Part shown: positions 1 through 64,000 of the stretch, in pieces
Numbering within the stretch: the first letter of the stretch is position 1
Layout: each line of letters starts with the position of its first letter
Virus record (IMG/VR): IMGVR_UViG_3300005541_000008
Span: 1 to 64,000 of that record
Direction: 5' to 3' (one strand)
Source of the DNA: a virus
DNA length: 64,000 nucleotides
Notes under the pieces: generated by a model
The model's input: the letters and a program-made list of their open reading frames with translations, nothing else
The model's database searches: none
Told to the model about the DNA's origin: nothing
Translations under genes and position numbers: made by a program

Positions 1-2
1 CC

Positions 3-848
3 TCAGAATTGGGTATACCAAAATTGGGCGTCCACCGCCTGAGCCGCCGAGAGATTGATGCAGACCGCCTGGCTCGCCGGGGTCGACCAAACTACATTCG
101 AAGGCGGAGCAACGTTCTGTCCCACCGGCGCGGATGAAGTCGCAGCTTGAAGGGGAACGGCAACCGAAAGGTCAGACGGAGAAGTGGCGCAGTTCACCCC
201 CGTCCCGTAAACCAGCTTCGCCGTGACCGCGGTCGTCGAGGCAGAGTTAACCGTGAAGCCGCAAATATAGACCTTCGTGCTCCCCGAAGCGGCCACTTCC
301 TGCGTGCTGCCCGAGGTCGAGAAGTTATTTATGGGCAAGAACTTATCACATATAACCTGTCCCGTAAGGTTGCCGGAAGCGTCCCCTCCGATATAAACCG
401 CCCCGCTCGGCACCCCAGAACCCGTTGCGCCCTGGCCCCAGTTTGCGATGGCCGTATTATCGGAAGCAAGGTTGGCCCTTATATTACCAGCTCCCGACAC
501 CCCATTCCCGACTGCCGTGGTAGTTCCTGCAACCTGCGACAGATTTACCGAGGCGTTAGCCGGGATATTAGCCGTGATGGTACCCGCTACAACATTAACC
601 TTGATCCCATTCGTGGCATCGCCAAGCGCCCTAACAAAACTCGTACCGTTCCAAAGCATTGGTGCGAACATAGCAACACCGTTCGTTGCACCGTCTCCAA
701 AGGAGGCGTCTTTCAAATTCGTCCACACCGTCCCGTTGGCAACCGCAAGCCCTGCTATAGTCTGAACGGCGGCCCTAACAAAAACCGTAGCGACCATCCC
801 CGCTAACACACACCCAGCAACCAGCGCTGTCCACTTTTTAACGCTCAT
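3..848 (-). CDS. Secreted beta-rich virion-like protein
   Basis: 281 aa. The N-terminus is a signal peptide or membrane anchor (two Lys, then a hydrophobic stretch to about residue 26). The rest is rich in Ala, Gly, Ser, Thr, Asn and Val with short alternating strands, a composition typical of virion surface or fibre proteins. Four Cys in the C-terminal half (around VICDKF, YICGF, VNCATS and AVCINL) could form disulfides outside the cytoplasm. It is the last gene visible in the minus-strand structural block. No family is recognised, so the virion role is inferred from context. Confidence 0.6.
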   Translation of the reverse strand: MSVKKWTALVAGCVLAGMVATVFVRAAVQTIAGLAVANGTVWTNLKDASFGDGATNGVAMFAPMLWNGTSFVRALGDATNGIKVNVVAGTITANIPANASVNLSQVAGTTTAVGNGVSGAGNIRANLASDNTAIANWGQGATGSGVPSGAVYIGGDASGNLTGQVICDKFLPINNFSTSGSTQEVAASGSTKVYICGFTVNSASTTAVTAKLVYGTGVNCATSPSDLSVAVPLQAATSSAPVGQNVAPPSNVVWSTPASQAVCINLSAAQAVDAQFWYTQF

Positions 849-963
849 TAGAAACGCCTCCGTATATCACCGGTCCGAGCCGCGTAGACTCCCAGTTCTC
901 GAAGAGCGCCATTCCAATAAACAGCGCCATAATCGTCAAAATCGCCAAGATCACGATCTTCAT
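838..963 (-). CDS. Small single-span membrane protein
   Basis: 41 aa, MKIVILAILTIMALFIGMAL followed by a polar tail. One transmembrane helix with a short C-terminal segment. Its ATG overlaps the stop of the upstream Asp-box gene by 4 bp (ATGA), and its 3' end overlaps the next gene start by 11 bp, as expected of a translationally coupled gene. Function unknown. Confidence 0.55.
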   Translation of the reverse strand: MKIVILAILTIMALFIGMALFENWESTRLGPVIYGGVSNER

Positions 964-2180
964 GTTATCTTATAATAATGATAAGTCGCATCGCCCTGCT
1001 GCAACACCCCAAAGAAGACAGGACACGTTGGCGGCGATGTGTTGTTAATAACCACATTTCCCGGGGTGCGAACGCTAAGATACTGCTGAGTGAAGAGCTG
1101 GGTGAAATGCGTCCCGTCCGTACTCGTGTACACGTAAAGGTTGTCCGCTAAATCCCCGCCGATGAAGTACATTAAATTAGAGTTGGTATTAAACGACGCT
1201 ATAGTCCAAGGGGGAGCGAGCGCCCCTATAATAGCAGGAGAGAAGACCGGCGTTGTCTGTAACCACACTCCCGGAGCTGACGTGGGCGCATGGTAGAAAT
1301 GAAAGCCGTTCGTCGAACTTACAGTAGCATAAAAAGTGCTATTAAACACAGTTCCCGTCGGGGTTGTAGGTATCCCGCCCAACTCGGTTTCTAGAAAGAC
1401 AGGCGTAAAGCTAGCCCCGTTATTGTTCGAGACCACAACCCGAGCGCTATCGGCTTTGCACGTCATAGCCGGAGGACAACCCACATTATTATCCCAATTC
1501 CCGTCCGTCGTAGCAATCAGATTAAGCCCGTCGTAATAAACCAGGGTGTCGTCCGACATAGCGTGCGGGGAGTTGTCGTCCCAAAACCTCGTCCACGTAG
1601 CCGCGCTATCAGTAGAAATGTCAATCTTCATTCCCGCGGTTATTGTACCATTCAAGTACGTAGCAAAACACGTCGTCCCCGAGCAGACTAAAGGCCCTTG
1701 CCCTGTGTATGCGCTCGCAAAATGGGGACCATTTATTCCCGTGCCGTCTACATTCGCGGTCGACCACACGCTGTAGTTATCGCTATACTCCACCTGACAC
1801 GGCAGAGCGTTATCAACACACGTAGCGTGATCGTAAACTACCACCCTACCGCTAGCCAGGGTAGCTACCCCCGAGGCCGTGGTAATACTCCCCAGCAGCG
1901 AAGTCCACGTCACGCCGTTATTCGTCGACTTCTTCGCCGTCCCCGCCGTACCAGACGAATTAATACCAAGGAACGTCGACGTTGCCGTAACAAACGAACT
2001 AACACTCACGGCACTCGCTGAGACCTCAGTCACCGCCGAGTTAGGCGCATTACACCCGGGGGTTGGATTGGGCGTTGAATCTACATTACCCCCAAAGATC
2101 ACCTGTATCTGTCCCGTAGCCTTCGCAATAACCGTCAGGCTAAGTAGAAGACATACGATCCAGCTTATCCTTGATCGCAT
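960..2180 (-). CDS. Exported Asp-box (BNR-like) repeat protein
   Basis: About 406 aa from the ATG at 2180, which has an AAAGG ribosome site; a longer reading from 2225 overlaps the upstream gene more. A signal peptide is followed by repeated Asp-box-like motifs of the S-x-D-x-G-x-x-W type: STNNGVTW, STDSAATW, SNNNGASF and STDGTHF. Such repeats mark beta-propeller folds seen in sialidases and many adhesins. Several Cys pairs suggest an extracellular location. A glycan-binding or receptor-binding virion role is likely; the sialidase catalytic residues were not identified. Confidence 0.65.
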   Translation of the reverse strand: MRSRISWIVCLLLSLTVIAKATGQIQVIFGGNVDSTPNPTPGCNAPNSAVTEVSASAVSVSSFVTATSTFLGINSSGTAGTAKKSTNNGVTWTSLLGSITTASGVATLASGRVVVYDHATCVDNALPCQVEYSDNYSVWSTANVDGTGINGPHFASAYTGQGPLVCSGTTCFATYLNGTITAGMKIDISTDSAATWTRFWDDNSPHAMSDDTLVYYDGLNLIATTDGNWDNNVGCPPAMTCKADSARVVVSNNNGASFTPVFLETELGGIPTTPTGTVFNSTFYATVSSTNGFHFYHAPTSAPGVWLQTTPVFSPAIIGALAPPWTIASFNTNSNLMYFIGGDLADNLYVYTSTDGTHFTQLFTQQYLSVRTPGNVVINNTSPPTCPVFFGVLQQGDATYHYYKIT

Positions 2181-2361
2181 TAAACCTTTCATCATCACGC
2201 TTCTCATGCTCTTGAGCCCAAACACTAATCCCGGTAAATTTCCCGTTGATCTGAGCGACGTGTTCAGTGAGTCCTAAAACCAACATAAACATACCGCCGA
2301 CTAACACAGTAAGCACACTCACTAAAATTCCGATCAACATAACCCAAGCATCTGCGGGCAC
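2140..2361 (-). CDS. Membrane-anchored coiled-coil protein
   Basis: About 73 aa. An N-terminal membrane segment (VMLIGILVSVLTVLVGGMF) is followed by a charged helical tail predicted to form a coiled coil. The AGGAGG at 2370-2375 is 8 nt from the GTG at 2361 but only 2 nt from the TTG at 2367, so the GTG is preferred. The gene overlaps the downstream Asp-box gene. A virion membrane or spanin-like role is possible but not shown. Confidence 0.6.
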   Translation of the reverse strand: MPADAWVMLIGILVSVLTVLVGGMFMLVLGLTEHVAQINGKFTGISVWAQEHEKRDDERFNAIKDKLDRMSST

Positions 2362-2373
2362 ACACAATTCCTC

Positions 2374-3225
2374 CTATTGGAGCTCAAACACGCTTATTGT
2401 AACTCCCGATGCAGCATTGCTCACACCGAACAATCTCACGTTCGGCCTGAAGTAGAACGTCCGGGTCTGTCCTTCGAGGAGCGGAAAACCGCTTGTCGTC
2501 GTAACACCGCCATTCCCGAGAAAGACGGCGTTCGAAACCCCGGTAGTGCCTCCAGGAAGGCCGTTCTTCAACACATATCCCACCGAGAAGGTCACCCCCG
2601 TTCCGGCCCCTGCGGTGTATGAGATCGCGAAACTTGTGTCAACGCCTAGTGCGCCGAGCGACGCGTAATAAGTCCCAACGCCCGACACTAGGTTGAAGGG
2701 CGTTTGGGTAGTGACCCAGTTTAACGAAACGGGGTCTTGCGATTGCGCGTTTATTGTGATTGTTGAGGTCCCGGCCGTGATATTGAGGAAGAGCGTGAGG
2801 TTTAAGAAGGACGCGACCCCTAACGGGTTTGCTTGTGTGTTGCCGCTTCCCAGTGCAGCCACGGCGGTCGAAGCTAATACAGCCCCCGACCCCGTAAGCG
2901 AGTTCACGGGCGTGGGGTTGAGAAATATATACCCCCGGGCAAACTTCCCGTCGACGATCTGCGTGGGCGTTGTTGTAATCGTTACGGGCCTCGCGGTAAA
3001 CGCGACCCCTATTGCTTGCAGCTCAGTCTGAATCTCGACGTTGTCGTTGATCTGCTGAAGCCACTGATCGCGCATCGCCTGTGCGGGATCGTCAGTCGGA
3101 GGAATAGTCCCTTCGGGGCGTAGGATCTTATTAAGATCCGCAGGCAAACCTCTCTCCCTCAACCCGGGATGCAAGTGCCCGCGCCCTGTCATCGATGGCC
3201 TTACTGTCCCCGTTTTATTCGCCAT
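2374..3225 (-). CDS. Putative virion structural protein
   Basis: 283 aa from the ATG at 3225 (GAGGAAGT ribosome site); ten extra codons upstream lack one. A Pro/Gly-rich N-terminus and a short helical stretch (about residues 45-65) are followed by about 200 residues of strand-rich sequence rich in Thr, Val, Gly and Asn. There are no membrane segments and almost no Cys. It sits between a membrane-anchored protein gene and the secreted-protein genes in the structural block. Likely a capsid-associated or surface protein; family not recognised. Confidence 0.55.
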   Translation of the reverse strand: MANKTGTVRPSMTGRGHLHPGLRERGLPADLNKILRPEGTIPPTDDPAQAMRDQWLQQINDNVEIQTELQAIGVAFTARPVTITTTPTQIVDGKFARGYIFLNPTPVNSLTGSGAVLASTAVAALGSGNTQANPLGVASFLNLTLFLNITAGTSTITINAQSQDPVSLNWVTTQTPFNLVSGVGTYYASLGALGVDTSFAISYTAGAGTGVTFSVGYVLKNGLPGGTTGVSNAVFLGNGGVTTTSGFPLLEGQTRTFYFRPNVRLFGVSNAASGVTISVFELQ

Positions 3226-3226
3226 T

Positions 3227-4201
3227 TTACTTCCTCGTGAAATACATAACTGCAATTCCCGCCGCTAACGCCCCCGCCGCAATAATCGCGAGCGTAGCCG
3301 TGGACATAGGACCCAAACCCCCCTGTTCTGCCGCGGCGCTAAGGAGATCGCTCTTCGTAAGTGCCTTGCCCTTATTCGCAGCCACCTGCACTAACTGCGA
3401 TGCTGTCGTGTCGGCCTGCTTCGCCGCTTGTAGCGCCTGAGCTTCGAGCAGGATCGCACGGCCCATCGCTTCCTGCTGCGCCCCATAATCGCCCTGCGCT
3501 TGGGCTGCAATCGCCTTCCCGAGCATCTCTTGGTGTTGTGCGTCGAGTGCTGTAGCGTTGGCCTGGTCGTGTCTGTACTTCAACCAAAGCCCTGCCCCTA
3601 CCAGAGCCGCCACAGCCCCAGCCCCTATCAGTGCGCCTTTCGCAACGTCGTTGCCGATGAGATTCGAGTCCATAAACCCGAGTCCTGTGCGTCCACCGTA
3701 GGTCCGGGTCGTGGCTGACAACCCCACAGGCACGTCCGCAAACGCAAAGGTCTCGACCCTCTGCAACCACCCCGGCTCCTCCGTGCGCACCGTGTACGCG
3801 AGATCCGGCGATGCTATAATCCCGAGCTTCTGCATCACGCGTTTCTTGTAGCTCTTCGCGAAGCCCCGGGTGTTGAGCGGCCCTGGTGCTGCAGGAGTCG
3901 ACCCCCTCAACACCATTGCACGGTCTGTGATATCGCTCGCAGTACGGCTAAAGCCCTGGTCCGTGTCGCGAAGATACCTCGGGTAGTATAATGCCCTAAT
4001 CCGTTCCGTGATTCCTTCCGAGGTCATTGTCCCTTTCGACCTCTTCTGGCCCCACGCAGGCCGCCGCATCACCCACTGACGCCGTCGGATTGCCCCTAAG
4101 TAAGAGTAGTTAGGCTGACTAATCACAGCGCCCTGGGTAATAGCTTCCTGCCCCTTTGCAACGTCCTGCGCAAACTTCCCGATGCTCCCGAATGTGCTCA
4201 T
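3227..4201 (-). CDS. Membrane protein with two transmembrane helices
   Basis: 324 aa. The N-terminal 175 residues are soluble and Arg/Tyr rich. A first membrane helix lies near residues 183-202 (GALIGAGAVAALVGAGLWL), followed by an Ala/Gln-rich helical stalk of about 90 residues and a second helix at the C-terminus (near 298-320) ending FTRK. Two anchors joined by a long helical stalk suggest a virion membrane protein. No enzymatic motif is visible. Confidence 0.55.
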   Translation of the reverse strand: MSTFGSIGKFAQDVAKGQEAITQGAVISQPNYSYLGAIRRRQWVMRRPAWGQKRSKGTMTSEGITERIRALYYPRYLRDTDQGFSRTASDITDRAMVLRGSTPAAPGPLNTRGFAKSYKKRVMQKLGIIASPDLAYTVRTEEPGWLQRVETFAFADVPVGLSATTRTYGGRTGLGFMDSNLIGNDVAKGALIGAGAVAALVGAGLWLKYRHDQANATALDAQHQEMLGKAIAAQAQGDYGAQQEAMGRAILLEAQALQAAKQADTTASQLVQVAANKGKALTKSDLLSAAAEQGGLGPMSTATLAIIAAGALAAGIAVMYFTRK

Positions 4202-4204
4202 GCA

Positions 4205-5020
4205 TCACCCCTTCTCGTAAAGCTTGACCCCGTGGAAATTCATCTCGATGCTGTTCGTCGCCCCTGAAAAATCCTGTACAGTCACGGCAATGACAGAGCG
4301 CCGCTCAATAAATCTCGGAGAAGGAAGGATATTCGGGAACATTCCACACCCCACCATATTATCAATATGCACCGGCGAGTCCATCCATTGCCTATCGCGC
4401 GCGGAGTCCTTAATCGTCACGAGCGCCTGCCCCGTCCGCGACCCCGTGATCTTGTACACGAGAAAGTGCGAGTCCGCGTCCGTGGGAATTCCCGCCGAGA
4501 ATGTGCTGTTCGCCGAGACGCTAATCAACCCCGACACATCAATCGGATACGTGTACGGGACCACAGCCCCCCATTCCTTATCCCAAGGCGCCTTACCCGG
4601 CCTAATCTTCGATCCGTGGAAGGAGAGGTAAAAATCATAAGCGGCGAGGTTTGCGAAATCTGCAGCCGAGACCGTGAAGGAGGTCGCGCCACTAATAATA
4701 TACGGCCGCGCCCAGATAAAAGGAATGAAAGAGTTCGGGGACCTATCAACCCCTTGGATCACCGAGCCGTCTTGAAGCCCCGCGATCGATCTCCCACCGA
4801 TCGTTCGGATATCCTCGGTGGCTTTCATCAAAAACCTCCCGTTCGTGTCGTCGCGATATCTTACCCTCGCACGCGCAAACCCCGGGAAGTACATGGTCTT
4901 TATAAACTCAAAGTCCGCATCCGTGTCGATCCTAATCTCGTTATCCGTAAACGCTACACCCGTGCCCGGCGCGAGTGCTGTGAACTTCGTACTATATGTA
5001 TACGACTCCTTCCAACTCAT
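4205..5020 (-). CDS. Putative capsid-type structural protein
   Basis: 271 aa, strand-rich, with no Cys-rich or membrane region. It has the segment IDTDADFEFIKTMYF, then R-x-R-x-RD, and PFIWARPY in the middle. I associate this arrangement with virion surface or capsid proteins of non-enzymatic phage modules, but have not confirmed it by search. A good ribosome site (GAGGAGG) precedes the ATG. It lies next to the capsid-like gene at 5109-5795, separated by a strong stem-loop. It could be a second capsid protein. Confidence 0.5.
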   Translation of the reverse strand: MSWKESYTYSTKFTALAPGTGVAFTDNEIRIDTDADFEFIKTMYFPGFARARVRYRDDTNGRFLMKATEDIRTIGGRSIAGLQDGSVIQGVDRSPNSFIPFIWARPYIISGATSFTVSAADFANLAAYDFYLSFHGSKIRPGKAPWDKEWGAVVPYTYPIDVSGLISVSANSTFSAGIPTDADSHFLVYKITGSRTGQALVTIKDSARDRQWMDSPVHIDNMVGCGMFPNILPSPRFIERRSVIAVTVQDFSGATNSIEMNFHGVKLYEKG

Positions 5021-5051
5021 CCGCTGATCCTCCTCCTCACTGCCAGTGAAG

Positions 5052-5088
5052 GTTGGGACCCGAGCCGTTGAATGACCCGGGTCCCAGC
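5052..5088 (-). other. Strong stem-loop between two structural genes
   Basis: TGGGACCCG at 5054-5062 pairs perfectly with CGGGTCCCA at 5078-5086, and the helix can extend by two pairs; the loop is 15 nt. It lies just downstream of the capsid-like gene on the minus strand. No U-tract follows, so it fits an mRNA-stabilising or processing hairpin better than a simple intrinsic terminator. Confidence 0.5.
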
Positions 5089-5108
5089 TTTGATTGCGTG
5101 TTGCGTGC

Positions 5109-5795
5109 TCAGGTAGGACGTCTCATGAACCCTTGGAGCACAATCCCCACGTCCATGGCCCCCGTCAGCGTGACCGTGCCGTCGAAGTCCATTACGACCG
5201 AGAAGTTCTCGTACGGGTTCAGGGTGATGTTGATGGGTAGGGGGTACCACTTGATCCCTTGCCCACCGCCAGCCCCTTGCGCCGTGATCGTAGAGTTGTT
5301 TGCGGTCGTCGCCACGGAAGAGATCGGGTTCTGCTCAGGGAAGTTGGTCAAGGGAAGAATGAGGATGTCCTTGTCAACGATCCTGAAACGCAGAAATCCA
5401 CCCGTGAAGAAAAGATCCCGGTCCGCGGAATTCGTGACCGAGTTCTTTGTCCCGTGCACGATCATCATGGAGATGCCGATGAACTTAAAGAGCTTCGTCG
5501 GAACAACCCCAGCCTGATCGAGGTTTGTGTCGCGGAACGTTTTCGTCTTCGAAGCAGGGGCCGCGGTACCCGTGATTAGGGTCGCGGACTGCCCCTTAGG
5601 CGTCGAGAAGAATGCGTACTCAGAGCTCAGAGAGCCCCCGGCCGACACCAGGTTAATTCGGTCGTAGAGCGGCTGCCAGAGGTCCTCCGGCAACTCGGGC
5701 CTCTGTACCCGTGTGACTTGCGATTTCAGGGGGTCTCCGACCACCTGCATGCGTTGCGTCCCGTATCCGACGGGATTTGTTTGTCCGAAAGGCAT
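5109..5795 (-). CDS. Capsid-like virion protein, copy 1 of 3
   Basis: 228 aa, strand-rich, no Cys. It shares a block structure with the proteins at 13306-13878 and 63187-63789: DTNLDQA near the middle, FRIVDKDIL, NPYENFSVVM, and a C-terminal G-F-M-R-R-P ending. Those segments are spaced like strands of a jelly-roll fold. EDLWQPLYDR near residue 40 recurs as EDLWQPLYER in the gene at 62586. A GAGAGGG ribosome site and a downstream stem-loop suggest strong expression. Major capsid protein is the best guess from context; it has not been matched to a known family. Confidence 0.5.
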   Translation of the reverse strand: MPFGQTNPVGYGTQRMQVVGDPLKSQVTRVQRPELPEDLWQPLYDRINLVSAGGSLSSEYAFFSTPKGQSATLITGTAAPASKTKTFRDTNLDQAGVVPTKLFKFIGISMMIVHGTKNSVTNSADRDLFFTGGFLRFRIVDKDILILPLTNFPEQNPISSVATTANNSTITAQGAGGGQGIKWYPLPINITLNPYENFSVVMDFDGTVTLTGAMDVGIVLQGFMRRPT

Positions 5796-5885
5796 TTTAC
5801 CCTCTCATCTCTCCCCTTCAGTGAAGAGGAAAAGAAGCAGCCGACAATGCGGACTTACCGAAACGTCAAACTAAAGCTCTGCGCC

Positions 5886-6977
5886 CTAGTAGACGAGCTG
5901 CCCGGGAGCAACGTACGCCCCGAGGTCAGAGAAGCGATCTCCAGACGGGAAAGCCCCTGCCTCTGCAAAGCTTCCCTCAGCCGCAGGCGCGAGTGAGGAG
6001 CCCCCTTCGAACTGTTCCTCGGGCTCTCCAAAACTCTGATACGCCAAAGGAACCCCGAAGTCGCTCAGGCCGAACATTCCCTTGAGTACGTACTCCTTGA
6101 CAACGTCAGCGATAATGATGGAGCCGCCAACGATCATCCAGATCGTGCCGTACCCTTTTCTCTTGAAGACCATGTCGACGACCATTCCGCCCCCAATTGC
6201 CATAACGGCCTGGGACGCGTACTTTTGCCACGCACCCGTGCCGAGGAAGCTTGCTGTGAGCGTAGGCGCGACTGTGGTCGCGATCGAAGAAGCGGCGCCA
6301 ACCACCATAAGGGGAAGAGCGTGTTGCACCTTCCCAAACACGGCGGGATTGCGTCTGTAGTAACGCTTCCGGGTGTAGGTGTTACGCCGCGCGTAACGCC
6401 GTCGCGGACGCGGATTTGCCCCTGCGATCATGAGACTCTCTCCAATGTTCCGGCGGTAGCTGCGCTTTCTTCGTCTCCACCCCTTTCTCGCGGCATAAGA
6501 ATGGCGCCTCGAGGAGTCATACCAGGCATTGCGACGACGCTTCCGCCGGCGCTTCACCGGATTATACCACTGCTCCATGGGTATCTTCCGCGCCCTACGC
6601 CGAATTGCCTGATACGCGTAGTGCTGACGTGTCGCGCGCCGCTTTGCGTACGAGCGCCGCTTCACAGAGGGTCGTGCCCGGCGCTTCCTTAAGGACACGT
6701 GTCCCGCACGACGTCTTCGTGCCCATCCCTTCTTTGCGGCCTTTTTGTGGGCAGTGCGATGCCCGGGCCAAGCGTTATACCTCGCCATGTTGCTCTTCCT
6801 CCTTTTTCGCGCAGCCGCCCCTCGGCGAACTGGGGGTAGCGGTCGGGTCTCGTCCGGGCCGCCCCAGTAGCGGGCCGCGAACTTGCGCGTTTGAGCTCGT
6901 GTAGCCGTCAGACGCTTAAGTCGCGTTCGCCTCGGCCGAAAGCGTGCCGGATTTATCAAAAATGGCTCGAGGGGCAT
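5886..6977 (-). CDS. Very arginine-rich, membrane-anchored protein
   Basis: 363 aa from the ATG at 6977 (AAAGGAG site). The first 230 residues are strongly basic, with runs such as KRRRKRRRN and repeated RRN-P motifs, suited to binding nucleic acid. A hydrophobic region follows with two or three membrane helices (around residues 245-320), then an acidic tail. A second strong site (AAGGAGG, 9 nt spacing) precedes an in-frame ATG at 6788 that would give a 300 aa form. The layout suggests a virion protein tethering the packaged genome to a membrane; that role is inference. Confidence 0.6.
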   Translation of the reverse strand: MPLEPFLINPARFRPRRTRLKRLTATRAQTRKFAARYWGGPDETRPLPPVRRGAAARKRRKSNMARYNAWPGHRTAHKKAAKKGWARRRRAGHVSLRKRRARPSVKRRSYAKRRATRQHYAYQAIRRRARKIPMEQWYNPVKRRRKRRRNAWYDSSRRHSYAARKGWRRRKRSYRRNIGESLMIAGANPRPRRRYARRNTYTRKRYYRRNPAVFGKVQHALPLMVVGAASSIATTVAPTLTASFLGTGAWQKYASQAVMAIGGGMVVDMVFKRKGYGTIWMIVGGSIIIADVVKEYVLKGMFGLSDFGVPLAYQSFGEPEEQFEGGSSLAPAAEGSFAEAGAFPSGDRFSDLGAYVAPGQLVY

Positions 6978-7038
6978 CTTATTTCTCCTTTGCTGGTGGA
7001 TAATTGCCCAGAGCACGACGCCCCAGGCCCCTTGGCCC

Positions 7039-7254
7039 TCACTGACAGAAGGCAACTCCCTTTTCGGTCATAACACCTTCAAACAATCTCACCGTTACGG
7101 CACGCTTGAGCCTGAACTCCACTTCCTCCCGGGAAACGCGTCGGTCGTCGAGCATCTTACGGAGCGTTGCTGCTTCCTTCTCGATGAGCGCGGCAACCGC
7201 CTTTGCAACGGGCTCGGAGAATGCGTGGACTGTACGGAGATCCTGGTTAGTCAT
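7039..7254 (-). CDS. Small helical protein
   Basis: 71 aa starting MTNQDLRTVH at 7254 with a GAAGG site; upstream codons are probably untranslated. Helical and charged (AVAALIEKEAATLRKMLDD), no Cys or membrane segment. It lies 2 bp downstream of the next minus-strand gene. Function unknown. Confidence 0.55.
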   Translation of the reverse strand: MTNQDLRTVHAFSEPVAKAVAALIEKEAATLRKMLDDRRVSREEVEFRLKRAVTVRLFEGVMTEKGVAFCQ

Positions 7255-7255
7255 C

Positions 7256-7849
7256 TTACCTTCCAACCTCGTCGTCGCGATAGTGAATCTGCTTGAACAA
7301 TCTCCGCCCTTTTTTCGCAGGCACGAGCAACGACCCCGCCGGCACACGCACCCTCCTCCCACCACTCAACTCGAGGGTTGCGGAGCGATCAACACCCAAG
7401 ATAGGGGTTTTGCGCTTTGTAAAATCATGCCGAAAATTCTCGCCCGGCCAATAAGAATTTTTCCCCTTCCTCGCCTCGATCGCGTGGATGTCGTCGTAGA
7501 CCTCTACGAGGTCGTCGTCTTCGTGTGGAGGGTTACTACTCATCCCCCGGTCGAGCGACTCGCGATACGATCTCGCTTCGGAAAATGCCTGCCCGAGGAA
7601 GAAATCGCGCTTCGCGCCCTTAGCCGCATCCCGAGAGTGTCGTGCCTGACCGAACGCTATCCGGTGGTATTCGGCGCCGGGGTTGGTCCTCGAAATTCTC
7701 AAATCTACATACTCCCTCGCGAGAGTATTCGACGAAAACGGTCCTATAACCCTCTCAAACTCTGGATACGTGCGCTCAGTGGGCTTTGTCGTCGTAAAGA
7801 ATATTCTCGGCCTCTCTCTTCCCGGATATATTCCAACATACCAACTCAT
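7256..7849 (-). CDS. Unknown protein with a duplicated N-terminal module
   Basis: 197 aa. The first 55 residues (YVGIYPGRERPRIFF to RVIGPFSSNTLAREYV) resemble the whole small protein encoded next to it at 7846-8031 (YIGMFVSGKGRVFSS to SVIGPFKSDDAAKEF), so the two are paralogues. The remainder is charged, with LELSGGRRVRVPAGSL near the end. The 3' end is 1 bp from the next gene and the 5' end overlaps the upstream gene by 4 bp. No known family recognised. Confidence 0.6.
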   Translation of the reverse strand: MSWYVGIYPGRERPRIFFTTTKPTERTYPEFERVIGPFSSNTLAREYVDLRISRTNPGAEYHRIAFGQARHSRDAAKGAKRDFFLGQAFSEARSYRESLDRGMSSNPPHEDDDLVEVYDDIHAIEARKGKNSYWPGENFRHDFTKRKTPILGVDRSATLELSGGRRVRVPAGSLLVPAKKGRRLFKQIHYRDDEVGR

Positions 7850-8031
7850 GACGCTTTCCTCCCCACGCGCAAGGAGCGGCGCTTCGCAAATTCCTTCGCG
7901 GCATCATCACTCTTGAACGGCCCTATTACAGAGACGTAGAAAGGAAACTTCTCCTTGGTCATTTTCTTCTTCGACGAAAAGACGCGTCCTTTCCCCGACA
8001 CGAACATCCCTATATAGAAAGCTTTCGTCAC
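7846..8031 (-). CDS. Small paralogue of the adjacent gene's N-terminus
   Basis: 61 aa from the GTG at 8031, which overlaps the upstream stop as GTGA. It consists almost entirely of the shared module (Y-I-G-M-F ... V-I-G-P-F-K/S-S-D/N) and a basic tail. The adjacency points to tandem duplication. Function unknown. Confidence 0.55.
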   Translation of the reverse strand: MTKAFYIGMFVSGKGRVFSSKKKMTKEKFPFYVSVIGPFKSDDAAKEFAKRRSLRVGRKAS

Positions 8032-8453
8032 GCCGTCGCCCTCCTCCTCCCGAACCACCAATTCGCGAACACCAAGCCCCCTACTACGAGCGCCGGCACC
8101 GCAAGGCTCGTAACATCAAAACCCCCAATAGAGAGCGGCGACACCTTCCCTACAACCCTCTGTGCTGCTACCATATGCTTCTCGAGGAGAGTCGCGAACG
8201 CCGCGAGATTTGTGATATCCGTCAACGCATAAGTCCCTGCTTGGACCTGTTGTGCCGAGCTAAGTACCGCGGGGAGTTGCGCCTCGAGTCCGAGCTGCTC
8301 TTGATAAAGGGGCGTTGCGGCATTACGCACGTTGAGATCCGAAGAGAGCGTCGCCTTGTAAAGGGGTTCTTTGAGCGCGAGGAAGGCAGCCGCCTGCGAT
8401 TGAATTTTTGCTACCGCTGCTTCCTGAAGCGTGCCTGTAGGTTGTCCGAACAT
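8028..8453 (-). CDS. Virion-like protein with C-terminal membrane anchor
   Basis: 141 aa. About 105 residues are Ala/Gln/Leu-rich helix, followed by GGFDVTSLAVPALVVGGLVF as a single C-terminal membrane helix and an FGRRRATA tail. The GG-F-D-x-T motif entering the anchor resembles GGIDFTMPLV in the protein at 8628-9038. Probably a tail-anchored virion membrane protein. Confidence 0.55.
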   Translation of the reverse strand: MFGQPTGTLQEAAVAKIQSQAAAFLALKEPLYKATLSSDLNVRNAATPLYQEQLGLEAQLPAVLSSAQQVQAGTYALTDITNLAAFATLLEKHMVAAQRVVGKVSPLSIGGFDVTSLAVPALVVGGLVFANWWFGRRRATA

Positions 8454-8457
8454 AGCG

Positions 8458-8631
8458 CTAAGCTACCTCCTCCATTCGGTCGTCGAGCCCCGAGACAATC
8501 TCCGCCATCACGTCAACCTTATCCACCCCGTGTTCGTTCGCAATATCCTCGGCCATCGCTTCGATCGTGACCCAAGCCTGCTCACACATCTCATCAACAT
8601 CCTTAAGATACCCCGTAGCATCCCGACTCAC
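8458..8631 (-). CDS. Small acidic helical protein
   Basis: 57 aa from the GTG at 8631, which overlaps the upstream stop as GTGA. Acidic, with two helices and one Cys (VDEMCEQAW). No membrane segment. Function unknown; it is co-translated with the membrane-anchor genes on each side. Confidence 0.5.
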   Translation of the reverse strand: MSRDATGYLKDVDEMCEQAWVTIEAMAEDIANEHGVDKVDVMAEIVSGLDDRMEEVA

Positions 8632-9038
8632 TTCGCCTTCTCCTCCTTGCCCGACGGCCAAAAGAGATAAACCAGAAGGACACCCGCCGTGACTACGAGG
8701 GGCATCGTGAAATCAATCCCCCCGAAGTTTAACAACCCTCCCGCACCCGGCGCAAAAGCCCCTTTCCCTCCCACAGCCTTCGGCGACCCGCCCTTTCCCG
8801 GAGACGACACCCCCGCCGGGGGCTTGGGTTTCATAAGACTCAGTGCTGCAGCAATCGTCGTAGGGAATGTTTGCCGCGCCTGCTGCACAATCTCCGCGCC
8901 CACAGCTTGTTGCTGGATATTGTGCCCTATAGTCTCCTGTACCACGCCCGGCCACTGGTCGCTAGAGTAATTCATCTTAATATCCGTGAATTGCTGCGGC
9001 GTGATCAATTTCGCGCTTAGTGCAGCTTCTGGACTCAC
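8628..9038 (-). CDS. Tail-anchored virion-like membrane protein A
   Basis: 136 aa from a GTG overlapping the upstream stop by 4 bp. The N-terminus MSPEAALSAKLITPQQFTDI matches MTPEIALQQKLITPTQFKEI of the next gene at 9035-9421, so these are tandem paralogues. A Gly/Pro-rich linker leads to one C-terminal membrane helix (MPLVVTAGVLLVYLFW) and a short basic tail. Likely inserted in a virion membrane. Confidence 0.6.
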   Translation of the reverse strand: MSPEAALSAKLITPQQFTDIKMNYSSDQWPGVVQETIGHNIQQQAVGAEIVQQARQTFPTTIAAALSLMKPKPPAGVSSPGKGGSPKAVGGKGAFAPGAGGLLNFGGIDFTMPLVVTAGVLLVYLFWPSGKEEKAK

Positions 9039-9421
9039 GTCGCCCTCCCCTTCACATACGCCGTGAGCAACGGCGGAAGAAACACATACGCCAACCCAAT
9101 CCCCAGCGCCCCGAGGAGAAGGTACTTAGCATACGAAGACGCAGCCCCCGCTACAGCCCCTGCTGCCTCTTCAACAACCGGCGCATAAGTCTCATACGCC
9201 GCCGTAGCACCCCCGCCGCCCGGAACCATTGCCCCTGCGGTTTCTATCGCCGCCGCAGTGTTTGGGTAGTGTGCTGCGAGATAATCCCACCAGGTCACGC
9301 CACTCGGTAAGGACATCTTAATCTCTTTGAACTGCGTAGGGGTGATGAGCTTCTGCTGCAACGCAATCTCGGGCGTCATACTCGCGGGAACTATACCCCC
9401 GGTGGAGACTTGTGCGAACAT
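9035..9421 (-). CDS. Tail-anchored virion-like membrane protein B
   Basis: 128 aa from the ATG at 9421 (GGAG five nt upstream). It is a paralogue of the 8628-9038 protein: the same LITPxQFxxIKM block at the N-terminus, an Ala/Gly-rich middle, and a C-terminal membrane helix (YLLLGALGIGLAYVFLPPLL) ending in a basic tail. The two copies diverge in the linker. Confidence 0.6.
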   Translation of the reverse strand: MFAQVSTGGIVPASMTPEIALQQKLITPTQFKEIKMSLPSGVTWWDYLAAHYPNTAAAIETAGAMVPGGGGATAAYETYAPVVEEAAGAVAGAASSYAKYLLLGALGIGLAYVFLPPLLTAYVKGRAT

Positions 9422-9423
9422 CG

Positions 9424-9687
9424 CTACTCCAAACCCCAAAACATTGCGCCGATCTGTTGTCTCTGCTCTTCCAAATACCTACTCGCGATTCCTAATCTCC
9501 TCAGCGCCGCATCAAGAGTCTCTGCAAAGGTAAAGTCCGCCCTACGACTGGGTTGCATGAGCGCTATCTTTATAGCTCGGCCCAACTCGTCGTCGACAAT
9601 GTACTGCACCCTCTGGAGTTCGCTGACGAGACGCTGAGTATCGAGATCGGGGCGTTCTTGATTACGTCTGTACCTCGTATGGCGCAC
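9424..9687 (-). CDS. Basic helical protein, unknown
   Basis: 87 aa, charged and helical (QRLVSELQRVQYIVDDELGR), no Cys, no membrane segment. GTG start. Part of a closely packed minus-strand operon. No family recognised. Confidence 0.5.
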   Translation of the reverse strand: MRHTRYRRNQERPDLDTQRLVSELQRVQYIVDDELGRAIKIALMQPSRRADFTFAETLDAALRRLGIASRYLEEQRQQIGAMFWGLE

Positions 9688-9690
9688 GGA

Positions 9691-9918
9691 CTACTCCTCG
9701 GGTCGCGATCTCATTGCTTCGTCTATAACACGCTCTAAGAGGTCGAGATGCATACTCTCCCAGCTTATCCCCCACCACTTGTGCTCGGCTCTCGCTCTCT
9801 GCGCGATTCGTTCCGACAGTTTCTCGAAAAGCACCTGACCAAGAAGTTTTACTCTCGCGCGGTACTCTTCCTCCCGTTCTACGTTGCGGCGTAGTCGATG
9901 CGGCATCCCGCAGCTCAT
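9691..9918 (-). CDS. Small charged helical protein starting MSCG
   Basis: 75 aa. It begins MSCGMPHR, the same MSCG start that recurs in the small-gene array at 25-28 kb, and then is Arg/Glu-rich and helical with two Trp. The shared start may be chance; the rest does not align clearly with that array. Function unknown. Confidence 0.5.
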   Translation of the reverse strand: MSCGMPHRLRRNVEREEEYRARVKLLGQVLFEKLSERIAQRARAEHKWWGISWESMHLDLLERVIDEAMRSRPEE

Positions 9919-9939
9919 CTCAATCCCTTCCTACGCATA

Positions 9940-10194
9940 TCACGCAGGATACTCATCTCCGCGTATTAGCTCTTCGAGAGAGTCCTGCATTTTCGATGCG
10001 GTCTGTTCAAGAATGCTTCGAAACTCGTCGAACATTGCTCGCGTGCTACGGTCGAGTGCTTCTTCTTCGGCCATTTCTAAGGCGTGGTCTGCTCGGACGA
10101 CAGAATTGATTGAGTCGTTCAGTAATTTTACAACCTTGCGACTTTCCTTCGGATTGTAACGCCGCGCCCCATACCGGTTAAGATGATGTATCAC
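9940..10194 (-). CDS. Small helical protein
   Basis: 84 aa, predicted mostly helical and acidic after a basic N-terminus (MIHHLNRYGARRYNPKESRK). The ATG overlaps the upstream stop by 4 bp. Unknown function. Confidence 0.5.
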   Translation of the reverse strand: MIHHLNRYGARRYNPKESRKVVKLLNDSINSVVRADHALEMAEEEALDRSTRAMFDEFRSILEQTASKMQDSLEELIRGDEYPA

Positions 10195-10376
10195 CGCATC
10201 CCCCTCCTCGCCCTATTAGCCCTCATTCTCTTCACCTCGAAGAGATCAATCGTGCCAAGGGCGCGTGCAAGCAGCCCCGCAATCTTCCCGAGATCCCTAT
10301 CCCCGGGGTCGCTCGCCTGGGCCTCCTCTACCTCTTCGAGTGCATACTCAATCCTCTGCTTCGCCCTTTCAAGCAT
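10191..10376 (-). CDS. Small helical protein
   Basis: 61 aa, two charged helices (KQRIEYALEEVEEAQ and GLLARALGTIDLFEV) ending in a basic tail. It overlaps the upstream transglutaminase-like gene by 8 bp. Unknown function. Confidence 0.5.
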   Translation of the reverse strand: MLERAKQRIEYALEEVEEAQASDPGDRDLGKIAGLLARALGTIDLFEVKRMRANRARRGMR

Positions 10377-11037
10377 ATCGCCTCCGTTTCCCGCTCGACA
10401 CGGTCATGAGATAGATCCACCCTAGGAAGAATAACGCCCCTAATCCTAAACCCGCCGTCGTCGCCGCCGTGTTCCCAATCCCGTCCCCTTGAATCGCTGG
10501 CCCCTCATCAATCAACGTGTCGCGCCTCACCGTCGCTCCCGGCGCCTCCCATCCGAAACCATACTCTAGCCTCACCGGATCGAACGACACCCACTTCCCA
10601 TCAATATTCACCATCCCATAGACATGCGTGAACTCCTTGTCCGCCCCATACCCCGCAATCCTTATCCCAGTGCGATAACCCAAACTCCGAAGGAGAGAGA
10701 GCCCCGTAACGGCATAGTCGTCGCAATCGAGACTCGGCTTTCTCCCCGCAGAGATAAGCTTAAGCACGAGGTTCGGGGTTTTGAAATACTCAAGCCCCCG
10801 GGGGTCGTTAGCGTATCTCGTGTTGCTTTGAAGAAAGTCGAAAATGGCCTTGGCCTCAGCGTAGTGATCGCGTGGTGGGACATTCTCGACCATATGTTCC
10901 GCCCAATCGCGGACGAACTGATCATTCGAGCCCTTCTTAATCGCATCAACCATGCGATTAACCGTGTTGATCGAAACGACCCGGTTACCGATCCCGAGCG
11001 CGTAGCGTTGAATCGGCACGACCGCGCCAACGTCCAT
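10369..11037 (-). CDS. Transglutaminase-like cysteine protein, membrane-anchored
   Basis: 222 aa. It carries the three conserved blocks of the transglutaminase-like superfamily: SLDCDDYA (nucleophilic Cys), FTHVYGMV (His) and WVSFDPV (Asp). A C-terminal membrane helix (AGLGLGALFFLGWIYLM) and basic tail follow. In phages such domains act as peptidases or cross-linking enzymes; with a membrane anchor this one could mature virion proteins or act on the cell wall during entry. The fold call is firm from the triad; the substrate is unknown. Confidence 0.75.
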   Translation of the reverse strand: MDVGAVVPIQRYALGIGNRVVSINTVNRMVDAIKKGSNDQFVRDWAEHMVENVPPRDHYAEAKAIFDFLQSNTRYANDPRGLEYFKTPNLVLKLISAGRKPSLDCDDYAVTGLSLLRSLGYRTGIRIAGYGADKEFTHVYGMVNIDGKWVSFDPVRLEYGFGWEAPGATVRRDTLIDEGPAIQGDGIGNTAATTAGLGLGALFFLGWIYLMTVSSGKRRRYA

Positions 11038-11040
11038 ATT

Positions 11041-11724
11041 CTACGCCCCCAACGCGCCGCCGCCGTCGTCGTCCTCGGATAGTCCCGCGAGTCCCATCTC
11101 CAACGCTTCGAGAATCTCCTCTATGACAATCCTGAGCCTTACACCGTAGAGCCCAGAGATCTCCTCCGCCTTCTCTAAGAGCTCATCGGCGAGTTCGTGA
11201 CCGGACAGCCCTACTTCCTCGATATACTCCCCGTACAAATCGTCTTCGCCCTCAGGATTCTCTCTCCACCCTCGTCCGAACTGCCGCAATCGTCCCGCAC
11301 TCTTCACGTAGTGAAGCAAATCGTCAAACACGGCCTCGGGCGCTTGGCCGTAATCCATAGCCGCAGCCCGAGCCTCGTTGTCCATCCGATCGAGAATTCT
11401 ATGACTCAAGGAGTGAAGTGCGTCTGCGTAATCCCGCTCCCAGGCTTGGGAAGCGCGCCCTCTGAAGATAGCAGGGTTTTTGTGGTGGAGGATGGATTGG
11501 AGTTGGGTGCCGATAACGCACAGCCCTCGGCGGAAGTAGCCCTTGGGGCAGGCAGTAATCAGGCGAACGTCGGGGCGACCCGAAGGGCTTATTGTGCGGA
11601 AAGAGCCCTTAGCGAAGCGCCTCGGACTCTGTACTCTCTCGTGGACAAACTTAGAGCGGGAACTGTAAGGGTTTTCGTGATGCACGACTACGCCCCGTGT
11701 TGTAAAGGGCGAGCATAGTCGCAC
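11041..11724 (-). CDS. Virion-associated protein of unknown function
   Basis: 227 aa. The N-terminal half has a compact basic motif block: FVHERVQSPRRFAKGSFRTI, then CPKGYFRRGLC and GTQLQSILHHKNP. I believe similar blocks occur in other phage structural modules but cannot name a family. The C-terminal half is acidic and helical with a Gly/Asp-rich tail. GTG start; the exact start is uncertain because no strong ribosome site is visible. Confidence 0.55.
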   Translation of the reverse strand: MRLCSPFTTRGVVVHHENPYSSRSKFVHERVQSPRRFAKGSFRTISPSGRPDVRLITACPKGYFRRGLCVIGTQLQSILHHKNPAIFRGRASQAWERDYADALHSLSHRILDRMDNEARAAAMDYGQAPEAVFDDLLHYVKSAGRLRQFGRGWRENPEGEDDLYGEYIEEVGLSGHELADELLEKAEEISGLYGVRLRIVIEEILEALEMGLAGLSEDDDGGGALGA

Positions 11725-11748
11725 GATTTAGGTAGGGTGTAAACATTA

Positions 11749-12318
11749 TCAAGGCTCGTCTCTCTGAATAATCCTCAGCACAGCGTCTTTGGCCTTCCTT
11801 ACCACCTCGGGACAATGATGAAAAACAACCTCGGAATTATCCTGTCTCTGCGCCGTGCGCGACCAGTTCCAACTCCCAATAACCACGGTTTGCGTGTCCT
11901 CGATAACGAGCATTTTATTATGCTCTAGGACGCCCACAGGCTTCACGACAAGATCGACCCCCGCCTTGATCAAGAGGGCGTGGAGATCGGAGCGTCCTGC
12001 GGCTTGCTTCTTGTCCTCTCCGCCCTTCACAATCCGGATTAGGTCGTCAGCGAGGGCGTGATTTGAGATGCCATAAAGGGAGAAAAAGATTGGCCCTCGG
12101 GAATTACTCAACTCTTGGTGAATTACGTCCTCAATATCCTCGTAAGGCGAAAAATACACGTCGAAGGTGCACGTAGGAGGCGGTCCGATTATCGTCAGCG
12201 CCCCCGTAGCTTGCCCCCCGATGCTCGGCGCTGCGGGTTGTGCGTCGGAAGAATGAAGCCCTGCAAAGAACCTCACCAAAACCACCGCGGTTGCGACCGC
12301 TGCCCAAAATCGTCGCAT
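11749..12318 (-). CDS. Exported phospholipase D-family nuclease
   Basis: 189 aa. An N-terminal signal peptide is followed by a single PLD catalytic motif, HNKMLVIEDTQTVVIGSWNW, with the H-x-K-x4-D and downstream S-x-N of the Nuc/EDTA-resistant endonuclease type. One-motif enzymes act as dimers. Export suggests degradation of DNA outside the cytoplasm or in the periplasm, or a virion role. The ATG overlaps the upstream stop (TAATG). Confidence 0.75.
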   Translation of the reverse strand: MRRFWAAVATAVVLVRFFAGLHSSDAQPAAPSIGGQATGALTIIGPPPTCTFDVYFSPYEDIEDVIHQELSNSRGPIFFSLYGISNHALADDLIRIVKGGEDKKQAAGRSDLHALLIKAGVDLVVKPVGVLEHNKMLVIEDTQTVVIGSWNWSRTAQRQDNSEVVFHHCPEVVRKAKDAVLRIIQRDEP

Positions 12319-12521
12319 TAATGCACTTCCTCCTTCGTCTTGAGCGTGAAAGGTCCGCGCCTCGTTACGGCAAAGAGTTCTAACTCCCGCTTCTCGGCGA
12401 TAATCATTATTTCGTTGCCCCTAAGAAGTGGGTAGCCATTCTCTCTACTCACATCAACCCCGCCAATCCACACATCCCGCTTATACGGACCTAACGTTAT
12501 CTTCCGCTTTCCGCACGCCAT
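12318..12521 (-). CDS. Small beta-rich protein, unknown
   Basis: 67 aa, predicted as alternating strands (RKITLGPYKRDVWIGGVDV), no membrane segment. It overlaps the upstream zinc-ribbon gene by 41 bp and touches the PLD nuclease start by 1 bp. Unknown function. Confidence 0.5.
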   Translation of the reverse strand: MACGKRKITLGPYKRDVWIGGVDVSRENGYPLLRGNEIMIIAEKRELELFAVTRRGPFTLKTKEEVH

Positions 12522-12738
12522 CCGTCGCCGTCCTCGCTTCCTCCCACGCCTTCACAACTCTTTCATCGACAGGCTGCCGCAAAAACACATAAACCTGGCA
12601 CTTACACCGCGTGCAGCTCATTCTCAGCTTAAGGCGATCCGCGGCCACAAAGGGAATTAGCATGTTATGGCAATTAAGACACCTTACCTCCCCACCTTCG
12701 CTCAACTCTTTGGTCCTAAAGAAGTTTCGGCCGCCCAC
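12481..12738 (-). CDS. Zinc-ribbon protein
   Basis: 85 aa with CLNCHNM and CTRCKCQVYVF, two CxxC knuckles about 25 residues apart, giving a four-Cys zinc ribbon. A charged helix follows. GTG start at 12738; overlaps both neighbours. Possibly nucleic-acid or protein binding. Confidence 0.55.
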   Translation of the reverse strand: MGGRNFFRTKELSEGGEVRCLNCHNMLIPFVAADRLKLRMSCTRCKCQVYVFLRQPVDERVVKAWEEARTATDGVRKAEDNVRSV

Positions 12739-12952
12739 GTGCTCCCCTTAACGTCTTTTCGACAGCACCCTTCACGCCCTCGAGGATCTGCGACACGAAC
12801 GCTGTCGCTGTGCCCTCAAGGTCTTTCGCAAGCAACTCGGCTTCGTCGACCGCCGCACTTCTCACCGTCTCGACGATTCGCTCCGCCGCGCGACGCACCT
12901 TCCTCTCGACACTCGCACTCGTTGTTGGGGGCTTAAACCTTCTCGTCGTCAT
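12716..12952 (-). CDS. Helical protein, unknown
   Basis: 78 aa from the ATG at 12952, which overlaps the upstream stop (ATGA). Long amphipathic helices (VERKVRRAAERIVETV and GVKGAVEKTLRGARG) and a basic tail. May bind nucleic acid or membrane surfaces; no family recognised. Confidence 0.5.
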   Translation of the reverse strand: MTTRRFKPPTTSASVERKVRRAAERIVETVRSAAVDEAELLAKDLEGTATAFVSQILEGVKGAVEKTLRGARGRPKLL

Positions 12953-13176
12953 CGCCCTACCGGCTGCACCTCGAGTCCCGCGCGCTTCGCAATCCACTGG
13001 AGCACTTTCGACGTGTACTCAAGACTCGGGAGGAGGTTCTTCTCGAGTACCTCCGCCACCTGGGGGTCCGGGTTGTACTCGAGTTCAGAGTGAAGCTTCC
13101 CCACAAGCTCCTGAAGATCGCCGAGCTTCACAAACGTCGCGCTTAGCGTCTGTACGTAGCCCTGAGTTACCATCAC
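12949..13176 (-). CDS. Small helical protein, unknown
   Basis: 75 aa, helical, acidic in the middle (LQELVGKLHSELEYN). The start is the GTG at 13176 or the ATG one codon later; both overlap the upstream stop. Unknown function. Confidence 0.5.
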   Translation of the reverse strand: MMVTQGYVQTLSATFVKLGDLQELVGKLHSELEYNPDPQVAEVLEKNLLPSLEYTSKVLQWIAKRAGLEVQPVGR

Positions 13177-13304
13177 CTGCGCTCCTTCTCCTTCTTCTCT
13201 CGCTCTTCCTTCTCACGGGACTCGTGGATTTTCTTGTTCAAGCCCTTAATCCCCCGCTCCCATTCCTCTTTCGAAATTCCCATATCTACCCACGGCTCTG
13301 CCAT
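13173..13304 (-). CDS. Short highly charged helical peptide
   Basis: 43 aa beginning MAEPWVDMGISKEEWERGIK and ending in an Arg/Glu/Lys helix. It fills the gap between the capsid-like gene and the next gene and overlaps the next start by 4 bp. Reading frame, spacing and codon use match its neighbours. Confidence 0.5.
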   Translation of the reverse strand: MAEPWVDMGISKEEWERGIKGLNKKIHESREKEEREKKEKERR

Positions 13305-13305
13305 T

Positions 13306-13878
13306 TTACACTGGCCTCCTTGCAAATCCCGTCGCCTTAAATTGCACTTCCCAAGGCCCTGTTTGTAGCTTCGCAGAATGCGGCCACTTCACGACGAACG
13401 AAAACTTCTCGTGGGGGTTGAAAGTGAGCCTGATCCCGAGCTTTCTCCCGTTCTTGTGAATGCACACATAATTCGCGGTGAGCAGGAGTGCCATGAGGGC
13501 ATAATCACCACCCGGGAAGAGATCAGTCAAGGGCCAAGGACCGTACTCCTTGTCGCCTGCGTAGATAGAGGCGTGACCTCCCCCAACCAGCGCAGCAATA
13601 TCCGGCACGAGCAAGGCCCTGATAGGGTTTAGGCCCCTGTAAAGATAAACAACCCGAAGATCGTACACCTGGAGTAGCTTCGTTCCGAGCACTCCACACG
13701 TTATGTTCCGTCGCGAGAGATCTTCCTCCCCCGACGCGCCAAACACGAGCTCCTTCGTCTTCCCTGACACGAAAGGGAGCGTGTCGTAGAGGGTGTAGTC
13801 GACGTCCTCGGGAACAGATAACACCCGGGTCGTCCTTCGAAGCTCTGCCGTAACCGTCTCTACAACCCCAGATTCCAC
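13306..13878 (-). CDS. Capsid-like virion protein, copy 2 of 3
   Basis: 190 aa. It shares the block order of the 5109-5795 and 63187-63789 proteins: a central L-x-R-x-N block, then NPHEKFSFVVKW and a C-terminal G-F-A-R-R-P-V. It is more divergent and lacks the DTNLDQA motif. GTG start with a GAGGTG ribosome site. Could be a minor capsid, vertex or decoration protein related to the main capsid-like protein. Confidence 0.5.
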   Translation of the reverse strand: MESGVVETVTAELRRTTRVLSVPEDVDYTLYDTLPFVSGKTKELVFGASGEEDLSRRNITCGVLGTKLLQVYDLRVVYLYRGLNPIRALLVPDIAALVGGGHASIYAGDKEYGPWPLTDLFPGGDYALMALLLTANYVCIHKNGRKLGIRLTFNPHEKFSFVVKWPHSAKLQTGPWEVQFKATGFARRPV

Positions 13879-13884
13879 TTCACA

Positions 13885-13990
13885 TCACCTCTACCGCACA
13901 GGACAAAACTTCACATTACCCTTACCGTACAGCGCCGCACCGTACCTCACCAATACTTTACGATACCATACCGACGCGCCACAAGACTAA
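13885..13990 (-). repeat. Short tract of pentamer-grammar repeats
   Basis: Read on the minus strand, this 5' non-coding tract consists of GGTAN units followed by N-G-Y-R-N pentamers, with 21 and 25 bp between GGT anchors. This is the same pattern as the large arrays at 38.8-39.6 and 40.3-41.9 kb. It directly precedes the capsid-like gene at 13306-13878. No ORF is supported here. Confidence 0.5.
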
Positions 13991-13993
13991 GCT

Positions 13994-14269
13994 TCACGTA
14001 CGCCACCCTAAGCCCTTGGGCACCTCGAACTCATTAATTACCTCAACACCCCCGTCTTCGGTGTCCCTCTCAATTCTCACCTCTGCCGAGAGCCGAATCC
14101 GCCTAAAATCCCGACCTTCTATCGCCGCCCGATAAAACATGTCCGTGGTTCGGTGTGCTTCTTCAATCTCCGCAGCCCCTAGCAATGAACGCCCGTAGAA
14201 GACATGCGTCACTACCTCTTCCCTTTTGCGTTCCTCGCCTTCGAAGATATCCACAATAATCTTATACAT
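13994..14269 (-). CDS. Unknown beta-rich protein
   Basis: 91 aa from the ATG at 14269 (MYKIIVDIFEGEERKREEVV). The 30 codons available upstream look like read-through of a leader containing a GCGACC/GGTCGC hairpin. Alternating strands with a charged profile. The ribosome site is weak. Unknown function. Confidence 0.5.
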   Translation of the reverse strand: MYKIIVDIFEGEERKREEVVTHVFYGRSLLGAAEIEEAHRTTDMFYRAAIEGRDFRRIRLSAEVRIERDTEDGGVEVINEFEVPKGLGWRT

Positions 14270-14383
14270 AACGCAGCGCCCTGTGTTAAGTGAAGGAGCG
14301 ACCGAATCCGAGCCACCAGCTCCGGTCGCCCCCTCTCTGTCCACTTCACGCTCCCCCAACAGGGCGTAAAGGGACCCCGGCTA

Positions 14384-14725
14384 CTACGAAGACACCCAAA
14401 TCTCCTCGAACGTGACTAATGCGCCCTGCTTAAGCTCAGCAGCGAGACCGTAGGTCTCGTAGAGACGGAGCTCTAGAGCGCACTTCCACCCCGGAGGCCG
14501 ACGCTCGCCCACATCAACCGTATACGGGATGCCCACCATTCCGACTTCTACCTGCTCCGAGTGAGGGAGATCCTCAAAACACGTATAGCACATAAAGGCG
14601 TTGCGCTTAACATTCACGCCCATATACCGCGTCGTACCGCAATACCCGCAGCGAGCGAGGAAGAAAGCCCACCGCTCCACCTCGGTCTTGAGATCGAGAT
14701 TCTGCAGAGATGGATCCACACTCAC
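14384..14725 (-). CDS. Zinc-ribbon protein
   Basis: 113 aa with CGYCGTTR and CYTCFEDL, a four-Cys zinc ribbon in the first half, and a strand-rich second half. It overlaps the adjacent methyltransferase gene by 4 bp. The partner or target is unknown. Confidence 0.55.
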   Translation of the reverse strand: MSVDPSLQNLDLKTEVERWAFFLARCGYCGTTRYMGVNVKRNAFMCYTCFEDLPHSEQVEVGMVGIPYTVDVGERRPPGWKCALELRLYETYGLAAELKQGALVTFEEIWVSS

Positions 14726-15315
14726 ACCTTATTCGCGCGAAGCGTCACGCGCAACTCATCCACAACATTAATATAATGATCGAGCGCAAATTCCTTGTGC
14801 TCTTGTGGGAGCCCTTCAAAATCCGGATGGAAGATGAGCTCTGACTTCTCGAGTGTGAAGTCTGCCTTGATCGGGTAGTGGTCAACGCCAAGCCCTAAAC
14901 GCCCCCGTGAGGAGAAGTAGTGGAAGAACGGCACACAAAGACCGCGTTTGTGCGTCGGGTCTTGATGCGTACCCACCGAACTCCAGTAAGGTCCGATGAC
15001 GGAGACCTCCGCGAACGGCGCACACACCCTCCACAACTCGTCCATGAAGCCGATCGGCTCGGGCACGTGCTCGAGGAAGTGCCTAACCACGACCTCACTG
15101 TACGTGTTGTCCTCCAAGCCCTTCCAAGGGTACTCGAAGAGGTTGAGCTCGAGGTCGCACTTCACGCGGCTGTCAAAATCGACATTCACCCAATCCTTTC
15201 GGTAATCGTGGCCGCAACCCAAGTTCAGCTTCTTAAACGTGTTTAGGGTCGCGGTCGATTTCCACGACGCACTATGCTCGACAAGCTCCTCTCCCCGTTC
15301 TTTTGTCTCCATCAC
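14722..15315 (-). CDS. Class I SAM-dependent methyltransferase
   Basis: 197 aa. KLNLGCGHDYRKDWVNVDFD is the glycine-rich SAM-binding motif I with the acidic end of strand 2. VVRHFLEHVPEP matches the motif IV region of the Methyltransf_11-like group. It overlaps the adjacent CmcI-like gene by 4 bp and lies in a cluster with a glycosyltransferase, suggesting modification of a glycan or other small group on the virion or DNA. Substrate unknown. Confidence 0.7.
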   Translation of the reverse strand: MMETKERGEELVEHSASWKSTATLNTFKKLNLGCGHDYRKDWVNVDFDSRVKCDLELNLFEYPWKGLEDNTYSEVVVRHFLEHVPEPIGFMDELWRVCAPFAEVSVIGPYWSSVGTHQDPTHKRGLCVPFFHYFSSRGRLGLGVDHYPIKADFTLEKSELIFHPDFEGLPQEHKEFALDHYINVVDELRVTLRANKV

Positions 15316-15962
15316 CGCACCTTTCGTAAGTACCCAGAAGGATTAAAAGTGAGTAAGAACTTATGACACGTCTCGTCGACCTCAAACGCCGCACCTTCCT
15401 CTAAGGAGAGAAACTCCTTAACCGCTTCCATGGGTCCCGGACCCGCGCCCGGCCTTATAGGATGGCCGTTGAGATTCGTGTCTTCAACAATGAGATACGA
15501 GCCTGTAGTAACTAGGGGCGCGTACATCACCATTTCATCGAGCACGTGGTGCGCGTTGTGATCGCTATCAAGCACCACCATAACCGGCGACTTGCCCGCG
15601 ACGAGATTTTCGATAGCGTTCTGCGTAGCGATCTCCGTGCTGCTCCCGACAAGCTGCACAATCTCGGGCGTTCGCAACTCGTGACGCTGCTCGAGGTCCA
15701 CGGTAACCACAAGAGGACTCTCAATCCTCGAAAGCAACATACACCCGAGCATCCAGGCCGCAGAACCCCCAACATACGTACCCGTCTCGACAACCGCCTG
15801 GGGCCGGACCTTCGAAATAAGCTCCTGATAAAGCCAGAGATCCGTGGGCGCTTTCTTCACGGGGATGCCTAGAAAGAAAGTCCGGTTCTCCCAAACCTCG
15901 CTCTCGTGGTAGAGGCGGTTGAACTCGCGAATCGTGTCGAGTGCGTTCTCTGTTTCCTGCAT
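15312..15962 (-). CDS. CmcI-like (cephalosporin hydroxylase family) methyltransferase
   Basis: 216 aa. VVETGTYVGGSAAWMLGCML is the SAM-binding loop of the cephalosporin hydroxylase/rhamnosyl O-methyltransferase family. VVLDSDHNAHHVLDEM and YLIVEDTNLNGHP match the family's metal-binding blocks. Members O-methylate sugars. It lies between a glycosyltransferase and another methyltransferase, so sugar methylation is the likely job. Confidence 0.7.
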   Translation of the reverse strand: MQETENALDTIREFNRLYHESEVWENRTFFLGIPVKKAPTDLWLYQELISKVRPQAVVETGTYVGGSAAWMLGCMLLSRIESPLVVTVDLEQRHELRTPEIVQLVGSSTEIATQNAIENLVAGKSPVMVVLDSDHNAHHVLDEMVMYAPLVTTGSYLIVEDTNLNGHPIRPGAGPGPMEAVKEFLSLEEGAAFEVDETCHKFLLTFNPSGYLRKVR

Positions 15963-17084
15963 CTAAAACACCCTACCGGTCACGTAATCGAAATGCCCTA
16001 TCGTAACCCGTGTGTCAACTCTCGGCTTAACTCCCGTCTCCTCCGCGCACTTTTGCCAGAACCACGCGTCCTCTGTATGTACTAAGTACTGTCTTGGTGC
16101 GACAAGTTCATGCCCTGTCTTAAACCTCGGCTTCGAAATCTTCTTAAACAACTCCGAGCGGAAAAGACAGTAATCGAGTCCCGTGCCATCGCACTCGACC
16201 AGGTCGCCGTGCTTAAAATCCCTTCCCGGTCTCAGGAGGCCGATATGCCCTGTCTTCCACATTAAGGGTTGCGGGTAGGGCATCTTCATGTGGTAGAGTC
16301 CCGCGGCTGTTTCGAGCTTGTGATCGAGAAGGGTGTCGAAGAGCATAGGCATACCCACGGGAGGCGAAAGCATATCATCGCCGAGGAAGACGAAGTAGGA
16401 AGGAAGGGGGTCGAGGGAAAGGAGGTGGTCAATACACCGTTCGCGGGCTTCTGCAACCTCGAGGCCCTTAACAATCGCCATCTCCCTTATCGACGCGACA
16501 GGAAACGCCATTTGGAAAAAGTGGAGGATAAACGCGAGCGACACATAACCCAAAGTCGGGACGGCAACTACAATTGTATGCTCCGGGTTTGTAGGAGGCT
16601 TCAGCCCTGATAACGGAGGCGGTTCTTCTTCCCCTTCCGCGTCTAAGTCGAGCCAGGAGACTTCTTTGAGCGCGGCGGTAAGTTTGCCGTCTTTGAAGGG
16701 GAGGTCTTTGAGCATCCCGGGACGGACGATAAGCGCCTTGTGATCGGGACTCACAACACCCACGACATCATCGGGCTCCTTCATCCACCTCTCCCAAATC
16801 CCGAAGGCAATATGCTTCGGTGCCTCGAGAAGAAACACTGCGTCCGGCGCTTTCGGCAACACCCGCGTGTATTGGATCGCATTATTCACGGAGCCCCCAA
16901 AGTCTGGGTGAGTAACCCCCCAAATCCCGCGCTCTACATTCGGCGGGAAGCCTATACTCAACACCTCACCCGCCCATTCAATCGGTAGGAGTTTCGCGGT
17001 TGCAATAAGGGCGAGCATGAGCGAAGGACGTTTGTAAGTGCCCTGTGCGACGATCTTGAACGCGTCCCGTGTTAGGGTTGCCAC
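15963..17084 (-). CDS. Glycosyltransferase-like protein (GT-A type)
   Basis: 373 aa. The C-terminal 200 residues carry GT-A features: TIVVAVPTLGYVS at the first strand, SYFVFLGDDMLSPP as a D-x-D-like metal site, and a late ...HTEDAWFWQKCAEE segment typical of this group. The N-terminal 160 residues look like a second alpha/beta domain. The next two genes are methyltransferases, so the three may build a methylated glycan on the virion or DNA. Confidence 0.65.
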   Translation of the reverse strand: MATLTRDAFKIVAQGTYKRPSLMLALIATAKLLPIEWAGEVLSIGFPPNVERGIWGVTHPDFGGSVNNAIQYTRVLPKAPDAVFLLEAPKHIAFGIWERWMKEPDDVVGVVSPDHKALIVRPGMLKDLPFKDGKLTAALKEVSWLDLDAEGEEEPPPLSGLKPPTNPEHTIVVAVPTLGYVSLAFILHFFQMAFPVASIREMAIVKGLEVAEARERCIDHLLSLDPLPSYFVFLGDDMLSPPVGMPMLFDTLLDHKLETAAGLYHMKMPYPQPLMWKTGHIGLLRPGRDFKHGDLVECDGTGLDYCLFRSELFKKISKPRFKTGHELVAPRQYLVHTEDAWFWQKCAEETGVKPRVDTRVTIGHFDYVTGRVF

Positions 17085-17431
17085 TATTGAATCCTCGCCG
17101 TTTCGTGCTTAAGATATTGATTCACATACCCCATGTACGCTTTGTACAAATCCCCTGACTCTACCCATCCATAAGCGATAACCTTATCCTTACGCACAAA
17201 GAGGGGGTCGACATAGAGGATACTGAAGAGAGGGCTCCCGACGGGCAAAAACGTCACCTGCTCTGCCCGCGCTCCTCGTACAGCTCCCGTTTGGGGCACC
17301 AAATCCGTGATCATGGTGTTTGTGGCCGCGTCGCGCAACTCAAAACACTCTGGGTCAGACGACGGGTCAGCTTCCTTCCCCACGATGAGCTCGTTTTGCC
17401 CTATCATAAGCACTATTACCCTTCCCTCCAT
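17084..17431 (-). CDS. Unknown beta-rich protein
   Basis: 115 aa, alternating strands, with no Cys cluster or membrane helix. A GAGAGGGG ribosome site precedes the ATG, and the stop overlaps the next gene by 1 bp. Possibly a virion component by position; no family recognised. Confidence 0.5.
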   Translation of the reverse strand: MEGRVIVLMIGQNELIVGKEADPSSDPECFELRDAATNTMITDLVPQTGAVRGARAEQVTFLPVGSPLFSILYVDPLFVRKDKVIAYGWVESGDLYKAYMGYVNQYLKHETARIQ

Positions 17432-17450
17432 GCCGATCCCCTCTCGTGGC

Positions 17451-17714
17451 TTACTGGATGATTGAGTGGAAGAACTGTGTCACGAGCGTCCAGGTCTCCG
17501 TGTTGCTGCCCCTGTTAAACAGGGTGACGGAGTTCGAGTCCCATTGCGCCGTTAAATACGCGGCGGGGACGTTTGTCGCGATCGTTGCGGCGGAATATGT
17601 TGCAATCCCCCAAACGATATGCGGCAGACGCCCTAGGCCGTGCGCGAAGGTTGTCGAACCGGAAGACGCTAACGACACAGTCCTCGTGTCGATAAAGGTT
17701 CCCAGTAACGTCAC
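17451..17714 (-). CDS. Small fibre-like beta protein
   Basis: 87 aa. FAHGLGRLPHIVWGIATYS matches the H-G-L-G-R-x-P motif often found in C-terminal domains of phage fibres and spikes, and the rest is strand-rich. An AGGAGG site precedes a GTG start. Likely a trimeric virion appendage or head decoration module. Confidence 0.55.
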   Translation of the reverse strand: MTLLGTFIDTRTVSLASSGSTTFAHGLGRLPHIVWGIATYSAATIATNVPAAYLTAQWDSNSVTLFNRGSNTETWTLVTQFFHSIIQ

Positions 17715-17765
17715 GGGTCCTACCTCCTATACGGTATCGGAGGCGCACACATCCCGGCGCACAAT

Positions 17766-19493
17766 TCACGGCACCCTCTCGAGTAGTTGGCCATCATCCG
17801 CGCAGTGCGGATTCTCGGCAAGTTCTCCCTCGGAGCGAAACGTCCAATCCGTTCCACACTGAGAGCAACGAGCCATGATGAGGTTTTGCTGCTGCTCAGC
17901 TGCCCAACCCAAAAACCCCTTAAAATAGGCTTTCGCGGTAGCAGTCCCGAAGAAGTTCCCGCCCCACCGTTGCACAGTTCCCAGCACATCGTCCGGCGGA
18001 ATTTGCCCGGCGAGAATTTGCTCGAACTGTTCAGGGGTCGTTATTCTCGCGAGAAGTTCTTCGAGTTGTGGATAAAAAGCCCGGTCGTTCGCTTCTGCTG
18101 CGTTGCGTATTGCCTGAAACACGGGTAGCATTGCTTCTTCCTTTACTACCTCTGCTTGCATAACGGGTTCAGCCCCCGGTTCGGTGACTGGAATGTGCTC
18201 AACAACCGGCGCCGGAGGAGGCGGCGGAGGTGGTGCGGTTGCTTCGGGCCCGAGCGGTTCTTGCGCTTCAACCGGAGACGTCTCGGAGAGAGGAGACGGT
18301 GATGGAGACGTCTCGGCGGGTAGTGGAGGTGGTGTGAAGGAAGGAGGGAAGCCTTCCATCGGTGCTCGAGGAGGCGGCTGGACTGTCGCTCGAGGAGGTT
18401 GCTGCGCCTGAGGTGGCGGAACCGCAGCTCCCGACTTGTACGCAACAATCGCCGAAACCATCCTCGCAGTATCCCCCCAAATTTTCCCCGCTTGCGGAGC
18501 GAGTGCCCTTATAAGTTCTATCGCAGGAGAGACCGGCTCCCCTCCTCCGCCTCCGCCTCCACTCTCGTGTATTAAGGGAGCGAGGGTCGTGATGAGGGTA
18601 ATCATGCGATCCGTGTTATCGGGCTGCGGTGCGCTCGGAGGAGGTGTGAAGAGCTCCTTGAGGCGAATCGCCATCTCGATAGGGTCGACAGCAGGTGTTG
18701 TGTCCCGCGGCGCTGGAGGCGCCATCGTTTTGAGGAGGCCCCCAACCCTCTCGAGGACGGCAAGAGGATCGGGGGCTGCGGGCGGTGGTGCTGGTGCTGG
18801 GGTTAACTCTTTAATCGCTTTTGCGAGCTCGACGATTGAGGGTTGCGGGGCTTGCGCAACGGGGGTTGTGGTGGGTGCCGCAGAATCTCGTCCCGTCTTA
18901 TAAATCTCGGCAACCGCTTTGAAAACCGGTGTTATGTCGGGCGTCGGAGGTGTTGCGGGCGCAGGAGGAGGTTGCATGGACTTCACAATCTCAACGGCCT
19001 TAAGAAGGAGAGCAGTCGGATCGCTTTGCGGCGCGTTACCGTTCTGGGGGTGTGTGGCGGTGACCGCAGGAGGCGGCGGCACACTGAGCGTTATGCGCTG
19101 CGCCGCAATAATTCCCGGCGTGTTTTGCTTGATGAGCTTTGCTTCGTAGATGCCGTCTGTCCACCCCCGTGCGATCGCTGCCTTGAGAACCTCGCTCTCG
19201 ATATCCTTAAGCAGCTCGGGTTGTTCGAAGTCGAGGAGGAAGACGGGGTTGTTGCCGTACTCCTTAGGCACCGGGAAGCGCTTGTAGAGCTTTATGTAAT
19301 AGCCCTCGCCCGCCGGAATGTGCGAAAAGAGATTCGCAACAGTTTCGCCCTCTGGAGGTGCTGACGGAACGAGGATTTCGTCAGGTGGACGCTCGGGCAG
19401 CGAGCCGTCGGATTTGTCGCGGTCCGCATCCCTCACCCGATCACGTCCCATCGAGACGATTGCGTCGTCTACCGTAGCGCGCGGCTTGGCCAT
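17766..19493 (-). CDS. Large proline-rich protein with a C-terminal Cys motif
   Basis: 575 aa. A folded N-terminal region of about 150 residues (GEGYYIKLYKRFPVPKEY) is followed by about 300 residues of Pro/Ala-rich linkers alternating with repeated short amphipathic helices (VFKAVAEIYKTG, IVELAKAIKELT, LERVGGLLKTMA, IEMAIRLKELFT). The C-terminal part is helical and ends with a CSQCG...C zinc-finger-like motif. It is the first gene of the minus-strand block. A scaffold or core-protein role is plausible; no known family. Confidence 0.6.
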   Translation of the reverse strand: MAKPRATVDDAIVSMGRDRVRDADRDKSDGSLPERPPDEILVPSAPPEGETVANLFSHIPAGEGYYIKLYKRFPVPKEYGNNPVFLLDFEQPELLKDIESEVLKAAIARGWTDGIYEAKLIKQNTPGIIAAQRITLSVPPPPAVTATHPQNGNAPQSDPTALLLKAVEIVKSMQPPPAPATPPTPDITPVFKAVAEIYKTGRDSAAPTTTPVAQAPQPSIVELAKAIKELTPAPAPPPAAPDPLAVLERVGGLLKTMAPPAPRDTTPAVDPIEMAIRLKELFTPPPSAPQPDNTDRMITLITTLAPLIHESGGGGGGGEPVSPAIELIRALAPQAGKIWGDTARMVSAIVAYKSGAAVPPPQAQQPPRATVQPPPRAPMEGFPPSFTPPPLPAETSPSPSPLSETSPVEAQEPLGPEATAPPPPPPPAPVVEHIPVTEPGAEPVMQAEVVKEEAMLPVFQAIRNAAEANDRAFYPQLEELLARITTPEQFEQILAGQIPPDDVLGTVQRWGGNFFGTATAKAYFKGFLGWAAEQQQNLIMARCSQCGTDWTFRSEGELAENPHCADDGQLLERVP

Positions 19494-19509
19494 ATTGAGA
19501 ATTCCCGGG

Positions 19510-19640
19510 TTGTGTGCCGTGTTGCGGTGCGGTGCGGTGCTCTGCGCGTGGCTCGTGGCTCGGTAGGTGCGGTGATGTATTGCAACGCTGCCGCGCTGTA
19601 TACTGCCATATGCAACGTGGCAGCGTTGCGTGTGCAGTGC
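19510..19640. repeat. Repeat-like tract with an 11-bp inverted repeat
   Basis: This non-coding tract between the two arms shows a loose TGCGG/TGTGC pentamer pattern like the arrays at 38.8-41.9 kb. It also has a perfect 11-bp inverted repeat (GCAACGCTGCC at 19582-19592, GGCAGCGTTGC at 19619-19629) with an extra TGCAACG between the arms. The position at the divergent switch point suggests a regulator or replication-initiator binding region. Confidence 0.4.
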
Positions 19641-19766
19641 CTTCTAGCGCCCGCTACGGCTTTCCGACTCCGGAGTGCGTAGCGTTGCTTTGCGCCACAG
19701 GGCGCGGTGCAGCGCCTTGAGGCAGATAGCGCGAGGTTGTGTAGGGCCTCTGCTATCTTGAAGTCA

Positions 19767-19795
19767 ATTTTAACACAGAAAATTTGAATAGGCAA
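19767..19795 (-). promoter_or_regulatory. Sigma70-like promoter for the left arm
   Basis: On the minus strand TTGCCT (19790-19795), a 17 bp spacer and TAAAAT (19767-19772). It points into the structural block, whose first gene starts at 19493, leaving a leader of about 260 nt. The TTGCC -35 element is shared with the promoters at 21210-21238 and 21556-21584. Confidence 0.6.
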
Positions 19796-20018
19796 CTCGG
19801 AATTTTGAGTTTTGAGCTCTTTTTTCTTTGAGGCCTTGAGTTATGCTCGTTATCCCCTGTTATGCTCCTTGCTTTGACCTCTTATATATCATAATATACA
19901 TAGTATCTTATGTATTTTATAATAATTTGTATGTATAATAATATATAAGAGAGCAAAACAGTAGTCATTTTGTGGCCCTACTGGGGCACAAATCGCGCAC
20001 GGACCATAGGGAGGAGCC
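19796..20018. promoter_or_regulatory. AT-rich divergent control region
   Basis: About 220 bp, far richer in A+T than the surroundings, with many TATA-like stretches (19890-19950) and an imperfect inverted repeat TTTGTG/CACAAA at 19969-19992 just upstream of the plus-strand gene. It probably holds the plus-strand promoter, although no single -35/-10 pair is convincing. It could include a DNA-unwinding element. Confidence 0.45.
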
Positions 20019-20792
20019 ATGGAAAAGCTACAACCCAAGATCATTTCCCGTCCTCGGGGTACTGGTGAGGATTGTGTTTGCGAGTGTTGGGGGTGTAATC
20101 AGCAATTTTCGAATATAATTCCTACGTTATATTGTGAAAATTGTCGTGGTTCTATGCGTGCTCCGCGCTCACCTTTGCGCTGCACGTGTAAGGAGTGCGG
20201 GCATACTTGGGAGAGGAGAACGGAGACACCATCGTACTGTCCGAAGTGTATGAGTAGAGAGTGGGACGGGCCACTAAAGAGAGGGGAAGTAGAAAAGGAG
20301 TTCGTGATTTGTCATAAATGCGGGTCGCAAAAGCAGAAGGGGAAGATTGTGTGTATCGGGTGCTTGCAACCGAACACGGAAACGGCGTATTATTGTGGTC
20401 TGACAACGAGACAGTACGAGAGTTTCAAACGGTTTGTGCTCGCATACAAAGGGGAAGATCTGGTTGTGTTAGGGTTTAGAAAGCTACTCGAGTCTCCAAC
20501 GCGCGAAATGGAAACGAGACCCGAGCCCGAAGCCCCGATCCCGATACTCCAGCTCCCTGAACCCGACCCACCGCAACTCGACCCACTTCCTAAGGAAGAG
20601 CCAGAGCCCGACCCCGAGTTACAGCCCGAAGCGCTTCCTCAACCCCCTGAACCCGAGTCGCCGAGCGAAGACGCGCTTCCGTTGTTTATGGAATTCGCAC
20701 CCCCTACTCCCGATCCGATACCCGAGGGCGAGGAAGTCCCGACGGAAGAGGCGCTCAAGCTCCTTCGGAAGATAAAGTGGGAGGTAGAATGA
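20019..20792 (+). CDS. Multi-zinc-ribbon protein with acidic Pro/Glu tail
   Basis: 257 aa. Cys pairs occur in order: CVCECWGC, CENC, CTCKECGHTW, CPKC, CHKCGSQ and CIGC, forming about three zinc ribbons in the first 125 residues. After a helical segment, a long Pro/Glu/Asp-rich tail begins near residue 165, with a short helix at the end. First gene of the rightward block, with a GGGAGGAG site. May bind nucleic acid or host polymerase; function unknown. Confidence 0.6.
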   Translation: MEKLQPKIISRPRGTGEDCVCECWGCNQQFSNIIPTLYCENCRGSMRAPRSPLRCTCKECGHTWERRTETPSYCPKCMSREWDGPLKRGEVEKEFVICHKCGSQKQKGKIVCIGCLQPNTETAYYCGLTTRQYESFKRFVLAYKGEDLVVLGFRKLLESPTREMETRPEPEAPIPILQLPEPDPPQLDPLPKEEPEPDPELQPEALPQPPEPESPSEDALPLFMEFAPPTPDPIPEGEEVPTEEALKLLRKIKWEVE

Positions 20793-20800
20793 GGGCAAAA

Positions 20801-20831
20801 AAAGAGCCACTCAACTCTCGAGTGGCTCTTT
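20801..20831. terminator. Bidirectional intrinsic terminator
   Basis: AAAGAGCCACTC (20801-20812) and GAGTGGCTCTTT (20820-20831) form a perfect 12-bp stem with a 7-nt loop. Runs of A precede it and T-rich sequence follows, giving U-tracts on both strands. It lies exactly between two convergent genes. Confidence 0.85.
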
Positions 20832-20839
20832 CTCTTCGG

Positions 20840-21118
20840 TTATTTCTTCGCGCCGGCCGTTTTGGCCATCGCGTCCCGGACTTGCTGTTCCTTCCACGCC
20901 CGGAACTGCTTGATCTCTTCGGCCGTTTTCTTCCGGCGGTCCTTCGCTGCCTGCTTCGCTTCGGGGCTCTGCGTGTACTGGAGCCGTTGGAACCGAAGCT
21001 TGAGGGTCGCGTTGGCGAGGTCGAGCACCCCTTGGTCACCGTATTTCTGCTTGAGTTCTACCATGGTGAGGGGTTTGAACTCGGTCGGATCCGCAGCCGG
21101 GGTCGTTTGGGTAGCCAT
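20840..21118 (-). CDS. Small basic helical protein
   Basis: 92 aa on the minus strand, opposite to its neighbours. Charged and helical, ending in a Lys/Ala-rich tail. IKQFRAWKEQQ near the C-terminus resembles the F-K/R-x-W-K-E motif shared by at least five other small proteins in the window. An AAAGGAGG site and its own promoter (21210-21238) suggest strong separate expression. Possibly DNA-binding. Confidence 0.65.
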   Translation of the reverse strand: MATQTTPAADPTEFKPLTMVELKQKYGDQGVLDLANATLKLRFQRLQYTQSPEAKQAAKDRRKKTAEEIKQFRAWKEQQVRDAMAKTAGAKK

Positions 21119-21209
21119 TGTGTTGCCTCCTTTTATATGCGCGTGTCTCGCGCGTTGGGTTATTTTATGGGCCTTGTCTCCAAGTGGCCTTTCTCAATCT
21201 TACATCTTC

Positions 21210-21238
21210 ATTATACGCCTTCTTAAAAAACATGGCAA
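21210..21238 (-). promoter_or_regulatory. Sigma70-like promoter for the 20840-21118 gene
   Basis: On the minus strand TTGCCA (21233-21238), a 17 bp spacer and TATAAT (21210-21215). It faces the gene at 20840-21118 with a leader of about 85 nt. Near-consensus elements. Confidence 0.75.
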
Positions 21239-21282
21239 CGAAAAAATCGCGCGTCGAGAAAATTTTTTTCGCGCCAAAAACG

Positions 21283-21447
21283 CCTCTAAAAATGTTTTTA
21301 GAGGGTTGTGCACTTTTTTGAACCCCCCGTGTTCACTAAAGTGAGACTCGCGAAGCCCGCCGGTAGGGGTTTATTTTTCTACGGGTCGCGCGTGGGTACG
21401 GAAATGTTTTTCTACGGGTGCGTCCGTCGGAAAATGTTTTTCTACGG
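21283..21447. promoter_or_regulatory. Intergenic region with hairpin and three direct repeats
   Basis: CCTCTAAAAA (21283-21292) and TTTTTAGAGG (21295-21304) form an inverted repeat. TTTTTCTACGG occurs three times (21374, 21407, 21437) and a near-reverse copy (CGGTAGAAAAA) lies near 21504. The repeats sit between two divergent promoters, so they are candidate operator or initiator sites. The whole 21119-21627 interval has no supported ORF. Confidence 0.5.
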
Positions 21448-21555
21448 ATAAACCGTAGAGATTTAGATCCGGATCGGGAACCGGATTTGTACGGGTCGCA
21501 ACGGTAGAAAAAGGGATCCAGAAGTCACTTTCTCGGGGAGGGAAAAAGATTTTCC

Positions 21556-21584
21556 TTGCCTTTCGGGTTTAATTGAGTTATAAT
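21556..21584 (+). promoter_or_regulatory. Sigma70-like promoter for the accessory operon
   Basis: TTGCCT (21556-21561), a 17 bp spacer and TATAAT (21579-21584). It drives the gene at 21628 and probably the long run of overlapping genes behind it. Near-consensus. Confidence 0.75.
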
Positions 21585-21627
21585 GATGTCAATGGGGTCT
21601 CTATACATCTCAGCGAAGGGGTAAACG

Positions 21628-21825
21628 ATGCCCGACTTAAGTGACGACGAGTATAAGGAGTTAGTCGAGTCCGCTGTCACTGCGAGAGAAGTGACCTGTC
21701 CGATGTGCCGCGGGAGATGGCTGGCGTCCCTAACCGAGGAAGATATAGAAAACGGCGTTGGGTTTGAGATAGTGTGTTTTGAGTGTTTGCTGGGTGAGGT
21801 GCAAGGTGACCGAGGAGAGATGTGA
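21628..21825 (+). CDS. Zinc-ribbon protein
   Basis: 65 aa. CPMCRGRW and CFECLLG form a four-Cys ribbon; the rest is acidic. AAGGGG site upstream. It overlaps the next gene by 20 bp. Function unknown. Confidence 0.6.
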   Translation: MPDLSDDEYKELVESAVTAREVTCPMCRGRWLASLTEEDIENGVGFEIVCFECLLGEVQGDRGEM

Positions 21826-22015
21826 GATTTGCGAGGAGTTGACGCGCAACGGACGGAAATTTCGGGTTGCGCTAGGGGTCAACTCTGACGGAACGCTGAA
21901 GGCGAAGCACGATCACGCGATTTTGGAGTCGTTGATTGCGTCGCCGCAGCGCAAAACCCTTACGAAAGAGGAGAGGGAAGCGTTTAGGAAGTGGAAGGAG
22001 CGGGGAAGGGGGTGA
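21806..22015 (+). CDS. Small Cys protein with FRKWKE tail
   Basis: 69 aa from the GTG at 21806. One CEIC pair plus His residues in the middle (KHDHAIL), and a C-terminal LTKEEREAFRKWKERG helix. The same tail recurs in genes at 43869, 44595 and 46571, and HDHAI resembles HHHAI in 43869-44120, so they form a loose family. Confidence 0.55.
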   Translation: MTEERCEICEELTRNGRKFRVALGVNSDGTLKAKHDHAILESLIASPQRKTLTKEEREAFRKWKERGRG

Positions 22016-22022
22016 GCGAAGC

Positions 22023-22253
22023 GTGAAGTATATAACTACAAGCGAATTTTTTCGCGGCCGCCGTAGATTTCCTTCAATGGAAAAAGCGCAGTGGGAAACG
22101 CTCGAGTACGACACCTTAGTTGACGGGATTCCGTTTGCTGCGGGTAGTAGGTTTAAGCGGTTCGAGACACTAAACTTCGGGTATGTTGTGTTTGATAGAG
22201 AAGCCAGAACGCCGGAGGGATGGATTCCGGGACGGAGAGTGTTTAGGTGGTAG
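22023..22253 (+). CDS. Small protein, unknown
   Basis: 76 aa from the GTG at 22023. Basic and aromatic-rich, ending GWIPGRRVFRW. The upstream part of the open frame is the previous gene read out of frame. Unknown function. Confidence 0.5.
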   Translation: MKYITTSEFFRGRRRFPSMEKAQWETLEYDTLVDGIPFAAGSRFKRFETLNFGYVVFDREARTPEGWIPGRRVFRW

Positions 22254-22273
22254 GTGGAAGGAGGTGATGTTTC

Positions 22274-22462
22274 GTGTATATGACACCCAACATAAGATCC
22301 ACGCTCACGCTCAATATCGGGATTGCAAAGGACCCGAAGTGTAGCGTGTGCGGGCGAAAAATCCGCAACAACGAAGACTTTGGGATTACATACACAGAGC
22401 CCTGGGTGTTTTGGCATTGGAAGTGTAAGGAGGAGCGCGATGATCCAAAAACACTGCGGTGA
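22274..22462 (+). CDS. Small zinc-binding protein
   Basis: 62 aa. CSVCGRKI and HWKC could bind one zinc. Its ribosome site, AAGGAGGTGA 6 nt before the GTG, is a full match to the 16S rRNA 3' end and implies a bacterial ribosome. Confidence 0.6.
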   Translation: MYMTPNIRSTLTLNIGIAKDPKCSVCGRKIRNNEDFGITYTEPWVFWHWKCKEERDDPKTLR

Positions 22463-22772
22463 ATATCTCCGCCGGCTCAGTTCCGACAAGGAAGGCTTCG
22501 AGCTGCGCTACCACAAGTGGCAGTGTCAGATTTGTGGACGCATATTCACGCAGAAGTCTCGTGTCGAGAATGTAGAGGCTGCGCAGAGAGACCACTTGGA
22601 CATGGCTTTTCAAGTAGTTCAAGGGGTTATGGATAGGGTACGCGGCGTAGTCGAGGTGCTCGAAACGACTCCGGAGCGCGACCAAAACATCAACGTTGTG
22701 GAGGAGTTTAAAGAAGTGCTTAGGGATATGACACGGCTCAAGCACAACCTCTACGGGATACGGAAGGAGTAG
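22440..22772 (+). CDS. C2H2-like zinc finger plus helical domain
   Basis: 110 aa from the ATG at 22440 (AAGGAGG site). CQICGRIF followed about 17 residues later by H suggests one zinc finger. The remaining 60 residues are helical (FQVVQGVMDRVRGVVEVL). It overlaps the previous gene by 23 bp. Possible DNA-binding protein. Confidence 0.55.
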   Translation: MIQKHCGEYLRRLSSDKEGFELRYHKWQCQICGRIFTQKSRVENVEAAQRDHLDMAFQVVQGVMDRVRGVVEVLETTPERDQNINVVEEFKEVLRDMTRLKHNLYGIRKE

Positions 22773-22775
22773 CCG

Positions 22776-22973
22776 ATGTACCTTGAGATTCCGAACGACC
22801 CTGCGAGTAGGGCGAGAGTTTTGCGTGCCGTGAATGAGGTTTTTGTTAAAAGGGGCGAAAGTCCGCTCACGCCCGAAGAAGTCGAGCATATCTTAACGGC
22901 GAAGGGCGTTGAGATTAGCGAGGCCAAAGCGGGGTTTAGAATGAAGTTTGTGTATGGAGAGGGGGAGAAGTGA
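22776..22973 (+). CDS. Small helical protein
   Basis: 65 aa with a predicted helix-turn-helix-like arrangement (ARVLRAVNEVFVKRG then LTPEEVEHILTAKG). No Cys. Could be a small regulator; not proven. Confidence 0.5.
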   Translation: MYLEIPNDPASRARVLRAVNEVFVKRGESPLTPEEVEHILTAKGVEISEAKAGFRMKFVYGEGEK

Positions 22974-23203
22974 GCAAGGTAGACGATATCGACTGGTCCG
23001 CACACGACGAGTTTAGTGAAAACACGTGCTATTGTAGGTGCGGCGCCGTGTTTAGGAGTCATGTTAAGCTCATCGAGCTCGAACAACGTTGGGTCTCGGC
23101 GACACGAAAGCCGTGTTCGGGGTGCGGGTCGCGCGTTAACTGTAAGGGGATCGAGTCGGATCCTGAGACGTTCACGATCAAGGGGAAGAAGGATGCACTC
23201 TAG
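22970..23203 (+). CDS. Zinc-ribbon protein
   Basis: 77 aa with CYCRCGAVF and CSGCGSRVNC, forming a zinc ribbon. GTG start overlapping the previous stop by 4 bp. Unknown target. Confidence 0.55.
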   Translation: MSKVDDIDWSAHDEFSENTCYCRCGAVFRSHVKLIELEQRWVSATRKPCSGCGSRVNCKGIESDPETFTIKGKKDAL

Positions 23204-23678
23204 GGTCGCAAAACTCCCGCAATACAAGGGCATCCCAATTCCCTTCAACGCTACCTACCGCACTGACGGGACCCCGGACTTCAAAGTGGTCAATGAAGAG
23301 AACCGTTGGAGATGTGCGAACGAGCGCCTCTGTTGGATTTGCGGAGAGCCGTTGGAGTATTGGATTGTTTTTGTAGGAGGGCCGCGCTCGTGCGAGAATA
23401 GGCTCTTTATCGACGGTCCTATGCACGAGGAGTGTGCGTTGGACGCGGTTGAGATTTGCCCCTTCCTTGCGGGGAGGATGGATTACGCGAAGACCTTCGA
23501 TCTTTCGAAGCACGACCCCGCGCTCAAACTCGAGGAGAGGGTGAGTCATCCGCCGCCAGAGAAGATTGGGCTCTATAAAACTAGGGGCTTCGAGGTCAAA
23601 ACCGCACGCAACTCGTGGTTTTTCTTCGCGGGGAAGGCAAAACAGATCACGTGGGTGGACAGAAAGTCGCAGGGGTAA
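23193..23678 (+). CDS. Cys/His zinc-binding protein, unknown
   Basis: 161 aa from the ATG at 23193. WRCANERLCWICGEPL and DGPMHEECALDAVEICPFL give Cys/His sets that probably bind zinc, with FVGGPRSC between. I believe similar W-x-C...C-x-x-C...H-x-x-C proteins occur in other phage accessory regions. Function unknown. Confidence 0.6.
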   Translation: MHSRVAKLPQYKGIPIPFNATYRTDGTPDFKVVNEENRWRCANERLCWICGEPLEYWIVFVGGPRSCENRLFIDGPMHEECALDAVEICPFLAGRMDYAKTFDLSKHDPALKLEERVSHPPPEKIGLYKTRGFEVKTARNSWFFFAGKAKQITWVDRKSQG

Positions 23679-23679
23679 G

Positions 23680-23997
23680 GTGCGTTTTTATAAATACGAC
23701 TACTGGCCGAGTGATCCGGGAGCGCCCGTCTTCTATGTGGTTATCGTGGAGCCGTCTCTCGTAGCGCATATAAGGCGTTATAAGGGAAGGGTAGAGATCA
23801 CACAAGTGCATATGGATGGCGAACTGTGTCGAGAACTTTCTGGGTGCACTTCGAGGAGAATCAGTGAGGAGGACGTGCCGGGAGCGTTGAGACTCTGGAT
23901 CGAGAGGCAGGAAAAGCAGTTAGCCGAGTTTGGTGAGTGGTGCAAGACGTTGAGAAGGAAGTACGCGAGGAAGAAAAGGGGGGCGCGACGTGGGTAA
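23680..23997 (+). CDS. Unknown protein
   Basis: 105 aa from the GTG at 23680 (AGGGG site). The N-terminal half is strand-rich (FYVVIVEPSLVAHIRR); the C-terminal half is a long basic helix ending KKRGARRG. Overlaps the next gene by 8 bp. Function unknown. Confidence 0.5.
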   Translation: MRFYKYDYWPSDPGAPVFYVVIVEPSLVAHIRRYKGRVEITQVHMDGELCRELSGCTSRRISEEDVPGALRLWIERQEKQLAEFGEWCKTLRRKYARKKRGARRG

Positions 23998-24397
23998 GCC
24001 GAGTTGTTTCGAGTGCGTGCACGGGGGTATCACGGGCGCAGAGCCCGAGGTCGGGATCCTCGGTCCGTATCTCGAGGAGTGTAAGGCAGCAGCGTTGACC
24101 GAGGAGATGATAGACCAGGTTGATAAGACGAGCCTAATAACTAAGGGCGTGAAGGAGTGTCTGACCGAGAAGGAGCTCGAGGGCGTTGCCTCGTTTTGCT
24201 ACGAGGAGGAGTACGCGAAGCGTTGCGGGCACTTCGACCCCGTGCTCATTGAGAAGTGCGGGCAGTGCGGGAAGAGGATGCGGGTGCCGAGATTCTCGTG
24301 GGGGTTGTTTGCGGAGTATTACGGGGACATGCCGGTGTGTAGTGAGGAGTGTAAAAAGGCGTTCGAGGATGAGTGGGTAGGGGACGAGGAGGATTGA
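23990..24397 (+). CDS. Cys-rich zinc-binding protein
   Basis: 135 aa. Cys motifs at CFEC, C...C in the middle, CGQCGKRM and CSEECKK suggest two zinc sites. The last knuckle resembles treble-clef C-x-x-C...C-x-x-x-C ends. Acidic tail. Unknown role. Confidence 0.55.
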   Translation: MGKPSCFECVHGGITGAEPEVGILGPYLEECKAAALTEEMIDQVDKTSLITKGVKECLTEKELEGVASFCYEEEYAKRCGHFDPVLIEKCGQCGKRMRVPRFSWGLFAEYYGDMPVCSEECKKAFEDEWVGDEED

Positions 24398-24398
24398 G

Positions 24399-24569
24399 GT
24401 GGTGGATTGTTTCGAAACCGTAATGGGGGTCTTCTTCACGATTGTTGTGTTCCGTGCGCTATTCACGATCGTTAGGGTAGTGCACGATCTCGCACGCGAA
24501 CGGAGGGAAAGGCAACGCGTGAAGTGGATTGAATCGGCAACGAAGTTCGGGGTTAAGAAGGAGGAGTAA
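24399..24569 (+). CDS. Small membrane protein with a basic tail
   Basis: 56 aa. One hydrophobic helix (VMGVFFTIVVFRALFTIV) followed by a basic, Arg-rich helix. GAGGAGG upstream of tandem GTG codons (24399 or 24402). Lies between two well-supported genes and closes the gap. Possibly a holin-like or membrane-targeting peptide; unproven. Confidence 0.55.
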   Translation: MVDCFETVMGVFFTIVVFRALFTIVRVVHDLARERRERQRVKWIESATKFGVKKEE

Positions 24570-24570
24570 T

Positions 24571-24789
24571 ATGCAAGGAGAAAAATACTACCGCGAGCTG
24601 CTCAAGAAGTATATCCGCTTGCTCGGGGTCGAAGAGGGTGTTTATTACGAAGGGGAAGTTTATGCGGGTCGCGAAGACTGTGGGGTTGCGTGGACCCGCC
24701 TAGACGTGGACGAGTTTGGAACAATCATAAGAGAGATTCGCAGGGAAGAAGAGGAGGTGCGGCTTGGCAAACGAACAAATCCCGCTTAG
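24571..24789 (+). CDS. Small acidic protein, unknown
   Basis: 72 aa from the ATG at 24571, preceded by AAGGAGGAG. Tyr-rich N-terminus (KYYRELLKKYIRLLG) and acidic tail. Unknown function. Confidence 0.55.
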   Translation: MQGEKYYRELLKKYIRLLGVEEGVYYEGEVYAGREDCGVAWTRLDVDEFGTIIREIRREEEEVRLGKRTNPA

Positions 24790-25018
24790 AGGCGCAGCAC
24801 ATGTCACAATACACTGTCCCGGGTGTGCGAAGACGCTCGGGGCGTATACGAGGCTCGATCCACCCCACCCGAAGAACGCACGGACGTATTTCGGGACGTT
24901 GGTGTGTACTGAGGCTAAGTGCGGCGTGATTATGACGATTACGATTAATGCGCAGCGGCCGACTGGAGAGCCGGATCTCGAGGCGGGGGAGACGGGGGGT
25001 GTTGAGGCGGGGAAGTGA
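24764..25018 (+). CDS. Ogr/Delta-like zinc finger candidate
   Basis: 84 aa from a TTG start (GAGGAGG six nt upstream). HCPGCAKTLGAY ... CTEAKCGVIMTITI has the spacing of small Ogr/Delta-type activators (C-x2-C about 25 residues before C-x4-C), but the pattern is short. It would be a transcription regulator if correct. It overlaps the first gene of the paralogue array. Confidence 0.5.
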   Translation: MANEQIPLRGAAHVTIHCPGCAKTLGAYTRLDPPHPKNARTYFGTLVCTEAKCGVIMTITINAQRPTGEPDLEAGETGGVEAGK

Positions 25019-25257
25019 GTTGCGGACTCTCGCAAGAAGTAGAAGACGCGCTCGCCCGAATCGATTTCAACGCGATAGGCTTAATGAGTTTGGTGAACAC
25101 GATGAGGAGAGTACGACACGGTAGGGCAAATACCTCGTTCAAGGCACAGCTAGTACGTGAGGACGCGGGAAGTGTGTGGCTGAAAGTTGTAATGATAGCG
25201 AGGAAGATGGAGGCCACGGCAGATCATGTTGATGGCGGCTCGGAGGTTAAGGAGTGA
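25015..25257 (+). CDS. Array protein 1 (small helical paralogue family)
   Basis: 80 aa. First of about 19 tandem paralogues that share E-x-x-x-A-L-x-x-I near the start, a basic middle and an H-V-D/E-D/G-G end. This copy (MSCGLSQEVEDALARID) is closest to copy 8 at 26693. GTG start overlapping the previous stop as GTGA. Confidence 0.6.
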   Translation: MSCGLSQEVEDALARIDFNAIGLMSLVNTMRRVRHGRANTSFKAQLVREDAGSVWLKVVMIARKMEATADHVDGGSEVKE

Positions 25258-25520
25258 GTTGTGAGCCGAAGAACGTACTCGGGGCGGTTGAAGCTATCGC
25301 AGAGGACTTGCGTTTTTTGTGTGCGCGGCTACGTATGGGATTAGCGAGGAAGGAAGGCCCCTTACCTGCACTAGGCACGTGGAAGTGGATCAAGGATGAC
25401 ATAGGGAGCTTGCAGCGGGTTGTGGATCATACAGACGCGGGCGCTGAGACAGCACGGACGCTGTTTGCTGTGGGCCTTATTGACGACGCCGAGGGCCGAG
25501 GTGAGTACGAAGTGCGGTGA
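25254..25520 (+). CDS. Array protein 2
   Basis: 88 aa, MSCEPKNVLGAVEAIAEDLR, closest to copy 6 at 26305 (MDPKDVLDTIGGIAEGL). It runs about 20 residues past the usual HTD end, so its C-terminus is extended into the next junction. GTGA overlap with copy 1. Confidence 0.6.
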   Translation: MSCEPKNVLGAVEAIAEDLRFLCARLRMGLARKEGPLPALGTWKWIKDDIGSLQRVVDHTDAGAETARTLFAVGLIDDAEGRGEYEVR

Positions 25521-25740
25521 GAAGGATTGTAGCGCTGAAGCCGAGATTTGGACCGTGCTCGAGACAATCGACAGATCTGCTGTGTATTTGTTGGAGTACG
25601 CGAACCTCATACGGGGGGTTTCAGGGCTCGGCAAGGAAAGCAGAACGCGGGCCATGTGGAATTGGGTGATTACTATTGTAAGGGGGCGTATGTTGTATGT
25701 AGTGAAGCACGTCGACAACAACGCAGGGGGCGAGTGGTGA
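25501..25740 (+). CDS. Array protein 3
   Basis: 79 aa from the GTG at 25501 (MSTKCGEKDCSAEAEIW). It keeps the helical core and the KHVDNNAGGEW ending. Two Cys near the N-terminus. It overlaps the extended end of copy 2 by 20 bp. Confidence 0.6.
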   Translation: MSTKCGEKDCSAEAEIWTVLETIDRSAVYLLEYANLIRGVSGLGKESRTRAMWNWVITIVRGRMLYVVKHVDNNAGGEW

Positions 25741-25970
25741 GTTGCGGTAAAGCGCAGGAGTTAGAGGTTGTTGTCAAGCTTATCGCGTGGAGCGTGGAGG
25801 GCTTTCCTCCTATGATCGCGGATATGAGAATTATCCCTTATAAGGGGCCTGCACCTTACACGGGCGTCGACAAAGCGCGGGTGTATTGTGATATAGACAA
25901 CGCGTGGATACGGATCAGGATTGCGACGCAGAGGCTGTTATCGCTGGTCGAGCACGTGGATGAGGTCTAG
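25737..25970 (+). CDS. Array protein 4
   Basis: 77 aa, MSCGKAQELEVVVKLIAWSV with the SLVEHVDEV end. GTGA overlap with copy 3. It ends before a 123-bp gap that holds a membrane micropeptide. Confidence 0.6.
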   Translation: MSCGKAQELEVVVKLIAWSVEGFPPMIADMRIIPYKGPAPYTGVDKARVYCDIDNAWIRIRIATQRLLSLVEHVDEV

Positions 25971-25983
25971 AGGAGATGAAACC

Positions 25984-26061
25984 ATGAAGGGAGTCTTTCT
26001 GGTGTTGATCATAACTTCTGTGCTTCTGCTTGTAAGAGCGCTTTTTTTGAGACGCAGGTAG
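25984..26061 (+). CDS. 25-residue membrane micropeptide
   Basis: MKGVFLVLIITSVLLLVRAL plus a short basic tail: one hydrophobic helix ending FLRRR. GAGGAGATG lies just upstream. It sits between array copies 4 and 5. Could be a membrane-acting peptide such as a toxin, holin-like protein or membrane anchor; unproven. Confidence 0.45.
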   Translation: MKGVFLVLIITSVLLLVRALFLRRR

Positions 26062-26093
26062 ATTTTGCTGAGACGAGACGACGGGGAAGGGAA

Positions 26094-26339
26094 ATGAGTT
26101 GCGGACACATAGACGTAGAGTCGATGCTCAGCCACCTTACTGGTTTTGTTATGGGCGTGCGGATCGACGTGCGGAGGGCGAGGGACGGGAAATTGAGTCC
26201 TTACCCTAGCCGTAAGTGGTATTGGAACGACATCAGCTCGGCCGAAGCGTGGGGACGTATTGTGATCTCGGTAGAGAGTATTAACAAGACGCTCGAGCAC
26301 GTGGATGGTGATGAGGATGGACCCGAAGGATGTGCTTGA
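26094..26339 (+). CDS. Array protein 5
   Basis: 81 aa from an ATG in the recurring junction GGGAAATGAGTTGCGG. It starts MSCGHIDVESMLSHL and ends LEHVDGDEDGPEG. Middle basic and aromatic. Confidence 0.6.
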   Translation: MSCGHIDVESMLSHLTGFVMGVRIDVRRARDGKLSPYPSRKWYWNDISSAEAWGRIVISVESINKTLEHVDGDEDGPEGCA

Positions 26340-26493
26340 TACAATAGGGGGCATCGCGGAGGGCTTATGTTTTGTGTGTGGTGAGATGCGCTCGGGGCTG
26401 AATAAGGGAAAGGCCCTACTTGTGTGGGGTTTGATTCGGAGCGATAACGAGCACTTGCAAGATGTTGTGCAGCGTTTCGAGCGAGGGGATTAG
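26305..26493 (+). CDS. Array protein 6
   Basis: 62 aa; the start may be 26305, 26308, 26311 or 26317 (MDPKDVLDTIGGIAEGL from 26317). Related to copy 2. It lacks the MSC start and ends VVQRFERGD. It overlaps copy 5 by up to 35 bp. Confidence 0.55.
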   Translation: MVMRMDPKDVLDTIGGIAEGLCFVCGEMRSGLNKGKALLVWGLIRSDNEHLQDVVQRFERGD

Positions 26494-26495
26494 GG

Positions 26496-26696
26496 ATGGA
26501 GCCCGAGTTTGTTTATGAGGTAGAGGTAGCGCTCGATGTGGTGGATCATTCTACGGGGTGGTTAGTCGCGTATGCGGAGGAAGTGCGTACGGGAAAGGTC
26601 TGGATGAAACCGAGTCTTTGGTTGGAGATAGTGCGGGAAGCGGAGAGGATGATGTTTGTCGTGACGCATGTTGAGGACGGCGGCGCAGGGAAATGA
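26496..26696 (+). CDS. Array protein 7
   Basis: 66 aa, MEPEFVYEVEVALDVVDHST, ending TVHVEDGG-like (VTHVEDGGAGK). The C-terminal block is nearly the same as in copy 8. Overlaps copy 8 by 4 bp. Confidence 0.6.
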   Translation: MEPEFVYEVEVALDVVDHSTGWLVAYAEEVRTGKVWMKPSLWLEIVREAERMMFVVTHVEDGGAGK

Positions 26697-26923
26697 GTTG
26701 TAACCTACCACACGAAATTGAAGACGCGCTTGCACGGATTAGGTTTAGCGCGATGGGTTTGAGAGGTTTGTTGAACTCGGTACGGAGAGTGCGGGATCGT
26801 GGAGCGGAAACTCCGTCCAAGGCGTTGTTAAGGCGTAAACACGCGTGGTTGAGTATTAGAGCGGTGGCGGGGAGCCTGGAAGACGTGATAAACCACGTTG
26901 AAGACGGCGGGGGCGGGAAGTGA
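26693..26923 (+). CDS. Array protein 8
   Basis: 76 aa, MSCNLPHEIEDALARIRFSA, about half identical to copy 1 over its length, ending INHVEDGGGGK. The resemblance across about 1.5 kb supports block duplication of array units. Confidence 0.65.
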   Translation: MSCNLPHEIEDALARIRFSAMGLRGLLNSVRRVRDRGAETPSKALLRRKHAWLSIRAVAGSLEDVINHVEDGGGGK

Positions 26924-27132
26924 GTTGCGGCCACGGATGGGAGCTAAAAGAGGCGGTCAACATAATTGAAGGAGGCGCCGCGCTAATCTCGCTCCACGCG
27001 CGGAGGGTTTTGAGATACACACACCAGGTTGATTATCGAGTGAATAGGGACCGTCGACATTGGAGCGAGATCGTGTCAATGGCTCGGACGTTGGATAGAA
27101 TTACGAGGCATATAGAGGGGGAAGAGGGGTGA
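26920..27132 (+). CDS. Array protein 9
   Basis: 70 aa, MSCGHGWELKEAVNIIEGGA, ending ITRHIEGEEG. Neighbouring copy 10 is its closest relative (shared AALIS/GALIS and HWxEIxSMARTLDR segments). Confidence 0.65.
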   Translation: MSCGHGWELKEAVNIIEGGAALISLHARRVLRYTHQVDYRVNRDRRHWSEIVSMARTLDRITRHIEGEEG

Positions 27133-27359
27133 GTTGTGACACACCTCGATGGGAATTAGAAGAGGCGCTCTTTATGATCGATAAGGGCGGCGCCCTAATT
27201 TCGCGCTGCGCACGAAGTATTTCGAGAGACAGGGACCGAGTTGATTGGTGGCGTGATGAGAACCGCACCCGCCAGCACTGGGGGGAGATCGCGTCGATGG
27301 CCCGGACGCTGGATAGAGTTGCAGGACATGTAGACGACGGGAAAGGGGAAGGAGGGTGA
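27129..27359 (+). CDS. Array protein 10
   Basis: 76 aa, MSCDTPRWELEEALFMIDKG, with HWGEIASMARTLDRVAGHVD near the end. The best copy for reading the family core: two helices separated by a basic loop. GTGA overlaps on both sides. Confidence 0.65.
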   Translation: MSCDTPRWELEEALFMIDKGGALISRCARSISRDRDRVDWWRDENRTRQHWGEIASMARTLDRVAGHVDDGKGEGG

Positions 27360-27562
27360 GTTGTGGGGAGAATCTTGAGACGGAGTTCGTGATTAAGACG
27401 TTTATAGACTACTCACAAGCGCTCCAGTCTTTAGTGCGCAATATGCGGGCATCGACGCCGTACTGGAATATGGCGTTTTGGAAGGACGTGAAGTTTCACA
27501 CTAGAAATCTAACGGCGATTATGGATCATTTGGACGGGGAAGGGAAAGGGAAAGGGAAGTGA
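27356..27562 (+). CDS. Array protein 11
   Basis: 68 aa, MSCGENLETEFVIKTFIDYS, ending IMDHLDGEGKGKGK. Very similar to module 12a: the same E-T/K-T-E-F-V block and FWKD-x-K segment. Confidence 0.65.
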   Translation: MSCGENLETEFVIKTFIDYSQALQSLVRNMRASTPYWNMAFWKDVKFHTRNLTAIMDHLDGEGKGKGK

Positions 27563-27981
27563 GTTGCGGGGAAGGGCTTAAGACGGAATTCGTGCTTGGG
27601 GCGTTTGAAAAGTACCCACAGGAGCTTCAGGTCTCGGTGCACAATATACGTGTGCCGACGCCGTCGTATTGGAAAGAGATCGTATTTTGGAAGGACATAA
27701 AGTATAATATAAGGCACCTAGCACTAGTCATAAACCACTTAGACGAGGAAGGAGGGGCGGAAGTGAGCTGCGACACAAAACTCGAGGTGAACGCTGCGCT
27801 TGATGAGATCGAGCAGATTGCGAAGGATCTCCAGGCGCTGGTTGTTGAGATGAGAAATTATAAGTCGCTCGAGAAGACGCAGGCGACGTGGGATGAGATT
27901 AAGAAGAAGGTGAAGAGGCTTAATTGGGTGATTGCGCATGTGGACGATGCGGCGATCCGGAGGCATTGTGAGAGGGCTTGA
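27559..27981 (+). CDS. Array proteins 12 and 13 fused in frame
   Basis: 140 aa, two complete modules in one ORF. Module 12 (MSCGEGLKTEFVLGAFEKYP) ends HLDEEGGAE and runs straight into VSCDTKLEVNAALDEI of module 13, where the usual stop/start junction would be. The internal GTG at 27763 has the same sequence context as the other starts, so module 13 may also be made separately. Confidence 0.65.
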   Translation: MSCGEGLKTEFVLGAFEKYPQELQVSVHNIRVPTPSYWKEIVFWKDIKYNIRHLALVINHLDEEGGAEVSCDTKLEVNAALDEIEQIAKDLQALVVEMRNYKSLEKTQATWDEIKKKVKRLNWVIAHVDDAAIRRHCERA

Positions 27982-28174
27982 GCTGGATCAGGCGCTCCGT
28001 GATGTTGACGGCGGCGCATGGAGCTTGTTGCGGATTTTGGCGGATGACCGTGCTGTTAGGGGCATGTGGATAGATGAGCAGATGTGGAATGGCCTGAAAG
28101 CGCAGGCGGAATTTATGCTAGAGTCTGTAGAAATGGTGGACGGATGGGAGAGTACGAGATGGATGACGCGCTAG
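27968..28174 (+). CDS. Array protein 14
   Basis: 68 aa from the GTG at 27968, MRGLELDQALRDVDGGAWSL, ending VEMVDGWES. It has lost the MSC start but keeps the E-L-x-x-A-L core. Overlaps the fused gene by 14 bp. Confidence 0.55.
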   Translation: MRGLELDQALRDVDGGAWSLLRILADDRAVRGMWIDEQMWNGLKAQAEFMLESVEMVDGWESTRWMTR

Positions 28175-28386
28175 TTGAGTTGCGCCACGTGTTGGAGTAT
28201 GTGTATGGAAGTGCGGAGAGTATGTTATGGCTCTTAGGAAGCTCTCCCCGTATTGGGGGCACCTATGTTAGGAGCACCTATACTGGGCGCGGGCAGTGGG
28301 GCGGACGGCTAGACGTGCTCTCGTGGAAGCTATTGGTGAGAGAAGTAGAGCTCATGAAAGCGCGTGTCGACACGGTAGAGGGATGA
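28144..28386 (+). CDS. Array protein 15
   Basis: 80 aa from the ATG at 28144, MGEYEMDDALVELRHVLEYV, with a Gly/Tyr-rich insertion in the middle loop. Ends ARVDTVEG. Overlaps copies on both sides. Confidence 0.55.
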   Translation: MGEYEMDDALVELRHVLEYVYGSAESMLWLLGSSPRIGGTYVRSTYTGRGQWGGRLDVLSWKLLVREVELMKARVDTVEG

Positions 28387-28589
28387 AGGAGCTCGAGGTG
28401 GGGGTGGCGTTATTGCGTATCCACGAGCATGCGCAGATTATGAAACACGTTGTATCAAATCGGCGCAGCTACCCATCAGAGTTTCCTCTGCGGTGGACAT
28501 TAGAAAGGCTCCTAGAAGAGATAACCCTTCTGCAGCTTACCATGGAAAGGGTGGATGATGAGAATACGTCTGGGAGCGTCCTGGGGTAG
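28383..28589 (+). CDS. Array protein 16
   Basis: 68 aa from the ATG at 28383 (ATGA overlap), MKELEVGVALLRIHEHAQIM, ending MERVDDENTSGS. Closest to copy 17. Confidence 0.6.
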   Translation: MKELEVGVALLRIHEHAQIMKHVVSNRRSYPSEFPLRWTLERLLEEITLLQLTMERVDDENTSGSVLG

Positions 28590-28596
28590 CGAGGGA

Positions 28597-28791
28597 ATGA
28601 AGGAGCTCGAGGTAGGGGATGCTCTAGAGTACATCAACGAACAGGCGCGGATTATAAAGTATATCACGCTGGAAAACCGCCGCGTGTCGGTGCTTTCCAT
28701 GCAGTACACGTGGAGTAGACTCGCAGGTGCAGGGGGCTTTTTGCAGTTTGTTATGGAAAGGGTAGATGGCACGGAAGCGACAAAGACTTGA
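28597..28791 (+). CDS. Array protein 17
   Basis: 64 aa from the ATG at 28597, MKELEVGDALEYINEQARII, ending MERVDGTEATKT. The near-identical starts and ends of copies 16 and 17 point to a recent duplication. Confidence 0.6.
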   Translation: MKELEVGDALEYINEQARIIKYITLENRRVSVLSMQYTWSRLAGAGGFLQFVMERVDGTEATKT

Positions 28792-28972
28792 GATCCTAGA
28801 TATAGAAGAAGCGCTCCCAGCCGTTTACATGCGGCTTTCTGCTCTGAAGACGCTCGTAGAGAAGGCGAGACGCTACAAATCGCGCGCGAAAATGCGGGAG
28901 GTGATGGGGGAGATCGCGTACGAAGGGGAGCGCATGCGGGATTTTGTGGAGTGTGTGCGGGATGATGTATAG
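28766..28972 (+). CDS. Array protein 18
   Basis: 68 aa, basic start (MARKRQRLEILDIEEALPAV), family core kept, ending FVECVRDDV. Overlaps copy 17 by 26 bp. Last unit before the unrelated gene at 29000. Confidence 0.55.
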   Translation: MARKRQRLEILDIEEALPAVYMRLSALKTLVEKARRYKSRAKMREVMGEIAYEGERMRDFVECVRDDV

Positions 28973-28999
28973 ATAGCTAACACGGGAAGGAGGTGTCGA

Positions 29000-29353
29000 G
29001 TGTCAATAAAAGACATCCAAGAAATAGGGGTAGTAACCGACGAACCCGAGTTTGGGGACTCGTGGCAGGAAATAGTCAGGGAGATCGAAAGGACAGATAA
29101 AGTGCCATTCCACGGTGCTTTCTACGCCAGCTACGGAGAGGGCGACACTACTTTTGCTCTCCTTGAGTTTTCAGAACAAGGTAGCGCAGAGGCCCTGTTT
29201 GTTGTAGGTCAGGGAGAGGCGTTAAGGCCTTATATAGAGCATTACAAGGGCTCGAGCGATTCGGCCGCTTTAAGGGCCTTTTTCAACGCTATACAAGGCA
29301 AAGATAGGTTGACAAAGGAGTTCAAGAAGTGGACGAAGGAAGGGGGCCGTTAG
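29000..29353 (+). CDS. Unknown protein with FKKW-type tail
   Basis: 117 aa. AAGGAGGTG precedes the GTG start. Mixed strands and helices, without Cys. It ends RLTKEFKKWTKEGGR, a variant of the E-F-K-x-W-K-E tail shared by several other small proteins. It interrupts the paralogue array. Function unknown. Confidence 0.55.
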   Translation: MSIKDIQEIGVVTDEPEFGDSWQEIVREIERTDKVPFHGAFYASYGEGDTTFALLEFSEQGSAEALFVVGQGEALRPYIEHYKGSSDSAALRAFFNAIQGKDRLTKEFKKWTKEGGR

Positions 29354-29619
29354 CTCTACCTCGTAAAGTACCGGATCCGCGTGTGATGCAAGGAAACGGA
29401 TTTCGCTACCCCGAGACTGTTAAGGATCTCGAGGTGTTGGATGCGCTCGAGAGGATTGAAGGGCGTGTGGAGGAATTGGTGCGTTGCGTGAAGGACGGAA
29501 GGCGGTATCGGACGGAGATGATGCTTTGGATTATACGGGATCGCCTTTGGGAAGAGGGGGCAAGGTTGCGGAGGGTTGTGAATAGGGTGGACGATGGGGG
29601 AATAGCGTATGACGGTTGA
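29329..29619 (+). CDS. Array protein 19 with N-terminal extension
   Basis: 96 aa; AAAGGAG lies 8 nt before the GTG at 29329, although the ATG at 29386 is possible. After a 30-residue extension it carries the array core (DLEVLDALERIEGRVEELV) and ends VNRVDDGG, so it is a displaced member of the family. Confidence 0.55.
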   Translation: MDEGRGPLALPRKVPDPRVMQGNGFRYPETVKDLEVLDALERIEGRVEELVRCVKDGRRYRTEMMLWIIRDRLWEEGARLRRVVNRVDDGGIAYDG

Positions 29620-30007
29620 TGAGATTAACCAGGGCGTTGCGAAGTGGATAGAGCCTGAACCGCCGAAGATGCGCGAAGATGCTGATGTGCTCCTCGCGGA
29701 AGGGCGGACGATCGAGTCGCCGGGCGGGGGTTGGGAAGCAGCGTGGAGAGGGTTTGAACCGGATTGGGTGCCCGCACCGTTTGCGACGGATATTAGGGCC
29801 GCGTGGAAAGTGATCGAGAAGCTCCGGAACAGCGGGAAGTGGTGTTGCGTTGAGGTCGCGTCTGACTACCACTACACGTATATTGTGAACCTTAGAAAGA
29901 CGGAAGATCCCGAGCACAAGCCCGACATACACGTCGACGCGGACACAGCGCCTATGGCAATATGTCTCGCAGCGCTAAAGGTCGCAGAACTCGAGGCTGA
30001 GAGGTGA
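29609..30007 (+). CDS. Phage ABA-sandwich domain protein
   Basis: 132 aa. The pattern INQGVAKWIEPEP ... FATDIRAAWKVIEKL ... DTAPMAICLAALKVAELE is characteristic of the small phage ABA sandwich family common in phage genomes and of unknown role. Ends before a promoter. Family assignment is by motif memory, fairly confident. Confidence 0.65.
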   Translation: MTVDEINQGVAKWIEPEPPKMREDADVLLAEGRTIESPGGGWEAAWRGFEPDWVPAPFATDIRAAWKVIEKLRNSGKWCCVEVASDYHYTYIVNLRKTEDPEHKPDIHVDADTAPMAICLAALKVAELEAER

Positions 30008-30032
30008 GGTCCACATACGAAGCACTTTTCCC

Positions 30033-30061
30033 TTGCTTTTGATAACCCGTTGATATATAAT
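30033..30061 (+). promoter_or_regulatory. Sigma70-like promoter
   Basis: TTGCTT (30033-30038), a 17 bp spacer and TATAAT (30056-30061). It starts a new transcription unit beginning at the gene at 30114; the 50-nt leader carries CGAAGC/GCTTCG-type complementary pieces. Confidence 0.7.
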
Positions 30062-30113
30062 AGAAGTGTTATCGAACAAAGCGCTTCGTGCGCGGAAAGG
30101 GGGTGATGTGTAG

Positions 30114-30413
30114 GTGTATAGACAGGGCGATGTGCTAGTAACCCGGTTTGACGGAAAGCTTCCGAAGAGCGTTGTGCGCAAGGAAAATTGCGTGCTTGCC
30201 CTCGGAGAGGTCACGGGTCACTCGCATCAAATCAAAGAAGGGGCGGTTATGTACGAGGACGTCGATGGAACGAAGTACGTCGAAGTGCTCGGCGAGACCG
30301 CTGATCTCGTTCACGAGGAGCATGGTACCATCTCGCTCCCAGGCCCGGACGTGTATCGCGTAACGCAACAGCGCGAGTACACTCCGGAGGAAGCAAGGAG
30401 GGTAGCAGATTGA
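30114..30413 (+). CDS. Conserved phage protein, unknown
   Basis: 99 aa. QGDVLVTRFDGK, LALGEVTGHSHQI, VHEEHGTISLPGP and QQREYTPEE are blocks I recall from a small protein family found in many phage accessory regions; function unknown. GTG start; overlaps the next gene by 4 bp. The GEVTGHSH block with conserved His could bind metal. Confidence 0.6.
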   Translation: MYRQGDVLVTRFDGKLPKSVVRKENCVLALGEVTGHSHQIKEGAVMYEDVDGTKYVEVLGETADLVHEEHGTISLPGPDVYRVTQQREYTPEEARRVAD

Positions 30414-31489
30414 GCATCGCGGAGGATAGTCTCAATCGCCTAGTCGAGAAGTGGACTGCGATTGAGCGCTGTACAGAACCCGCGGACCGAGCTCAGGCTG
30501 AAGCTACCATTGTTGGCATGTATGAGGAGACGGGTTTAGGCCCGTCTCCCAACATGCACTGGGTAGCTAGTCCGTGGGAAGGAATGGAAATGGCTGCGTA
30601 TATTAAGCAGCGGGATTATCGCGTTGGCACGGCCGTCTGGAGGTTTGCGGTTGACGCGATCCTTAGGTATCCTGAGAAGGCGAATACGAGGAATGTGTTA
30701 GGGCTGAGCGAGAGCGCGGTGCAGAGTGCAATCGCGAGCTTCCCTGGGGGCATTACGGAGCTTGTGAGGAGGGAAGTGCAGAAGGATCAGCCTATGCACA
30801 AGAGCGGTGTTGTGGGGAGGGCGAGAGCCGGGTCGCTTGACGCGAGCGAGGCGCTACGCGCTGAGATGTACGAAATGCAAGGGGTTGATATCGGGGGCAT
30901 GAAGTGGTTGAAGCTCATGGCCGAGTATTGCGGGTTTTGGTGGATCTTTAAAGGGGACGCGGTGTTGTGTGAGAGACCCACGGCTGTGTGTTTTGAGACA
31001 CCGACCCCGAGGAATGATGAAGAGCGTCAGCTTGCAGCGCGGGGGAGGTTGAGAAGGCGGTTGCACAGTGGCGCGGGACCTGCGATTGGGTGGAGCGATG
31101 GAACGGGGATCTATGCTTGGAGGGGGGTGTTGGTTGCGGAGAACGTGATCACGAAGCCTAACGAGATGGATCCGCAGGCGATTATCACGACACCGAACAT
31201 GGAACAGAGGCGCGTGATGATGGAGCGCTACGGCTACGATCGACTGTTCTCGAAGCTCGCACATAAGGTGCTCGATGAGGATGTGGACGGAGGGGGGCAG
31301 AAGAGAAAGCTCCTCCGGATCCAGGTGAGTGGAGATGAGGACCTCGTGGTCGTGAAGGTGTCGTGTCCGTCGACGGGGAGTGTGTATTTCCTTAGGGTGC
31401 CGCCGGATACGAGGAAGTGCGCGCAGGGCATTGCGTGGACCTGGGGGATCGCGAGTATTAAGGATTATAAGCCGTTAAAGGAGACGTGA
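30410..31489 (+). CDS. DUF6745-like protein
   Basis: 359 aa from a TTG start (AGGAGGG seven nt upstream). The blocks EPADRAQAEATIVGMYEETG, CERPT, LHSGAGPAIGWSDG-type and EQRRVMMERYGYDRL, followed by a strand-rich C-terminal part (VKVSCPSTGSVYFLRVPP), match the DUF6745 family, which is common in actinobacterial and phage genomes and of unknown function. Likely cytoplasmic. Assigned by motif order only. Confidence 0.6.
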   Translation: MSIAEDSLNRLVEKWTAIERCTEPADRAQAEATIVGMYEETGLGPSPNMHWVASPWEGMEMAAYIKQRDYRVGTAVWRFAVDAILRYPEKANTRNVLGLSESAVQSAIASFPGGITELVRREVQKDQPMHKSGVVGRARAGSLDASEALRAEMYEMQGVDIGGMKWLKLMAEYCGFWWIFKGDAVLCERPTAVCFETPTPRNDEERQLAARGRLRRRLHSGAGPAIGWSDGTGIYAWRGVLVAENVITKPNEMDPQAIITTPNMEQRRVMMERYGYDRLFSKLAHKVLDEDVDGGGQKRKLLRIQVSGDEDLVVVKVSCPSTGSVYFLRVPPDTRKCAQGIAWTWGIASIKDYKPLKET

Positions 31490-31842
31490 TGGGGAGGGTG
31501 AGGAGGTGGTTGAAGGATATCTTCGATCCGAGGGAGCCTCCTTCACTCCTCGCGGCGCTCGAGATCGAGTTCCTAAAGCAGCAGAACGCGGCGCTTATGC
31601 GCGAAAGGGCGTATGTGGACCGCGAGAGGTTGTATCTTAGGCAGTTATGGCTTATTGTCGAGGCGCTCAAAGCCTGGGAAGGGATTTCGAATCGCTTTTG
31701 TGTAGGACCAGGGGATAAGTGTTTGAAGTGCGCTGCGGCTGGGCGTCTCGCGGATACGATACGAAACTCGGTGCTGGAGGTGTCGTTTAAGGAGGGCAAG
31801 GGTGCAGAGACCGAGAGTGAGTCTATTTCCAGGGCCGAATGA
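31486..31842 (+). CDS. Helical protein with a CxxC pair
   Basis: 118 aa. A coiled-coil-like stretch (LKQQNAALMRERAYVDRERL) precedes CVGPGDKCLKC. GTG at 31486 or ATG at 31489. Overlaps both neighbours. Unknown function. Confidence 0.5.
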   Translation: MMGRVRRWLKDIFDPREPPSLLAALEIEFLKQQNAALMRERAYVDRERLYLRQLWLIVEALKAWEGISNRFCVGPGDKCLKCAAAGRLADTIRNSVLEVSFKEGKGAETESESISRAE

Positions 31843-32047
31843 GCCGCCTTGTCAGTATCGGTTCCCTTTGGTTTGCAGGGTTGCGCGACGTCTCAAGAAA
31901 GAGAACCCTAAGCTCGCGAAGATGTTTTTAGAGGAAGCGCGGGAGTGTGAGACGTATAAGCGCCTTGTGAAGCTTGCTGAGTGTTATGTAGAGCTTTACA
32001 CGCCGAGGGCGGTTGAAATTGTTGAGGACGTAGCACGGAAGATGTAG
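31802..32047 (+). CDS. Small helical protein
   Basis: 81 aa, GTG start, overlapping the previous gene by 41 bp. Helical with scattered Cys (CQYRFPLVCRVARRLKKEN). Unknown function. Confidence 0.5.
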   Translation: MQRPRVSLFPGPNEPPCQYRFPLVCRVARRLKKENPKLAKMFLEEARECETYKRLVKLAECYVELYTPRAVEIVEDVARKM

Positions 32048-32058
32048 GGAGTAGCTCG

Positions 32059-32244
32059 ATGTGCGGCACACAGCGCACAGTGGTTCTGGTTCACAAGGGG
32101 TGCAAGGGTCTCGTGATTGAAGACAGAAAACGCCCCCCTTACGTTTATGAGCGCGACGATGGTACGCGGGAGTATCATTTCGCGCTCGTTTGCGTTAAGT
32201 GCAGGGTTGAGATTTTAGGGGACGATATGCTCGAGGACGTGTAG
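32059..32244 (+). CDS. Small zinc-ribbon protein
   Basis: 61 aa with KGCKGLV ... CVKCRVE, a partial zinc-ribbon pattern, and a strand-rich middle. GTAGCTCG region upstream without a strong ribosome site. Unknown function. Confidence 0.5.
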   Translation: MCGTQRTVVLVHKGCKGLVIEDRKRPPYVYERDDGTREYHFALVCVKCRVEILGDDMLEDV

Positions 32245-32261
32245 AGGAGGGTGATTGAGAT

Positions 32262-32720
32262 ATGTGTTGCGGGGACATTCTTATTTGGCCCGAGGTTGAG
32301 GAAGAAGAAGGGGCGCATCTTGGTCGATGCTCGGTAACCGGGCGGGGTTTGGTCGCCCCGTTAGAATCCTCCCGACCGACGGGATTCCCGGTCCGCCGTC
32401 GGGCCCCTTTACTTAAGGGAGGGAGGGTGGTTGTCGGGGTTGTGCTAGGTATGGCGCTGTCGCTCGGCACAGTACACGCAGAACACCTCTATCCTCAGGG
32501 CGAGGACCAGGCCGACCAGCCGTGTAAGTATCGCGCGGATGGGGAGCCTTATGGGTGTAGTGCTGAGGAGGCGGTGAAGGAAGAGATAAGGGCGGCTTCG
32601 CGTAAGAACGACCGCGAGCTGTTGAAGGGTAAGGGGCTGCGCGTCGAGGCGCGGGATAGGGGGGTGACGAGTGCTCACGAAAGAGACGAGAAGGCGGGTG
32701 ATCGAGAGCTTAGAAGATGA
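32262..32720 (+). CDS. Exported protein; start uncertain
   Basis: The frame is open from the ATG at 32262, but a clear signal peptide (VVVGVVLGMALSLGTVHA) begins at the GTG at 32427. That GTG follows AAGGGAGG and three hairpins (32339-32419). If it is the true start, the product is about 97 aa, with one Cys pair (QPCKYRADGEPYGC) and a charged helical tail, located outside the cytoplasm. The stretch before it is probably a structured leader. Confidence 0.5.
   Translation: MCCGDILIWPEVEEEEGAHLGRCSVTGRGLVAPLESSRPTGFPVRRRAPLLKGGRVVVGVVLGMALSLGTVHAEHLYPQGEDQADQPCKYRADGEPYGCSAEEAVKEEIRAASRKNDRELLKGKGLRVEARDRGVTSAHERDEKAGDRELRR
32339..32419 (+). promoter_or_regulatory. Candidate structured leader
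   Basis: Three stems in 80 nt: a GGGCG/CGCCC (or CGGGG/CCCCG) hairpin, a perfect 7-bp stem CCGACGG/CCGTCGG (32376-32382 with 32396-32402), and CCCTT/AAGGG (32405-32409 with 32415-32419). The last stem covers part of the AAGGGAGG ribosome site of the GTG at 32427, so translation could be controlled by folding. Confidence 0.4.
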
Positions 32721-33042
32721 GGTGTCCGGACACTTAGAAGGGGGGCATCCTCACTCCGTCGATTGTTGCTGCTCGGCGTGTAAAACGTTGGAGGAATTGA
32801 AGCAGGAGGAAGAGAGGTGCACGGTGGCGGAAAGAACAGGGCCAAAGCCCTCAGATAAGACGCTGATCGTAAAAGGGCTTCGCGAGGGCAAATTCACGAC
32901 GTGTAGAGGGACGAAGGAACGCCTGCATGAGTTGATTGTGTACTGGGCGGGGTTTGATACGTGCCCGTTGTGCGAGTGTAGAAGGTTGTTGGGTAGTGCA
33001 CCGAGAGACGAGCCACGGGCGAGGCATGATATGGGAGGATAG
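32671..33042 (+). CDS. Cys-rich protein, unknown
   Basis: 123 aa. SVDCCCSACKTLEELK and CPLCECRRLLG give two Cys clusters that may each bind zinc, and a His-rich HLEGGHPHS precedes them. GTG start within the previous gene. Unknown function. Confidence 0.5.
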   Translation: MLTKETRRRVIESLEDEVSGHLEGGHPHSVDCCCSACKTLEELKQEEERCTVAERTGPKPSDKTLIVKGLREGKFTTCRGTKERLHELIVYWAGFDTCPLCECRRLLGSAPRDEPRARHDMGG

Positions 33043-33047
33043 CGGTG

Positions 33048-33131
33048 ATGGACGATCTGCTTAAGGCGATAGGGGTTTTGGGGTTGGCGGTTGTGGCTAT
33101 TATCTTGGTGGTTGGTTCTTTGCACAGGTAA
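33048..33131 (+). CDS. 27-residue membrane micropeptide
   Basis: MDDLLKAIGVLGLAVVAIIL then VVGSLHR: one hydrophobic helix with a charged N-terminus. GGGAGGATAGC lies before the start. It fills the gap between two genes. Function unknown. Confidence 0.5.
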   Translation: MDDLLKAIGVLGLAVVAIILVVGSLHR

Positions 33132-33142
33132 AGGAGCGGGTT

Positions 33143-33481
33143 GTGATCGAAATTGTGGTTGTCACGTCGGAGATCGTGAAACAAGAGGGCGGCGAGAGCT
33201 ACCCTAACGTACGGGTCGCGAAGTACGCGGTTGAGGAGGAAAAGATTGGGGAGAGGGTTGCAAGGGTGGCTCAACGCCTCGAGATTGAGAGTACGGCGAG
33301 AGAGAGTGATGTGGTAGTGATTGTAGCGCGGAAGAGGCAGGTAGGGCTTGTGGGGTTTAAGCCCGTAACTGATGTGTATGAGTTTGGAATGGAGACGAAG
33401 CGGGTCGAGACCTTGGTGAATCTCCTTGCGGAGGAGTGCGTTGAGGGTGGGTGGATGAGGTTTAATCACGATGGCGCTTGA
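33143..33481 (+). CDS. Unknown alpha/beta protein
   Basis: 112 aa, GTG start after AAAGGAG. Alternating strands (MIEIVVVTSEIV and SDVVVIVARKRQVGLVGF) with one Cys. No family recognised. Confidence 0.5.
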   Translation: MIEIVVVTSEIVKQEGGESYPNVRVAKYAVEEEKIGERVARVAQRLEIESTARESDVVVIVARKRQVGLVGFKPVTDVYEFGMETKRVETLVNLLAEECVEGGWMRFNHDGA

Positions 33482-33836
33482 GATACCGCGATTTATATTT
33501 CCGGCACCCTTTCCCCGCGGTAGCGATAGTGCTCAGGAGATAGCGGTAAAGTACGGGATGAGTGAGAATATTTTTATCGTGGATGGCAGGGTGTTGTTGG
33601 ATCTGGATTTCTTGCTCTCTTACTGTAAACTCGACCCTCTCGGGCTGGGGTTTTGTATATTGTTTAGATATATGCGTGGCGACACGACAAGGCAACAGTT
33701 TAGCACAGAGGAGAAGCGAGATTTTTGGTTTGATGAGTTGCGGGAACGGATAAGCTTCTCGGAGGAGTTTAGGAAGATTGCGAGGAGAGCGGAGGGGCGA
33801 GGTGAGCAAACACTTGGTTACCATCGAACAGGCTAA
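33471..33836 (+). CDS. Unknown protein
   Basis: 121 aa. Aromatic N-terminal half (EIPRFIFPAPFPRG), a middle resembling a short ligand loop, and a basic helical end. Overlaps the next gene by 35 bp. Unknown function. Confidence 0.5.
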   Translation: MALEIPRFIFPAPFPRGSDSAQEIAVKYGMSENIFIVDGRVLLDLDFLLSYCKLDPLGLGFCILFRYMRGDTTRQQFSTEEKRDFWFDELRERISFSEEFRKIARRAEGRGEQTLGYHRTG

Positions 33837-34080
33837 CGGGTATAAACTCGTGGTCGACCTGCGTTACGTTATAGCTGTGTCTGTTATAAACCATGACAAG
33901 CTTCGTGTTAGGCTCGTTACCGGCGAAACGATGAACTTACATTTTGATATCACAAAGGAAAGGGACGACGCCTATCACGAAGTGAGAGAGCGGTGGTACT
34001 TCTGCGGGGATTTCGAAGAAGTGGCCGTAAGAGCAGGGAACACGGAGGTCAGCGAGGAGGGGAAGCGTGCACCTGACTGA
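33802..34080 (+). CDS. Unknown beta-rich protein
   Basis: 92 aa from the GTG at 33802 (GGAGGGG site). Strand-rich (YKLVVDLRYVIAVSVINHDK) with a late helix. Unknown function. Confidence 0.5.
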   Translation: MSKHLVTIEQANGYKLVVDLRYVIAVSVINHDKLRVRLVTGETMNLHFDITKERDDAYHEVRERWYFCGDFEEVAVRAGNTEVSEEGKRAPD

Positions 34081-34306
34081 AGAGCCAAAGCCCGGGGATG
34101 TGGTGTTGTTGTGCGGGCACGGGGACGAGCATCACGTCTATAAATTTAGCGCGCCTGTACGGACTATAACGCCTTGGGGCTATTCGCTCTTTGCCCAGTG
34201 GATAGCGGCGTGTGATGCGTGTTTCGAGAAGTGCGGGCCGAACAATGCGGCGAGTATCCGGATAACAAATCACGGTATCTGGAGAGGGGAGACACGTGAC
34301 GTATAA
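34067..34306 (+). CDS. Small Cys/His protein
   Basis: 79 aa, GTG start. GDVVLLCGHGDEHHVYKF and CDACFEKCG suggest a metal site. Overlaps neighbours by 11-14 bp. Unknown function. Confidence 0.5.
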   Translation: MHLTEEPKPGDVVLLCGHGDEHHVYKFSAPVRTITPWGYSLFAQWIAACDACFEKCGPNNAASIRITNHGIWRGETRDV

Positions 34307-34667
34307 GGCGTTCCTAGATCGGATTATCGATGACGGCGAAGCGTGGGCTGAGAGAGACTACGGCGAGGGAAACCTTAAGCTCGCAGGGGCGATTGCGGGC
34401 TTCGAGGCGTGTAGGGATAAGGAGCCGAAGGAGATTCGCGAGCTGCTCGATAAAGCGCACGTTGAGACTATGGAGGCTGCAGGGCGGAAGGACGCGAAGT
34501 ATTGGTGGTTTCGGGTTTATGAAGCTGAGGTGGAGTGGGTCGCGAATTGTGTAAGTGCGATGTTGGTGGTGGAGGGCAAGAAGCCGATTTCGGAAGTGAC
34601 CGCGGGAGGGTTTGATAAGGTGTGTCGCGTGCTAGGGATCAGGAAGGAAAGGCCCTTGTGGGAGTAG
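34296..34667 (+). CDS. Helical protein, unknown
   Basis: 123 aa, mostly helical with a Trp/Tyr-rich segment (KDAKYWWFRVYEAEVEWV). GTG start. No motif recognised. Confidence 0.5.
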   Translation: MTYKAFLDRIIDDGEAWAERDYGEGNLKLAGAIAGFEACRDKEPKEIRELLDKAHVETMEAAGRKDAKYWWFRVYEAEVEWVANCVSAMLVVEGKKPISEVTAGGFDKVCRVLGIRKERPLWE

Positions 34668-34671
34668 TGAG

Positions 34672-34860
34672 ATGGATGAGAGGTGTCTTAAGACGATAGA
34701 GCTTCAGGATGAGGCGGGACGTGGGACTTCGATTGCGTTTGTGTGTGGGTTGCTCGTTGATCATAAGGGGCCGCACATTTCAAGCGGGAGCGAACACGTG
34801 GGGGAGCATAAAGAGTGGTGCGTGTCGTGGGTGAATCGGGACGAGCCGTATCTCGTGTGA
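34672..34860 (+). CDS. Small zinc-binding phage protein
   Basis: 62 aa. VCGLLVDHKGPHIS is a C-G-x-x-x-D-H-x-G-P-H motif I associate with small phage metal-binding proteins; another Cys lies near each end. GGGAG site upstream. Unknown function. Confidence 0.55.
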   Translation: MDERCLKTIELQDEAGRGTSIAFVCGLLVDHKGPHISSGSEHVGEHKEWCVSWVNRDEPYLV

Positions 34861-35024
34861 GACCTGAGGTGAAGGAGTCGTCCTCGGGTTATTGGTTGGT
34901 TTGGTGGAGTCGTGACCTCTGGATCCAGTTTCCGAAGGGGAGGGAAGCCACTCTAGCCGACGGTTTTGGGTGGGTTACTGAAGGACATGTCGCGGAGGCT
35001 AATCTCCTAACTCGGTCGAGGTAG
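34857..35024 (+). CDS. Small aromatic-rich protein
   Basis: 55 aa from the GTG at 34857, overlapping the previous stop as GTGA. Trp/Tyr-rich (SGYWLVWWSRDLWIQF). Probably a small beta domain. Unknown function. Confidence 0.5.
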   Translation: MRPEVKESSSGYWLVWWSRDLWIQFPKGREATLADGFGWVTEGHVAEANLLTRSR

Positions 35025-35027
35025 GGC

Positions 35028-35333
35028 ATGGTTCCGATCTACTCTCTAATCCCAGGGCGCATTCGTGGCGCGCTCCACCGATACGTCGAGCATCACATCC
35101 CGACTGGAGATTTCCTACGCGCAGTGCTCGAGAACGATCTCAAGAACGCCTTTGCTCTTGCGGACGACGACTGTCTCGCGGCGCTCTTTCACATTGTTGC
35201 GTTTTGTTATAATGAGATCCCCGGTCCGTGTTGGGGCTCGAAGGAAGCGTTTCGTGAGTGGGTTGGGGCGAGGGATTTGGACGCAGGGGGTGAGTGCGTG
35301 ACTTGCGGGAGGAGGGGGCAGGGTGATTCTTAA
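35028..35333 (+). CDS. Conserved phage protein with C-terminal Cys pair
   Basis: 101 aa. IRGALHRYVEHHIPTGDFLR and AVLENDLKNAFALADDD match, to my recollection, a small helical protein family widespread in phages and plasmids with no assigned role. This copy ends CVTCGRRG. Overlaps the next gene by 11 bp. Confidence 0.6.
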   Translation: MVPIYSLIPGRIRGALHRYVEHHIPTGDFLRAVLENDLKNAFALADDDCLAALFHIVAFCYNEIPGPCWGSKEAFREWVGARDLDAGGECVTCGRRGQGDS

Positions 35334-35709
35334 TGAGGGCGATGAGATGATCTGCGTTTGGACGATCGCGGGACGCAACCGCGACTTCCAAGCGTATCTT
35401 TGCCGGAGAGCGGAAGGGAAGAAGCTCCATCTCGAGTACAGGTTTCGGTATTATGTTGATGATAAGGTGTTTGATAGTAAGGATAGGAAGTCGTGGTACG
35501 CTTTTGAAGCTACGGGCACGGAGGATGAGGCGATCGAGAAGATCGATTTTATGTGCGAGAATATTGTCGGAGAGGGATTTGCTAAGGTTGACGACGCATT
35601 TCTCGGTGCTGTGGTAGATAAGGTGGTTGTGCGCGGAGGGATAGATAAGTTCGAAGAGCTTATGAAGGGCAAGCCTTACATGCATTGGAGGGTGGAGAAG
35701 CTGCACTGA
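35323..35709 (+). CDS. Unknown protein
   Basis: 128 aa from the GTG at 35323 (or the ATG at 35347). Strand-rich first half and helical second half. No family recognised. Confidence 0.5.
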   Translation: MILNEGDEMICVWTIAGRNRDFQAYLCRRAEGKKLHLEYRFRYYVDDKVFDSKDRKSWYAFEATGTEDEAIEKIDFMCENIVGEGFAKVDDAFLGAVVDKVVVRGGIDKFEELMKGKPYMHWRVEKLH

Positions 35710-35767
35710 TGGGTAAGGGGCACCGCTCAAGGCGGGGCTGTGTTTGAGATGCTTTGGGAGGGGGTAG

Positions 35768-36145
35768 GTGGACTACGAGTTTTATTGGATTCTCAAAGAC
35801 GGCCAACCTGTTCCCGAGCCGGATGTGATAAAGTGGGCGGAGTGGATGAAGGTCGCGGATCGGAAGGTTGCGAAAACCGACATGACTACTGCCCTGGGGA
35901 GGTTTCACGTCTCGACGATATTTTTAGGGTTCAACCATAACTTCGTCGATGACGGCCCGCCTATACTCTTCGAGACGGCGGTGTTTGATCGAACGGGAGG
36001 CGTGAATTTTCGGCCGATAGAGATGCGGAGATATGCGACTTTGGACGAAGCCTTAGCAGGGCACGAGGAAGTAGTTGGGGAGGTGGCGCGTCTGAAGATT
36101 TGGCCGGATCGGGATTGTGTTGAGGAACCGGAGCACGGGTTGTGA
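35768..36145 (+). CDS. Conserved phage protein, unknown
   Basis: 125 aa. DGQPVPEPDVIKWAEWMKVA, VSTIFLGFNHNFVDDGPPIL and LDEALAGHEEVV are blocks I recall from a family frequent in phage genomes. No function is assigned. GGGAGGGG site before the GTG. Confidence 0.6.
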   Translation: MDYEFYWILKDGQPVPEPDVIKWAEWMKVADRKVAKTDMTTALGRFHVSTIFLGFNHNFVDDGPPILFETAVFDRTGGVNFRPIEMRRYATLDEALAGHEEVVGEVARLKIWPDRDCVEEPEHGL

Positions 36146-36345
36146 AGAAGGTGGTGTTGTTGCTTATTTGGGTTCTCTGGATGAATCAGTCAGGCAACGG
36201 TTGGGTGCGATGGGCGATGTTCGACAGAGAGGATTACTGTGTTGCTACGAGACTGCTTTTTGAGGGAGCCGATAAAATGGCTAACAACAAGAACATACAG
36301 ATGCTTTGCCTGCCGGAAGGCGTGAAGCCTGGGGCTAAGATTTGA
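36142..36345 (+). CDS. Exported small protein
   Basis: 67 aa with a signal peptide (MKKVVLLLIWVLWMNQSGNG) and two Cys (YCVATRLL, MLCLPEG) that may form a disulfide outside the cytoplasm. GTGA overlap with the previous gene. Unknown function. Confidence 0.55.
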   Translation: MKKVVLLLIWVLWMNQSGNGWVRWAMFDREDYCVATRLLFEGADKMANNKNIQMLCLPEGVKPGAKI

Positions 36346-36542
36346 ATAAGGGCTTAGTTGCGCGGGCGTGGAGTATGCGTGTTTTTTACTTCGTTGTGGG
36401 ATATACATGCGGGGTTTGGGTGGTGTTGTATAACGCGCCGCACTTAGTAGGGCTCGGACTCGAGAGTTGGGTAGTTGGTGTGTTGTCGTGCGTTGGGGGC
36501 TTTTTCTCGGCGGAGTTTGTGTGGAAGAGGCTAGGAAAGTGA
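36342..36542 (+). CDS. Small membrane protein
   Basis: 66 aa from a TTG start. Two hydrophobic segments (VFYFVVGYTCGVWVVLY and VVGVLSCVGGFFSAEFV) and a basic end. It ends just before the structured RNA candidate. Possibly holin-like; unproven. Confidence 0.5.
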   Translation: MNKGLVARAWSMRVFYFVVGYTCGVWVVLYNAPHLVGLGLESWVVGVLSCVGGFFSAEFVWKRLGK

Positions 36543-36546
36543 TAAT

Positions 36547-36739
36547 AGGTGGGCGGCGTGGAGGCTCTGGCGGGGCCTCAATAGACACGCAATAGGTTGA
36601 GCGCAGCCGGGTCACGGCGCTAGGGTCCATAGCTCGGCTGAGGCGCCTCAGGGTCCGATAAGTGGCTAGGGCGAGCCGGCCGGTCAGTGCGCACTATCCG
36701 ACGTTAAGCGCGGAGCGGGTAGAAATCCCGCCCCACCTT
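36547..36739 (+). ncRNA. Candidate structured RNA with a tRNA-like end
   Basis: AGGTGGG (36547-36553) pairs with CCCACCT (36732-36738). Directly before the latter is a 5-bp stem with a 7-nt loop (GCGGG, TAGAAAT, CCCGC, 36715-36731). A 7-bp acceptor stacked on a 5+7+5 arm is exactly tRNA geometry, but 160 nt lie between the arms, where a GAGGC/GCCTC hairpin, GGCGC/GCGCC pairing and the palindrome AGTGCGCACT occur. The T-loop lacks TTC. It is not a tmRNA by its 5' end. The interval has no ORF. Confidence 0.4.
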
Positions 36740-36753
36740 TAGAAGGAACAACC

Positions 36754-36909
36754 GTGAGCAACGGGAAAGAGTACGATTGGGAGACCGCGTGTCCTAAGCG
36801 CGCGGATGCGCAACATTGTAATTGTTGGTATGATGGGGAGAAGTGTTGTGCGTGCGGGGCACCGGAGATGACCGCGGAGGAGAAAAAGGAAGCGGGGGCG
36901 GAGGAGTAA
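36754..36909 (+). CDS. Small Cys-rich protein
   Basis: 51 aa from the GTG at 36754, after AGAAGGA. CPKRADAQHCNCWYDGEKCC plus CGAPE gives a compact zinc-binding pattern. The stop overlaps the next ATG (TAATG). Function unknown. Confidence 0.5.
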   Translation: MSNGKEYDWETACPKRADAQHCNCWYDGEKCCACGAPEMTAEEKKEAGAEE

Positions 36910-37124
36910 TGCTAATGAGTCACGATTTGAACCTACTCGCGGCTATCGCTGCGCTATTTTCTTCTGCCCTCCTCCTTCTAAAGCACAAGAGGAGAAATAG
37001 TCGGGGCATACTCGTGCGGGAAGCGCTCGCCGGAAAGAGAGCGATGTTCTGGGATATGTGGTTTAGTGGGCTCTTGGCCGGGTTGTGTTTGTTGAATTTG
37101 TGGATCTTTCTTAAGGGGAGGTGA
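36909..37124 (+). CDS. Small two-helix membrane protein
   Basis: 71 aa from the ATG at 36909. Helices LNLLAAIAALFSSALLLL and DMWFSGLLAGLCLLNLWIFL are separated by a basic loop. Start overlaps the previous stop by 1 bp. Holin-like topology, unproven. Confidence 0.55.
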   Translation: MLMSHDLNLLAAIAALFSSALLLLKHKRRNSRGILVREALAGKRAMFWDMWFSGLLAGLCLLNLWIFLKGR

Positions 37125-37513
37125 GTATGGTTAAGAGAAACGTTGTCCATAAGGGGTGTGGTGGTTCCCTCTTCACGCAGGGTGGCAAGGTGTTGTGTTC
37201 GAAATGTAAGCTGTTGCGTCATGTGAATGAGGATGAGGAGAGGAGAGTTGCGACGAGGAACGAGGATGAGGATTGGCTTTTTAATTATGCGGTGCTCTAC
37301 GGGATTTTGGACGCTGAGCAGAGCGTTGTGATTCCGGAGCCGGAGCCCGTTCCAGAACCAGAACCGGTTCTCGAGCCCGGGGGTGGAGAGTTTGGCGGGG
37401 CGGGAGCCGAGGGGAGCTTTGCGGACGCGCCGGCGCCCGAAGCTCAGGAACACGCTGACGTAGCACCGCCGCCCGATGTTGACGTAACGCCGGATCCCGG
37501 AGGGGAGGCCTAA
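37121..37513 (+). CDS. Zinc ribbon with acidic Pro/Glu tail
   Basis: 130 aa. HKGCGGSL and VLCSKCKLL form an N-terminal zinc ribbon. A helical stretch and a long Pro/Glu/Asp/Ala-rich tail follow, an arrangement similar to the 20019 protein. GTGA overlap with the previous gene. Unknown function. Confidence 0.55.
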   Translation: MSMVKRNVVHKGCGGSLFTQGGKVLCSKCKLLRHVNEDEERRVATRNEDEDWLFNYAVLYGILDAEQSVVIPEPEPVPEPEPVLEPGGGEFGGAGAEGSFADAPAPEAQEHADVAPPPDVDVTPDPGGEA

Positions 37514-37719
37514 TGTTAGGGCCGGGCAGGTACGACGACCTCTGCAACGAGGCGCGAAGGAAATCGGGGGCAGTGGGCGCTGCGTTGATTATCTTCGGTG
37601 GCAAGGACGGTCACGGGTTTTCGGTACAGGCGCCTATCTTCGTGCTTAACGATTTACCGGGCGTGTTGCGGTATATGGCGGACGAGATTGAGAAGGACTT
37701 AAGCTCACGGGTCGTCTAA
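37513..37719 (+). CDS. Small unknown protein
   Basis: 68 aa, compact alpha/beta (GAALIIFGGKDGHGFSVQ and LPGVLRYMADEIEK). The ATG overlaps the previous stop. Its 3' end runs 15 bp into the tRNA-Gln gene, so processing of that tRNA would cut its mRNA. Confidence 0.55.
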   Translation: MLGPGRYDDLCNEARRKSGAVGAALIIFGGKDGHGFSVQAPIFVLNDLPGVLRYMADEIEKDLSSRVV

Positions 37720-37779
37720 TTGGCAGGACGACGGACTCTGAATCCGTAAACGGGGGTTCGATGCCCTCCCCGTGAACCA
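37705..37779 (+). tRNA. tRNA-Gln (CUG)
   Basis: Acceptor TCACGGG/CCCGTGA, anticodon stem ACGGA/TCCGT with loop CTCTGAA giving anticodon CUG, T-arm GGGGG-TTCGATG-CCCTC, discriminator A and an encoded CCA (37777-37779). It would read CAG codons. The encoded CCA is typical of bacterial or phage tRNAs. Confidence 0.9.
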
Positions 37780-37789
37780 AGGAGGCGCG

Positions 37790-37939
37790 ATGAAGGTAAG
37801 GTGTCGGTGGTGCAAGAAGAACTGCGTAGAGCTGACGTTCTTTACGTGGTTAGTGTATCGAACATGGGGAACGCTGCTCTACGCAATTGTGCCGTGTGAT
37901 GATTGCTATGTAGATGTGGCAAACTGTTTTAGGGACTAG
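37790..37939 (+). CDS. Small zinc-ribbon protein
   Basis: 49 aa from the ATG at 37790 with AAGGAGGC upstream. CRWCKKNC and CDDCYVDVANC form a clean four-Cys ribbon. Overlaps the next GTG by 1 bp. Unknown function. Confidence 0.6.
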   Translation: MKVRCRWCKKNCVELTFFTWLVYRTWGTLLYAIVPCDDCYVDVANCFRD

Positions 37940-38793
37940 TGAAGAGGGGTGATGGGTGGGTAAGGAAAATGAAGCCGTGTATTCTCACCGTGAAGCGCGG
38001 GAGATATTATTGTGAGCAGCATAAGAGGTACTGCGTGCTCGATAAGAACCGGACAACCCCGACTTACCAGTGTCCTATGAGGGGGGAAGTGATAAAGATC
38101 CGCGCGAAGAAGAAGAGGGTGCCGAAGGCGCTCGAAGCCGCGTTTAACAGCGTTTACACGTTTACGGACACGCTGCGCGGGATCTTGGGTAAGTGCGGCT
38201 TCGTGGAGGGGTGTAAGATAGCGCGGATGCTCGTACATTGGAAGGGCGAGGTGGAGCGTCTCGTGGGGACAGAGGGGCAGCGTCCGGTCGATGTCGCGGC
38301 GAATATGCACACTGCAATCGACACGCTTATTGAAGAGGATAAAAGGAGGTCGCCGGATGAGTATGAGAAGGTGCGGTGCTCGAAGGGGTGCGCGTTCTGT
38401 TGCGAGTTGTATGTCACGGTTACTGAGCAGGAGGCTGAACTGCTTGTTGAAGGGGCGAAGGAGAACGGATGGGAGATTGATCGTGCTCGTCTCGAGAAGC
38501 AAATTTCATTTACTGACGGGAAGGCGTGGGCCGCTGCGCCGAGAGAGGAGAGAAGGTGCGTGTTTTTGGCGGAGAACGGTACGTGTGCGGTGTACGAGTA
38601 TAGGCCCATGGCGTGTAGGTGCTTGTTTGTGTTTAGTGAGCCGTCGGAGTGTAATGTCGAAACGAGCAAGCACGTTTGGAGGTTAGCTGTGATCGAGGCT
38701 GAGGTAGCGACGACAGCTGCGATCACGGTTCTTGGGACTGGCTCCTTAGCGGAGATGGTCCGTGCGAAGTTAGGGCAGAGTGGAGTTTTGTAG
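37939..38793 (+). CDS. YkgJ-like zinc or iron-binding cysteine protein
   Basis: 284 aa from the GTG at 37939 (the ATG at 37969 is possible). The C-terminal half carries CSKGCAFCCELYV and CVFLAENGTCAVYEYRPMAC, the cysteine layout of the YkgJ family of putative zinc or iron chelators. The N-terminal part has further Cys (PCILTVKRGRYYC, YCVLD) and a helical middle. It ends at the first repeat array. Activity unknown. Confidence 0.6.
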   Translation: MKRGDGWVRKMKPCILTVKRGRYYCEQHKRYCVLDKNRTTPTYQCPMRGEVIKIRAKKKRVPKALEAAFNSVYTFTDTLRGILGKCGFVEGCKIARMLVHWKGEVERLVGTEGQRPVDVAANMHTAIDTLIEEDKRRSPDEYEKVRCSKGCAFCCELYVTVTEQEAELLVEGAKENGWEIDRARLEKQISFTDGKAWAAAPREERRCVFLAENGTCAVYEYRPMACRCLFVFSEPSECNVETSKHVWRLAVIEAEVATTAAITVLGTGSLAEMVRAKLGQSGVL

Positions 38794-38819
38794 AGTAGGG
38801 GCGCGGCGAGGTAGCGTTT

Positions 38820-39640
38820 TGTAGCGGCGTGGTATGGTAATGTATTGCGACGGCGTAGTACTGTGGCGTAGGGTAGCGGCGCGCTATTGTGGGGTAATGT
38901 AACGGCGAGGTGTGGCACTGTGTTGTAGTGTAAGGCGAAGGCGCAGCATGGTGTAGTATCGCGATGGCATGGCATAGTACCGTGTTGTAACGGCAAGGTA
39001 AAGTATCGCAGGGGATCGCGGTGGCATAGTGCAGTGTTGCAACGGTATTGCGTAGTGCAGTGTTGTATCGGTAAAGCGCGGCATAGTGCCGGCAAAGTGC
39101 AGCGGTGCGTTGGTAAAGTGTGGTATAGTGCCGTCGGGGTATAGCCGTGTGACGTATTGTGCCGGCAAAGTGCGGTGTGGTAGGGTAAGGGTAAGGTAAT
39201 GCACTGTATCGTGGAGGCAAAGTGGAGCGTGGTATGGCGCGGGTAAAGTGTAGTTTCGTGTAGTGGTGTACCGGCATTGCGATGTGTTGTGGAGCATGGG
39301 CAAGGTGCAGTATTGTATCGTGTCTGTAGGGTCCGGTAATGTATCGCGTCGGCAAGGTGCAGCATTGTTCCGTCTAGGTAAAGTGTGGTATCGCGTGGGT
39401 ATAGTTTGGTAAAGTGTGGGTATAGTTTGGTAAAGTGCGGTAGTGGTAAAGTTCAGCATCGCGTTGTGGAGTGCTGTTTGGGTGAGGTGCGGCATAGCTC
39501 TGTGCAGCGAGGGTGTAGTGCGGTGCAGTAGTGGCAATGCAGTGTGTAGCATCGGCATTGTCTTGTAGGGCGCTGTAGCGTGGGGGCATTGTCTCGTAGG
39601 GTACAGCGGGGGTGTAGCAACGTATAGTAACGGCAAAGGA
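38820..39640 (+). repeat. Pentamer-grammar repeat array 1
   Basis: About 820 bp with no plausible gene. Units start with GGYAA/GGYAT and continue as N-G-Y-R-N pentamers (for example AGTGC AGTGT TGTAT), giving 21 or 26 bp between successive GGYA anchors. The frame of the pentamers is kept while bases at the N and Y/R positions vary freely. Long minus-strand ORFs here are artefacts of base composition. The array stops just before the ribosome site of the 39651 gene. Confidence 0.75.
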
Positions 39641-39650
39641 GGAGGAGAGC

Positions 39651-40301
39651 GTGGCAAAAGCAACGAAGGATAAAGAAGCGAAACCAGTACCGCGTGTGGG
39701 CAAGGTCGTTTACGATGTCGATATTACACTGACCGAGCCTATGTTGGGCACAGTGCCTTATAACAAGGAGATCTACGCGGAGTTTATCGAGAAGAGCAAG
39801 CCCAAGGAGATCTCCGAGGACGAGACGGCGACGGTGCCCGAGAGGGATGAGAAGACGGGGTGGACAGGGTTTCACGTTGACGAGAATGGCAAGGGCCTCT
39901 TCATCTACGATTACATGGTGAAGGGGTTTATGAAGAACGCGGCATCGTCGCTCAAGGAGTTCGACGACGTCGGGAAGGAGGAGAAGGGGCAGAAGCAACT
40001 CATCAACAACCTCGTTTTTGTGTTTCCGCGGCGGATCTTTCTCCATAAGAAGAAGGGTGATGGAGTGCTGGAACGTCCGCTGAGAGCGCAGACGATGCAA
40101 GGGCCTCGCGTAACACTCGTGCGCTCAGATCAGGTCGCAGAGGGCACCAAGTTCAAGTGCGAGATTATTGTGCTTGACGGGAATCGAATTACCGAAGCTA
40201 AGCTCCGGAAGTGGCTTGACTACGGAGCGTTTATGGGCCTTGGGCAGTTTCGTAATGGATCGTATGGGAGATTTACGTACGAGATGGTGAAGCGGCGGTA
40301 A
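39651..40301 (+). CDS. RAMP-like or phage-conserved protein in a repeat island
   Basis: 216 aa from a GTG after GGAGGAGGAGAG. DITLTEPMLGTVPYNKEI, YDYMVKGFMK, LVFVFPRRI, ERPLRAQTMQGPRV and a C-terminal GLGQFRNGSYGRF. I believe relatives exist in phages of Firmicutes, where no role is known. The glycine-rich GxGxxxxGxxG end and strand order recall the G-rich loop of RAMP (Cas5/6/7-type) RNA-binding proteins, but this is only a resemblance. It is the only gene between the two repeat arrays. Confidence 0.6.
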   Translation: MAKATKDKEAKPVPRVGKVVYDVDITLTEPMLGTVPYNKEIYAEFIEKSKPKEISEDETATVPERDEKTGWTGFHVDENGKGLFIYDYMVKGFMKNAASSLKEFDDVGKEEKGQKQLINNLVFVFPRRIFLHKKKGDGVLERPLRAQTMQGPRVTLVRSDQVAEGTKFKCEIIVLDGNRITEAKLRKWLDYGAFMGLGQFRNGSYGRFTYEMVKRR

Positions 40302-40304
40302 GGC

Positions 40305-41930
40305 GTAGTAGGGTAAAGTACGGGCACTGTGGAGCGTTGTGAAGTGAAGGTGAAGCAGAGTGTTGTATCGGCTCAGCAGAGTGCTGTAGTGCGCTGGTAA
40401 GGTGAAGTGTAGTAAAGCTTAGGCGCGGTGTTGTACCGTGTGGCGATGGCGGGGGTGAGGTGTGGCTCAGTAGTGTGTTGGTAAAGTAAAGCGTTGCGAT
40501 GTGTCGGTAAAGTATTGCGATGCGTGGTAAAGCGGCGGTATGGTGCAGCGCTGTAACGGTAGGGTCTAGTGATGTAATGCTACGGCAGAGTAATGCGATG
40601 TCGTGCGATGGCAGAGCAGAATACCGTGATGTAGAGGTATGGCAAAGCAGGGTGTTGTAGCGTGCGGGTATGGTGTAGCGCAATGCTGTAGAGTAACGGT
40701 GTGGTGGAGCAGGGTAGCGTGGCGGTACGGTGATGCACTGCGGAGTAATGTAGCGGTCTAGTATAGCTCTGTTACGTACGGTAACGGTACTGCATAGCTT
40801 TGTTGCGTAAGGCGTAGGTAATGCGTTGTTCGGTAGGGTAGTGTGGCGGTACTGCGTAGTGTGGTGGAGTGCCGTGGTGGTACTGCCTTGTTGAGTTAAG
40901 TGGAGTTCTGGCAGAGTAAGGCAGAGCGCTGCAGCGGTGTTGCGATGTTCTGTGTGGGTATTGTGACGTATAGTGGCGGTAAAGTGGAGTCCTGTAACGG
41001 CGCTGCATGGTACCGTATCGCACAGGTATTGTATAGCATGGCCCCGCTTTGGTAGGGTATGGCATCGTACGGGTAAAGTATCGCAGAGTCCTGCTTTGGT
41101 AAAGTTCAGCATGGTTTGGTACCAGTAGTGTTGGGTGCGGTGATGTGGGGTTTTGGTAAAGTATGGTGTCGTGCTGCGTGGGTACAGCGATGTAGAGTGA
41201 CGTATTGGTAGAGTGCTGCAATGTGGCGGTACAGTTTTGTCTTGTGGCGTGTCGGCAAAGTCCGGCTTTGTGCTGTTGCGGTAACGTATGGTGTCGTACA
41301 GCGTTGGTAAAGTGTCGTCGTGTGGCGCGTAGGTAAAGTGCTGCAGTGCGGGGCTTTGGTAAAGCTTGGTGTTGTGCTGTTGTGGTATAGTAGCGTCGTG
41401 TAGCGCACGGGTAAAGTCTGGTGTTGTGCTGCGGCGGTAAAGTGTTGCGCTGTGCTGCGGCGGTAAAGTGTGGTGGTGTGGCGCGTAGGTAAAGTTTTGT
41501 GTTGTTTCGCGGTGGTCTTGTGTTGTGCCGTAATGGTTTTGTACTGGTGCAGTTTGGCGATGTGCCGTGTTGGTAAGGCGCGGTCATGTAACGTGTTGGT
41601 AAAGTCTAGTGATGCAATGCTTCGGTAAAGCGGTGTGGTGCGTTGGCATTGTGCAGTACTGTAATGCGCTGGTAAGGCGCGGTCATGTAATGCTTTGCTT
41701 TGGTAGCGCAGTGTGCAGTAACGGCAGAGTACTGTAGCGTGCCGTGACGGCAGAGCAGAGTTAGGTAAGGCGGCGGTAGAGTTAGGTAATGTAACGGTAG
41801 AGTAGCGTTGCGTAATGGCGTAGTGGAGTATAGTGATGTAATGGCGTAGCAGAGTAGAGTTATGTAACGGCGTTGTATAGTAGTGTGTAGCTGTAGGTGT
41901 AGTACAGTGAAGTGGCGTGACGGCGGAGCA
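40305..41930 (+). repeat. Pentamer-grammar repeat array 2
   Basis: About 1.6 kb, same grammar as array 1. In the best-ordered part (41.3-41.7 kb) units of exactly 26 bp follow each other, for example GGTAA-AGTGT-TGCGC-TGTGC plus six bases, mixed with 21-bp units. Each unit differs from its neighbours at the N, Y and R positions. No constant 20-40 bp repeat exists, so it is not CRISPR. It ends with the ribosome site of the 41936 gene. Confidence 0.75.
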
Positions 41931-41935
41931 ACGCT

Positions 41936-42328
41936 ATGGTCAACGTCGGGATTGTGGGATCGAGAGCGAGGACAGCGCCCGAGGATAAGGAGCGCACGAG
42001 GGTGGCGCTTCTCGAGCTGCTCGATGAGTTTGGTAAGGAGAACGTTACCATTGTCTCTGGAGGGTGTCCTGACGGCGCTGATCAGTTTGCCGAGCAGTTT
42101 GCCGCGGAGTACGGCTTGCCCAAGATTATCCACCATCCCGATAAGAGTAAGTTAAGGGCGAAGGCGCGTTGGGCGTATGCGGAGATATACCACGCGCGAA
42201 ACACATTCGTGGCGCGGGATGCCGAGGTGCTTATTGCCGTGATTAATAAGGGGAAAGAGGGTGGCACGGAGCACTGCGTGAGAGAGTTCTTGAAGATGGG
42301 GAAGAAGAGGTTGGTGATTATCGAATAA
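41936..42328 (+). CDS. SLOG/DUF2493-type Rossmann protein
   Basis: 130 aa. VNVGIVGSRARTAPEDKER, VTIVSGGCPDGADQFAEQF and LIAVINKGKEGGTEHCV are the nucleotide-binding motifs of the SLOG superfamily (YspA/DUF2493 branch), proteins thought to bind or hydrolyse nucleotide derivatives. Its start lies inside the end of repeat array 2. Probably cytoplasmic; ligand unknown. Confidence 0.7.
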   Translation: MVNVGIVGSRARTAPEDKERTRVALLELLDEFGKENVTIVSGGCPDGADQFAEQFAAEYGLPKIIHHPDKSKLRAKARWAYAEIYHARNTFVARDAEVLIAVINKGKEGGTEHCVREFLKMGKKRLVIIE

Positions 42329-42331
42329 AGG

Positions 42332-42402
42332 TGCGCCGTAGGCTAATGGTAGTCCGCTGGTCTCATAAGCCAGACGCTCCGGTTCGATTCCGGACGGCGC
42401 AA
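42332..42402 (+). tRNA. tRNA-Met (CAU), elongator-type
   Basis: Acceptor TGCGCCG/CGGCGCA, anticodon stem CTGGT/GCCAG with loop CTCATAA giving anticodon CAU, T-arm TCCGG-TTCGATT-CCGGA, discriminator A; CCA is not encoded (ACCT follows). Position 1:72 is paired, so it is not an initiator. It could also be a lysidine-modified Ile2 tRNA. Confidence 0.9.
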
Positions 42403-42416
42403 CCTCGGGAGGCGAA

Positions 42417-42713
42417 GTGGATGTTACGTTAACTCCGTCCATGCTGGGCATGCCGGACGTCTCTTTACTAAGCTTAATATGCGGTGTGGGGCTGCTTGTG
42501 ATCGGGTGTGTCCTGTCGATTTTCGGAATGCGCGTTCTCTTTTCTGGCGGACCCGTCGCTTTGGTCCTCGTGATCTTCGCCGTTGTCGTGATTGTCGAGT
42601 GTTTCGCCTTCAGCTTAATTGGCTTTGGTGATTTTTTAGGGTTTTTCCGTTTCGTTGTTTACGGAGGATACGGTGGCGGAAAAGGCGGTGTGGGTAGGAG
42701 TTATTATATATGA
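42417..42713 (+). CDS. Membrane protein, unknown
   Basis: 98 aa, GTG start after GGGAGG. Two or three membrane helices (LLSLICGVGLLVIGCVLSIF, VALVLVIFAVVVIVECFAF) and a Gly-rich tail. It overlaps the next gene by 41 bp. Unknown function. Confidence 0.55.
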   Translation: MDVTLTPSMLGMPDVSLLSLICGVGLLVIGCVLSIFGMRVLFSGGPVALVLVIFAVVVIVECFAFSLIGFGDFLGFFRFVVYGGYGGGKGGVGRSYYI

Positions 42714-42846
42714 TTGCGAGACGTGCCTTTTCCAGACGTTTGACCACGACGATAAGGGCGTGCGTATTACAACCTGCCAGAATTGCGGGACGCAATACGA
42801 GGTAGTGATGCGTCTCGTGCGAAAACCCGGGGAGCCGCGGTTGTAG
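42673..42846 (+). CDS. Small zinc-ribbon protein
   Basis: 57 aa from the GTG at 42673 (GGAGG six nt upstream). YDCETCLFQTF and CQNCGTQYEV form a zinc ribbon. Overlaps the previous gene. Function unknown. Confidence 0.6.
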   Translation: MAEKAVWVGVIIYDCETCLFQTFDHDDKGVRITTCQNCGTQYEVVMRLVRKPGEPRL

Positions 42847-42912
42847 CTTACCGGTTTGTTCCCCAGCTCAAAATTTGACCGAACTCGTTGAAAAATAAAG
42901 CAAATTTTTCTG

Positions 42913-42941
42913 TTGACTTTCATTTTAAAACGCTCTATAAT
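42913..42941 (+). promoter_or_regulatory. Strong sigma70-like promoter
   Basis: TTGACT (42913-42918), a 17 bp spacer and TATAAT (42936-42941). Close to consensus; drives the gene at 43039 and probably its downstream partners. Confidence 0.8.
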
Positions 42942-42947
42942 TGTAGA

Positions 42948-43038
42948 GTTAGGATTGCAACACCACTAACGTAATAGGAAATCCAGCCAATATCCAACGC
43001 AACTCCTCGTGTAGCGAGGAAACGCAAAGGAGTCAGAA
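42948..43038 (+). promoter_or_regulatory. Leader with mutually exclusive hairpins at the ribosome site
   Basis: GTTAG/CTAAC (42948-42952 with 42966-42970) forms a first stem. TCCTCG/CGAGGA (43004-43009 with 43015-43020) forms a second. ACTCCT (43002-43007) is also complementary to AGGAGT (43028-43033), which is the ribosome binding site of the 43039 gene. The two pairings exclude each other, the layout of a translational switch. Confidence 0.5.
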
Positions 43039-43380
43039 ATGAACCAAAGCAGTTCCGAAACCCACCAGGACGATACGAAGCTACCTAAAGGTGTGCTGTC
43101 CTTTGATCTGCTCGAGAGGGACGAGACAGTCCTTCTTCGGGGGAGAAGGAAAGCAACCCGTGAACTTGCGGGAATGATCGAGACGCAGCTTCACGATCGG
43201 CCTTTTAGCGTGTGTCGCTTCAAGATGGACGAAGGGGTCAACGGACACACAATCGCTAACACTCTCCGCAAAATGCTCAAGGGCAAGGGGGTCACGATCC
43301 AGGCCTCCGAAGGTGGCACGGTTATTTATGCGTGGCACGAATCAGCGGACCCGGAGCATAGAGAGGGGGTAGTAGCGTGA
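43039..43380 (+). CDS. Unknown protein under a switch-like leader
   Basis: 113 aa. It begins MNQSSSETHQDD and has a compact alpha/beta middle (VLSFDLLERDETVLLRGRRK) and HTIANTLRKMLKGKGVTIQA. No Cys cluster. It is the first gene behind a near-consensus promoter and the hairpin leader, so it is probably highly expressed and regulated. No family recognised. Confidence 0.6.
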   Translation: MNQSSSETHQDDTKLPKGVLSFDLLERDETVLLRGRRKATRELAGMIETQLHDRPFSVCRFKMDEGVNGHTIANTLRKMLKGKGVTIQASEGGTVIYAWHESADPEHREGVVA

Positions 43381-43589
43381 CGAGGAGAAAAAGGGTAGGG
43401 AAAAAAGGGCCTTTACCTGCGGGTGAGTACACAGTGCGCATTGCACGTATGGTGCCCGTGAGTAGGGGTAGGACACTGAGAGTGACGCTACAGGTCCTAA
43501 AAGGGCCTTACAAAGGGCGCAGAATGAACGAGCATCTTGGGGCTGCTGTTGTTAACGATAAGCGGCTCCGAAGGAGGGCGTCCAAGTGA
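43377..43589 (+). CDS. Truncated DUF669-like (OB-fold) protein
   Basis: 70 aa. PLPAGEYTVRIARMVPVSRG and VTLQVLKGPYKGRRMNEHLG resemble the N-terminal half of the ssDNA-binding-like protein at 51013 (LPPGEYTLRIDKV ... EGEYVNRKVFDPY). Likely a shortened paralogue. GTGA overlap. Function unknown. Confidence 0.5.
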   Translation: MTRRKRVGKKGPLPAGEYTVRIARMVPVSRGRTLRVTLQVLKGPYKGRRMNEHLGAAVVNDKRLRRRASK

Positions 43590-43795
43590 AGTATAAGCGA
43601 GCTCTCACCAGGGGACAAATAAGGTCGTGCGAAGCGGCCGAGCATCCCACGTGTAGGTGCAGGTGCGCCGGGCGAATGCACGGACAGGACCACACCGAGT
43701 TCGCAAGCCTCGTGCAGGGGATGATTGATGAGAAAGGAGAAATCACGGACGTCGAGATCAACGACATCATCGATTATCTCAAGTACGGAAGATAG
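43586..43795 (+). CDS. Small Cys-rich protein
   Basis: 69 aa. SCEAAEHPTCRCRCAGRMHG followed by QDH gives a CxCxC...H metal-binding pattern I recall from small phage proteins. Acidic C-terminus. GTGA overlap with the previous gene. Confidence 0.55.
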   Translation: MKYKRALTRGQIRSCEAAEHPTCRCRCAGRMHGQDHTEFASLVQGMIDEKGEITDVEINDIIDYLKYGR

Positions 43796-43805
43796 GACAC
43801 TGGTA

Positions 43806-43839
43806 GCGCTACCCGCTCAACACGCGAAGCGGGTAGCGC
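43806..43839. other. Perfect 12-bp stem-loop
   Basis: GCGCTACCCGCT (43806-43817) and AGCGGGTAGCGC (43828-43839) with a 10-nt loop. It lies in the 73-bp gap between two genes. No U-tract follows, so it fits an RNA-processing hairpin or a protein-binding inverted repeat better than a terminator. Confidence 0.55.
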
Positions 43840-43868
43840 GCTCGGCTGCGACGTGAAAGGGGGGTTCG

Positions 43869-44120
43869 GTGAACGAGGTGCCGTGCGGGTATCCGTGTCA
43901 TGTGTGTAGTGAGTTGAGGCGGAAGGGGCTGCGGTTTAGTATGACCGCTCCGGTTTTGAGAGGTGGAAGAAGGTGTCCGGGCTGTAGAGGGGCGCCGTAC
44001 GAACACCACCACCACGCGATTATCGAGGAAGAGTCGCGGAAAGGCGAAACACAGCTCCACGACGACGAAAAGAGTGAGTTTAAGCGGTGGAAGGAATTAA
44101 AGAAGCTCGGAATGGCATAA
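43869..44120 (+). CDS. Small Cys/His protein with FKRWKE tail
   Basis: 83 aa. CGYPCHVC, CPGCRG and EHHHHAIIEE give a metal-binding head. The last 20 residues (HDDEKSEFKRWKELKK) carry the tail shared with 21806, 44595 and 46571 proteins. AAAGGGGGG site upstream. Function unknown. Confidence 0.55.
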   Translation: MNEVPCGYPCHVCSELRRKGLRFSMTAPVLRGGRRCPGCRGAPYEHHHHAIIEEESRKGETQLHDDEKSEFKRWKELKKLGMA

Positions 44121-44235
44121 CGTACTCATACATTTTATAGCACGTCACGCCGAGCCACCGTTAAATCTGTTTGACACTGCACCCAAAGAACTGCTACGCG
44201 GCTAGTACTAATCCCCCTGCGTGGAGGCGTTTGTT
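44121..44235. promoter_or_regulatory. Intergenic gap with a -35-like box
   Basis: 115 bp. TTGACA at 44171-44176 is a perfect -35 box, but no TATAAT-like box lies 16-18 bp downstream (TACGCG instead), so any promoter here would need an activator or be weak. GGAGG at 44223-44227 is the ribosome site of the 44236 gene. Confidence 0.3.
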
Positions 44236-44490
44236 ATGGTTCGCGCTATTAGGGCTGATAAGGTCTTGGTTTATGGTGATTTTGCGGTAGAGGAATTGCC
44301 GGATGAAGAGTCGGTTTTTGTAGCCGAGATTCTCACCTTGAGGGAGGAGGTTGCGAAGTATGAGCGCCTCAGGAAGGTTGTGGGCGAAGTCTTCGCGATC
44401 AACGAGGCAGGAGGGCCAGGATCGAGAAAAGAAGTCCGAGACTTGCTCGCCCCGTTTGTACCCGCCGAGGCCAAAGTGCGAGCGGTGTAA
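44236..44490 (+). CDS. Small helical protein
   Basis: 84 aa from the ATG at 44236 (GGAGG 8 nt upstream). A strand-rich start (RADKVLVYGDFAVEELPDEE) and a long helical middle. Unknown function. Confidence 0.5.
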   Translation: MVRAIRADKVLVYGDFAVEELPDEESVFVAEILTLREEVAKYERLRKVVGEVFAINEAGGPGSRKEVRDLLAPFVPAEAKVRAV

Positions 44491-44647
44491 CGGGTTTCTC
44501 GTGGTTGTGGTGAATTGGCAGTTTAGTGGGATTGGGTGTGTGAATTGCGGGGACTTGTGGGATGCGGTTGTGTTAATGAATAGGGAGTTGTTTGGTGGAC
44601 GGAAGGTACAAAGAGATAACGCTCGCGAAGGTCAAAGCGAAGATTGA
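44456..44647 (+). CDS. Small zinc-ribbon protein, weakly supported start
   Basis: 63 aa from a TTG at 44456. CERCNGFLVVVVNWQF and CVNCGDLWD form a convincing four-Cys ribbon, but no good ribosome site or upstream ATG/GTG exists. It overlaps both neighbours. May be expressed at a low level. Confidence 0.4.
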   Translation: MYPPRPKCERCNGFLVVVVNWQFSGIGCVNCGDLWDAVVLMNRELFGGRKVQRDNAREGQSED

Positions 44648-44807
44648 GGAGATGAAGCGGAGGGCCGCTACGGAGCCGGATTTTGGAGTGAGGGTCGGGA
44701 AGGCGCGGGGGTTGTTTCGAAACCCCAAGGAAAAGGAAGAGTTCAAGAAGTGGAAAGAGATGATGGAGCGCGAGGCGTTAGGGGGGATTGAAAGTGCCGG
44801 TGATTAA
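44595..44807 (+). CDS. Basic helical protein with FKKWKE tail
   Basis: 70 aa from the GTG at 44595 (GGGAG 8 nt upstream). Helical (AKVKAKIEEMKRRAAT) with NPKEKEEFKKWKEMM near the C-terminus, the shared tail of this family. Unknown function. Confidence 0.55.
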   Translation: MDGRYKEITLAKVKAKIEEMKRRAATEPDFGVRVGKARGLFRNPKEKEEFKKWKEMMEREALGGIESAGD

Positions 44808-44976
44808 GAGATTGTGTAAGGATTGCGGGGTTGTTTTCGACTTTGACGAGGGGGAACAGGCGTTTTTCGCGAAGAAACACTTCGATGAGCCGAAAAGGTG
44901 TGTGGCGTGTAGGAAGAAGGTGAGGGATAGGAAGAAGACCGAGACCGGAGGAAATCGGAGTGAGGTCGGATTATAA
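44794..44976 (+). CDS. Probable zinc-ribbon (PF13451-like) protein
   Basis: About 60 aa from the GTG at 44794. CKDCGVVFDFDEGEQAFFAK and RCVACRKKVRDRK match the small zinc-ribbon family that begins CxDC and ends CxxC with an EQxF-A-x-K-x-F core. AGGGGGGA site upstream. Function unknown. Confidence 0.65.
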   Translation: MPVIKRLCKDCGVVFDFDEGEQAFFAKKHFDEPKRCVACRKKVRDRKKTETGGNRSEVGL

Positions 44977-45349
44977 GTATGTTGATAGGGCGACGGCGAT
45001 TGTGCTTTGTGTTACGGCAAAGGGTAAGGAATGTCTCGCGAGCTTTGCGGATCGCCCCGAACGGCTGCAAACGGATTCTAGGGCAGTGCGTATGAGAGAG
45101 CTCCTCCTCGCTCTGAACGAAGAGTACGTCGAGGTGAAGGAGGGAGAAGGCTGGATGGAGTGGTACCGCGAGTACGCGCTGCAGTTTCGGCAAGGCGCGG
45201 GACGCGTTACGGATGTGTCTTGGAACGATTTCAGAGACGCGCTTCTCGACGAGCTGATCTCGGTGCGTAAGGTAATTTGGGACGACGTTAGGTACAAAAA
45301 GGGGCGGCGTGCTTATCAACTCTTCATTAGAGAGAAGGGGTGGAAATGA
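44960..45349 (+). CDS. Unknown helical protein
   Basis: 129 aa, GTG start with GGAGGAAA upstream. Mostly helical, with LLLALNEEYVEVKEGEG near the middle. Overlaps the next gene by 4 bp. No motif recognised. Confidence 0.5.
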   Translation: MRSDYKYVDRATAIVLCVTAKGKECLASFADRPERLQTDSRAVRMRELLLALNEEYVEVKEGEGWMEWYREYALQFRQGAGRVTDVSWNDFRDALLDELISVRKVIWDDVRYKKGRRAYQLFIREKGWK

Positions 45350-45528
45350 AAGAACTCGTGATTAGATTCGAGGACGATGCGGCTTTCGATTACGTGATGA
45401 GTGGGTTGGTGGAAGCAGGGGCGAATATGGGGGGCAAGACGCCCGAAGAAGCGGCTGCGGTGATTCTTGAAGACGCTCTCTTCGAGGAGCCGGAGAGCGA
45501 AAACGGGGCCGAGGAATCGACTAGTTAA
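45346..45528 (+). CDS. Small acidic protein
   Basis: 60 aa from the ATG at 45346 (ATGA overlap). KELVIRFEDDAAFDYVMSGL and an acidic tail ending EESTS. May mimic DNA or bind a partner protein; unproven. Confidence 0.45.
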   Translation: MKELVIRFEDDAAFDYVMSGLVEAGANMGGKTPEEAAAVILEDALFEEPESENGAEESTS

Positions 45529-45587
45529 CACGGGACTAGTCGTTTTCCTTTTCTGAACACCCAAGTACGCGACTTGAAAGGGATCCC

Positions 45588-46028
45588 GTGTCGTCTCCAA
45601 AGATTGAGGTTGTACGTAAGTTCGGTTTTGATGCTGCGCACAGGCTAATCAACCACGAAGGCAAGTGTGCGTGGCTTCACGGCCACCGCTACACTGTCCA
45701 CGTGCATTTAGCGCCGAAGCTAGGGCTCGACCCTGTTGGTCGGGTGCTTGACTTCGCCGTGATGCAACGTTGGATAGGAGGGTGGCTCGATGAGCACCTT
45801 GACCACAATACTATCCTCCACGAGGAGGACGGCACGCTTGCAGCGGGTATTGCAAAGTTCTGCAGGGGTGGTTCGCCGTTCCTCCTTCCTTATAATCCCA
45901 CAGCAGAGAATATAGCTAAATTCCTTCTCGATACGATCGCCGGGCACCTACTCAAAGGTGTTCCGGTTGTTGTGACGCGTGTCGTTGTTGAAGAAACCCC
46001 TAATTGTAGAGCGGAGGTCGAGATATGA
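45588..46028 (+). CDS. queD: 6-carboxytetrahydropterin synthase QueD
   Basis: 146 aa from a GTG after GAAAGGGA. FDAAHRL, CAWLHGHRYTV, VLDFAV, LDHNTI and PTAENIA are the conserved QueD/PTPS motifs, including zinc-binding His and the catalytic Cys of the C-x3-H-G-H motif. It converts dihydroneopterin triphosphate to 6-carboxytetrahydropterin, the second step from GTP towards preQ0. The partner enzymes QueC, QueE and FolE are encoded nearby. Confidence 0.9.
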   Translation: MSSPKIEVVRKFGFDAAHRLINHEGKCAWLHGHRYTVHVHLAPKLGLDPVGRVLDFAVMQRWIGGWLDEHLDHNTILHEEDGTLAAGIAKFCRGGSPFLLPYNPTAENIAKFLLDTIAGHLLKGVPVVVTRVVVEETPNCRAEVEI

Positions 46029-46366
46029 AGTTTTTCGCGGACCAGAGGATTATTATAAACCTCGAGAAGCTTTTCTACGCGGAGAAGAAGGATGTACCGT
46101 CGGGGAAGAAGATGGATTACTTTCTTATCCTCTACTTCGGTGACGAGACGGACACGGAGGTGGCGTATGGAACGGCGAGGGCGAGAGATGAGGCGTATGA
46201 GAGAATTGTAAGGGCCGTGGAGGGGGCGGAGCATGGAGATCCTGGACGAGAGGGAGATCGAACTGGCGAAGGAGGAGATACAGAAGAAGGGGCTACTGGG
46301 AATAGAGGAGGAGACAGCCAAGAAGTGGGCAGCGAGAGCAGCGGCGGCTTACGTGATGTCAGTTGA
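46025..46366 (+). CDS. Unknown protein with low-complexity tail
   Basis: 113 aa, ATGA overlap with queD. The first 65 residues are well structured (ILYFGDETDTEVAYGTARAR); the last 45 are Gly/Glu/Ser-rich and overlap the next gene by 134 bp in another frame. The tail may have arisen by loss of a stop codon. Confidence 0.45.
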   Translation: MKFFADQRIIINLEKLFYAEKKDVPSGKKMDYFLILYFGDETDTEVAYGTARARDEAYERIVRAVEGAEHGDPGREGDRTGEGGDTEEGATGNRGGDSQEVGSESSGGLRDVS

Positions 46367-46544
46367 CGCTGACGAAGGAGATGCGCAACAGTGGTGGGAC
46401 GACGGCGAGGTGTACAGAAATGAAGCGCTGGAGCACGCTTCGCAAGTCTCGGGAGAACTCGTAGATACGATCGCGGACGCTCTGGAGGAGTATAGGGAGC
46501 CGGCTGCACGCGAGACGGGAAGGGGGTTTTACTATAACGGCTAA
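46233..46544 (+). CDS. Helical protein, unknown
   Basis: 103 aa, ATG with GGAGGGGGCGG upstream. Helical and acidic (MEILDEREIELAKEEIQKKG, then AAAAYVMSVDADEG). Overlaps the previous gene by 134 bp. No family recognised. Confidence 0.5.
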   Translation: MEILDEREIELAKEEIQKKGLLGIEEETAKKWAARAAAAYVMSVDADEGDAQQWWDDGEVYRNEALEHASQVSGELVDTIADALEEYREPAARETGRGFYYNG

Positions 46545-46570
46545 GGCACGGCAACGTAAGGAGGACGGCA

Positions 46571-46906
46571 ATGAACATTAGACAGAGACTACTAGACTCG
46601 GGGAATTTTAAGTGTGCGTGCGGGTGTGGGGAGGTGTTAAAGGACGCGGAGTGTGTGATACCGGCAACGGCGTACGTGCTTAAAGACCACTTTTGGAACC
46701 TCGTACCGAGGCCGGCGATGACACAGGCTGAGGAGGAGGTAGAAGCCGAGCGTACGGGGGTACATCCGAATCCTGAGGCGGAGAGAGAAAGGCAGGGCTT
46801 TGAGTTGTCGAGAGCGGTGTCGCGGCGGGTGAAGCTCTCGAGGGAGGAGAGGGAAGAGTTTAAGAGGTGGAAGGGGGAGAAGGATGAAGGTGGTGAGCCT
46901 GCTTAG
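46571..46906 (+). CDS. Cys-rich protein with FKRWKG tail
   Basis: 111 aa. CACGCGEVL is a Cys cluster, and LVPRPAMTQAEEEVEAERTG follows. The C-terminal LSREEREEFKRWKGEKD is a variant of the shared tail. AAGGAGG site. Overlaps queC by 23 bp. It may regulate or partner the modification genes. Confidence 0.55.
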   Translation: MNIRQRLLDSGNFKCACGCGEVLKDAECVIPATAYVLKDHFWNLVPRPAMTQAEEEVEAERTGVHPNPEAERERQGFELSRAVSRRVKLSREEREEFKRWKGEKDEGGEPA

Positions 46907-47543
46907 CGGGGGTTTGGATTCGACGGTGATGCTTTACGCCCTGCGCGCTGCAAGACATAAGGTGAAGTGCGTGTCGTTTGATTACGGGCAGAGACATAGA
47001 GTTGAGTTGGAGAGCGCGCAGAGTATCGCGATTAATGCGGGGGTCGAGTATAGGAGGGTTGACCTCACAACGATTACGGATCTCCTAAAGGGCTCTTCGC
47101 AAACGGATGAGGCGGTAGACGTGCCCGAGGGGCATTACGCGGCTGAGAGCATGAAGCTGACGGTGGTGCCGAATCGTAATATGATTATGCTCTCGATTGC
47201 CGCAGCTTGGGCAATTAGCACGGGCTATGATGCGGTGGCGTACGCCGCGCATGCCGGGGACCATGCTATCTATCCGGATTGTAGGAGGGAGTATGTGAAG
47301 GAATTGTCAGGGGCTTTCCTCCTCTGCGACTGGCAGCCAATCGCGCTTTACACCCCCTTTATCGACCTCACAAAGGCGGAGATTGTGCAGCTCGGCGTTA
47401 AGCTCGACGCGCCGTTTCACCTTACCTTCAGCTGCTATAAGGGGAAGGCGGGTGTGCATTGTGGCCGCTGCGGAACGTGTACGGAGCGGAAGGAGGCTTT
47501 TACACTAGCGGGGGTTACGGACCCTACAACCTACGAGGCGTGA
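46884..47543 (+). CDS. queC: 7-cyano-7-deazaguanine synthase QueC
   Basis: 219 aa. The PP-loop SGGLDSTVML, FDYGQRH, VPNRNMIMLSIA and a C-terminal CYKGKAGVHCGRCGTC zinc site are complete. It converts 7-carboxy-7-deazaguanine to preQ0 (7-cyano-7-deazaguanine) with ATP and ammonia. The length is normal, and no glutamine amidotransferase domain is fused, so the product is expected to be preQ0 itself. Confidence 0.92.
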   Translation: MKVVSLLSGGLDSTVMLYALRAARHKVKCVSFDYGQRHRVELESAQSIAINAGVEYRRVDLTTITDLLKGSSQTDEAVDVPEGHYAAESMKLTVVPNRNMIMLSIAAAWAISTGYDAVAYAAHAGDHAIYPDCRREYVKELSGAFLLCDWQPIALYTPFIDLTKAEIVQLGVKLDAPFHLTFSCYKGKAGVHCGRCGTCTERKEAFTLAGVTDPTTYEA

Positions 47544-47544
47544 A

Positions 47545-48384
47545 GTGGCGACGAGATTGGTGCTTAGGAACCACGAGATTGATAACTTCCTCCAGTGTCG
47601 TAGGAAGTATAAACTCAAGTGCGACGGGTGGACTGAGCACGATCGCGATGAGAACCTCTTGATCGGCTCTGCCGTGCACGCAGCCCTCGCGGATTGGGCT
47701 TTGAAGAAGGACGAGACGGCGGCGCTCCAACTCGCGTTTAAAGAGGTTGGAACGGTCGAAGGGGAGATTGCGGAGCATGTTTATTTGATCTTATCGGAGT
47801 ACTTTGTCCGGTATAAGAACGACCGCCTCGTGCCTATTGCGACGGAGACAGAGTTTACGGTGCCGCTCGCCGAAGTCACGGTGGACGGTGTGGAGTACGA
47901 TGTCCAAATTGGAATGCGCACCGACGGCCTCGTGTCGTATGAGGGCGGAATTTGGGTAAAGGAGAGTAAGACGACGGGGTTTCCGCCTGCGACGTTCTGG
48001 AGGAAGTTCCTTCTCGATCGACAAACGCTCGAGTATTATTGGGGGTGGCGGAAGAAGTCAGAGCTCAGGATTAGTGGGGTTGTTGTAGATGCGATGTTCA
48101 AGCCGCGTAAAAACCAAAACCCCGAGCCTAAGTTTGACCGTCAATACTTCTCGCCAACGCCCTTCGACGTCGCTCGTTGGGAACGGGAGACGATCTCCAT
48201 TGCACGGGATATAATCCGGACGCGCCACGACAACGACTACTACGGCTCGGGGAAGTGCCAGAGCTACGGGAAGTTTTGCGAGTTTTACGATTATTGTTGC
48301 AACGGCGAGAACCCCGCAGTGCTCGCAAGTACCCACCGCCCCGAGACCGAGGAAGAACGGAAGCGAAGATTAGGGGTGCGGTAG
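47545..48384 (+). CDS. Cas4/RecB-type PD-(D/E)XK nuclease with Fe-S cysteines
   Basis: 279 aa. Features are FLQCRRKYKL near the N-terminus, an H-x-x-L-A-D-W block, YDVQIGMRTDGLV (Asp of the PD motif), VKESKTTG (E-x-K), a Q-x-x-x-Y motif, and three Cys at the end (KCQSYGKFCEFYDYCC) that with the first Cys could hold a 4Fe-4S cluster. That is the Cas4/AddB nuclease layout; a DNA-end exonuclease role in replication or recombination is likely. Confidence 0.75.
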   Translation: MATRLVLRNHEIDNFLQCRRKYKLKCDGWTEHDRDENLLIGSAVHAALADWALKKDETAALQLAFKEVGTVEGEIAEHVYLILSEYFVRYKNDRLVPIATETEFTVPLAEVTVDGVEYDVQIGMRTDGLVSYEGGIWVKESKTTGFPPATFWRKFLLDRQTLEYYWGWRKKSELRISGVVVDAMFKPRKNQNPEPKFDRQYFSPTPFDVARWERETISIARDIIRTRHDNDYYGSGKCQSYGKFCEFYDYCCNGENPAVLASTHRPETEEERKRRLGVR

Positions 48385-48385
48385 G

Positions 48386-48925
48386 GTGCAGGCGCATATC
48401 TACGCGGATGAGGATATTGTTATTATCAAGGCGCCTTGGCGTCCGGGGTTTGCCGATGCGCTCAAGAACGAGTTGCCCAAGGGCGATCGCGCGTGGAATA
48501 ATGAGGACAAGGTTTGGGAGTGTCATCCGCGCCATCTCGAGACGATTGTGGAGATTGCGCAGGACTACTTTGCGGAGGTGATAGTTGACGAGTCGGTCGA
48601 GGCTTTCGAAGCGGAGAAGAAGCAGAAGCCGCAACGCGGACAGCCCACCTTCACCGCGGATGAAGTGCGTAAGCTCAAGGTGGAGTGGGAGAAGAGTATG
48701 CGGGAGAAGATTGAGGCAGAGGTGAGGGCGCGGTATAACTGGGAAAGGTCGGGCACTGGGAAGAATAAGGGGCCGTGGGATGAGCTGCGCGCTATACTCT
48801 CCCAAGATGATATGAAGACGGTGTTTAGGGCGTTGGCAAAGAAGCACCACCCGGACGTCGACGGGAATGACGGGGAGAAGATGAAGAAGCTAAACGCGGT
48901 ATTCGAGAAGATGGGGGTGAAGTAG
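48386..48925 (+). CDS. J-domain (HPD) protein
   Basis: 179 aa. The C-terminal 40 residues (FRALAKKHHPDVDGNDGEKM and KKLNAVFEKMG) hold an HPD motif and helix layout of a J-domain, which would recruit an Hsp70. The N-terminal 70 residues resemble a small DNA-processing domain (LPKGDRAWNNEDKVWECH) seen in phage replication proteins. It may recruit host DnaK to the replisome. The N-terminal function is uncertain. Confidence 0.6.
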   Translation: MQAHIYADEDIVIIKAPWRPGFADALKNELPKGDRAWNNEDKVWECHPRHLETIVEIAQDYFAEVIVDESVEAFEAEKKQKPQRGQPTFTADEVRKLKVEWEKSMREKIEAEVRARYNWERSGTGKNKGPWDELRAILSQDDMKTVFRALAKKHHPDVDGNDGEKMKKLNAVFEKMGVK

Positions 48926-49201
48926 GTGGAGGAGATGCCTTTCACGCCGTGGTCGAAGGCGCGTATTGCGCAGGGGAGGAAATGGGCAACAACGAGAACG
49001 AGGAGCTGGAACGATCCGAGGGTGATCGATATGACGTGGCTCCCGTTAGGGTTTGTGCGGGATCACTTATACGCGATAGAAGGGGCCGACTCTCCGGAAG
49101 AGTTTGAGAGGGTGTGGAAGGGTATTCATAGGGGCCATTTCGATCCGACTAAGGTGGTGTGTGTGCACTTTGGGGATTTCTCTAGGGAGGTAGGGGGATG
49201 A
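48926..49201 (+). CDS. ASCH-like small protein
   Basis: 91 aa, GTG start. FTPWSKARIAQGRKWATTRT, then a conserved W and a late V-C-V-H-F-G-D-F resemble the short ASCH (PUA-like) phage proteins, which may bind RNA. Overlaps the next gene by 4 bp. Assigned on a short pattern only. Confidence 0.45.
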   Translation: MEEMPFTPWSKARIAQGRKWATTRTRSWNDPRVIDMTWLPLGFVRDHLYAIEGADSPEEFERVWKGIHRGHFDPTKVVCVHFGDFSREVGG

Positions 49202-49476
49202 AAGAACCTATCAAGTTTGTATACCTCTGGTCGAACGGAATGGTAATGGTGTTTGATGATGAGGGCGAGCAGGTCACCGAACTCCAAGGGCCGAAGCACG
49301 TCGCAACCGCTAAACTCCTCGACGTGAATTTGGAGAAGGCGCGGTTTTACATGGGGAATTGGGAGACACGGGAACTAATAGAAATACCCAGAGATTCCTT
49401 CTTCTGCGAAGCGTGGGAAGTGACTAGTGAATATCACGAATGGAAAGGGAGGATCGTTGCATATGACCCCTCTTGA
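49198..49476 (+). CDS. Unknown strand-rich protein
   Basis: 92 aa, ATGA overlap with the previous gene. Alternating strands with aromatic residues (FVYLWSNGMVMVFDDEGEQV). Overlaps the phosphatase start by 14 bp. Unknown function. Confidence 0.5.
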   Translation: MKEPIKFVYLWSNGMVMVFDDEGEQVTELQGPKHVATAKLLDVNLEKARFYMGNWETRELIEIPRDSFFCEAWEVTSEYHEWKGRIVAYDPS

Positions 49477-49927
49477 TTCAGGAGTGTGGCGCGGTCCGCG
49501 GCCGGTGACTGTAAAGGACGTATACGCCCTTAAGGAGGCCGGGATTAAGGCGTGTTTGAGTTTGCAAAGCGGGTGGTATGAGGCGCTTCGCGACGAGGTA
49601 TATGAAGAGGATGAGATGCTCGAATCGCGGGGGATAAGGTCGTTCCACCTCCCGCTGAGTGATTGGAGACCCCCAACGCGCGAAGTGTTGGAAACAGCAA
49701 AAATGCTCATGACGGACGTAGCAAACCATCCTATCTACGTGCATTGTCTACACGGGGTGGATAGGACGGGGATTGTGTGTGCGTATTATCGGGTTAAAGT
49801 ACACGGATGGGCGATCGACCGTGCTTTGGGCGAAATGTACACTCTCGGGTTTCATACTATGCCGTATAGATGGCCGTTGGGATGGGTATGGGCTTTGAGA
49901 AAGATAGTAGGAACACCCTCGGCGTAA
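49463..49927 (+). CDS. Dual-specificity protein phosphatase
   Basis: 154 aa from the ATG at 49463 (GGAGG 11 nt upstream). HCLHGVDRTG is the cysteine-phosphatase signature HCx5R(S/T), and the preceding acid-loop region LPLSDWRPP supplies an Asp. It probably dephosphorylates phosphoserine, phosphothreonine or phosphotyrosine, or a nucleotide. Such enzymes are uncommon in phages. Substrate unknown. Confidence 0.75.
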   Translation: MTPLDSGVWRGPRPVTVKDVYALKEAGIKACLSLQSGWYEALRDEVYEEDEMLESRGIRSFHLPLSDWRPPTREVLETAKMLMTDVANHPIYVHCLHGVDRTGIVCAYYRVKVHGWAIDRALGEMYTLGFHTMPYRWPLGWVWALRKIVGTPSA

Positions 49928-50047
49928 AATGCAGATAGTCCTTTTAGACATTAATGTCGTCCTCACCGCACAGCACCTTCCGCGATTAGTATCTTAGCAC
50001 AGCTCCCCACTTGACCTATTTTCGGCCTTGAGGCCTTGGAGGAAAGC
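49928..50047. promoter_or_regulatory. Intergenic region with palindrome
   Basis: GACATTAATGTC (49947-49958) is a perfect 12-bp palindrome and a candidate operator. GGCCTTGAGGCC (50024-50035) is another small inverted repeat. A -35-like TTGACC (50011-50016) has no good -10. It precedes the recombination/replication genes and is a plausible regulated promoter region, not proven. Confidence 0.4.
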
Positions 50048-51013
50048 ATGGCAGACTTATTTGACGACTCAGGAGAGGTTCAGCAGGCCTATCTTAAGGT
50101 ATTGATCTATGGCGGCTCAGGGGCCGGGAAGACGTATACCGCGCTGCAGGTCGCGACGGCGCTCGGGAAGACGGGGATTGTTGACACCGAGAGGGGATCT
50201 GAGCCTTACCGCCCGATATTCAAAAACCCCGACGGGACGCCGTTTTCCGTAGCGCCTACGCGCTCGTGTAAGGTTGTAGTCACGCAAGCTATCCCCGAGG
50301 CAATTAAGAAGGAGTATGCGTGCTTAATTGTCGACCAAGTTTCGACAATGTGGGACGACCTAAAGGATCAGTATATTCTTCAAGAGTGGCGGAAGCAGAG
50401 TAAGGCGTGGTACTTCATCGAGAAGAACGGCAAACTCCCCTTCCAAGCGTGGTCCTTTATAAAAGGGCCTTTCCGCAAGATGATCCGGGAACTCCTCGAC
50501 GCACCTATGCACGTCTTTATCGTGGCGCGCGGTATGGACGAGTTCCAGGTCTCGCAGGACGGCGGAGAGCCGCTGAAGACGGGTGAGCGGCCTGAGGGTG
50601 AGAAGAATACGAAGTTCGAGCCCCCGATTATGGTTAAGATGGAGGGGGACGTGAAGAAGAAGAAGTGGGCCGCGTTTGTGGAGAAGGATAAGTGGAGGGC
50701 GATTGAAGGGCAGGTTTTCATCAACCCGACGGCGGAGATGTTTGCCCCGGTACTCGCGAAACTGGGTTCCGTACACGGAGCAATCCCCGCTCCGGCGGAA
50801 GAAGAGGCCCTGGATATAGGGGAGGTAGCTACGGTAGGCGCGGGGCCGGATCAATTACTGCTCATAAGGAAACTCGCAGAGAAAGGGGGTGTTGCCAATG
50901 ACGTAGTCGAGAAGAGACTCACGAACATTTCACGTGTGGAAGCAGCAGAGATCGTCAACCGTGTGACGCTCAATGATTGGAGCGTCTTTGAAGTTAAAGA
51001 GGAGGTAGGGTAA
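50048..51013 (+). CDS. Sak4-like RecA-fold ATPase
   Basis: 321 aa from the ATG at 50048 (GGAGGAAAG). Walker A GGSGAGKT near residue 25 and Walker B ACLIVDQV, with an arginine-rich C-terminal part. Many phages encode this type of single-strand annealing or recombination ATPase next to a DUF669 protein, exactly as here (51013). It probably acts in ssDNA annealing and recombination. Confidence 0.75.
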   Translation: MADLFDDSGEVQQAYLKVLIYGGSGAGKTYTALQVATALGKTGIVDTERGSEPYRPIFKNPDGTPFSVAPTRSCKVVVTQAIPEAIKKEYACLIVDQVSTMWDDLKDQYILQEWRKQSKAWYFIEKNGKLPFQAWSFIKGPFRKMIRELLDAPMHVFIVARGMDEFQVSQDGGEPLKTGERPEGEKNTKFEPPIMVKMEGDVKKKKWAAFVEKDKWRAIEGQVFINPTAEMFAPVLAKLGSVHGAIPAPAEEEALDIGEVATVGAGPDQLLLIRKLAEKGGVANDVVEKRLTNISRVEAAEIVNRVTLNDWSVFEVKEEVG

Positions 51014-51453
51014 TGAGTGTGCTGGACTTGGACTGGGAAACATTGCCCGATAGTGACGCGTTGCCACCGGGCGAGTATACGCTACGCATCGACAAAGTCT
51101 CGGAAATTCAGCTCGACAAGAGACAAAATCAATACCTGGGCTTCGAGTACTCGGTTATCGAAGGCGAGTATGTGAATCGGAAGGTCTTCGATCCGTACGT
51201 GCCTTTGCAGGGCCGCTCGACGCTCAAAAAGATCCTGCGTGCGACAAAGTTCCCGCAGCAGCGTCTCGGCAACTCCGATCAACTAATCGGACTCACGTTC
51301 AAAGCGGTGCTTCGTGTTGAGAAGACAGAGGAGTACGGCGAACAGAACCGGATTGTCGCGTACATCGACCCGGATAACCGGCAGTCGATGGATATGTCGG
51401 CACCTCCGGTGGGTGCAGGGGCAGCGAAAGCGGGAGCAAGGAAAGGACGGTAA
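51013..51453 (+). CDS. DUF669-type ssDNA-binding protein
   Basis: 146 aa. LPPGEYTLRIDKVSEIQL, YLGFEYSVIEGEYVNRKVFD and LIGLTFKAVLRVE match the OB-fold-like DUF669 family that pairs with Sak4-type ATPases. It ends GAGAAKAGARKGR, a flexible basic tail. Start overlaps the ATPase stop by 1 bp. Likely ssDNA-binding. Confidence 0.7.
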   Translation: MSVLDLDWETLPDSDALPPGEYTLRIDKVSEIQLDKRQNQYLGFEYSVIEGEYVNRKVFDPYVPLQGRSTLKKILRATKFPQQRLGNSDQLIGLTFKAVLRVEKTEEYGEQNRIVAYIDPDNRQSMDMSAPPVGAGAAKAGARKGR

Positions 51454-51467
51454 GAGAAGGAGGACGA

Positions 51468-51602
51468 ATGGTGAGCTTAGCGGACATGCTTCAAGGGTTT
51501 TTGGTGGCTGCGGCGTCAGTAAGCTTCGGCGCCTGGATGGGGAGCTGGACCGCTGGGCTCACCGCGTTCTTCGTGCTGTTGCTCTTAGCACTTATTCGGT
51601 AG
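51468..51602 (+). CDS. Small two-span membrane protein
   Basis: 44 aa, ATG after AGAAGGAGG. MVSLADMLQGFLVAAASVSF then TAGLTAFFVLLLLALIR: two short membrane segments. It fills the gap after the ssDNA-binding protein. Unknown function. Confidence 0.55.
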   Translation: MVSLADMLQGFLVAAASVSFGAWMGSWTAGLTAFFVLLLLALIR

Positions 51603-51612
51603 GGGAGGTGAT

Positions 51613-51849
51613 ATGGAGGACGGAAAGGTAAACCCCTGGCTCGCAGCCGAGGATATAGCGGTGGGGGTGGTGCGCACGGTAGGGGTGAAAGGGATAGTGA
51701 GCTTTCTGAAGAATGTGTTTAGGGGGGCGTCGAATCAGAGCGTACCGCGGGCGGAGGACGTGTATTTAGCGCTCGTAGACCTGGAGAAGACGCTCGAGGT
51801 TGGTGTGCGGGTGGATGTTGAGAAGTTACTAAAAGGGGGAGGCGGGTGA
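51613..51849 (+). CDS. Unknown helical protein
   Basis: 78 aa, ATG after GGGGAGGTG. Helical, with a hydrophobic first half (EDIAVGVVRTVGVKGIVSFL). Function unknown. Confidence 0.5.
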   Translation: MEDGKVNPWLAAEDIAVGVVRTVGVKGIVSFLKNVFRGASNQSVPRAEDVYLALVDLEKTLEVGVRVDVEKLLKGGGG

Positions 51850-51850
51850 G

Positions 51851-52165
51851 ATGGGAGGGTTAATTGAAGGGGTGATGTTTGGGGTGCTGACCGACTGTCA
51901 TACTTCGAAGGAGCGTAGGGTTAAGTGCACGTTTAAGGTAGTGCCCGTAGACGGCCGCGATGCGTTTCAACTATACGGAGGGCCTACGGGGTTTGAGGGC
52001 TTCTACATGGACGGTAGTAAGGAAGCGACGCATCGCACGGGAGGATGGTGCGCGTGTGAGGGTACGAAGGAGCAGTGGGATACACTCAAGTTTTCCGCCG
52101 AGGAAATGACGCACGTTTACGATCACATAGCGAAAGCGAGGAGAAATGGCAATGATAGCCGTTAA
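51851..52165 (+). CDS. Unknown protein
   Basis: 104 aa, mixed strands and helices with four Cys scattered (LTDCHTS, KCTFK, GGWCACEG). Overlaps queE by 20 bp. Unknown function; may be a small domain linked to the modification genes. Confidence 0.5.
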   Translation: MGGLIEGVMFGVLTDCHTSKERRVKCTFKVVPVDGRDAFQLYGGPTGFEGFYMDGSKEATHRTGGWCACEGTKEQWDTLKFSAEEMTHVYDHIAKARRNGNDSR

Positions 52166-52799
52166 TGAGGTGTTTGATACGATTCAGGGCGAGGGGGTGC
52201 ATACCGGAAGGCCGGCCACTTTCGTACGACTCGCGCGGTGTAATCTAGCGTGTATGAAATGCGACTCGGAATTTAACAACCCCGTGATGGAGATGACAGT
52301 GGCCGAGATTATAAAGCGCCTTAACACCAAAATCCCTATCGTGGTGATAACAGGGGGCGAGCCGACGCTGCAAAATCTCGACGCGCTACTAATTGAGCTG
52401 GTGGAAAGGGGATACCAAGCTCATCTGCAAACCAACGGCACACAGAAAATCCACGAGTTCTTCACTTGGGTGTGCGTGAGTCCTAAGCTTAAGTATATGG
52501 AGCCGCTCTACGAATCGGTAATTCGCGCCGACGAGATTAAGATGCCGATTACGTGCGCGGAGGACATTGAGGAGGCCGAAGCCTTCCGCGCTAAGTTTGC
52601 GGGAGCGAAGGCTGAGTGGTACCTACACCCCTGGAATGATAATTTCGAGCAAATCCGCCACGGAAAGAATCTTAGCCCTGGGGCTAGGTCGCTCGAGGGT
52701 TTCAATTCCGATAATAACCGTTTGTGTGTCGAACACGCGGTAAAGACGGGACGCTGGAGAGTTTCTGTTCAGGTACATAAAATTCTTGGCGTAAGGTAG
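52146..52799 (+). CDS. queE: 7-carboxy-7-deazaguanine synthase QueE
   Basis: 217 aa. VFDTIQGEGVHTGRPATFVR and RCNLACMKCDSEF supply the radical-SAM Cx3Cx2C cluster, and ITGGEPTLQ and VSVQVHKILG match QueE ends. It performs the radical-SAM ring contraction from 6-carboxytetrahydropterin to 7-carboxy-7-deazaguanine. ATG with AGGAG upstream. Part of the preQ0 set. Confidence 0.9.
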   Translation: MAMIAVNEVFDTIQGEGVHTGRPATFVRLARCNLACMKCDSEFNNPVMEMTVAEIIKRLNTKIPIVVITGGEPTLQNLDALLIELVERGYQAHLQTNGTQKIHEFFTWVCVSPKLKYMEPLYESVIRADEIKMPITCAEDIEEAEAFRAKFAGAKAEWYLHPWNDNFEQIRHGKNLSPGARSLEGFNSDNNRLCVEHAVKTGRWRVSVQVHKILGVR

Positions 52800-52800
52800 T

Positions 52801-53226
52801 ATGTTGGACTATAGATATATCGCCGGTCTCTTCGACGGAGAAGGTAACTTTTGTATCTCCAAAATCCGGACGAACAACGGCCCCGCAGGTAATTGGGCCT
52901 TCCGTATTTCGCTAGGTATGGCGTATAACCCTATCATAGAAGAGTTATACAAGATGTTCGGAGGGCATCTCAGATCGTATAAATCGAAAAACTGCAACAT
53001 CTTGCGTTGGTATATAAGCAATGCTGCCGAAGCACGGTGGTTTCTGGCAGCTATGTATCCACTATTAATAGTAAAGAGAGAGCACGCCGAGATTATGGGG
53101 ATCTTCCTAAACACTGTAGGGACGCCTAGTAAAGGGCTCTCGGACGAAGCGCGCCAAACACGAGAGCTTTGTGTTGAACTGTTACAGAGTATAAACTTAA
53201 AGAAAGGTAAACGGAAGAGCGGATAA
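52801..53226 (+). CDS. LAGLIDADG homing endonuclease, free-standing
   Basis: 141 aa. IAGLFDGEGNFCISK is the LAGLIDADG helix; a second, degenerate half has ARWFLAAMYPLLIVK. One motif usually means a homodimer. It sits between queE and folE-linked genes with only a 1-bp gap to queE, and its base composition is more AT-rich than its neighbours, consistent with a mobile insertion. Confidence 0.75.
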   Translation: MLDYRYIAGLFDGEGNFCISKIRTNNGPAGNWAFRISLGMAYNPIIEELYKMFGGHLRSYKSKNCNILRWYISNAAEARWFLAAMYPLLIVKREHAEIMGIFLNTVGTPSKGLSDEARQTRELCVELLQSINLKKGKRKSG

Positions 53227-53457
53227 ATGGAATCTTCTGAAAACCCAACTCAGGTAGAGATTAAGATCGTAAGCCCGCTCCCTCCGCGTTTGATATTTAA
53301 GGGGCAGTCCTACGTGCAGTTTGAGGACCCTTTCCTTAAACAATGGGAGACGTTCGGGAGGATTGTGTTTAGCGTTATGCAGCGGGAGCTTTCGCGGGGT
53401 ATGGCACCGGTGATTAGGATTATTATCGACGAAGCGACACTACGGGGAGGAAAATGA
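53227..53457 (+). CDS. Unknown small protein
   Basis: 76 aa, ATG right after the endonuclease stop. Strand-rich start (IKIVSPLPPRLIFKGQSYVQ) and a basic helical middle. Overlaps folE by 4 bp. Unknown function. Confidence 0.5.
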   Translation: MESSENPTQVEIKIVSPLPPRLIFKGQSYVQFEDPFLKQWETFGRIVFSVMQRELSRGMAPVIRIIIDEATLRGGK

Positions 53458-54029
53458 AGGGGATTATTGATAAGGAGCAGGCTAAGAAAGCAGTCTCGTC
53501 ACTACTCGAGTTTTTTCACGTTCCGGATTCGGACGGGATTTACACGGAAACGCCCGAGCGGTTTTTGAACGCGCTTTATGAGATTGTAGGGGGGCAGGGA
53601 GTTGCAGCGCCGTCGCTTAGGACCTTCGAGACCAAGAGCTCGTCGGACATTGTGTTCTTCGGGCCTCTGAAAAGCACGAGTTTATGTCCACACCACCTCT
53701 TCCCGTATCTCGTGGAGGCGTTCTTTGCGTACACGCCGGGTGAGAGGGTGGTAGGGATTAGCAAACCCGGGCGTCTCCTGCAATGGGTGTGTAGTAGAAC
53801 GGGACTCCAAGAGGAGATGGGCGGAGCGTTTCTCGATGAGTTCGAGAAGCAAGTGCCGAATAAGGGCGCGATGCTCCTCCTTAAGGGGTGGCATTTGTGT
53901 GCTTCGATCCGCGGCGCAAAGCAAAGTGAGGCCGAGACGATTACAATCGACACACGAGGAGTTTTCCACACGCAGCACGCCCAGGATAGGTTTATTAGCC
54001 TCGTGAAGCTTGCAAGAGGGGCTGCGTGA
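53454..54029 (+). CDS. folE: GTP cyclohydrolase I FolE
   Basis: 191 aa. ETPERFLNALYEIVGG, STSLCPHHLFPYL with the C-x2-HH zinc ligands, and GWHLCASIRGAKQ with the third ligand Cys, all in the order of FolE. It opens the guanine ring of GTP to make dihydroneopterin triphosphate for QueD. GTGA overlap with the next gene. Completes the preQ0 set. Confidence 0.88.
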   Translation: MKGIIDKEQAKKAVSSLLEFFHVPDSDGIYTETPERFLNALYEIVGGQGVAAPSLRTFETKSSSDIVFFGPLKSTSLCPHHLFPYLVEAFFAYTPGERVVGISKPGRLLQWVCSRTGLQEEMGGAFLDEFEKQVPNKGAMLLLKGWHLCASIRGAKQSEAETITIDTRGVFHTQHAQDRFISLVKLARGAA

Positions 54030-55063
54030 GGCATCCAGCCGCGTATCCGTCATCGAAGTGCGAGAAGTGTCCGTTACTTGAGCGCGTCGACAAGTACCAC
54101 GTGAGCGCCGAGAAGCCGGACACTGCGCGCATTGCTCTCGTGGGCGAGGCGCCCGGGGAGAAGGAGGTGACGTTGCGCAGGCCGTTTGTCGGGCGCTCGG
54201 GAATCCTTATGGACCAGCTCATTGCTGCTGCGGGGATTCGGCGCTCGGAGTGTGTCGTGACGAATGTGCTTAAGTGTCAGCCGCAGGGGAATAAGCTCCC
54301 AAACGATTACCAACTCGACATCGCAATCGGTTGTTGTTCTGAGATCCTCGCCGAGGATACCTCGGGCGTCGAGGTGATAGTGGGTTTTGGGGCGACGCCT
54401 CTCCGCGCGTTTATGCGACTCGACCGGATTACGCAACGCCGGGGCTCTGTGTACAGACTCCCCTCAGGGCAGCTTTATGTTGCGACCCTCCACCCGGCAT
54501 TTCTCCTCCGCGGCACGTTCGTACAAGCGAAGCAAGACGAGACGAAGGTGCTCCCGCCTCAGGTCGTGATAAATGACTTGCGTAAGGCGCGGAGGATATT
54601 GGATGGGAGTTTTGAGGAGGTCGTCGAGAACTTTGTGCTGTATCCCACCGCTGATGATATGATGGCGTTCCTAGAGCGCCTCGAAGAACCTGACGTCCTC
54701 GTCGGCGTGGATATTGAAACGACGTATGTTGACACGTGGAGAAGTGCACAACTCCGTACGATAGCGTTCGCGTTTCCCGATCTCGCGATTGCGGTTGCTG
54801 CGGATACCGATGAGAATTTGATGTTTATTATCGAGGCGCTCGAGAGTCCCGCGAGGAAGGTGTTTCACAACGGGATTTTCGATGTGAGCGTCCTCGAGGA
54901 GACGGGCTTTGAGGTCGTGAATTGGTTCGCCGACGACCAATACATGCACCACCTCGGGTATGCAGAGCTCCCGCATTCGTTAGCCTTTGTGCAGAGTATT
55001 TATAATAATATGCCCTACCATAAGGACATGAGGGATGAGATCGCCGAGGAGTATGAAAAATGA
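54026..55063 (+). CDS. Uracil-DNA glycosylase fused to the start of a DEDDy exonuclease
   Basis: 345 aa. Residues 1-200: family 4-type UDG with CEKC near the start, GEAPGEKEVTLRRPFVGRSG, CQP, AIGCC (four Cys for a 4Fe-4S cluster) and HPAFLLR. From about 225: exonuclease motifs VGVDIETT (ExoI) and HNGIFDV (ExoII). The third exonuclease motif (YNCRDA) is not here but at the start of the next gene. GTG start overlapping folE. It removes uracil and proofreads only if joined to the next ORF. Confidence 0.7.
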   Translation: MRHPAAYPSSKCEKCPLLERVDKYHVSAEKPDTARIALVGEAPGEKEVTLRRPFVGRSGILMDQLIAAAGIRRSECVVTNVLKCQPQGNKLPNDYQLDIAIGCCSEILAEDTSGVEVIVGFGATPLRAFMRLDRITQRRGSVYRLPSGQLYVATLHPAFLLRGTFVQAKQDETKVLPPQVVINDLRKARRILDGSFEEVVENFVLYPTADDMMAFLERLEEPDVLVGVDIETTYVDTWRSAQLRTIAFAFPDLAIAVAADTDENLMFIIEALESPARKVFHNGIFDVSVLEETGFEVVNWFADDQYMHHLGYAELPHSLAFVQSIYNNMPYHKDMRDEIAEEYEK

Positions 55064-56373
55064 GCGACGACCTAACCCTACTCACGTATAACTGTCGGGA
55101 TGCGTTGTCGACGGTGCTCTCCGCCGAGCCTTTATTAAGGGAGCTCGAGACCGACGGCCTGAGCGAGTTCTACTTCCGGATTGTGCAGCCCATGGCACAG
55201 ATCATCGTCAAGATGAACCGGAAGGGCATCTTCGTCGACACTGCGAAGCGCAACGCGGCCGTAACAACCGTCGAAGCAGAGATCGAAGAACTCGAGCATA
55301 AATTCGCGGATCTCGTCGGACGGCCGATGAACGTGAATGGTGCGGAGTTTGGGGATTTCCTCTTCGGAGAATTAGGGCTGCGCGGCTCGCGTCGCGGGGA
55401 CTCCGGACGCTGGCAGGCGGATGAGGAGACGCTGAAACGGGTGTTGCGCGAGTACCCAGACGTCGCGCCCGCAATAAACATGGGGCTCGATATTAGGGCG
55501 AAGAAGAAGATCATCTCCACGTTTCTCCTCCACGCAATCCCCGAGGAGGATAGCCGGGTTCACCCCTCCTTCAAGATCGGTCCCACGACCGGGCGCTTAG
55601 CCTGTCGGCGCCCTAACTTCCAAAACCATCCCGCAGGGGTGTGTAGGAGCGTGTATTGTGCGCCGCCGGGGTTTGTACTCGTGGGGGCGGACTACTCTCA
55701 GCTCGAGATCCGGATCCTCGCAGTCCTCGCTAACGACGCGCCTCTCCTCGAGGCTTTCGCAAACGGGTGGGATATCCACAACACCAATGCCTGGGTGTTG
55801 TTTGGTCTCGAGCAGGGCTCGCCGGTCACAAAACTCCAACGGGTCATCGCGAAGATGTTCCTCTACGGCCTTATGTACGGGGCGGATGACGACACCCTCC
55901 ATACGAACCTGTGTCGTGATATCCCCGAAGGTGTGCCGATGAGTGTTGTGAAGACAATGACCTCGAGGTTCTTTGCTGCGCACCCTGCAATCCGCGCCTT
56001 CCGAACAGTACTCGAGAACAATGTCCGGACGAAGCGGAGACTCGTAAACGCGTTTGGAAGGCGGCGCCTCTTTTTCGGGGAGATACAGAGCGCGATTCGT
56101 CAGGGCTATAACTTCCCGATGCAGGGTGGGGGCGCGGATCTCATTAGCGACCGGATGATCAAGCTCGATCGAGAGATTAGGATCCCGCCGGTTCTCCAGG
56201 TGCACGACTTTGTCGCGTATGAGGTTGAGGAGTCCCGAGGGCAAGAGCACGCGGTGGTCTTGAAGCAAGTGCTCGAGGAGAAGTGCCCCGAGCTTAGTGG
56301 GTACTCATTCCCCGTGGAGACTAAAGTGGTGCAGAATTGGGCGCAGTTCGATCCGGAGTATGCGGATTTGTAG
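55060..56373 (+). CDS. polA: Family A DNA polymerase (polymerase domain)
   Basis: 437 aa. The N-terminus MSDDLTLLTYNCRDA holds the ExoIII motif of a DEDDy exonuclease whose first two motifs are in the previous ORF. Polymerase motifs follow: motif A DYSQLEIRILA (Asp211), motif B RVIAKMFLYGLMYG with Tyr at the usual Phe position, and motif C VHDF, where the usual Glu after HD is Phe but the catalytic Asp is kept. ATGA overlap with the previous gene at AAAAATGA. Length is normal for a polymerase domain. Confidence 0.8.
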   Translation: MSDDLTLLTYNCRDALSTVLSAEPLLRELETDGLSEFYFRIVQPMAQIIVKMNRKGIFVDTAKRNAAVTTVEAEIEELEHKFADLVGRPMNVNGAEFGDFLFGELGLRGSRRGDSGRWQADEETLKRVLREYPDVAPAINMGLDIRAKKKIISTFLLHAIPEEDSRVHPSFKIGPTTGRLACRRPNFQNHPAGVCRSVYCAPPGFVLVGADYSQLEIRILAVLANDAPLLEAFANGWDIHNTNAWVLFGLEQGSPVTKLQRVIAKMFLYGLMYGADDDTLHTNLCRDIPEGVPMSVVKTMTSRFFAAHPAIRAFRTVLENNVRTKRRLVNAFGRRRLFFGEIQSAIRQGYNFPMQGGGADLISDRMIKLDREIRIPPVLQVHDFVAYEVEESRGQEHAVVLKQVLEEKCPELSGYSFPVETKVVQNWAQFDPEYADL

Positions 56374-56382
56374 GAGGAGATC

Positions 56383-56679
56383 ATGACACCGAAGGAAAAC
56401 GTATTAAATATGGAATCGAGCGCGATATGTCTTCCCGTAAAGGTAAAGTATAGCGGACACCTAGAAGACCCTATCAAAACCGACGAGATAAAAGCGGAGT
56501 TCGAGATCCATATCACGGAAGGGCCGATCGCGGGGATTTGGGGGAACGCCAGCACGGAGGAAGAAGCATGGATAAGGGCGGAGGAGAGGCTATTACGATT
56601 CCACCTAGCGCAAAAAGCTGGGGAGGCACAAGGATCGAAGAGCTCGTCGGAAAGCTCGAGCGAAGAGAAATCGGCTTAG
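56383..56679 (+). CDS. Unknown protein with Ser-rich tail
   Basis: 98 aa. A strand-rich head (AICLPVKVKYSGHLEDP) with a Ser/Glu-rich C-terminus overlapping the next gene by 112 bp. AGGAGG upstream. No family recognised. Confidence 0.5.
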   Translation: MTPKENVLNMESSAICLPVKVKYSGHLEDPIKTDEIKAEFEIHITEGPIAGIWGNASTEEEAWIRAEERLLRFHLAQKAGEAQGSKSSSESSSEEKSA

Positions 56680-56903
56680 GCGACTTCTACACGGGTGCGC
56701 TGGAGATTGCGACCGACCACTTTATGGCGACGGCATCGCGACGCGAGGCCGAGCTCGTCGAGGCGCTCCGTGAGGTCGCGACGCGCAACCACAAAGACCT
56801 CCACAACGCCTATCAACAAGCGGGACACGTCATACCGCACTTTGAGGACTGTCACGCTCCTGCGTGCGTGTTAGCCCGGGAAACTTTGGAGAAGCGGAGA
56901 TGA
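56568..56903 (+). CDS. Unknown helical Cys/His protein
   Basis: 111 aa from the ATG at 56568 (GGAGGAAGAAG). Helical, with HFEDCHAPACVLARETLEK at the C-terminus giving two Cys and two His. Overlaps dpdA by 4 bp, so it is co-translated with it. Confidence 0.5.
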   Translation: MDKGGGEAITIPPSAKSWGGTRIEELVGKLERREIGLGDFYTGALEIATDHFMATASRREAELVEALREVATRNHKDLHNAYQQAGHVIPHFEDCHAPACVLARETLEKRR

Positions 56904-57670
56904 AAATACGGATAGCTCACGAGACCCCAACACAGTACATTGAGTACACGCAACGCATCACAGACTATGATTTTGCGATCGCATCGATGGTGCTTAAGAA
57001 TAAATTCTACGCAGGGATGTTTGCCCGACGCGCCGCAGGGCGCCTTCTCATTCTCGATAACGGCTTCTTCGAAGATGGCGCGCCGCAGTCCTCCGACGAG
57101 CTGTTAGCTGCTGCAGATCTCGTACGCGCGGATTATGTTGTCGCTCCCGACGTGCTCGGGGATAAGAAGAAAACCCTCGAGCTGTATGAACCGTTCATGG
57201 AGAAATTCGCAAGCCCTAAATACCGTCTCGCCGCGGTTGTAGTGGGGAGCGACGCCAAGGAGCTCGTGGAGTGTTATGAGTATTATGCTAAGGACCCGCG
57301 CGTCGACATGTACTGCTGGGCGTTTGGGTCGGATAGGAGAGAAGCGCTTCGAATACTCCGACACAGCGCGAGGAGCGCGGGCGTGGACACCTCCCGACGT
57401 CACCACCTCTTCGGCTTCCGTACTCTCGAAGAGCTCGCAGCGTGCGTCTCATACCTCGAAGAGGTGGACGAGGTCACCATCGACACCTCGAAACCCGCAT
57501 CCGCAGCTTTCGCGGGAAAGCAGCTCGAAGACCTAGGGCGAAAGGCTTACGCACGGCCCGATTGGAACCAGGCACTCGACCCAGGACTGCTCTCCTTTAA
57601 CATAGGGGTTTTCCGTGGGTGGATGCAGAGTGTAGCGCGTGCGCCGGAAGCATTTACGAGGGGTGCGTGA
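56900..57670 (+). CDS. dpdA: DNA-guanine transglycosylase DpdA-like
   Basis: 256 aa from the ATG at 56900, overlapping the previous stop. LLILDNGFFEDGAPQ, RADYVVAPDVLGDKKKTLEL and VDMYCWAFGSDR follow the layout of the short phage DpdA/TGT-like enzymes that swap guanine for a 7-deazaguanine base in DNA. There is no zinc-binding site. With FolE, QueD, QueE and QueC the phage would make its own preQ0 and put it into DNA. The neighbour-based assignment is stronger than the motif evidence alone. Confidence 0.75.
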   Translation: MKIRIAHETPTQYIEYTQRITDYDFAIASMVLKNKFYAGMFARRAAGRLLILDNGFFEDGAPQSSDELLAAADLVRADYVVAPDVLGDKKKTLELYEPFMEKFASPKYRLAAVVVGSDAKELVECYEYYAKDPRVDMYCWAFGSDRREALRILRHSARSAGVDTSRRHHLFGFRTLEELAACVSYLEEVDEVTIDTSKPASAAFAGKQLEDLGRKAYARPDWNQALDPGLLSFNIGVFRGWMQSVARAPEAFTRGA

Positions 57671-58815
57671 GCTGGTTGGAGCAGTACGTTGCCTACGCAG
57701 GCAATACGGAAGCACCGAAACAATTTCACTGGTGGGCGGGGGCTACAATTCTCGGAGCAGCGCTACGACGCAACGTTTCCTTCCAACAGGAGTATTTTGC
57801 GACCTACCCTACGCTCTGGACACTTGTCGTAGCCCCCTCCGGGACTAAGAAAACGTCTGCTGCGACTATTGCTCACAACATCGTCTCGAAGATTGAGGGC
57901 GTTCGGATCTTAGCAGACCGCATCACCCCCGAGGCGCTTGCGGACGCGCTAGGCGAGGCTGATGAATCAGGGCACATCGAATCGCAAGGCCTGATCTACG
58001 CACCAGAGCTCGTGGGGTTCTTAGACAAGCGCTCATATAACGAGGCGATGGTAAACTTCATGCTCCGTCTTGCTGACTTCCCAGAGAAGTGGGTGACTCA
58101 AACCCGAGGAGGAGGGCGCGTTGAGCTTCGCAACGTCGCAGTGAGCTTTCTCGGGGCGACTGCAAACGACCTCCTCTACGAGGCAGTACCCGCCCTCGCC
58201 CTTAAATCGGGTTTCCTGGCCCGGTTTATCTGCGTGTACTCCGCCGGGAGCAATATGGCCGTGCCCTTCATGTGGAAGGACCGAGTGCTCGAGAAGGAAG
58301 TGCTCAACAGCCTCTACGACCTTTCCCTCCTCCGAGGGGAAATGGTAATGGGGAGACCGGCGCGGGATTGGTATATATCATTCTACTACGACCACAAAGC
58401 GATGATGGGAAAAGAGGCCTCGTCGAAGCTACGCGCCTACTACGAAAGGAAACCCGACCACCTCCTCCGCCTTGCAATGATCACGTCTATCGCCCGCTCA
58501 CGTCGGTGTGAGTTTAGCGTCCGCGCATTCGAAGAAGCCCTAGCACGTCTCGAGGAGGCCGAGAAGGGGCTTCCCTACCTCTACGACGAGATTGAAGCGA
58601 GCGACATGGGACGGTATCAAATCCGGGTGTTAGAGCAACTCGATCGTGCCGGGGGACACCTCTCCCACACAGACCTCGTGAGGCGGAACGCGGCGGTTGT
58701 TGGGGACGCGGCTGTGATTAAGAGGGTCGTGCAGACGCTTATTGAGAGCGGCCTTATGGTGATGGAGAGGTCGGCAACCGGGGCGATTGCGTATCGCAGG
58801 AGGAAGGTGTCGTAA
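57667..58815 (+). CDS. DUF3987-like helicase
   Basis: 382 aa from the GTG at 57667 (GTGA overlap with dpdA). VVAPSGTKKTSAATIA is a P-loop variant typical of DUF3987 phage helicase proteins, and GLIYAPELVGFLDK follows as the Walker B region. The last 60 residues form a winged-helix-like end. Probably a replicative helicase or primase-helicase subunit; it lies next to the polymerase module. Confidence 0.65.
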   Translation: MSWLEQYVAYAGNTEAPKQFHWWAGATILGAALRRNVSFQQEYFATYPTLWTLVVAPSGTKKTSAATIAHNIVSKIEGVRILADRITPEALADALGEADESGHIESQGLIYAPELVGFLDKRSYNEAMVNFMLRLADFPEKWVTQTRGGGRVELRNVAVSFLGATANDLLYEAVPALALKSGFLARFICVYSAGSNMAVPFMWKDRVLEKEVLNSLYDLSLLRGEMVMGRPARDWYISFYYDHKAMMGKEASSKLRAYYERKPDHLLRLAMITSIARSRRCEFSVRAFEEALARLEEAEKGLPYLYDEIEASDMGRYQIRVLEQLDRAGGHLSHTDLVRRNAAVVGDAAVIKRVVQTLIESGLMVMERSATGAIAYRRRKVS

Positions 58816-58816
58816 A

Positions 58817-59071
58817 ATGAGGGGAGAAACGAAAGAAGGTGGAATAACTGCTCGCGAGATAATGCAAGCAATCGTAACTTGGAAGCCGCCGATATTTCCC
58901 CGCGACCTACACACAAAACTCGGTATACCGACGGAGCAGTGTGGTCGCAGGATGCAGGTGCTTCATCATTGGGGATGCGTAAAATACGCGGAGCCGGGGA
59001 AGCGTGGGTGGCGCGGCTATGAGGTCACGGAGTGGGGAAGGAGATATGCAAGAGGAAAAGAGGAAGTGTAG
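58817..59071 (+). CDS. Winged-helix DNA-binding protein
   Basis: 84 aa from the ATG at 58817. ITAREIMQAIVTWKPPIFPR, then PTEQCGRRMQVLHHWGCVKY, and a strand pair ending EVTEWGRRYA look like a winged helix. It overlaps the integrase-HNH gene by 26 bp, so it may be its regulator or recombination directionality factor. Confidence 0.6.
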   Translation: MRGETKEGGITAREIMQAIVTWKPPIFPRDLHTKLGIPTEQCGRRMQVLHHWGCVKYAEPGKRGWRGYEVTEWGRRYARGKEEV

Positions 59072-60836
59072 TAAGTGTGGACTCGAAAAGGGCGCCGGAG
59101 ATTTCTACGTCGGGCCCGGTAATTGGTGTAAAGAGTGCAGAAGAAGCTATGTGCGAGGACGCCGGTCTACTCGTAGAGAGCGCGGTAAGCAGCGTCTCTA
59201 TCCTGAGCAGTGGCCTATTCTTTTACAGCACGTAACAAATAAGGAAGCGCTCCTCCTTTTTGACTTACTGCAGAGTTGCGGATTACGCCCCACAGAAGCG
59301 CTCGCTCTCAGAGCCGAGAGTTTTGATTTTTCTCGAGGTACCGTAACGGTAAAGAATACAGATCGCGGGGAAGAGAGAACCCTAATCATGCTCGTGCGTG
59401 CGGATTTGCTAATCGCTTTGGAGGAAAGGAAGGGGTCCATCGATATAAAGCCCCAGATAGCCCGTAAGGTTTTTAGAGAGGCAGTAGCTGCCGGAAAGTC
59501 TGCTCTCGAGAAAGTCACAGAGGAGTATCCTAACGAGGAAAAGCCGGACACGGATGGTCTGAGTATGGCGTCGCTCCGCTACACCTTCGGCCTGCGCCTC
59601 TACAGCATCGGTGCACGAGAGCCCGAGTTTTCCGCTCTCCTTCGGCTCAGATCACGCGAGCCAGTGTGGCCTAACTTCGAGCTTATGAACGAACTCCTAA
59701 AGAAAAGCTGGGAACAGCAACCAAGACTCTGGACTCCGCGTGAGACTTTGGTGGTTTATAATAAGGACGGACTCAAGAAGTGCACACGATGCAGCCAGGA
59801 GAAACCTCCGGAACAGTTCACTCCCGGAGTGAGTAGGTGTCTACAATGCGTTAATGAAGTAGTCCAACCTTATATGGAGAAGCGTAAGAAGGGAGAAGAC
59901 GGTAAACGCAACAAACGCAAGAAAGCGTGGTATGTGTATCCAGATCGCGCGAAGTGGTCACCTAGAGAGAGAATACTCTATCCTGAGCAGTGGCCGAGAT
60001 TCTGGCGGGCTGTGAAGGAGTATAAGTTCCGGATGATCTTCGATCTTATGCAGAGCTGCGGACTCCGTGCTAGAGAAGCCCTCTATATCGGACCGAAGGA
60101 CTTTGACTTCGACCGCGGAGTACTTGCCGTGCGCACGCTAAAACAAGTAGAACGACCAGTGCACGACGTGTTTGTGCGTCCTGACATACTAAGGAGGCTA
60201 AGGAGTATAAAAGTAGACACGGAAGGAAGATACTTCGACTTCGAGTACCCAACCCTATGGGACGAGTTTAAAAGGGTCGCCAAAGAAGTAGGCCTCGATC
60301 CGAAACTCGGAACACACGCGCTACGTCATTGTTGTGCGGTAAGACTAGGGCGGCTTCCTTCTGCAAACGAGATGCAAGCTAGAGCTCTCCTTCGACACAG
60401 TCCAATCAACGTAACACAAGGCTACGCGCAGCCTATAGAAGACCCGCTAAAGCATCAGGAGATTTGGGATCAGTCTTGGACCGAGCAAGAGTGGATCTGG
60501 ATAGCTCTCTTAACAGGGGCTCCTGATTGGGATCAGAGTGAACTAGGATGGATAGAAGAAGATCGCAAACGCGCGACTCGTGACGGATGGATAGATCCCG
60601 AGAGGTGGCAGGCCCTCGTAGACTCGTTGGGGAATAAATGTCTCTGTTGCTGGAAGCAGCCTCCTGATACGACGCTCTACGCAGATCATATAGTTCCGCC
60701 GAGCGCCGGAGGGTTGTGGATCGAGTCCAATCTTCAGCCTCTTTGCCGCACCTGCAATAGCTCGAAGGGTGCAAGGAAGGTAAACTTTCGCAAAAACCCC
60801 CAAGCGGATAGGTCATGGTGCGCTCATCCCCGCTAA
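59046..60836 (+). CDS. Tandem zinc-integrase-zinc-integrase-HNH fusion
   Basis: 596 aa from the ATG at 59046. Zinc knuckle CSKCG...CKEC, then integrase-like unit 1 (YPEQWPILLQHV, SCGLRPTEAL near residue 78, SLRYTFGLRL near 175, no His or Tyr nucleophile found). A second knuckle (CTRCSQEK...CLQC) leads to unit 2: YPEQWPRFWRAV, SCGLRAREAL (Arg near 339), ALRHCCAVRL (H-x-x-R near 421), LLRHSPINVTQGYAQ (Tyr near 458). An HNH domain ends it (CLCCW, DHIVPP, CRTCNSSKG). Unit 2 looks catalytic; unit 1 looks degenerate. Confidence 0.75.
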   Translation: MQEEKRKCSKCGLEKGAGDFYVGPGNWCKECRRSYVRGRRSTRRERGKQRLYPEQWPILLQHVTNKEALLLFDLLQSCGLRPTEALALRAESFDFSRGTVTVKNTDRGEERTLIMLVRADLLIALEERKGSIDIKPQIARKVFREAVAAGKSALEKVTEEYPNEEKPDTDGLSMASLRYTFGLRLYSIGAREPEFSALLRLRSREPVWPNFELMNELLKKSWEQQPRLWTPRETLVVYNKDGLKKCTRCSQEKPPEQFTPGVSRCLQCVNEVVQPYMEKRKKGEDGKRNKRKKAWYVYPDRAKWSPRERILYPEQWPRFWRAVKEYKFRMIFDLMQSCGLRAREALYIGPKDFDFDRGVLAVRTLKQVERPVHDVFVRPDILRRLRSIKVDTEGRYFDFEYPTLWDEFKRVAKEVGLDPKLGTHALRHCCAVRLGRLPSANEMQARALLRHSPINVTQGYAQPIEDPLKHQEIWDQSWTEQEWIWIALLTGAPDWDQSELGWIEEDRKRATRDGWIDPERWQALVDSLGNKCLCCWKQPPDTTLYADHIVPPSAGGLWIESNLQPLCRTCNSSKGARKVNFRKNPQADRSWCAHPR

Positions 60837-60856
60837 CAAGTTTCACGAGCTTTTAA

Positions 60857-60891
60857 TCCTATTAGGAATTGAACTAACATTTCTTAGTTCA
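60857..60891 (+). promoter_or_regulatory. Two small inverted repeats after the integrase gene
   Basis: TCCTA/TAGGA (60857-60867) and the perfect TGAACTAA/TTAGTTCA (60870-60877 with 60884-60891, 6-nt loop). The second can fold as a terminator without a U-tract or act as an operator; a TTGAAC box at 60869 overlaps it. The gene at 60929 follows. Confidence 0.4.
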
Positions 60892-60928
60892 GTAGAGAGG
60901 TGAACTTTGTTATAGGAGGGCATAAGAG

Positions 60929-61126
60929 ATGAATCCAACAGCTAAGCTAATCCTCACAATACTCTCTACTGTAGTTGTAACGGCCCTATTTATCTTCGGC
61001 TTCGAGGTGTGGAAGAATGGGCCTCCGGCTTCACCGAGCTTTGCGTTTGGGTATTATGAGAAGGGGAATGTGTGGAATAGGATTCATATTGATGAGAAGG
61101 GAAGGGTGTTGTGTGCTAAGGAGTGA
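60929..61126 (+). CDS. Small membrane protein
   Basis: 65 aa, ATG with AGGAGGG upstream. One transmembrane helix (LILTILSTVVVTALFIFGF) and a polar C-terminal tail. Overlaps the next gene by 14 bp. Unknown function. Confidence 0.6.
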   Translation: MNPTAKLILTILSTVVVTALFIFGFEVWKNGPPASPSFAFGYYEKGNVWNRIHIDEKGRVLCAKE

Positions 61127-61481
61127 TGTCACGGAGTTCAGGGGGGCGTTTAGGTTCCTGAGCAATTTCTACCCCTCTGAAGTGCTGTGCGATGGGCTTA
61201 AGTTCCGGACTGTGGAGCATGCGTATCAGGCAGCGAAGTTTAGGGATTGGGATCAGAAGCTAAAGATTAGGAAGGCGAGGTTTCCGAGTGAAGCAAAGCG
61301 TCTAGGCAAAGCGCTCGGGATCAGGGAGGATTGGGACGAGGTTAAGGTCGGGGTGATGGAAGAGTTGCTTAGGCAGAAGTTTGCCCCGGGAAGGCCCTTA
61401 CACGTTTTGCTTGTTGCAACCCGCCCGCGAACGCTAATCGAGGGGAATAATTGGGGGGATAAGTTTTGGGGGGGTGTGTAA
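61113..61481 (+). CDS. NADAR (YbiA-like) N-glycosidase
   Basis: 122 aa from the GTG at 61113. FRGAFRFLSNFYPSEV, VEHAYQAAKF, EAKRLGKAL and LIEGNNWGDKFWGG are the conserved blocks of the NADAR family. Members remove ADP-ribose from modified guanine or hydrolyse riboflavin-pathway intermediates. In phages they may counter NAD-based or DNA-ADP-ribosylating defences. Substrate here unknown. Confidence 0.75.
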   Translation: MLRSDVTEFRGAFRFLSNFYPSEVLCDGLKFRTVEHAYQAAKFRDWDQKLKIRKARFPSEAKRLGKALGIREDWDEVKVGVMEELLRQKFAPGRPLHVLLVATRPRTLIEGNNWGDKFWGGV

Positions 61482-61535
61482 TGGGGTTGGGGAAAATGTG
61501 TTAGGAAAGCTACTCATGAAGATTAGGGAGGAGCG

Positions 61536-61859
61536 ATGACGATTCAGGAGTACCAAGATCAGGTCGGTGATGTGCTTAATCAGAGATGGAACTTTCCCGA
61601 CTCAACGGGGATTGCGTATTGCGGCCTCGGACTTGCGGGCGAGGCAGGGGAGTGTGCTGAGGAGATTAAAAAGGCCTTGCGCTACTCGAAGGGGCACTTT
61701 GATAAAGGCCGTAAGGCTAAGCTCCAGAGCGAACTTGGTGACGTTTTGTATTACATGGCCCGGGTTGCGAACGAAGTGGGGATTAGGCTCGAGGACGTGT
61801 TGAGCGCTTCGATCGATAAAATGTATCAGCGCCTCAACCACGGGAAGGACGGGGAGTGA
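61536..61859 (+). CDS. mazG: MazG-like nucleotide pyrophosphohydrolase
   Basis: 107 aa. GLAGEAGECAEEIKKALRY and ELGDVLYYMARVA supply the E-x2-E...E-x2-D metal ligands of the MazG/NTP-PPase fold. It probably lowers the level of aberrant nucleotides or of (p)ppGpp. ATG after GGGAGGAG. GTGA overlap with the next gene. Confidence 0.78.
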   Translation: MTIQEYQDQVGDVLNQRWNFPDSTGIAYCGLGLAGEAGECAEEIKKALRYSKGHFDKGRKAKLQSELGDVLYYMARVANEVGIRLEDVLSASIDKMYQRLNHGKDGE

Positions 61860-62017
61860 CCTTCGACGAGACGATAAAGAAGATCCACCTCTTGAGAGTG
61901 AGTGCTGTAGAGCTCGCTATGCACTTCCACGAACGCTATCATGATAAGAGGGTGGAGTGGAGAGTGTGTAAGGATCCACTTTGTGCGAGAGCTAAGTACC
62001 TTTTTGGCGAGATGTGA
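61856..62017 (+). CDS. Small helical protein with Cys pair
   Basis: 53 aa from the GTG at 61856, overlapping the mazG stop. TIKKIHLLRVSAVELAMHFH followed by WRVCKDPLCARAKYLF. Too short for a family call; the Cys pair may bind metal. Confidence 0.55.
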   Translation: MTFDETIKKIHLLRVSAVELAMHFHERYHDKRVEWRVCKDPLCARAKYLFGEM

Positions 62018-62103
62018 TTTTGGTTCAAAAGAGCGACTAGAGCGCTTCAAATCCTTTCATAACTGCGATATACAAAGAGATTCTAAGTTTAGAGGGGTTT
62101 AGT
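62018..62103. other. Short intergenic stretch
   Basis: 86 bp of AT-richer sequence before the virion-like block. I see no convincing promoter or gene in it. A TTAGAGGGGTTT segment near 62088-62100 may hold the ribosome site of the 62104 gene. Confidence 0.3.
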
Positions 62104-62589
62104 ATGCATCACGGCCAACCTTTCTTCTTTCTCTCTACAAGCAGCGTTCGAACCTCGATGCCCCCTTTAATGAGCTTTGCCACAGCTACCTTTTCGGTAC
62201 ATTGGGGCGAGGAGAAAGGTTTCCTCGACTCAAAGAACAGGCCCTGTCAGTATAGGATGATAAGACTCAACTCAATAGTGTTTGACGGCGATTGCATCGT
62301 ACACGCGCTCTACGTTGACGATCGAGTCGAAGCGACTTGTCCAGTGGATAGGGGTCCTTTCCTTTACCTAGGGTTCGACGTCGCGCAACACCAAGTGCTT
62401 AGAGTGTGTTGTTCCGCCGTTTACACTTTTGCGATCGATCCCGAGAGAGGGTGGAGCGCTAAGGATCTTCTTGTGTGCTCAGGATGCGGCGTGGTGCAAG
62501 AGAAAAGGTGGGATGAGGAGCACACGTTGTGTAAAGAGTGTTTTGTAGAGATGCTCGGGATAAAGACCTATCACGGAGTTGTGAGATGA
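62104..62589 (+). CDS. Cys-rich protein, paralogue of the next gene
   Basis: 161 aa. GFLDSKNRPCQYRMIRLNSI, RVCCSAVYTFAI, CSGCGVVQ and EHTLCKECFVEMLGI match the next protein closely. The N-terminal 40 residues differ and look poorly formed, so this copy may have lost its original start. CxxC pairs at the C-terminus make a zinc ribbon. Unknown function. Confidence 0.55.
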   Translation: MHHGQPFFFLSTSSVRTSMPPLMSFATATFSVHWGEEKGFLDSKNRPCQYRMIRLNSIVFDGDCIVHALYVDDRVEATCPVDRGPFLYLGFDVAQHQVLRVCCSAVYTFAIDPERGWSAKDLLVCSGCGVVQEKRWDEEHTLCKECFVEMLGIKTYHGVVR

Positions 62590-63194
62590 AACGCCATAGT
62601 CAAAAATTCCTCGTAAAGGCGCGACGACGCAGAGTGACGAAGCACCGCAACCCCGCTTTCGAGTTTATGCAAAACGCCCTCGTAGCGATAGTGCGCGGAA
62701 TCCCTAGTAAAATCGAGGACCTCTGGCAACCCTTATACGAGCGTGTCTATTCCCGGTGCGAAGAGCTAGGGTTTCTCGACACTAAGAACCGGCCGTGTCG
62801 TTATAGGAGGATAAGGATCTTACGGGTTGAGTTTGATGGCCCTTGTAGACTGCACGTGCTTTATAGGGGCAATGTGCGCTTGCTAACCGGTTCCCGCGGC
62901 CCCTACGTAAACTCGTACTGCGCGCCGGAGGTAGAGATTAAACGACACGAGGAGTTGAGAGTGTGCTGTTCTGCAGCGTACGTCTTCGAGATTATTGATC
63001 GCCGACACAAACCCCGTGGTCGTGCTTACCCTGTAGGACGGCGTACGTGTTCGGGGTGTGGTGTGGTGCAGAAGTATAAGCACCCAGAACACACTCTGTG
63101 TTTGGGGTGTTTTAGGGAGATGATCGGGGTTCCAACCTATCTCGTGGGGATGAAAGAGTGGCGTCCCGGGTTTAAAGGAGGTGGGAGTGACTGA
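62586..63194 (+). CDS. Cys-rich virion-associated protein with a capsid-like motif
   Basis: 202 aa from the ATG at 62586 (ATGA overlap). A basic N-terminus (FLVKARRRRVTKHRNPAFEF) is followed by EDLWQPLYER, the same motif as in the capsid-like protein at 5109 (EDLWQPLYDR). Then come the block GFLDTKNRPCRYRRIRI and a C-terminal zinc ribbon (TCSGCG...LCLGC). It lies just before the third capsid-like gene, so a virion role is likely. Confidence 0.55.
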   Translation: MKRHSQKFLVKARRRRVTKHRNPAFEFMQNALVAIVRGIPSKIEDLWQPLYERVYSRCEELGFLDTKNRPCRYRRIRILRVEFDGPCRLHVLYRGNVRLLTGSRGPYVNSYCAPEVEIKRHEELRVCCSAAYVFEIIDRRHKPRGRAYPVGRRTCSGCGVVQKYKHPEHTLCLGCFREMIGVPTYLVGMKEWRPGFKGGGSD

Positions 63195-63789
63195 CTGGCC
63201 TTGGCAACCTGAGAGGAAGGACCCTCTAGAGGAGCGTGCGTGGCGGCGCAACCCTAACCCTGAAGTAATCCACCAACCCGTCTACACACGCATCACGATC
63301 CCCGCACACACACCGGGCTTTGCGAATTACGCATTCGGCTACGCAAGGGGACAGCACATCCCAGAGCTCGGTCGGGTATCGACTCTCCACGACACTAACC
63401 TCGACCAAGCGAATGTGATGCCGTCGAGAAAGTTCGAGTTTCAGACCTTAGTAATTGTAATCACGGCCGCAACACTCAGCGACTACCTCGACGTGTACAA
63501 TAACCTCTTCGGCGAGTTTAGGGTGGTAGATAAGAACATGCTCTATTTCGTGATGCAACATCTTTGCCCTATGTATGTTGCAAACCTCCGCCCTGCGAGT
63601 ACTTTGCCGAGGAATGTAAAGGATCTTCATCTCAACCCGCGCTACCGACGGTTCTCGCACAAGCTCCAAACCCCGATCCTTATCAACCCCTACGAGTTCT
63701 TCCAGCTCCGAGTTGACTGCGACGTGGACTTGGCGTATGCTGTTGGGTTGTATATTGCGCTCGATGGCTTGATGTGGAGACCTGTGTAA
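63187..63789 (+). CDS. Capsid-like virion protein, copy 3 of 3
   Basis: 200 aa from the GTG at 63187 (AGGAGG five nt before). It shares HDTNLDQANVMPSRKFEF, FGEFRVVDKNMLYFV, LINPYEFFQLRVD and the C-terminal M-W-R-P-V with the 5109 protein (DTNLDQA and NPYE are identical). On the opposite strand and far from the others, it begins a second virion block that continues past the window. Probably a minor capsid or vertex protein. Confidence 0.55.
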   Translation: MTDWPWQPERKDPLEERAWRRNPNPEVIHQPVYTRITIPAHTPGFANYAFGYARGQHIPELGRVSTLHDTNLDQANVMPSRKFEFQTLVIVITAATLSDYLDVYNNLFGEFRVVDKNMLYFVMQHLCPMYVANLRPASTLPRNVKDLHLNPRYRRFSHKLQTPILINPYEFFQLRVDCDVDLAYAVGLYIALDGLMWRPV

Positions 63790-63968
63790 TGGAGGAGATC
63801 GAGCGCTTAAAGGAACGCTTGGCCCTAGCAGAACGCCTCATCCTCTCAATCCTCGCCCACGAGTCGAAGATGGACCATTTCGAGTATAAGGACCTTGCCG
63901 ACCACAACGCTGCGGTGGAGAATATCCGTGTGATGATTGCAGAGTTTCTCCGCGGGAGGAAGGCGTAG
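63789..63968 (+). CDS. Small helical protein
   Basis: 59 aa from the ATG at 63789, overlapping the capsid-like stop (TAATG). A long charged helix (MEEIERLKERLALAERLILS) likely to form a coiled coil. Function unknown. Confidence 0.5.
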   Translation: MEEIERLKERLALAERLILSILAHESKMDHFEYKDLADHNAAVENIRVMIAEFLRGRKA

Positions 63969-64000
63969 TGTGGTCTTCGGTTATGCCGTATAAGATCGAG
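63968..64000 (+). CDS. Partial gene at the window end
   Basis: A GTG at 63968 overlaps the previous stop and is preceded by GGGAGGA about 8 nt upstream. The first 11 residues (MWSSVMPYKIE) are visible; the rest is beyond the window. Confidence 0.4.
   Translation, partial: MWSSVMPYKIE

Follow-up and report, generated by a model that had tools for sequence, protein, structure and literature searches.

A very probable VIPR locus with long two-sided pentamer arrays in a virus genome

Among described systems, the closest to the locus studied here is VIPR (Viral Interference Programmable Repeat), presented in the main text of a 2026 preprint as a CRISPR-like weapon that phages carry against other phages (PMC13142463). 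That text reports vrRNAs built from pentamer repeats with related consensuses, and refers to “staggered arrays with overlapping vrRNAs” (PMC13142463). For Escherichia phage SUSP1, it places one vrRNA site upstream and three downstream of the vipr gene, reports that the pentamer RNAs guide DNA binding, and describes a reading in which the variable dinucleotides recognise DNA with a 1-nt skip, that is, a two-of-three code (PMC13142463). With VIPR, the recognition of DNA by RNA guides takes a new form, which has been proposed to precede CRISPR; the locus studied here shows that grammar alone is enough to spot such a locus in raw sequence.

Here, we studied a 64,000-nt stretch of viral DNA (positions 1 to 64,000 of the IMG/VR record IMGVR_UViG_3300005541_000008), which we refer to as the window. 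An earlier reading of this stretch, made from the sequence only and without database searches, had noticed two long arrays with a pentamer grammar around one gene, and knew of no described element with such a grammar; VIPR, described in 2026, is one (PMC13142463). The virus record is 77 kb long and carries phage polymerase, primase, integrase, and exonuclease genes.

Two regions elsewhere in the window are recorded as observations in their own right. At 54026-56373, a family A DNA polymerase is split over two ORFs, both of which PHROG 17 aligns within one 1445-position family, and the first ORF joins a uracil-DNA glycosylase domain to a 3'-5' exonuclease. At 59004-60836, a 610-aa ORF joins a tyrosine integrase domain to an endonuclease-VII-like stretch at the N-terminus and an HNH domain at the C-terminus.

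Layout and grammar of the arrays

A dynamic-programming parse was applied to positions 38810-39645 and 40300-41935, with a unit defined as one extra G plus n GYRNN pentamers. It resolved two putative vrRNA arrays on the plus strand, both made of units of the form G(GYRNN)4-7: an upstream array of ~30 units (38810-39637), which ends at the ribosome-binding site of vipr (39638), and a downstream array of ~58 units (40302-41933). No interruption in either array exceeds 4 bases. The upstream array scores 314 and the downstream array 554, compared with 90 and 114 for the best of 100 dinucleotide shuffles of each (3.5 and 4.9 times as high), and, given these scores and the full parse into units, we consider the two arrays real. 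A single gene (39651-40301) lies between them, as the sequence-only reading had it.

Most of the 89 complete units have n = 5 (49 units, 26 bp), followed by n = 4 (20 units, 21 bp), n = 6 (14 units, 31 bp), and n = 7 (two units), the rest being odd. Unit length is 5n + 1 bp, of which the spacing of 21 and 26 bp first read off the sequence is a special case: both values were borne out, but the description was incomplete, as 31 bp is a third regular spacing. The extra G at each anchor moves the pentamer frame by exactly one base, giving a one-base G reset every four to seven pentamers, and in relatives the junction consensus at these resets is GCAAN-G-GCA. Autocorrelation, which had been proposed as a check at lags 5, 21, and 26, peaks at all three and also at 31, 47, 52, and 57, with values of 0.42-0.51 versus a mean of 0.28 (in the order 26, 52, 31, 21, 57, 47, 5).

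Position-wise information agrees with the early description of a strict frame that holds variable positions. Within the window, the G of each pentamer carries ~2 bits, Y ~1 bit, and R 0.2-1.1 bits, and positions 4 and 5 mostly carry <0.2 bit, except beside resets. Inner pentamers in relatives have G at position 1, mostly a pyrimidine at position 2, and ~0.02-0.09 bit at positions 4 and 5. Near-identical repeats with unique spacers, as in CRISPR, are absent from the window arrays, which also show no excess of sigma-70 promoters or terminators and no match in Rfam; plasmids gave no match either. The window array is the longest among the loci that we fetched, many of the others ending at contig or flank limits. 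Directly after the downstream array lies a SLOG/YspA-like (DprA-related) gene (41936-42328), with weak matches to the ShosA and PsyrA defence models; it is not a conserved neighbour of vipr.

The same detector found an orphan mini-array on the minus strand (13874-14003), with ~24 pentamers and 4 internal G resets, which scores 45.8 versus a maximum of 15.9 in 10 whole-window shuffles. Its two flanking ORFs are on the minus strand too, and it occupies the whole space from the stop codon of 13994-14359 to the GTG start codon of 13306-13878. It lies well away from vipr, which is on the other strand. Such an array is unusual, because only two others more than 2.5 kb from vipr were found in the contigs of 46 relatives that were read in long stretches. 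One of these is 2.9 kb from the gene; the other is at the opposite end of its contig, a position that would probably be adjacent to vipr if the genome is circular. That this array is so compact and yet holds resets suggests that a single vrRNA may extend over several units. Between divergent genes at 19514-19745, a G-rich tract of pentamer-like sequence scored 34, above the shuffles, but it was rejected as an array, being without G resets and giving a score on either strand.

The Vipr protein, its relatives, and the coupling of gene and array

The gene between the arrays, vipr (39651-40301, plus strand), encodes a predicted 216-aa single-domain RAMP of the Cas7/Csm3 type with a C-terminal glycine loop GLGQFRNGSYGRF. 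Searches with this single sequence returned no convincing Pfam, PHROG, or PDB match, and none of the Pfam CRISPR families was significant. In a PDB search, the family profile matched the sequence of type VII Cas7 around the glycine loop (E 5.8e-4). An AlphaFold2 model built from a 50-sequence alignment reached a pLDDT of 89 and matched type VII Cas7 with a Foldseek E of 1.7e-9 and a VIA-align Z of 15.1; it is also near Csm3 of type III-A, and the best 50 structure matches listed are Cas7/Csm-type RAMPs throughout. By the fold of this model, the product is a guide-RNA-binding Cas7-type RAMP, in agreement with the RAMP-like gene suspected from the sequence, and it has the make-up of a Vipr protein: a single-RRM RAMP with a glycine loop that falls outside the Cas5/6/7 families. 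The alignment of the SUSP1 Vipr itself (28477-29061, minus strand) to the family profile runs from end to end, glycine loop included, and the match is significant but weak (hhalign, E 6.9e-5, probability 63%).

The arrays also lead to the same system. When the window's detector was run on 50 kb (half) of the SUSP1 genome, its four vrRNA sites ranked first, and they sit beside the gene as the preprint has them, one upstream and three downstream. Comparison of the window's array DNA with 50,697 phages gave one weak match (E 0.02), to an unannotated GGYNN array in Felixounavirus NBEco004, which adjoins a DNA ligase, the neighbourhood of the VIPR locus in SUSP1. Two SUSP1-type vrRNA arrays can be seen in this phage (L356, 1714-1901), with no vipr-sized gene annotated adjacent in the 4 kb fetched, and they may be orphan vrRNAs.

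Relatives of the 39651-40301 protein were found in 4 gut phages, 80 viral contigs, and 21 MAG contigs, mostly from Clostridia. A search for the same grammar near its homologues, a check put forward by the sequence-only reading, located an array within 3 kb of the gene in 54 of the 56 relatives examined; it is downstream only in 36 of these, upstream only in 16, and on both sides in 2. All 43 nearby arrays in contigs read at length are on vipr's own strand, and unit lengths are broadly spread, from n = 4 to n = 9. Any one family of neighbouring genes was seen in 3 of the 56 relatives at most, and no conserved accessory (vap) gene was found among them.

The pentamer frame is kept across phages whose Vipr proteins share ~40% identity. 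The strings of variable dinucleotides are private to their loci: near-identical contigs aside, one seven-dinucleotide string was common to different loci. Two near-identical phages, L074 and L075, show 3.2-fold more differences in the array than in the flanks (p 9e-5, with changes that are clustered and so not independent), and one unit has three inner pentamers replaced, with its first pentamer, last pentamer, and resets kept, as if guides had been swapped in place. In the same pair, clustered changes at 6992-7049 and 7359-7384 are confined to a few array units. In another pair (L053 and L055), the flanks are far less similar than vipr and the array are. The variation of the arrays among relatives is not the erosion of junk DNA.

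These comparisons bear on two other accounts of the arrays. One would take them to be ordinary tandem repeats without function, kept by slippage, and stretches of 78 bp and of 26 bp are indeed duplicated locally in the downstream array. However, the copies are too divergent for such an origin, yet their G and Y positions are fixed; further, the frame is conserved over the protein distances given above, the arrays are tied to one gene family, and slippage predicts that they should be missing in most relatives, against the 54 of 56 that have one. We give this account next to no weight. The other would make the arrays platforms of double-stranded DNA on which a protein assembles into a filament or wrap, with the 21-, 26-, and 31-bp units keeping helical phase, and units of 5n + 1 bp are indeed near multiples of half a helical turn. 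However, the arrays are always on the coding strand of vipr and their base composition is strongly asymmetric between strands (G 39%, C 14%); the spread of unit lengths in relatives and the guide-RNA-binding RAMP fold of the partner protein also stand against it, and it seems highly improbable. The same strand bias, length spread, and fold leave the early guesses at a protein platform with helical phasing, and at a packaging, partition, or anti-defence decoy element, without support.

The tracts of the locus combine constant and hypervariable bases in pentamers beside vipr, and GYRNN is a form related to GGY. Because the gene product has the RAMP fold and aligns with the SUSP1 Vipr, the arrays are coupled to the gene in nearly all relatives examined and share its strand in all 43 cases read, and the detector recovers the SUSP1 sites, we conclude that the window locus is very probably a phage-borne VIPR, with 39651-40301 as Vipr (an ancestral RAMP of one domain) and the flanking and orphan arrays as sources of vrRNAs.

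Proposed mechanism and the search for targets

If the locus operates as SUSP1 does, transcription of the flanking arrays would follow that of vipr in direction (plus strand) and yield vrRNAs, and each vrRNA would carry a row of Vipr subunits, one per pentamer. The constant G-Y(-R) part of a pentamer would be held by its subunit, and the variable bases would be left to pair with DNA. On the SUSP1 model, the Vipr-vrRNA complex would then attach to competing phages or prophages wherever their DNA matches, and silence transcription at these sites.

Candidate guides were decoded as dinucleotides (positions 4-5 or 3-4) or triplets (positions 3-4-5), with skips of 0-3 and with or without crossing resets. 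Searched against 2.2-2.9 Mb of VIPR-phage contigs with skips of 0-3, the decoded guides showed no excess over shuffled guides. An apparent excess at skip 3 was rejected, as it came from array DNA matching itself on unmasked strands, and a 9-pentamer match between a guide from one relative (L056) and the beginning of a gene for an IDTREK-type nuclease in another (L066) was within chance given the controls. Exact scans of viral contigs with one guide from a further relative (L003) and one from the window returned chance matches only; a scan with one SUSP1 guide did the same, and thus failed as a positive control. Contiguous decodings, compared with the 50,697 phages by BLASTN, produced nothing convincing.

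The third unit of the orphan array has a match of 21 exact bases (23/24) to the folE-like gene of two large phages (90 and 119 kb) and to a homologous fragment, and this match begins exactly at a reset. The folE-like gene is unproven as a target: chance would give ~0.03 matches of this quality per guide, a figure not corrected for the readings tried, and the candidate phages, which have 37% G+C, are matched by no other window guide. Because no guide has a secure target, it is by inference that we assign a guide function to these RNAs; the early suggestion that the arrays are a source of variable small RNAs matches the relatives, the RAMP fold, and the VIPR literature.

The lack of a secure target for any guide in the window clade, together with the Cas7-like protein encoded next to the arrays, could also be accommodated if the array RNA were a sponge or decoy, titrating, for example, host CRISPR RAMP complexes or a host RNA-binding protein. 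However, a sponge has no need of hypervariable positions, whereas here the variable bases differ in nearly all loci with the frame kept and single units change inside that frame; moreover, RNAs of this type guide DNA binding in SUSP1, according to the main text of the preprint (PMC13142463). We regard a sponge or decoy as very unlikely.

How such guides would be read can be approached from the arrays themselves. Position 5 of one pentamer and position 3 of the next, though separated in the array, show the kind of correlation that neighbouring bases have in phage DNA (z 3.3, 0/300 shuffles). Of the nine pairings across neighbouring pentamers, this one alone carries the phage-DNA dinucleotide signature, and it does so mostly in one half of the loci. 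A pentamer that reads three adjacent target bases would lead one to expect this correlation. A joint-likelihood comparison of reading rules gave a z of only 1.0, and the depletion of stop codons in decoded triplets was weak. That pentamers of the window clade, as GY+NNN, read three adjacent target bases in a contiguous triplet code in which resets consume none, in place of the SUSP1 two-of-three code, is a tentative proposal, and in our judgment a rather doubtful one. The ends of the vrRNAs, the role of the resets, and the choice between two and three bases read per pentamer can now be put to the test.

Comparison with described systems

The window adds to what is described for VIPR a very large two-sided array, an orphan array, and more than 100 relatives, mostly in viral contigs and Clostridia MAGs. 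These relatives sharpen the description of staggered arrays by their GCAAN-G-GCA resets, by two bases per pentamer that are nearly free of information, and by the turnover of single units.

Comparison with VIPR type II, as represented by SUSP1, shows a common core. In both, a phage encodes a single-domain RAMP, the two proteins align end to end, and pentamer RNA with constant GY and hypervariable bases lies upstream and downstream of the gene on the gene's strand. In SUSP1, as described in the main text, the vrRNAs are four in number and stand apart from one another, each made of ~12 GGYNN pentamers and a 3' tail, and a vap gene is present (PMC13142463), whereas the window has ~89 continuous units without a tail, a one-base G reset every four to seven pentamers, and, across its 56 relatives, no conserved vap. 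The pentamer itself is GYRNN with a free fifth position, in contrast to the strict GGYNN of SUSP1. Type II is defined by discrete vrRNAs with a conserved structured 3' tail; the arrays here are continuous and have no Rfam match, and in this the locus departs from that type. Judged by the main-text description only, the staggered arrays with overlapping vrRNAs are the closest architecture to that of the window (PMC13142463).

With the Cas7/Csm3 proteins of class 1 CRISPR-Cas systems (types III-A and VII), the locus shares the protein fold, the glycine loop, and variable RNA beside the gene. Unlike those systems, it has no identical repeats and spacers, no cas neighbours were found, and its guide is interrupted every five bases. 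Another phage-associated system of tandem interspaced guide RNAs is TIGR-Tas, which uses a Nop-domain protein and not a RAMP. What is distinctive here is the combination of continuous tail-less arrays, G resets, an orphan array, and placement on both sides of the gene (as in 2 of the 56 relatives) with the lack of a conserved accessory gene.

Follow-up and report, generated by a model that had tools for sequence, protein, structure and literature searches.

What kind of enzyme carries a tyrosine-recombinase fold and an HNH nuclease in one chain, and which of the two parts was grafted onto the other, is the question raised by a single open reading frame (ORF) of an orphan virus. The window, i.e., the whole stretch of DNA analyzed, is 64,000 nucleotides long (positions 1 to 64,000 of IMG/VR record IMGVR_UViG_3300005541_000008), and the source record is a 77,360-base (77.4-kb) orphan virus contig classed as linear. 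An earlier note on this DNA had placed the ORF at 59046 to 60836, and this extent was borne out as a single open frame, with an ATG at 59046, a stop codon ending at 60836, and no interruption. The ORF and its parts (ZnF, zinc finger; YR, tyrosine recombinase; residues counted from this ATG) are the following:

59046 to 60836, plus strand: whole ORF of 596 amino acids (P0001) with the layout ZnF1-YR1-ZnF2-YR2-HNH, from its uninterrupted frame and codon score
59061 to 59156, plus strand: zinc finger 1 (residues 6-37; C8, C11, C28, C31), of the phage ZnF-HNH endonuclease type, from the ZnF HMM (i-E 2.9e-5)
59190 to 59720, plus strand: YR1 (residues 49-225), tyrosine-recombinase catalytic-domain fold, from a partial PF00589 match, an AF2 model, and the residue table
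59775 to 59873, plus strand: zinc finger 2 (residues 244-276; C246, C249, C265, C268), from the ZnF HMM (i-E 0.0011) and its position within the duplicated unit
59961 to 60455, plus strand: YR2 (residues 306-470), tyrosine-recombinase catalytic domain, from PF00589 over its cut-off, NF040815, and VIA
60600 to 60794, plus strand: HNH nuclease domain (residues 519-583), from PF14279 and PF01844, both over cut-off

From the profile searches, Phage_integrase of Pfam was found over its cut-off in two stretches of the protein (whole-protein E 3.3e-19). YR2 scored 40.3 bits against PF00589 in a record-wide search (cut-off 27.1), whereas YR1 scored 25.1 bits alone and passes the cut-off only together with YR2. 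The C-terminal domain is recognized as HNH by PF14279 (HNH_5; 5.2e-11) as well as PF01844 (5.9e-8), and the endonuclease VII family of PHROGs matches the zinc-finger region and the HNH together. YR2 also matched the XerA-like family NF040815 (E 2.7e-22), but its 79.6 bits lie below the equivalog cut-off of 220, and XerA was therefore rejected as a name. A filing among defence systems was likewise rejected, as PADLOC gave weak, HNH-driven PtuB matches only.

AlphaFold models were built of the two halves of the protein, with pLDDT of 75.5 for unit 1 and 70.7 for unit 2, where the C-terminal part and the linker are low. The best VIA match of the unit 1 model was the integron integrase IntI4 (2a3v; Z 15.9, rmsd 3.0 Å over 161 residues), and that of the unit 2 model was XerA (5hxy; Z 13.1, 5.5 Å over 148 residues). 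The alignments behind both models contain YR domains, and hence the models support the fold while not being fully independent of the sequence match. The matches of unit 1 cover mainly the YR catalytic domain (residues ~40-226), the preceding stretch being the zinc finger and a helix, and no clear core-binding domain was seen among the VIA matches of either unit model. An N-terminal core-binding domain is usual in tyrosine recombinases, although it is not universal. The earlier note had assigned two integrase-like units and an HNH nuclease from the letters alone and had called for structure prediction; Pfam, PHROGs, and the AlphaFold/PDB comparison back these assignments, with the YR catalytic-domain fold predicted in both units. 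Its “zinc knuckles” are CxxC...CxxC fingers as in phage HNH endonucleases.

We then considered whether the ORF could be an assembly chimera or a decaying fusion, a doubt that the earlier note itself had raised and to which the failure to find a homologue with the same layout lends some weight. In nearly all 150-nt blocks of the ORF, its own frame has a higher codon score than any of the other five, so that one open frame is accompanied by a coding signal that is steady through all the domains. The ZnF-YR duplication is unique to this protein among the 57 YR domains in our tree, and the active sites of the nuclease and YR2 are intact; an artefact or a decaying gene is thus very improbable. GC3 of the YR units is 0.51-0.56 as compared to 0.64-0.74 in the neighbouring genes, which fits acquisition of the ORF from elsewhere. 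The ORF sits among replication and nucleotide genes that run on the same strand.

The tandem duplication proposed earlier from shared sequence blocks is strongly supported. LYPEQWP occurs at residues 51 and 311, FDL(L/M)QSCGLR at 72 and 332, and DF(S/D)RG at 94 and 354. Unit 1 and unit 2 are 33% identical over 140 columns (BLASTP E 4e-19; residues 6-122 vs their counterparts), with a Smith-Waterman score of 186 where the best of 1000 shuffles reached 60. In the tree of 57 YR domains, YR1 and YR2 are sisters (96/93 support), and a branch of 1.04 changes per column separates the pair from the other YR domains. On their alignment and branching, the two ZnF-YR units genuinely arose by duplication within the protein. 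The branch of YR1 (2.75) is roughly three times as long as YR2's (0.86), which is indicative that decay was one-sided; the tree tool warned that a branch of this length is placed with uncertainty, but the direct sequence match agrees with the sister pairing.

Comparison with 55 other YR domains shows an asymmetry in the residues as well. YR2 has all six catalytic residues (R341, K366, H424, R427, H451, and Y460), i.e., K366 and H451 in addition to the Arg, H-x-x-R, and Tyr already noticed. In YR1, the catalytic remnants are R81 and R178 only; A175, L201, and N210 stand at the His, His, and Tyr columns, and there is no clear Lys, with D106 or R107 near that column. The earlier note was right that unit 1 has no nucleophile, but the residue replacing the His of H-x-x-R is Ala175 and not Ser, Ser176 being its neighbour, and the nucleophile of unit 2 is Tyr460 and not Tyr458. 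The HNH motif, earlier described as complete, is so: H548, N562, and N571 are intact together with the zinc Cys pairs C532/C535 and C567/C570, as in the relatives. YR1 is thus predicted to be catalytically dead with its fold kept, YR2 appears intact, and the protein has two competent-looking active sites of different chemistry.

To which family, then, does the frame of the protein belong? An HMM built from the zinc fingers that precede the HNH in other ORFs recognized both fingers of this protein (2.9e-5 and 0.0011), and the 89 ordinary YR ORFs gave no match to it (best whole-sequence E 2.3). Identity to the HNH relatives is ~37-52% for those from viral contigs and ~40% for those from genomes. 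Most of those inspected in viral contigs have ~170-300 residues, lack a YR, and carry a finger at the N-terminus, a long basic linker ahead of the HNH, or both, and the best genome matches have the same build of zinc finger or basic linker followed by HNH; one relative (L159) carries two zinc fingers ahead of its HNH. Hence, the nuclease frame appears ordinary, with the YR domains occupying the place of the linker. The protein may be the self-mobilising or genome-rearranging enzyme proposed in the earlier note. Since its zinc fingers and HNH both belong to a widespread family of phage endonucleases, however, a nuclease that borrowed a recombinase fold for its targeting is no less likely than a recombinase that gained a nuclease. 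The belonging of the fingers to the nuclease family had been left out of the earlier note.

A search for the same domain order, which had been suggested earlier, gave no second example among phages, plasmids, fetched ORFs, and the genome matches listed. Pattern-based scans of viral and genome contigs, which reach only fairly close relatives, found no full-length relative with the whole protein, YR2 alone, or the two-unit alignment, and no related virus contig was found in the viral contig scans; the collections may leave out records very near the window's own. tblastn against 50,697 phages and 72,556 plasmids returned separate YR or HNH matches only, none covering 80% of the protein, and no ORF with both domains occurred among the 89 YR ORFs and 92 HNH ORFs fetched. 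In the genome panels (400 and 396 genomes), none of the matches listed reached the YR tail, all starting at query residue 47 or beyond, and of the 20 regions fetched from them, most of which were long-frame matches, none had a YR in one ORF with the match. These results cover the matches listed, and rare fusions may occur elsewhere in these panels. In the open-access literature searched we found no integrase-HNH fusion, although one may have been published.

Our leading reading, held tentatively, is that the protein is a site-specific nuclease guided by a pseudo-dimeric array of tandem ZnF-YR units, YR2 being possibly still active. The base would have been a phage ZnF-linker-HNH endonuclease into whose linker position a YR catalytic domain came, after which the ZnF-YR unit would have been duplicated. 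YR1 would then have lost its catalytic residues while keeping its fold, most likely as a DNA-binding pseudo-subunit. The two units may sit as a pseudo-dimer on a two-part site, the zinc fingers touching the flanking DNA, and the HNH may cut at or near that site; the likeliest outcome would be targeted cleavage that benefits the gene or the virus in the style of a homing-type endonuclease. DNA binding, cleavage, target, and biological role are what we infer here. The type of the zinc fingers, the HNH relatives without a YR, the intact HNH residues, the lack of a clear core-binding domain, the surrounding run of replication and nucleotide genes, and the low GC3 were counted in favour. The combination by which homing endonucleases are recognized, a nuclease and DNA-binding modules in one protein, is indicated by the ZnF and HNH profiles. 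We favour a nuclease guided by tandem ZnF-YR units because of the precedents of MrpR, a YR fold turned DNA-binding protein (PMC10516654), of homing nucleases documented with repeated DNA-binding modules at one end and the nuclease at the other (PMC10448857), and of Odn. The complete catalytic set of YR2 was counted against it, as pure DNA targeting does not need one; with this set entire, YR2 can probably still cleave or rejoin DNA. Also counted against it were the low pLDDT of the C-terminal part of unit 2 and of the linker, and that the scans brought up neither a second allele of the gene nor a homologous site free of it.

The chief competitor, rated as less likely, is the virus's own integrase, for which the same catalytic set also speaks. 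Here, YR2 would perform strand exchange at a site just 3' of the gene, YR1 would be a non-catalytic partner, and the HNH would be an accessory that, for example, nicks the target or, should the dead copy prevent the second strand exchange, resolves an intermediate. The decay confined to YR1 is consistent with such a division of labour. The protein is also the sole recombinase found in the 77.4-kb record, PF00589 and PF00239 matching nothing else there, and 34 bp past its stop codon there is a dif-like inverted repeat; both points favour an integrase and weigh against the guided nuclease, the repeat weakly so.

60870 to 60891, no strand assigned: candidate recombinase core site TGAACTAA-CATTTC-TTAGTTCA, with perfect 8-bp inverted arms and a 6-bp spacer (weak evidence)

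There are 8 such inverted repeats in the 64 kb, as against 1-4 in shuffles. The chance of one falling in the 180-bp gap after the ORF is ~2%, judged after the repeat had been seen, and the candidate site had no match outside the window, neither in the viral contigs nor across a panel of 400 genomes from a single phylum (Chloroflexota). It weakly suggests a core site and is taken as a lead only. The lack of a recognizable core-binding domain, the zinc fingers and HNH of a nuclease family, and the absence of recognized lysogeny genes nearby further argue against an integrase. Combining the two chemistries, a single-chain recombinase-nuclease would bind its site as a built-in heterodimer of dead YR1 and live YR2, make one YR strand transfer, and have the reaction completed or redirected by its HNH. 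We consider this improbable; if true, it would be a mobile-element enzyme with no need of the usual second recombinase-driven strand exchange.

Two further roles appear improbable as well. In an anti-element nuclease like Odn of ICP1, the YR fold would come from an integrative element or satellite and the HNH would cut that element's attachment site. Odn and its relatives do combine a homing-type nuclease with DNA-binding domains taken over from satellites, in some cases two in one protein (PMC10448857), but the searches turned up no satellite whose YR is closely related (identity of the nearest YR domains only ~20-35%), the YR1 and YR2 pair stands on its own long branch, and an intact YR2 catalysis is not needed for such a role. 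An enzyme that processes junctions or ends during viral replication (dimer or concatemer resolution, terminus formation), pairing YR cleavage with an endonuclease-VII-like HNH, has to its credit the PHROG endonuclease VII match over ZnF and HNH and a gene that adjoins replication genes. However, no terminal repeats were seen in the record, and Endonuclease VII of Pfam (PF02945) scored 15.8 bits against a curated cut-off of 23.6, for which reason it was also rejected as a name.

Several other features of the virus were noticed. The structural-looking blocks (960-9439 and 63181-63789 of the window, and L004 at 66000-77352 of the record) have almost no PHROG or Pfam matches and hold many small proteins with one membrane-like stretch (by eye) as well as lytic transglycosylases; the virion-like proteins at 5109-5795 and 63181-63789 are paralogous (BLASTP E 3e-17). 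No tail or terminase gene was recognized among the genes scanned; this may be a tailless virus from a group not yet described. A LAGLIDADG endonuclease ORF (52801-53226; PF00961, E 2.7e-6), a second homing-type nuclease in the same virus, is flanked on one side by a queE-like gene and on the other by a small ORF that precedes a folE-like gene. The queD-, queC-, queE-, and folE-like genes lie in one stretch (45588-54029, by eye), which suggests 7-deazaguanine DNA modification. At 54026-56373, a uracil-DNA glycosylase fused to a 3'-5' exonuclease is followed by a separate polymerase-I-type polymerase ORF with a 4-base overlap. Degenerate tandem repeats with 21- and 26-bp periods (39377-41883) lie between tRNA genes (Gln 37705 and Met 42332), and a tandem run of short ORFs, paralogous-looking by eye and most beginning with GTG and VSC, was seen at 25015-27981. 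Just downstream of the ORF is a NADAR / riboflavin-intermediate N-glycosidase-like gene (61017-61481); an anti-phage NADAR protein is found among the families related to it.

Should both active sites prove functional, the protein would combine two unrelated DNA-cleavage chemistries in one compact enzyme that brings its own pseudo-dimer partner. It would be a natural recombinase-nuclease fusion with which to ask whether the YR fold can target a nuclease. It also illustrates how new targeting parts may be gained by phage HNH nucleases, an enzyme domain here taking the place of a small DNA-binding motif.

Among known systems, phage ZnF-linker-HNH endonucleases (PHROG 1035 / 2633 type; e.g., Streptomyces phage TunaTartare gp203 and Riptide gp247) share the N-terminal CxxC...CxxC finger and the C-terminal HNH with matching catalytic and zinc residues, but they have a basic linker where this protein has two YR domains, with the ZnF-YR unit doubled. 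Recombinases of the XerA or integron integrase type share the full R-K-H-R-H-Y with YR2 and the catalytic-domain fold with both units; unlike them, the protein has zinc fingers, two units per chain of which one is dead, an attached HNH, and no clear core-binding domain. MrpR (YopR), the SPbeta repressor, has a YR fold that lost its recombinase function and binds DNA, and is thus a precedent for YR1 (PMC10516654), whose unit model matches it with a VIA Z of 11.9; nevertheless, this repressor consists of a single unit, has a core-binding domain, and carries no nuclease. ICP1 Odn and the T5orf172 homing endonucleases likewise have a nuclease at one end and borrowed, sometimes repeated, DNA-binding modules at the other (PMC10448857), although their nuclease (T5orf172) and DNA-binding folds (RepA_N, CapR-type fingers) differ from those here; neither T5orf172 nor RepA_N was found in the Pfam scan of the protein, which sets it apart from the Odn type. 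In essence, we judge the protein to be a new chimera, a new combination of known domains whose fold and chemistry are not themselves new.
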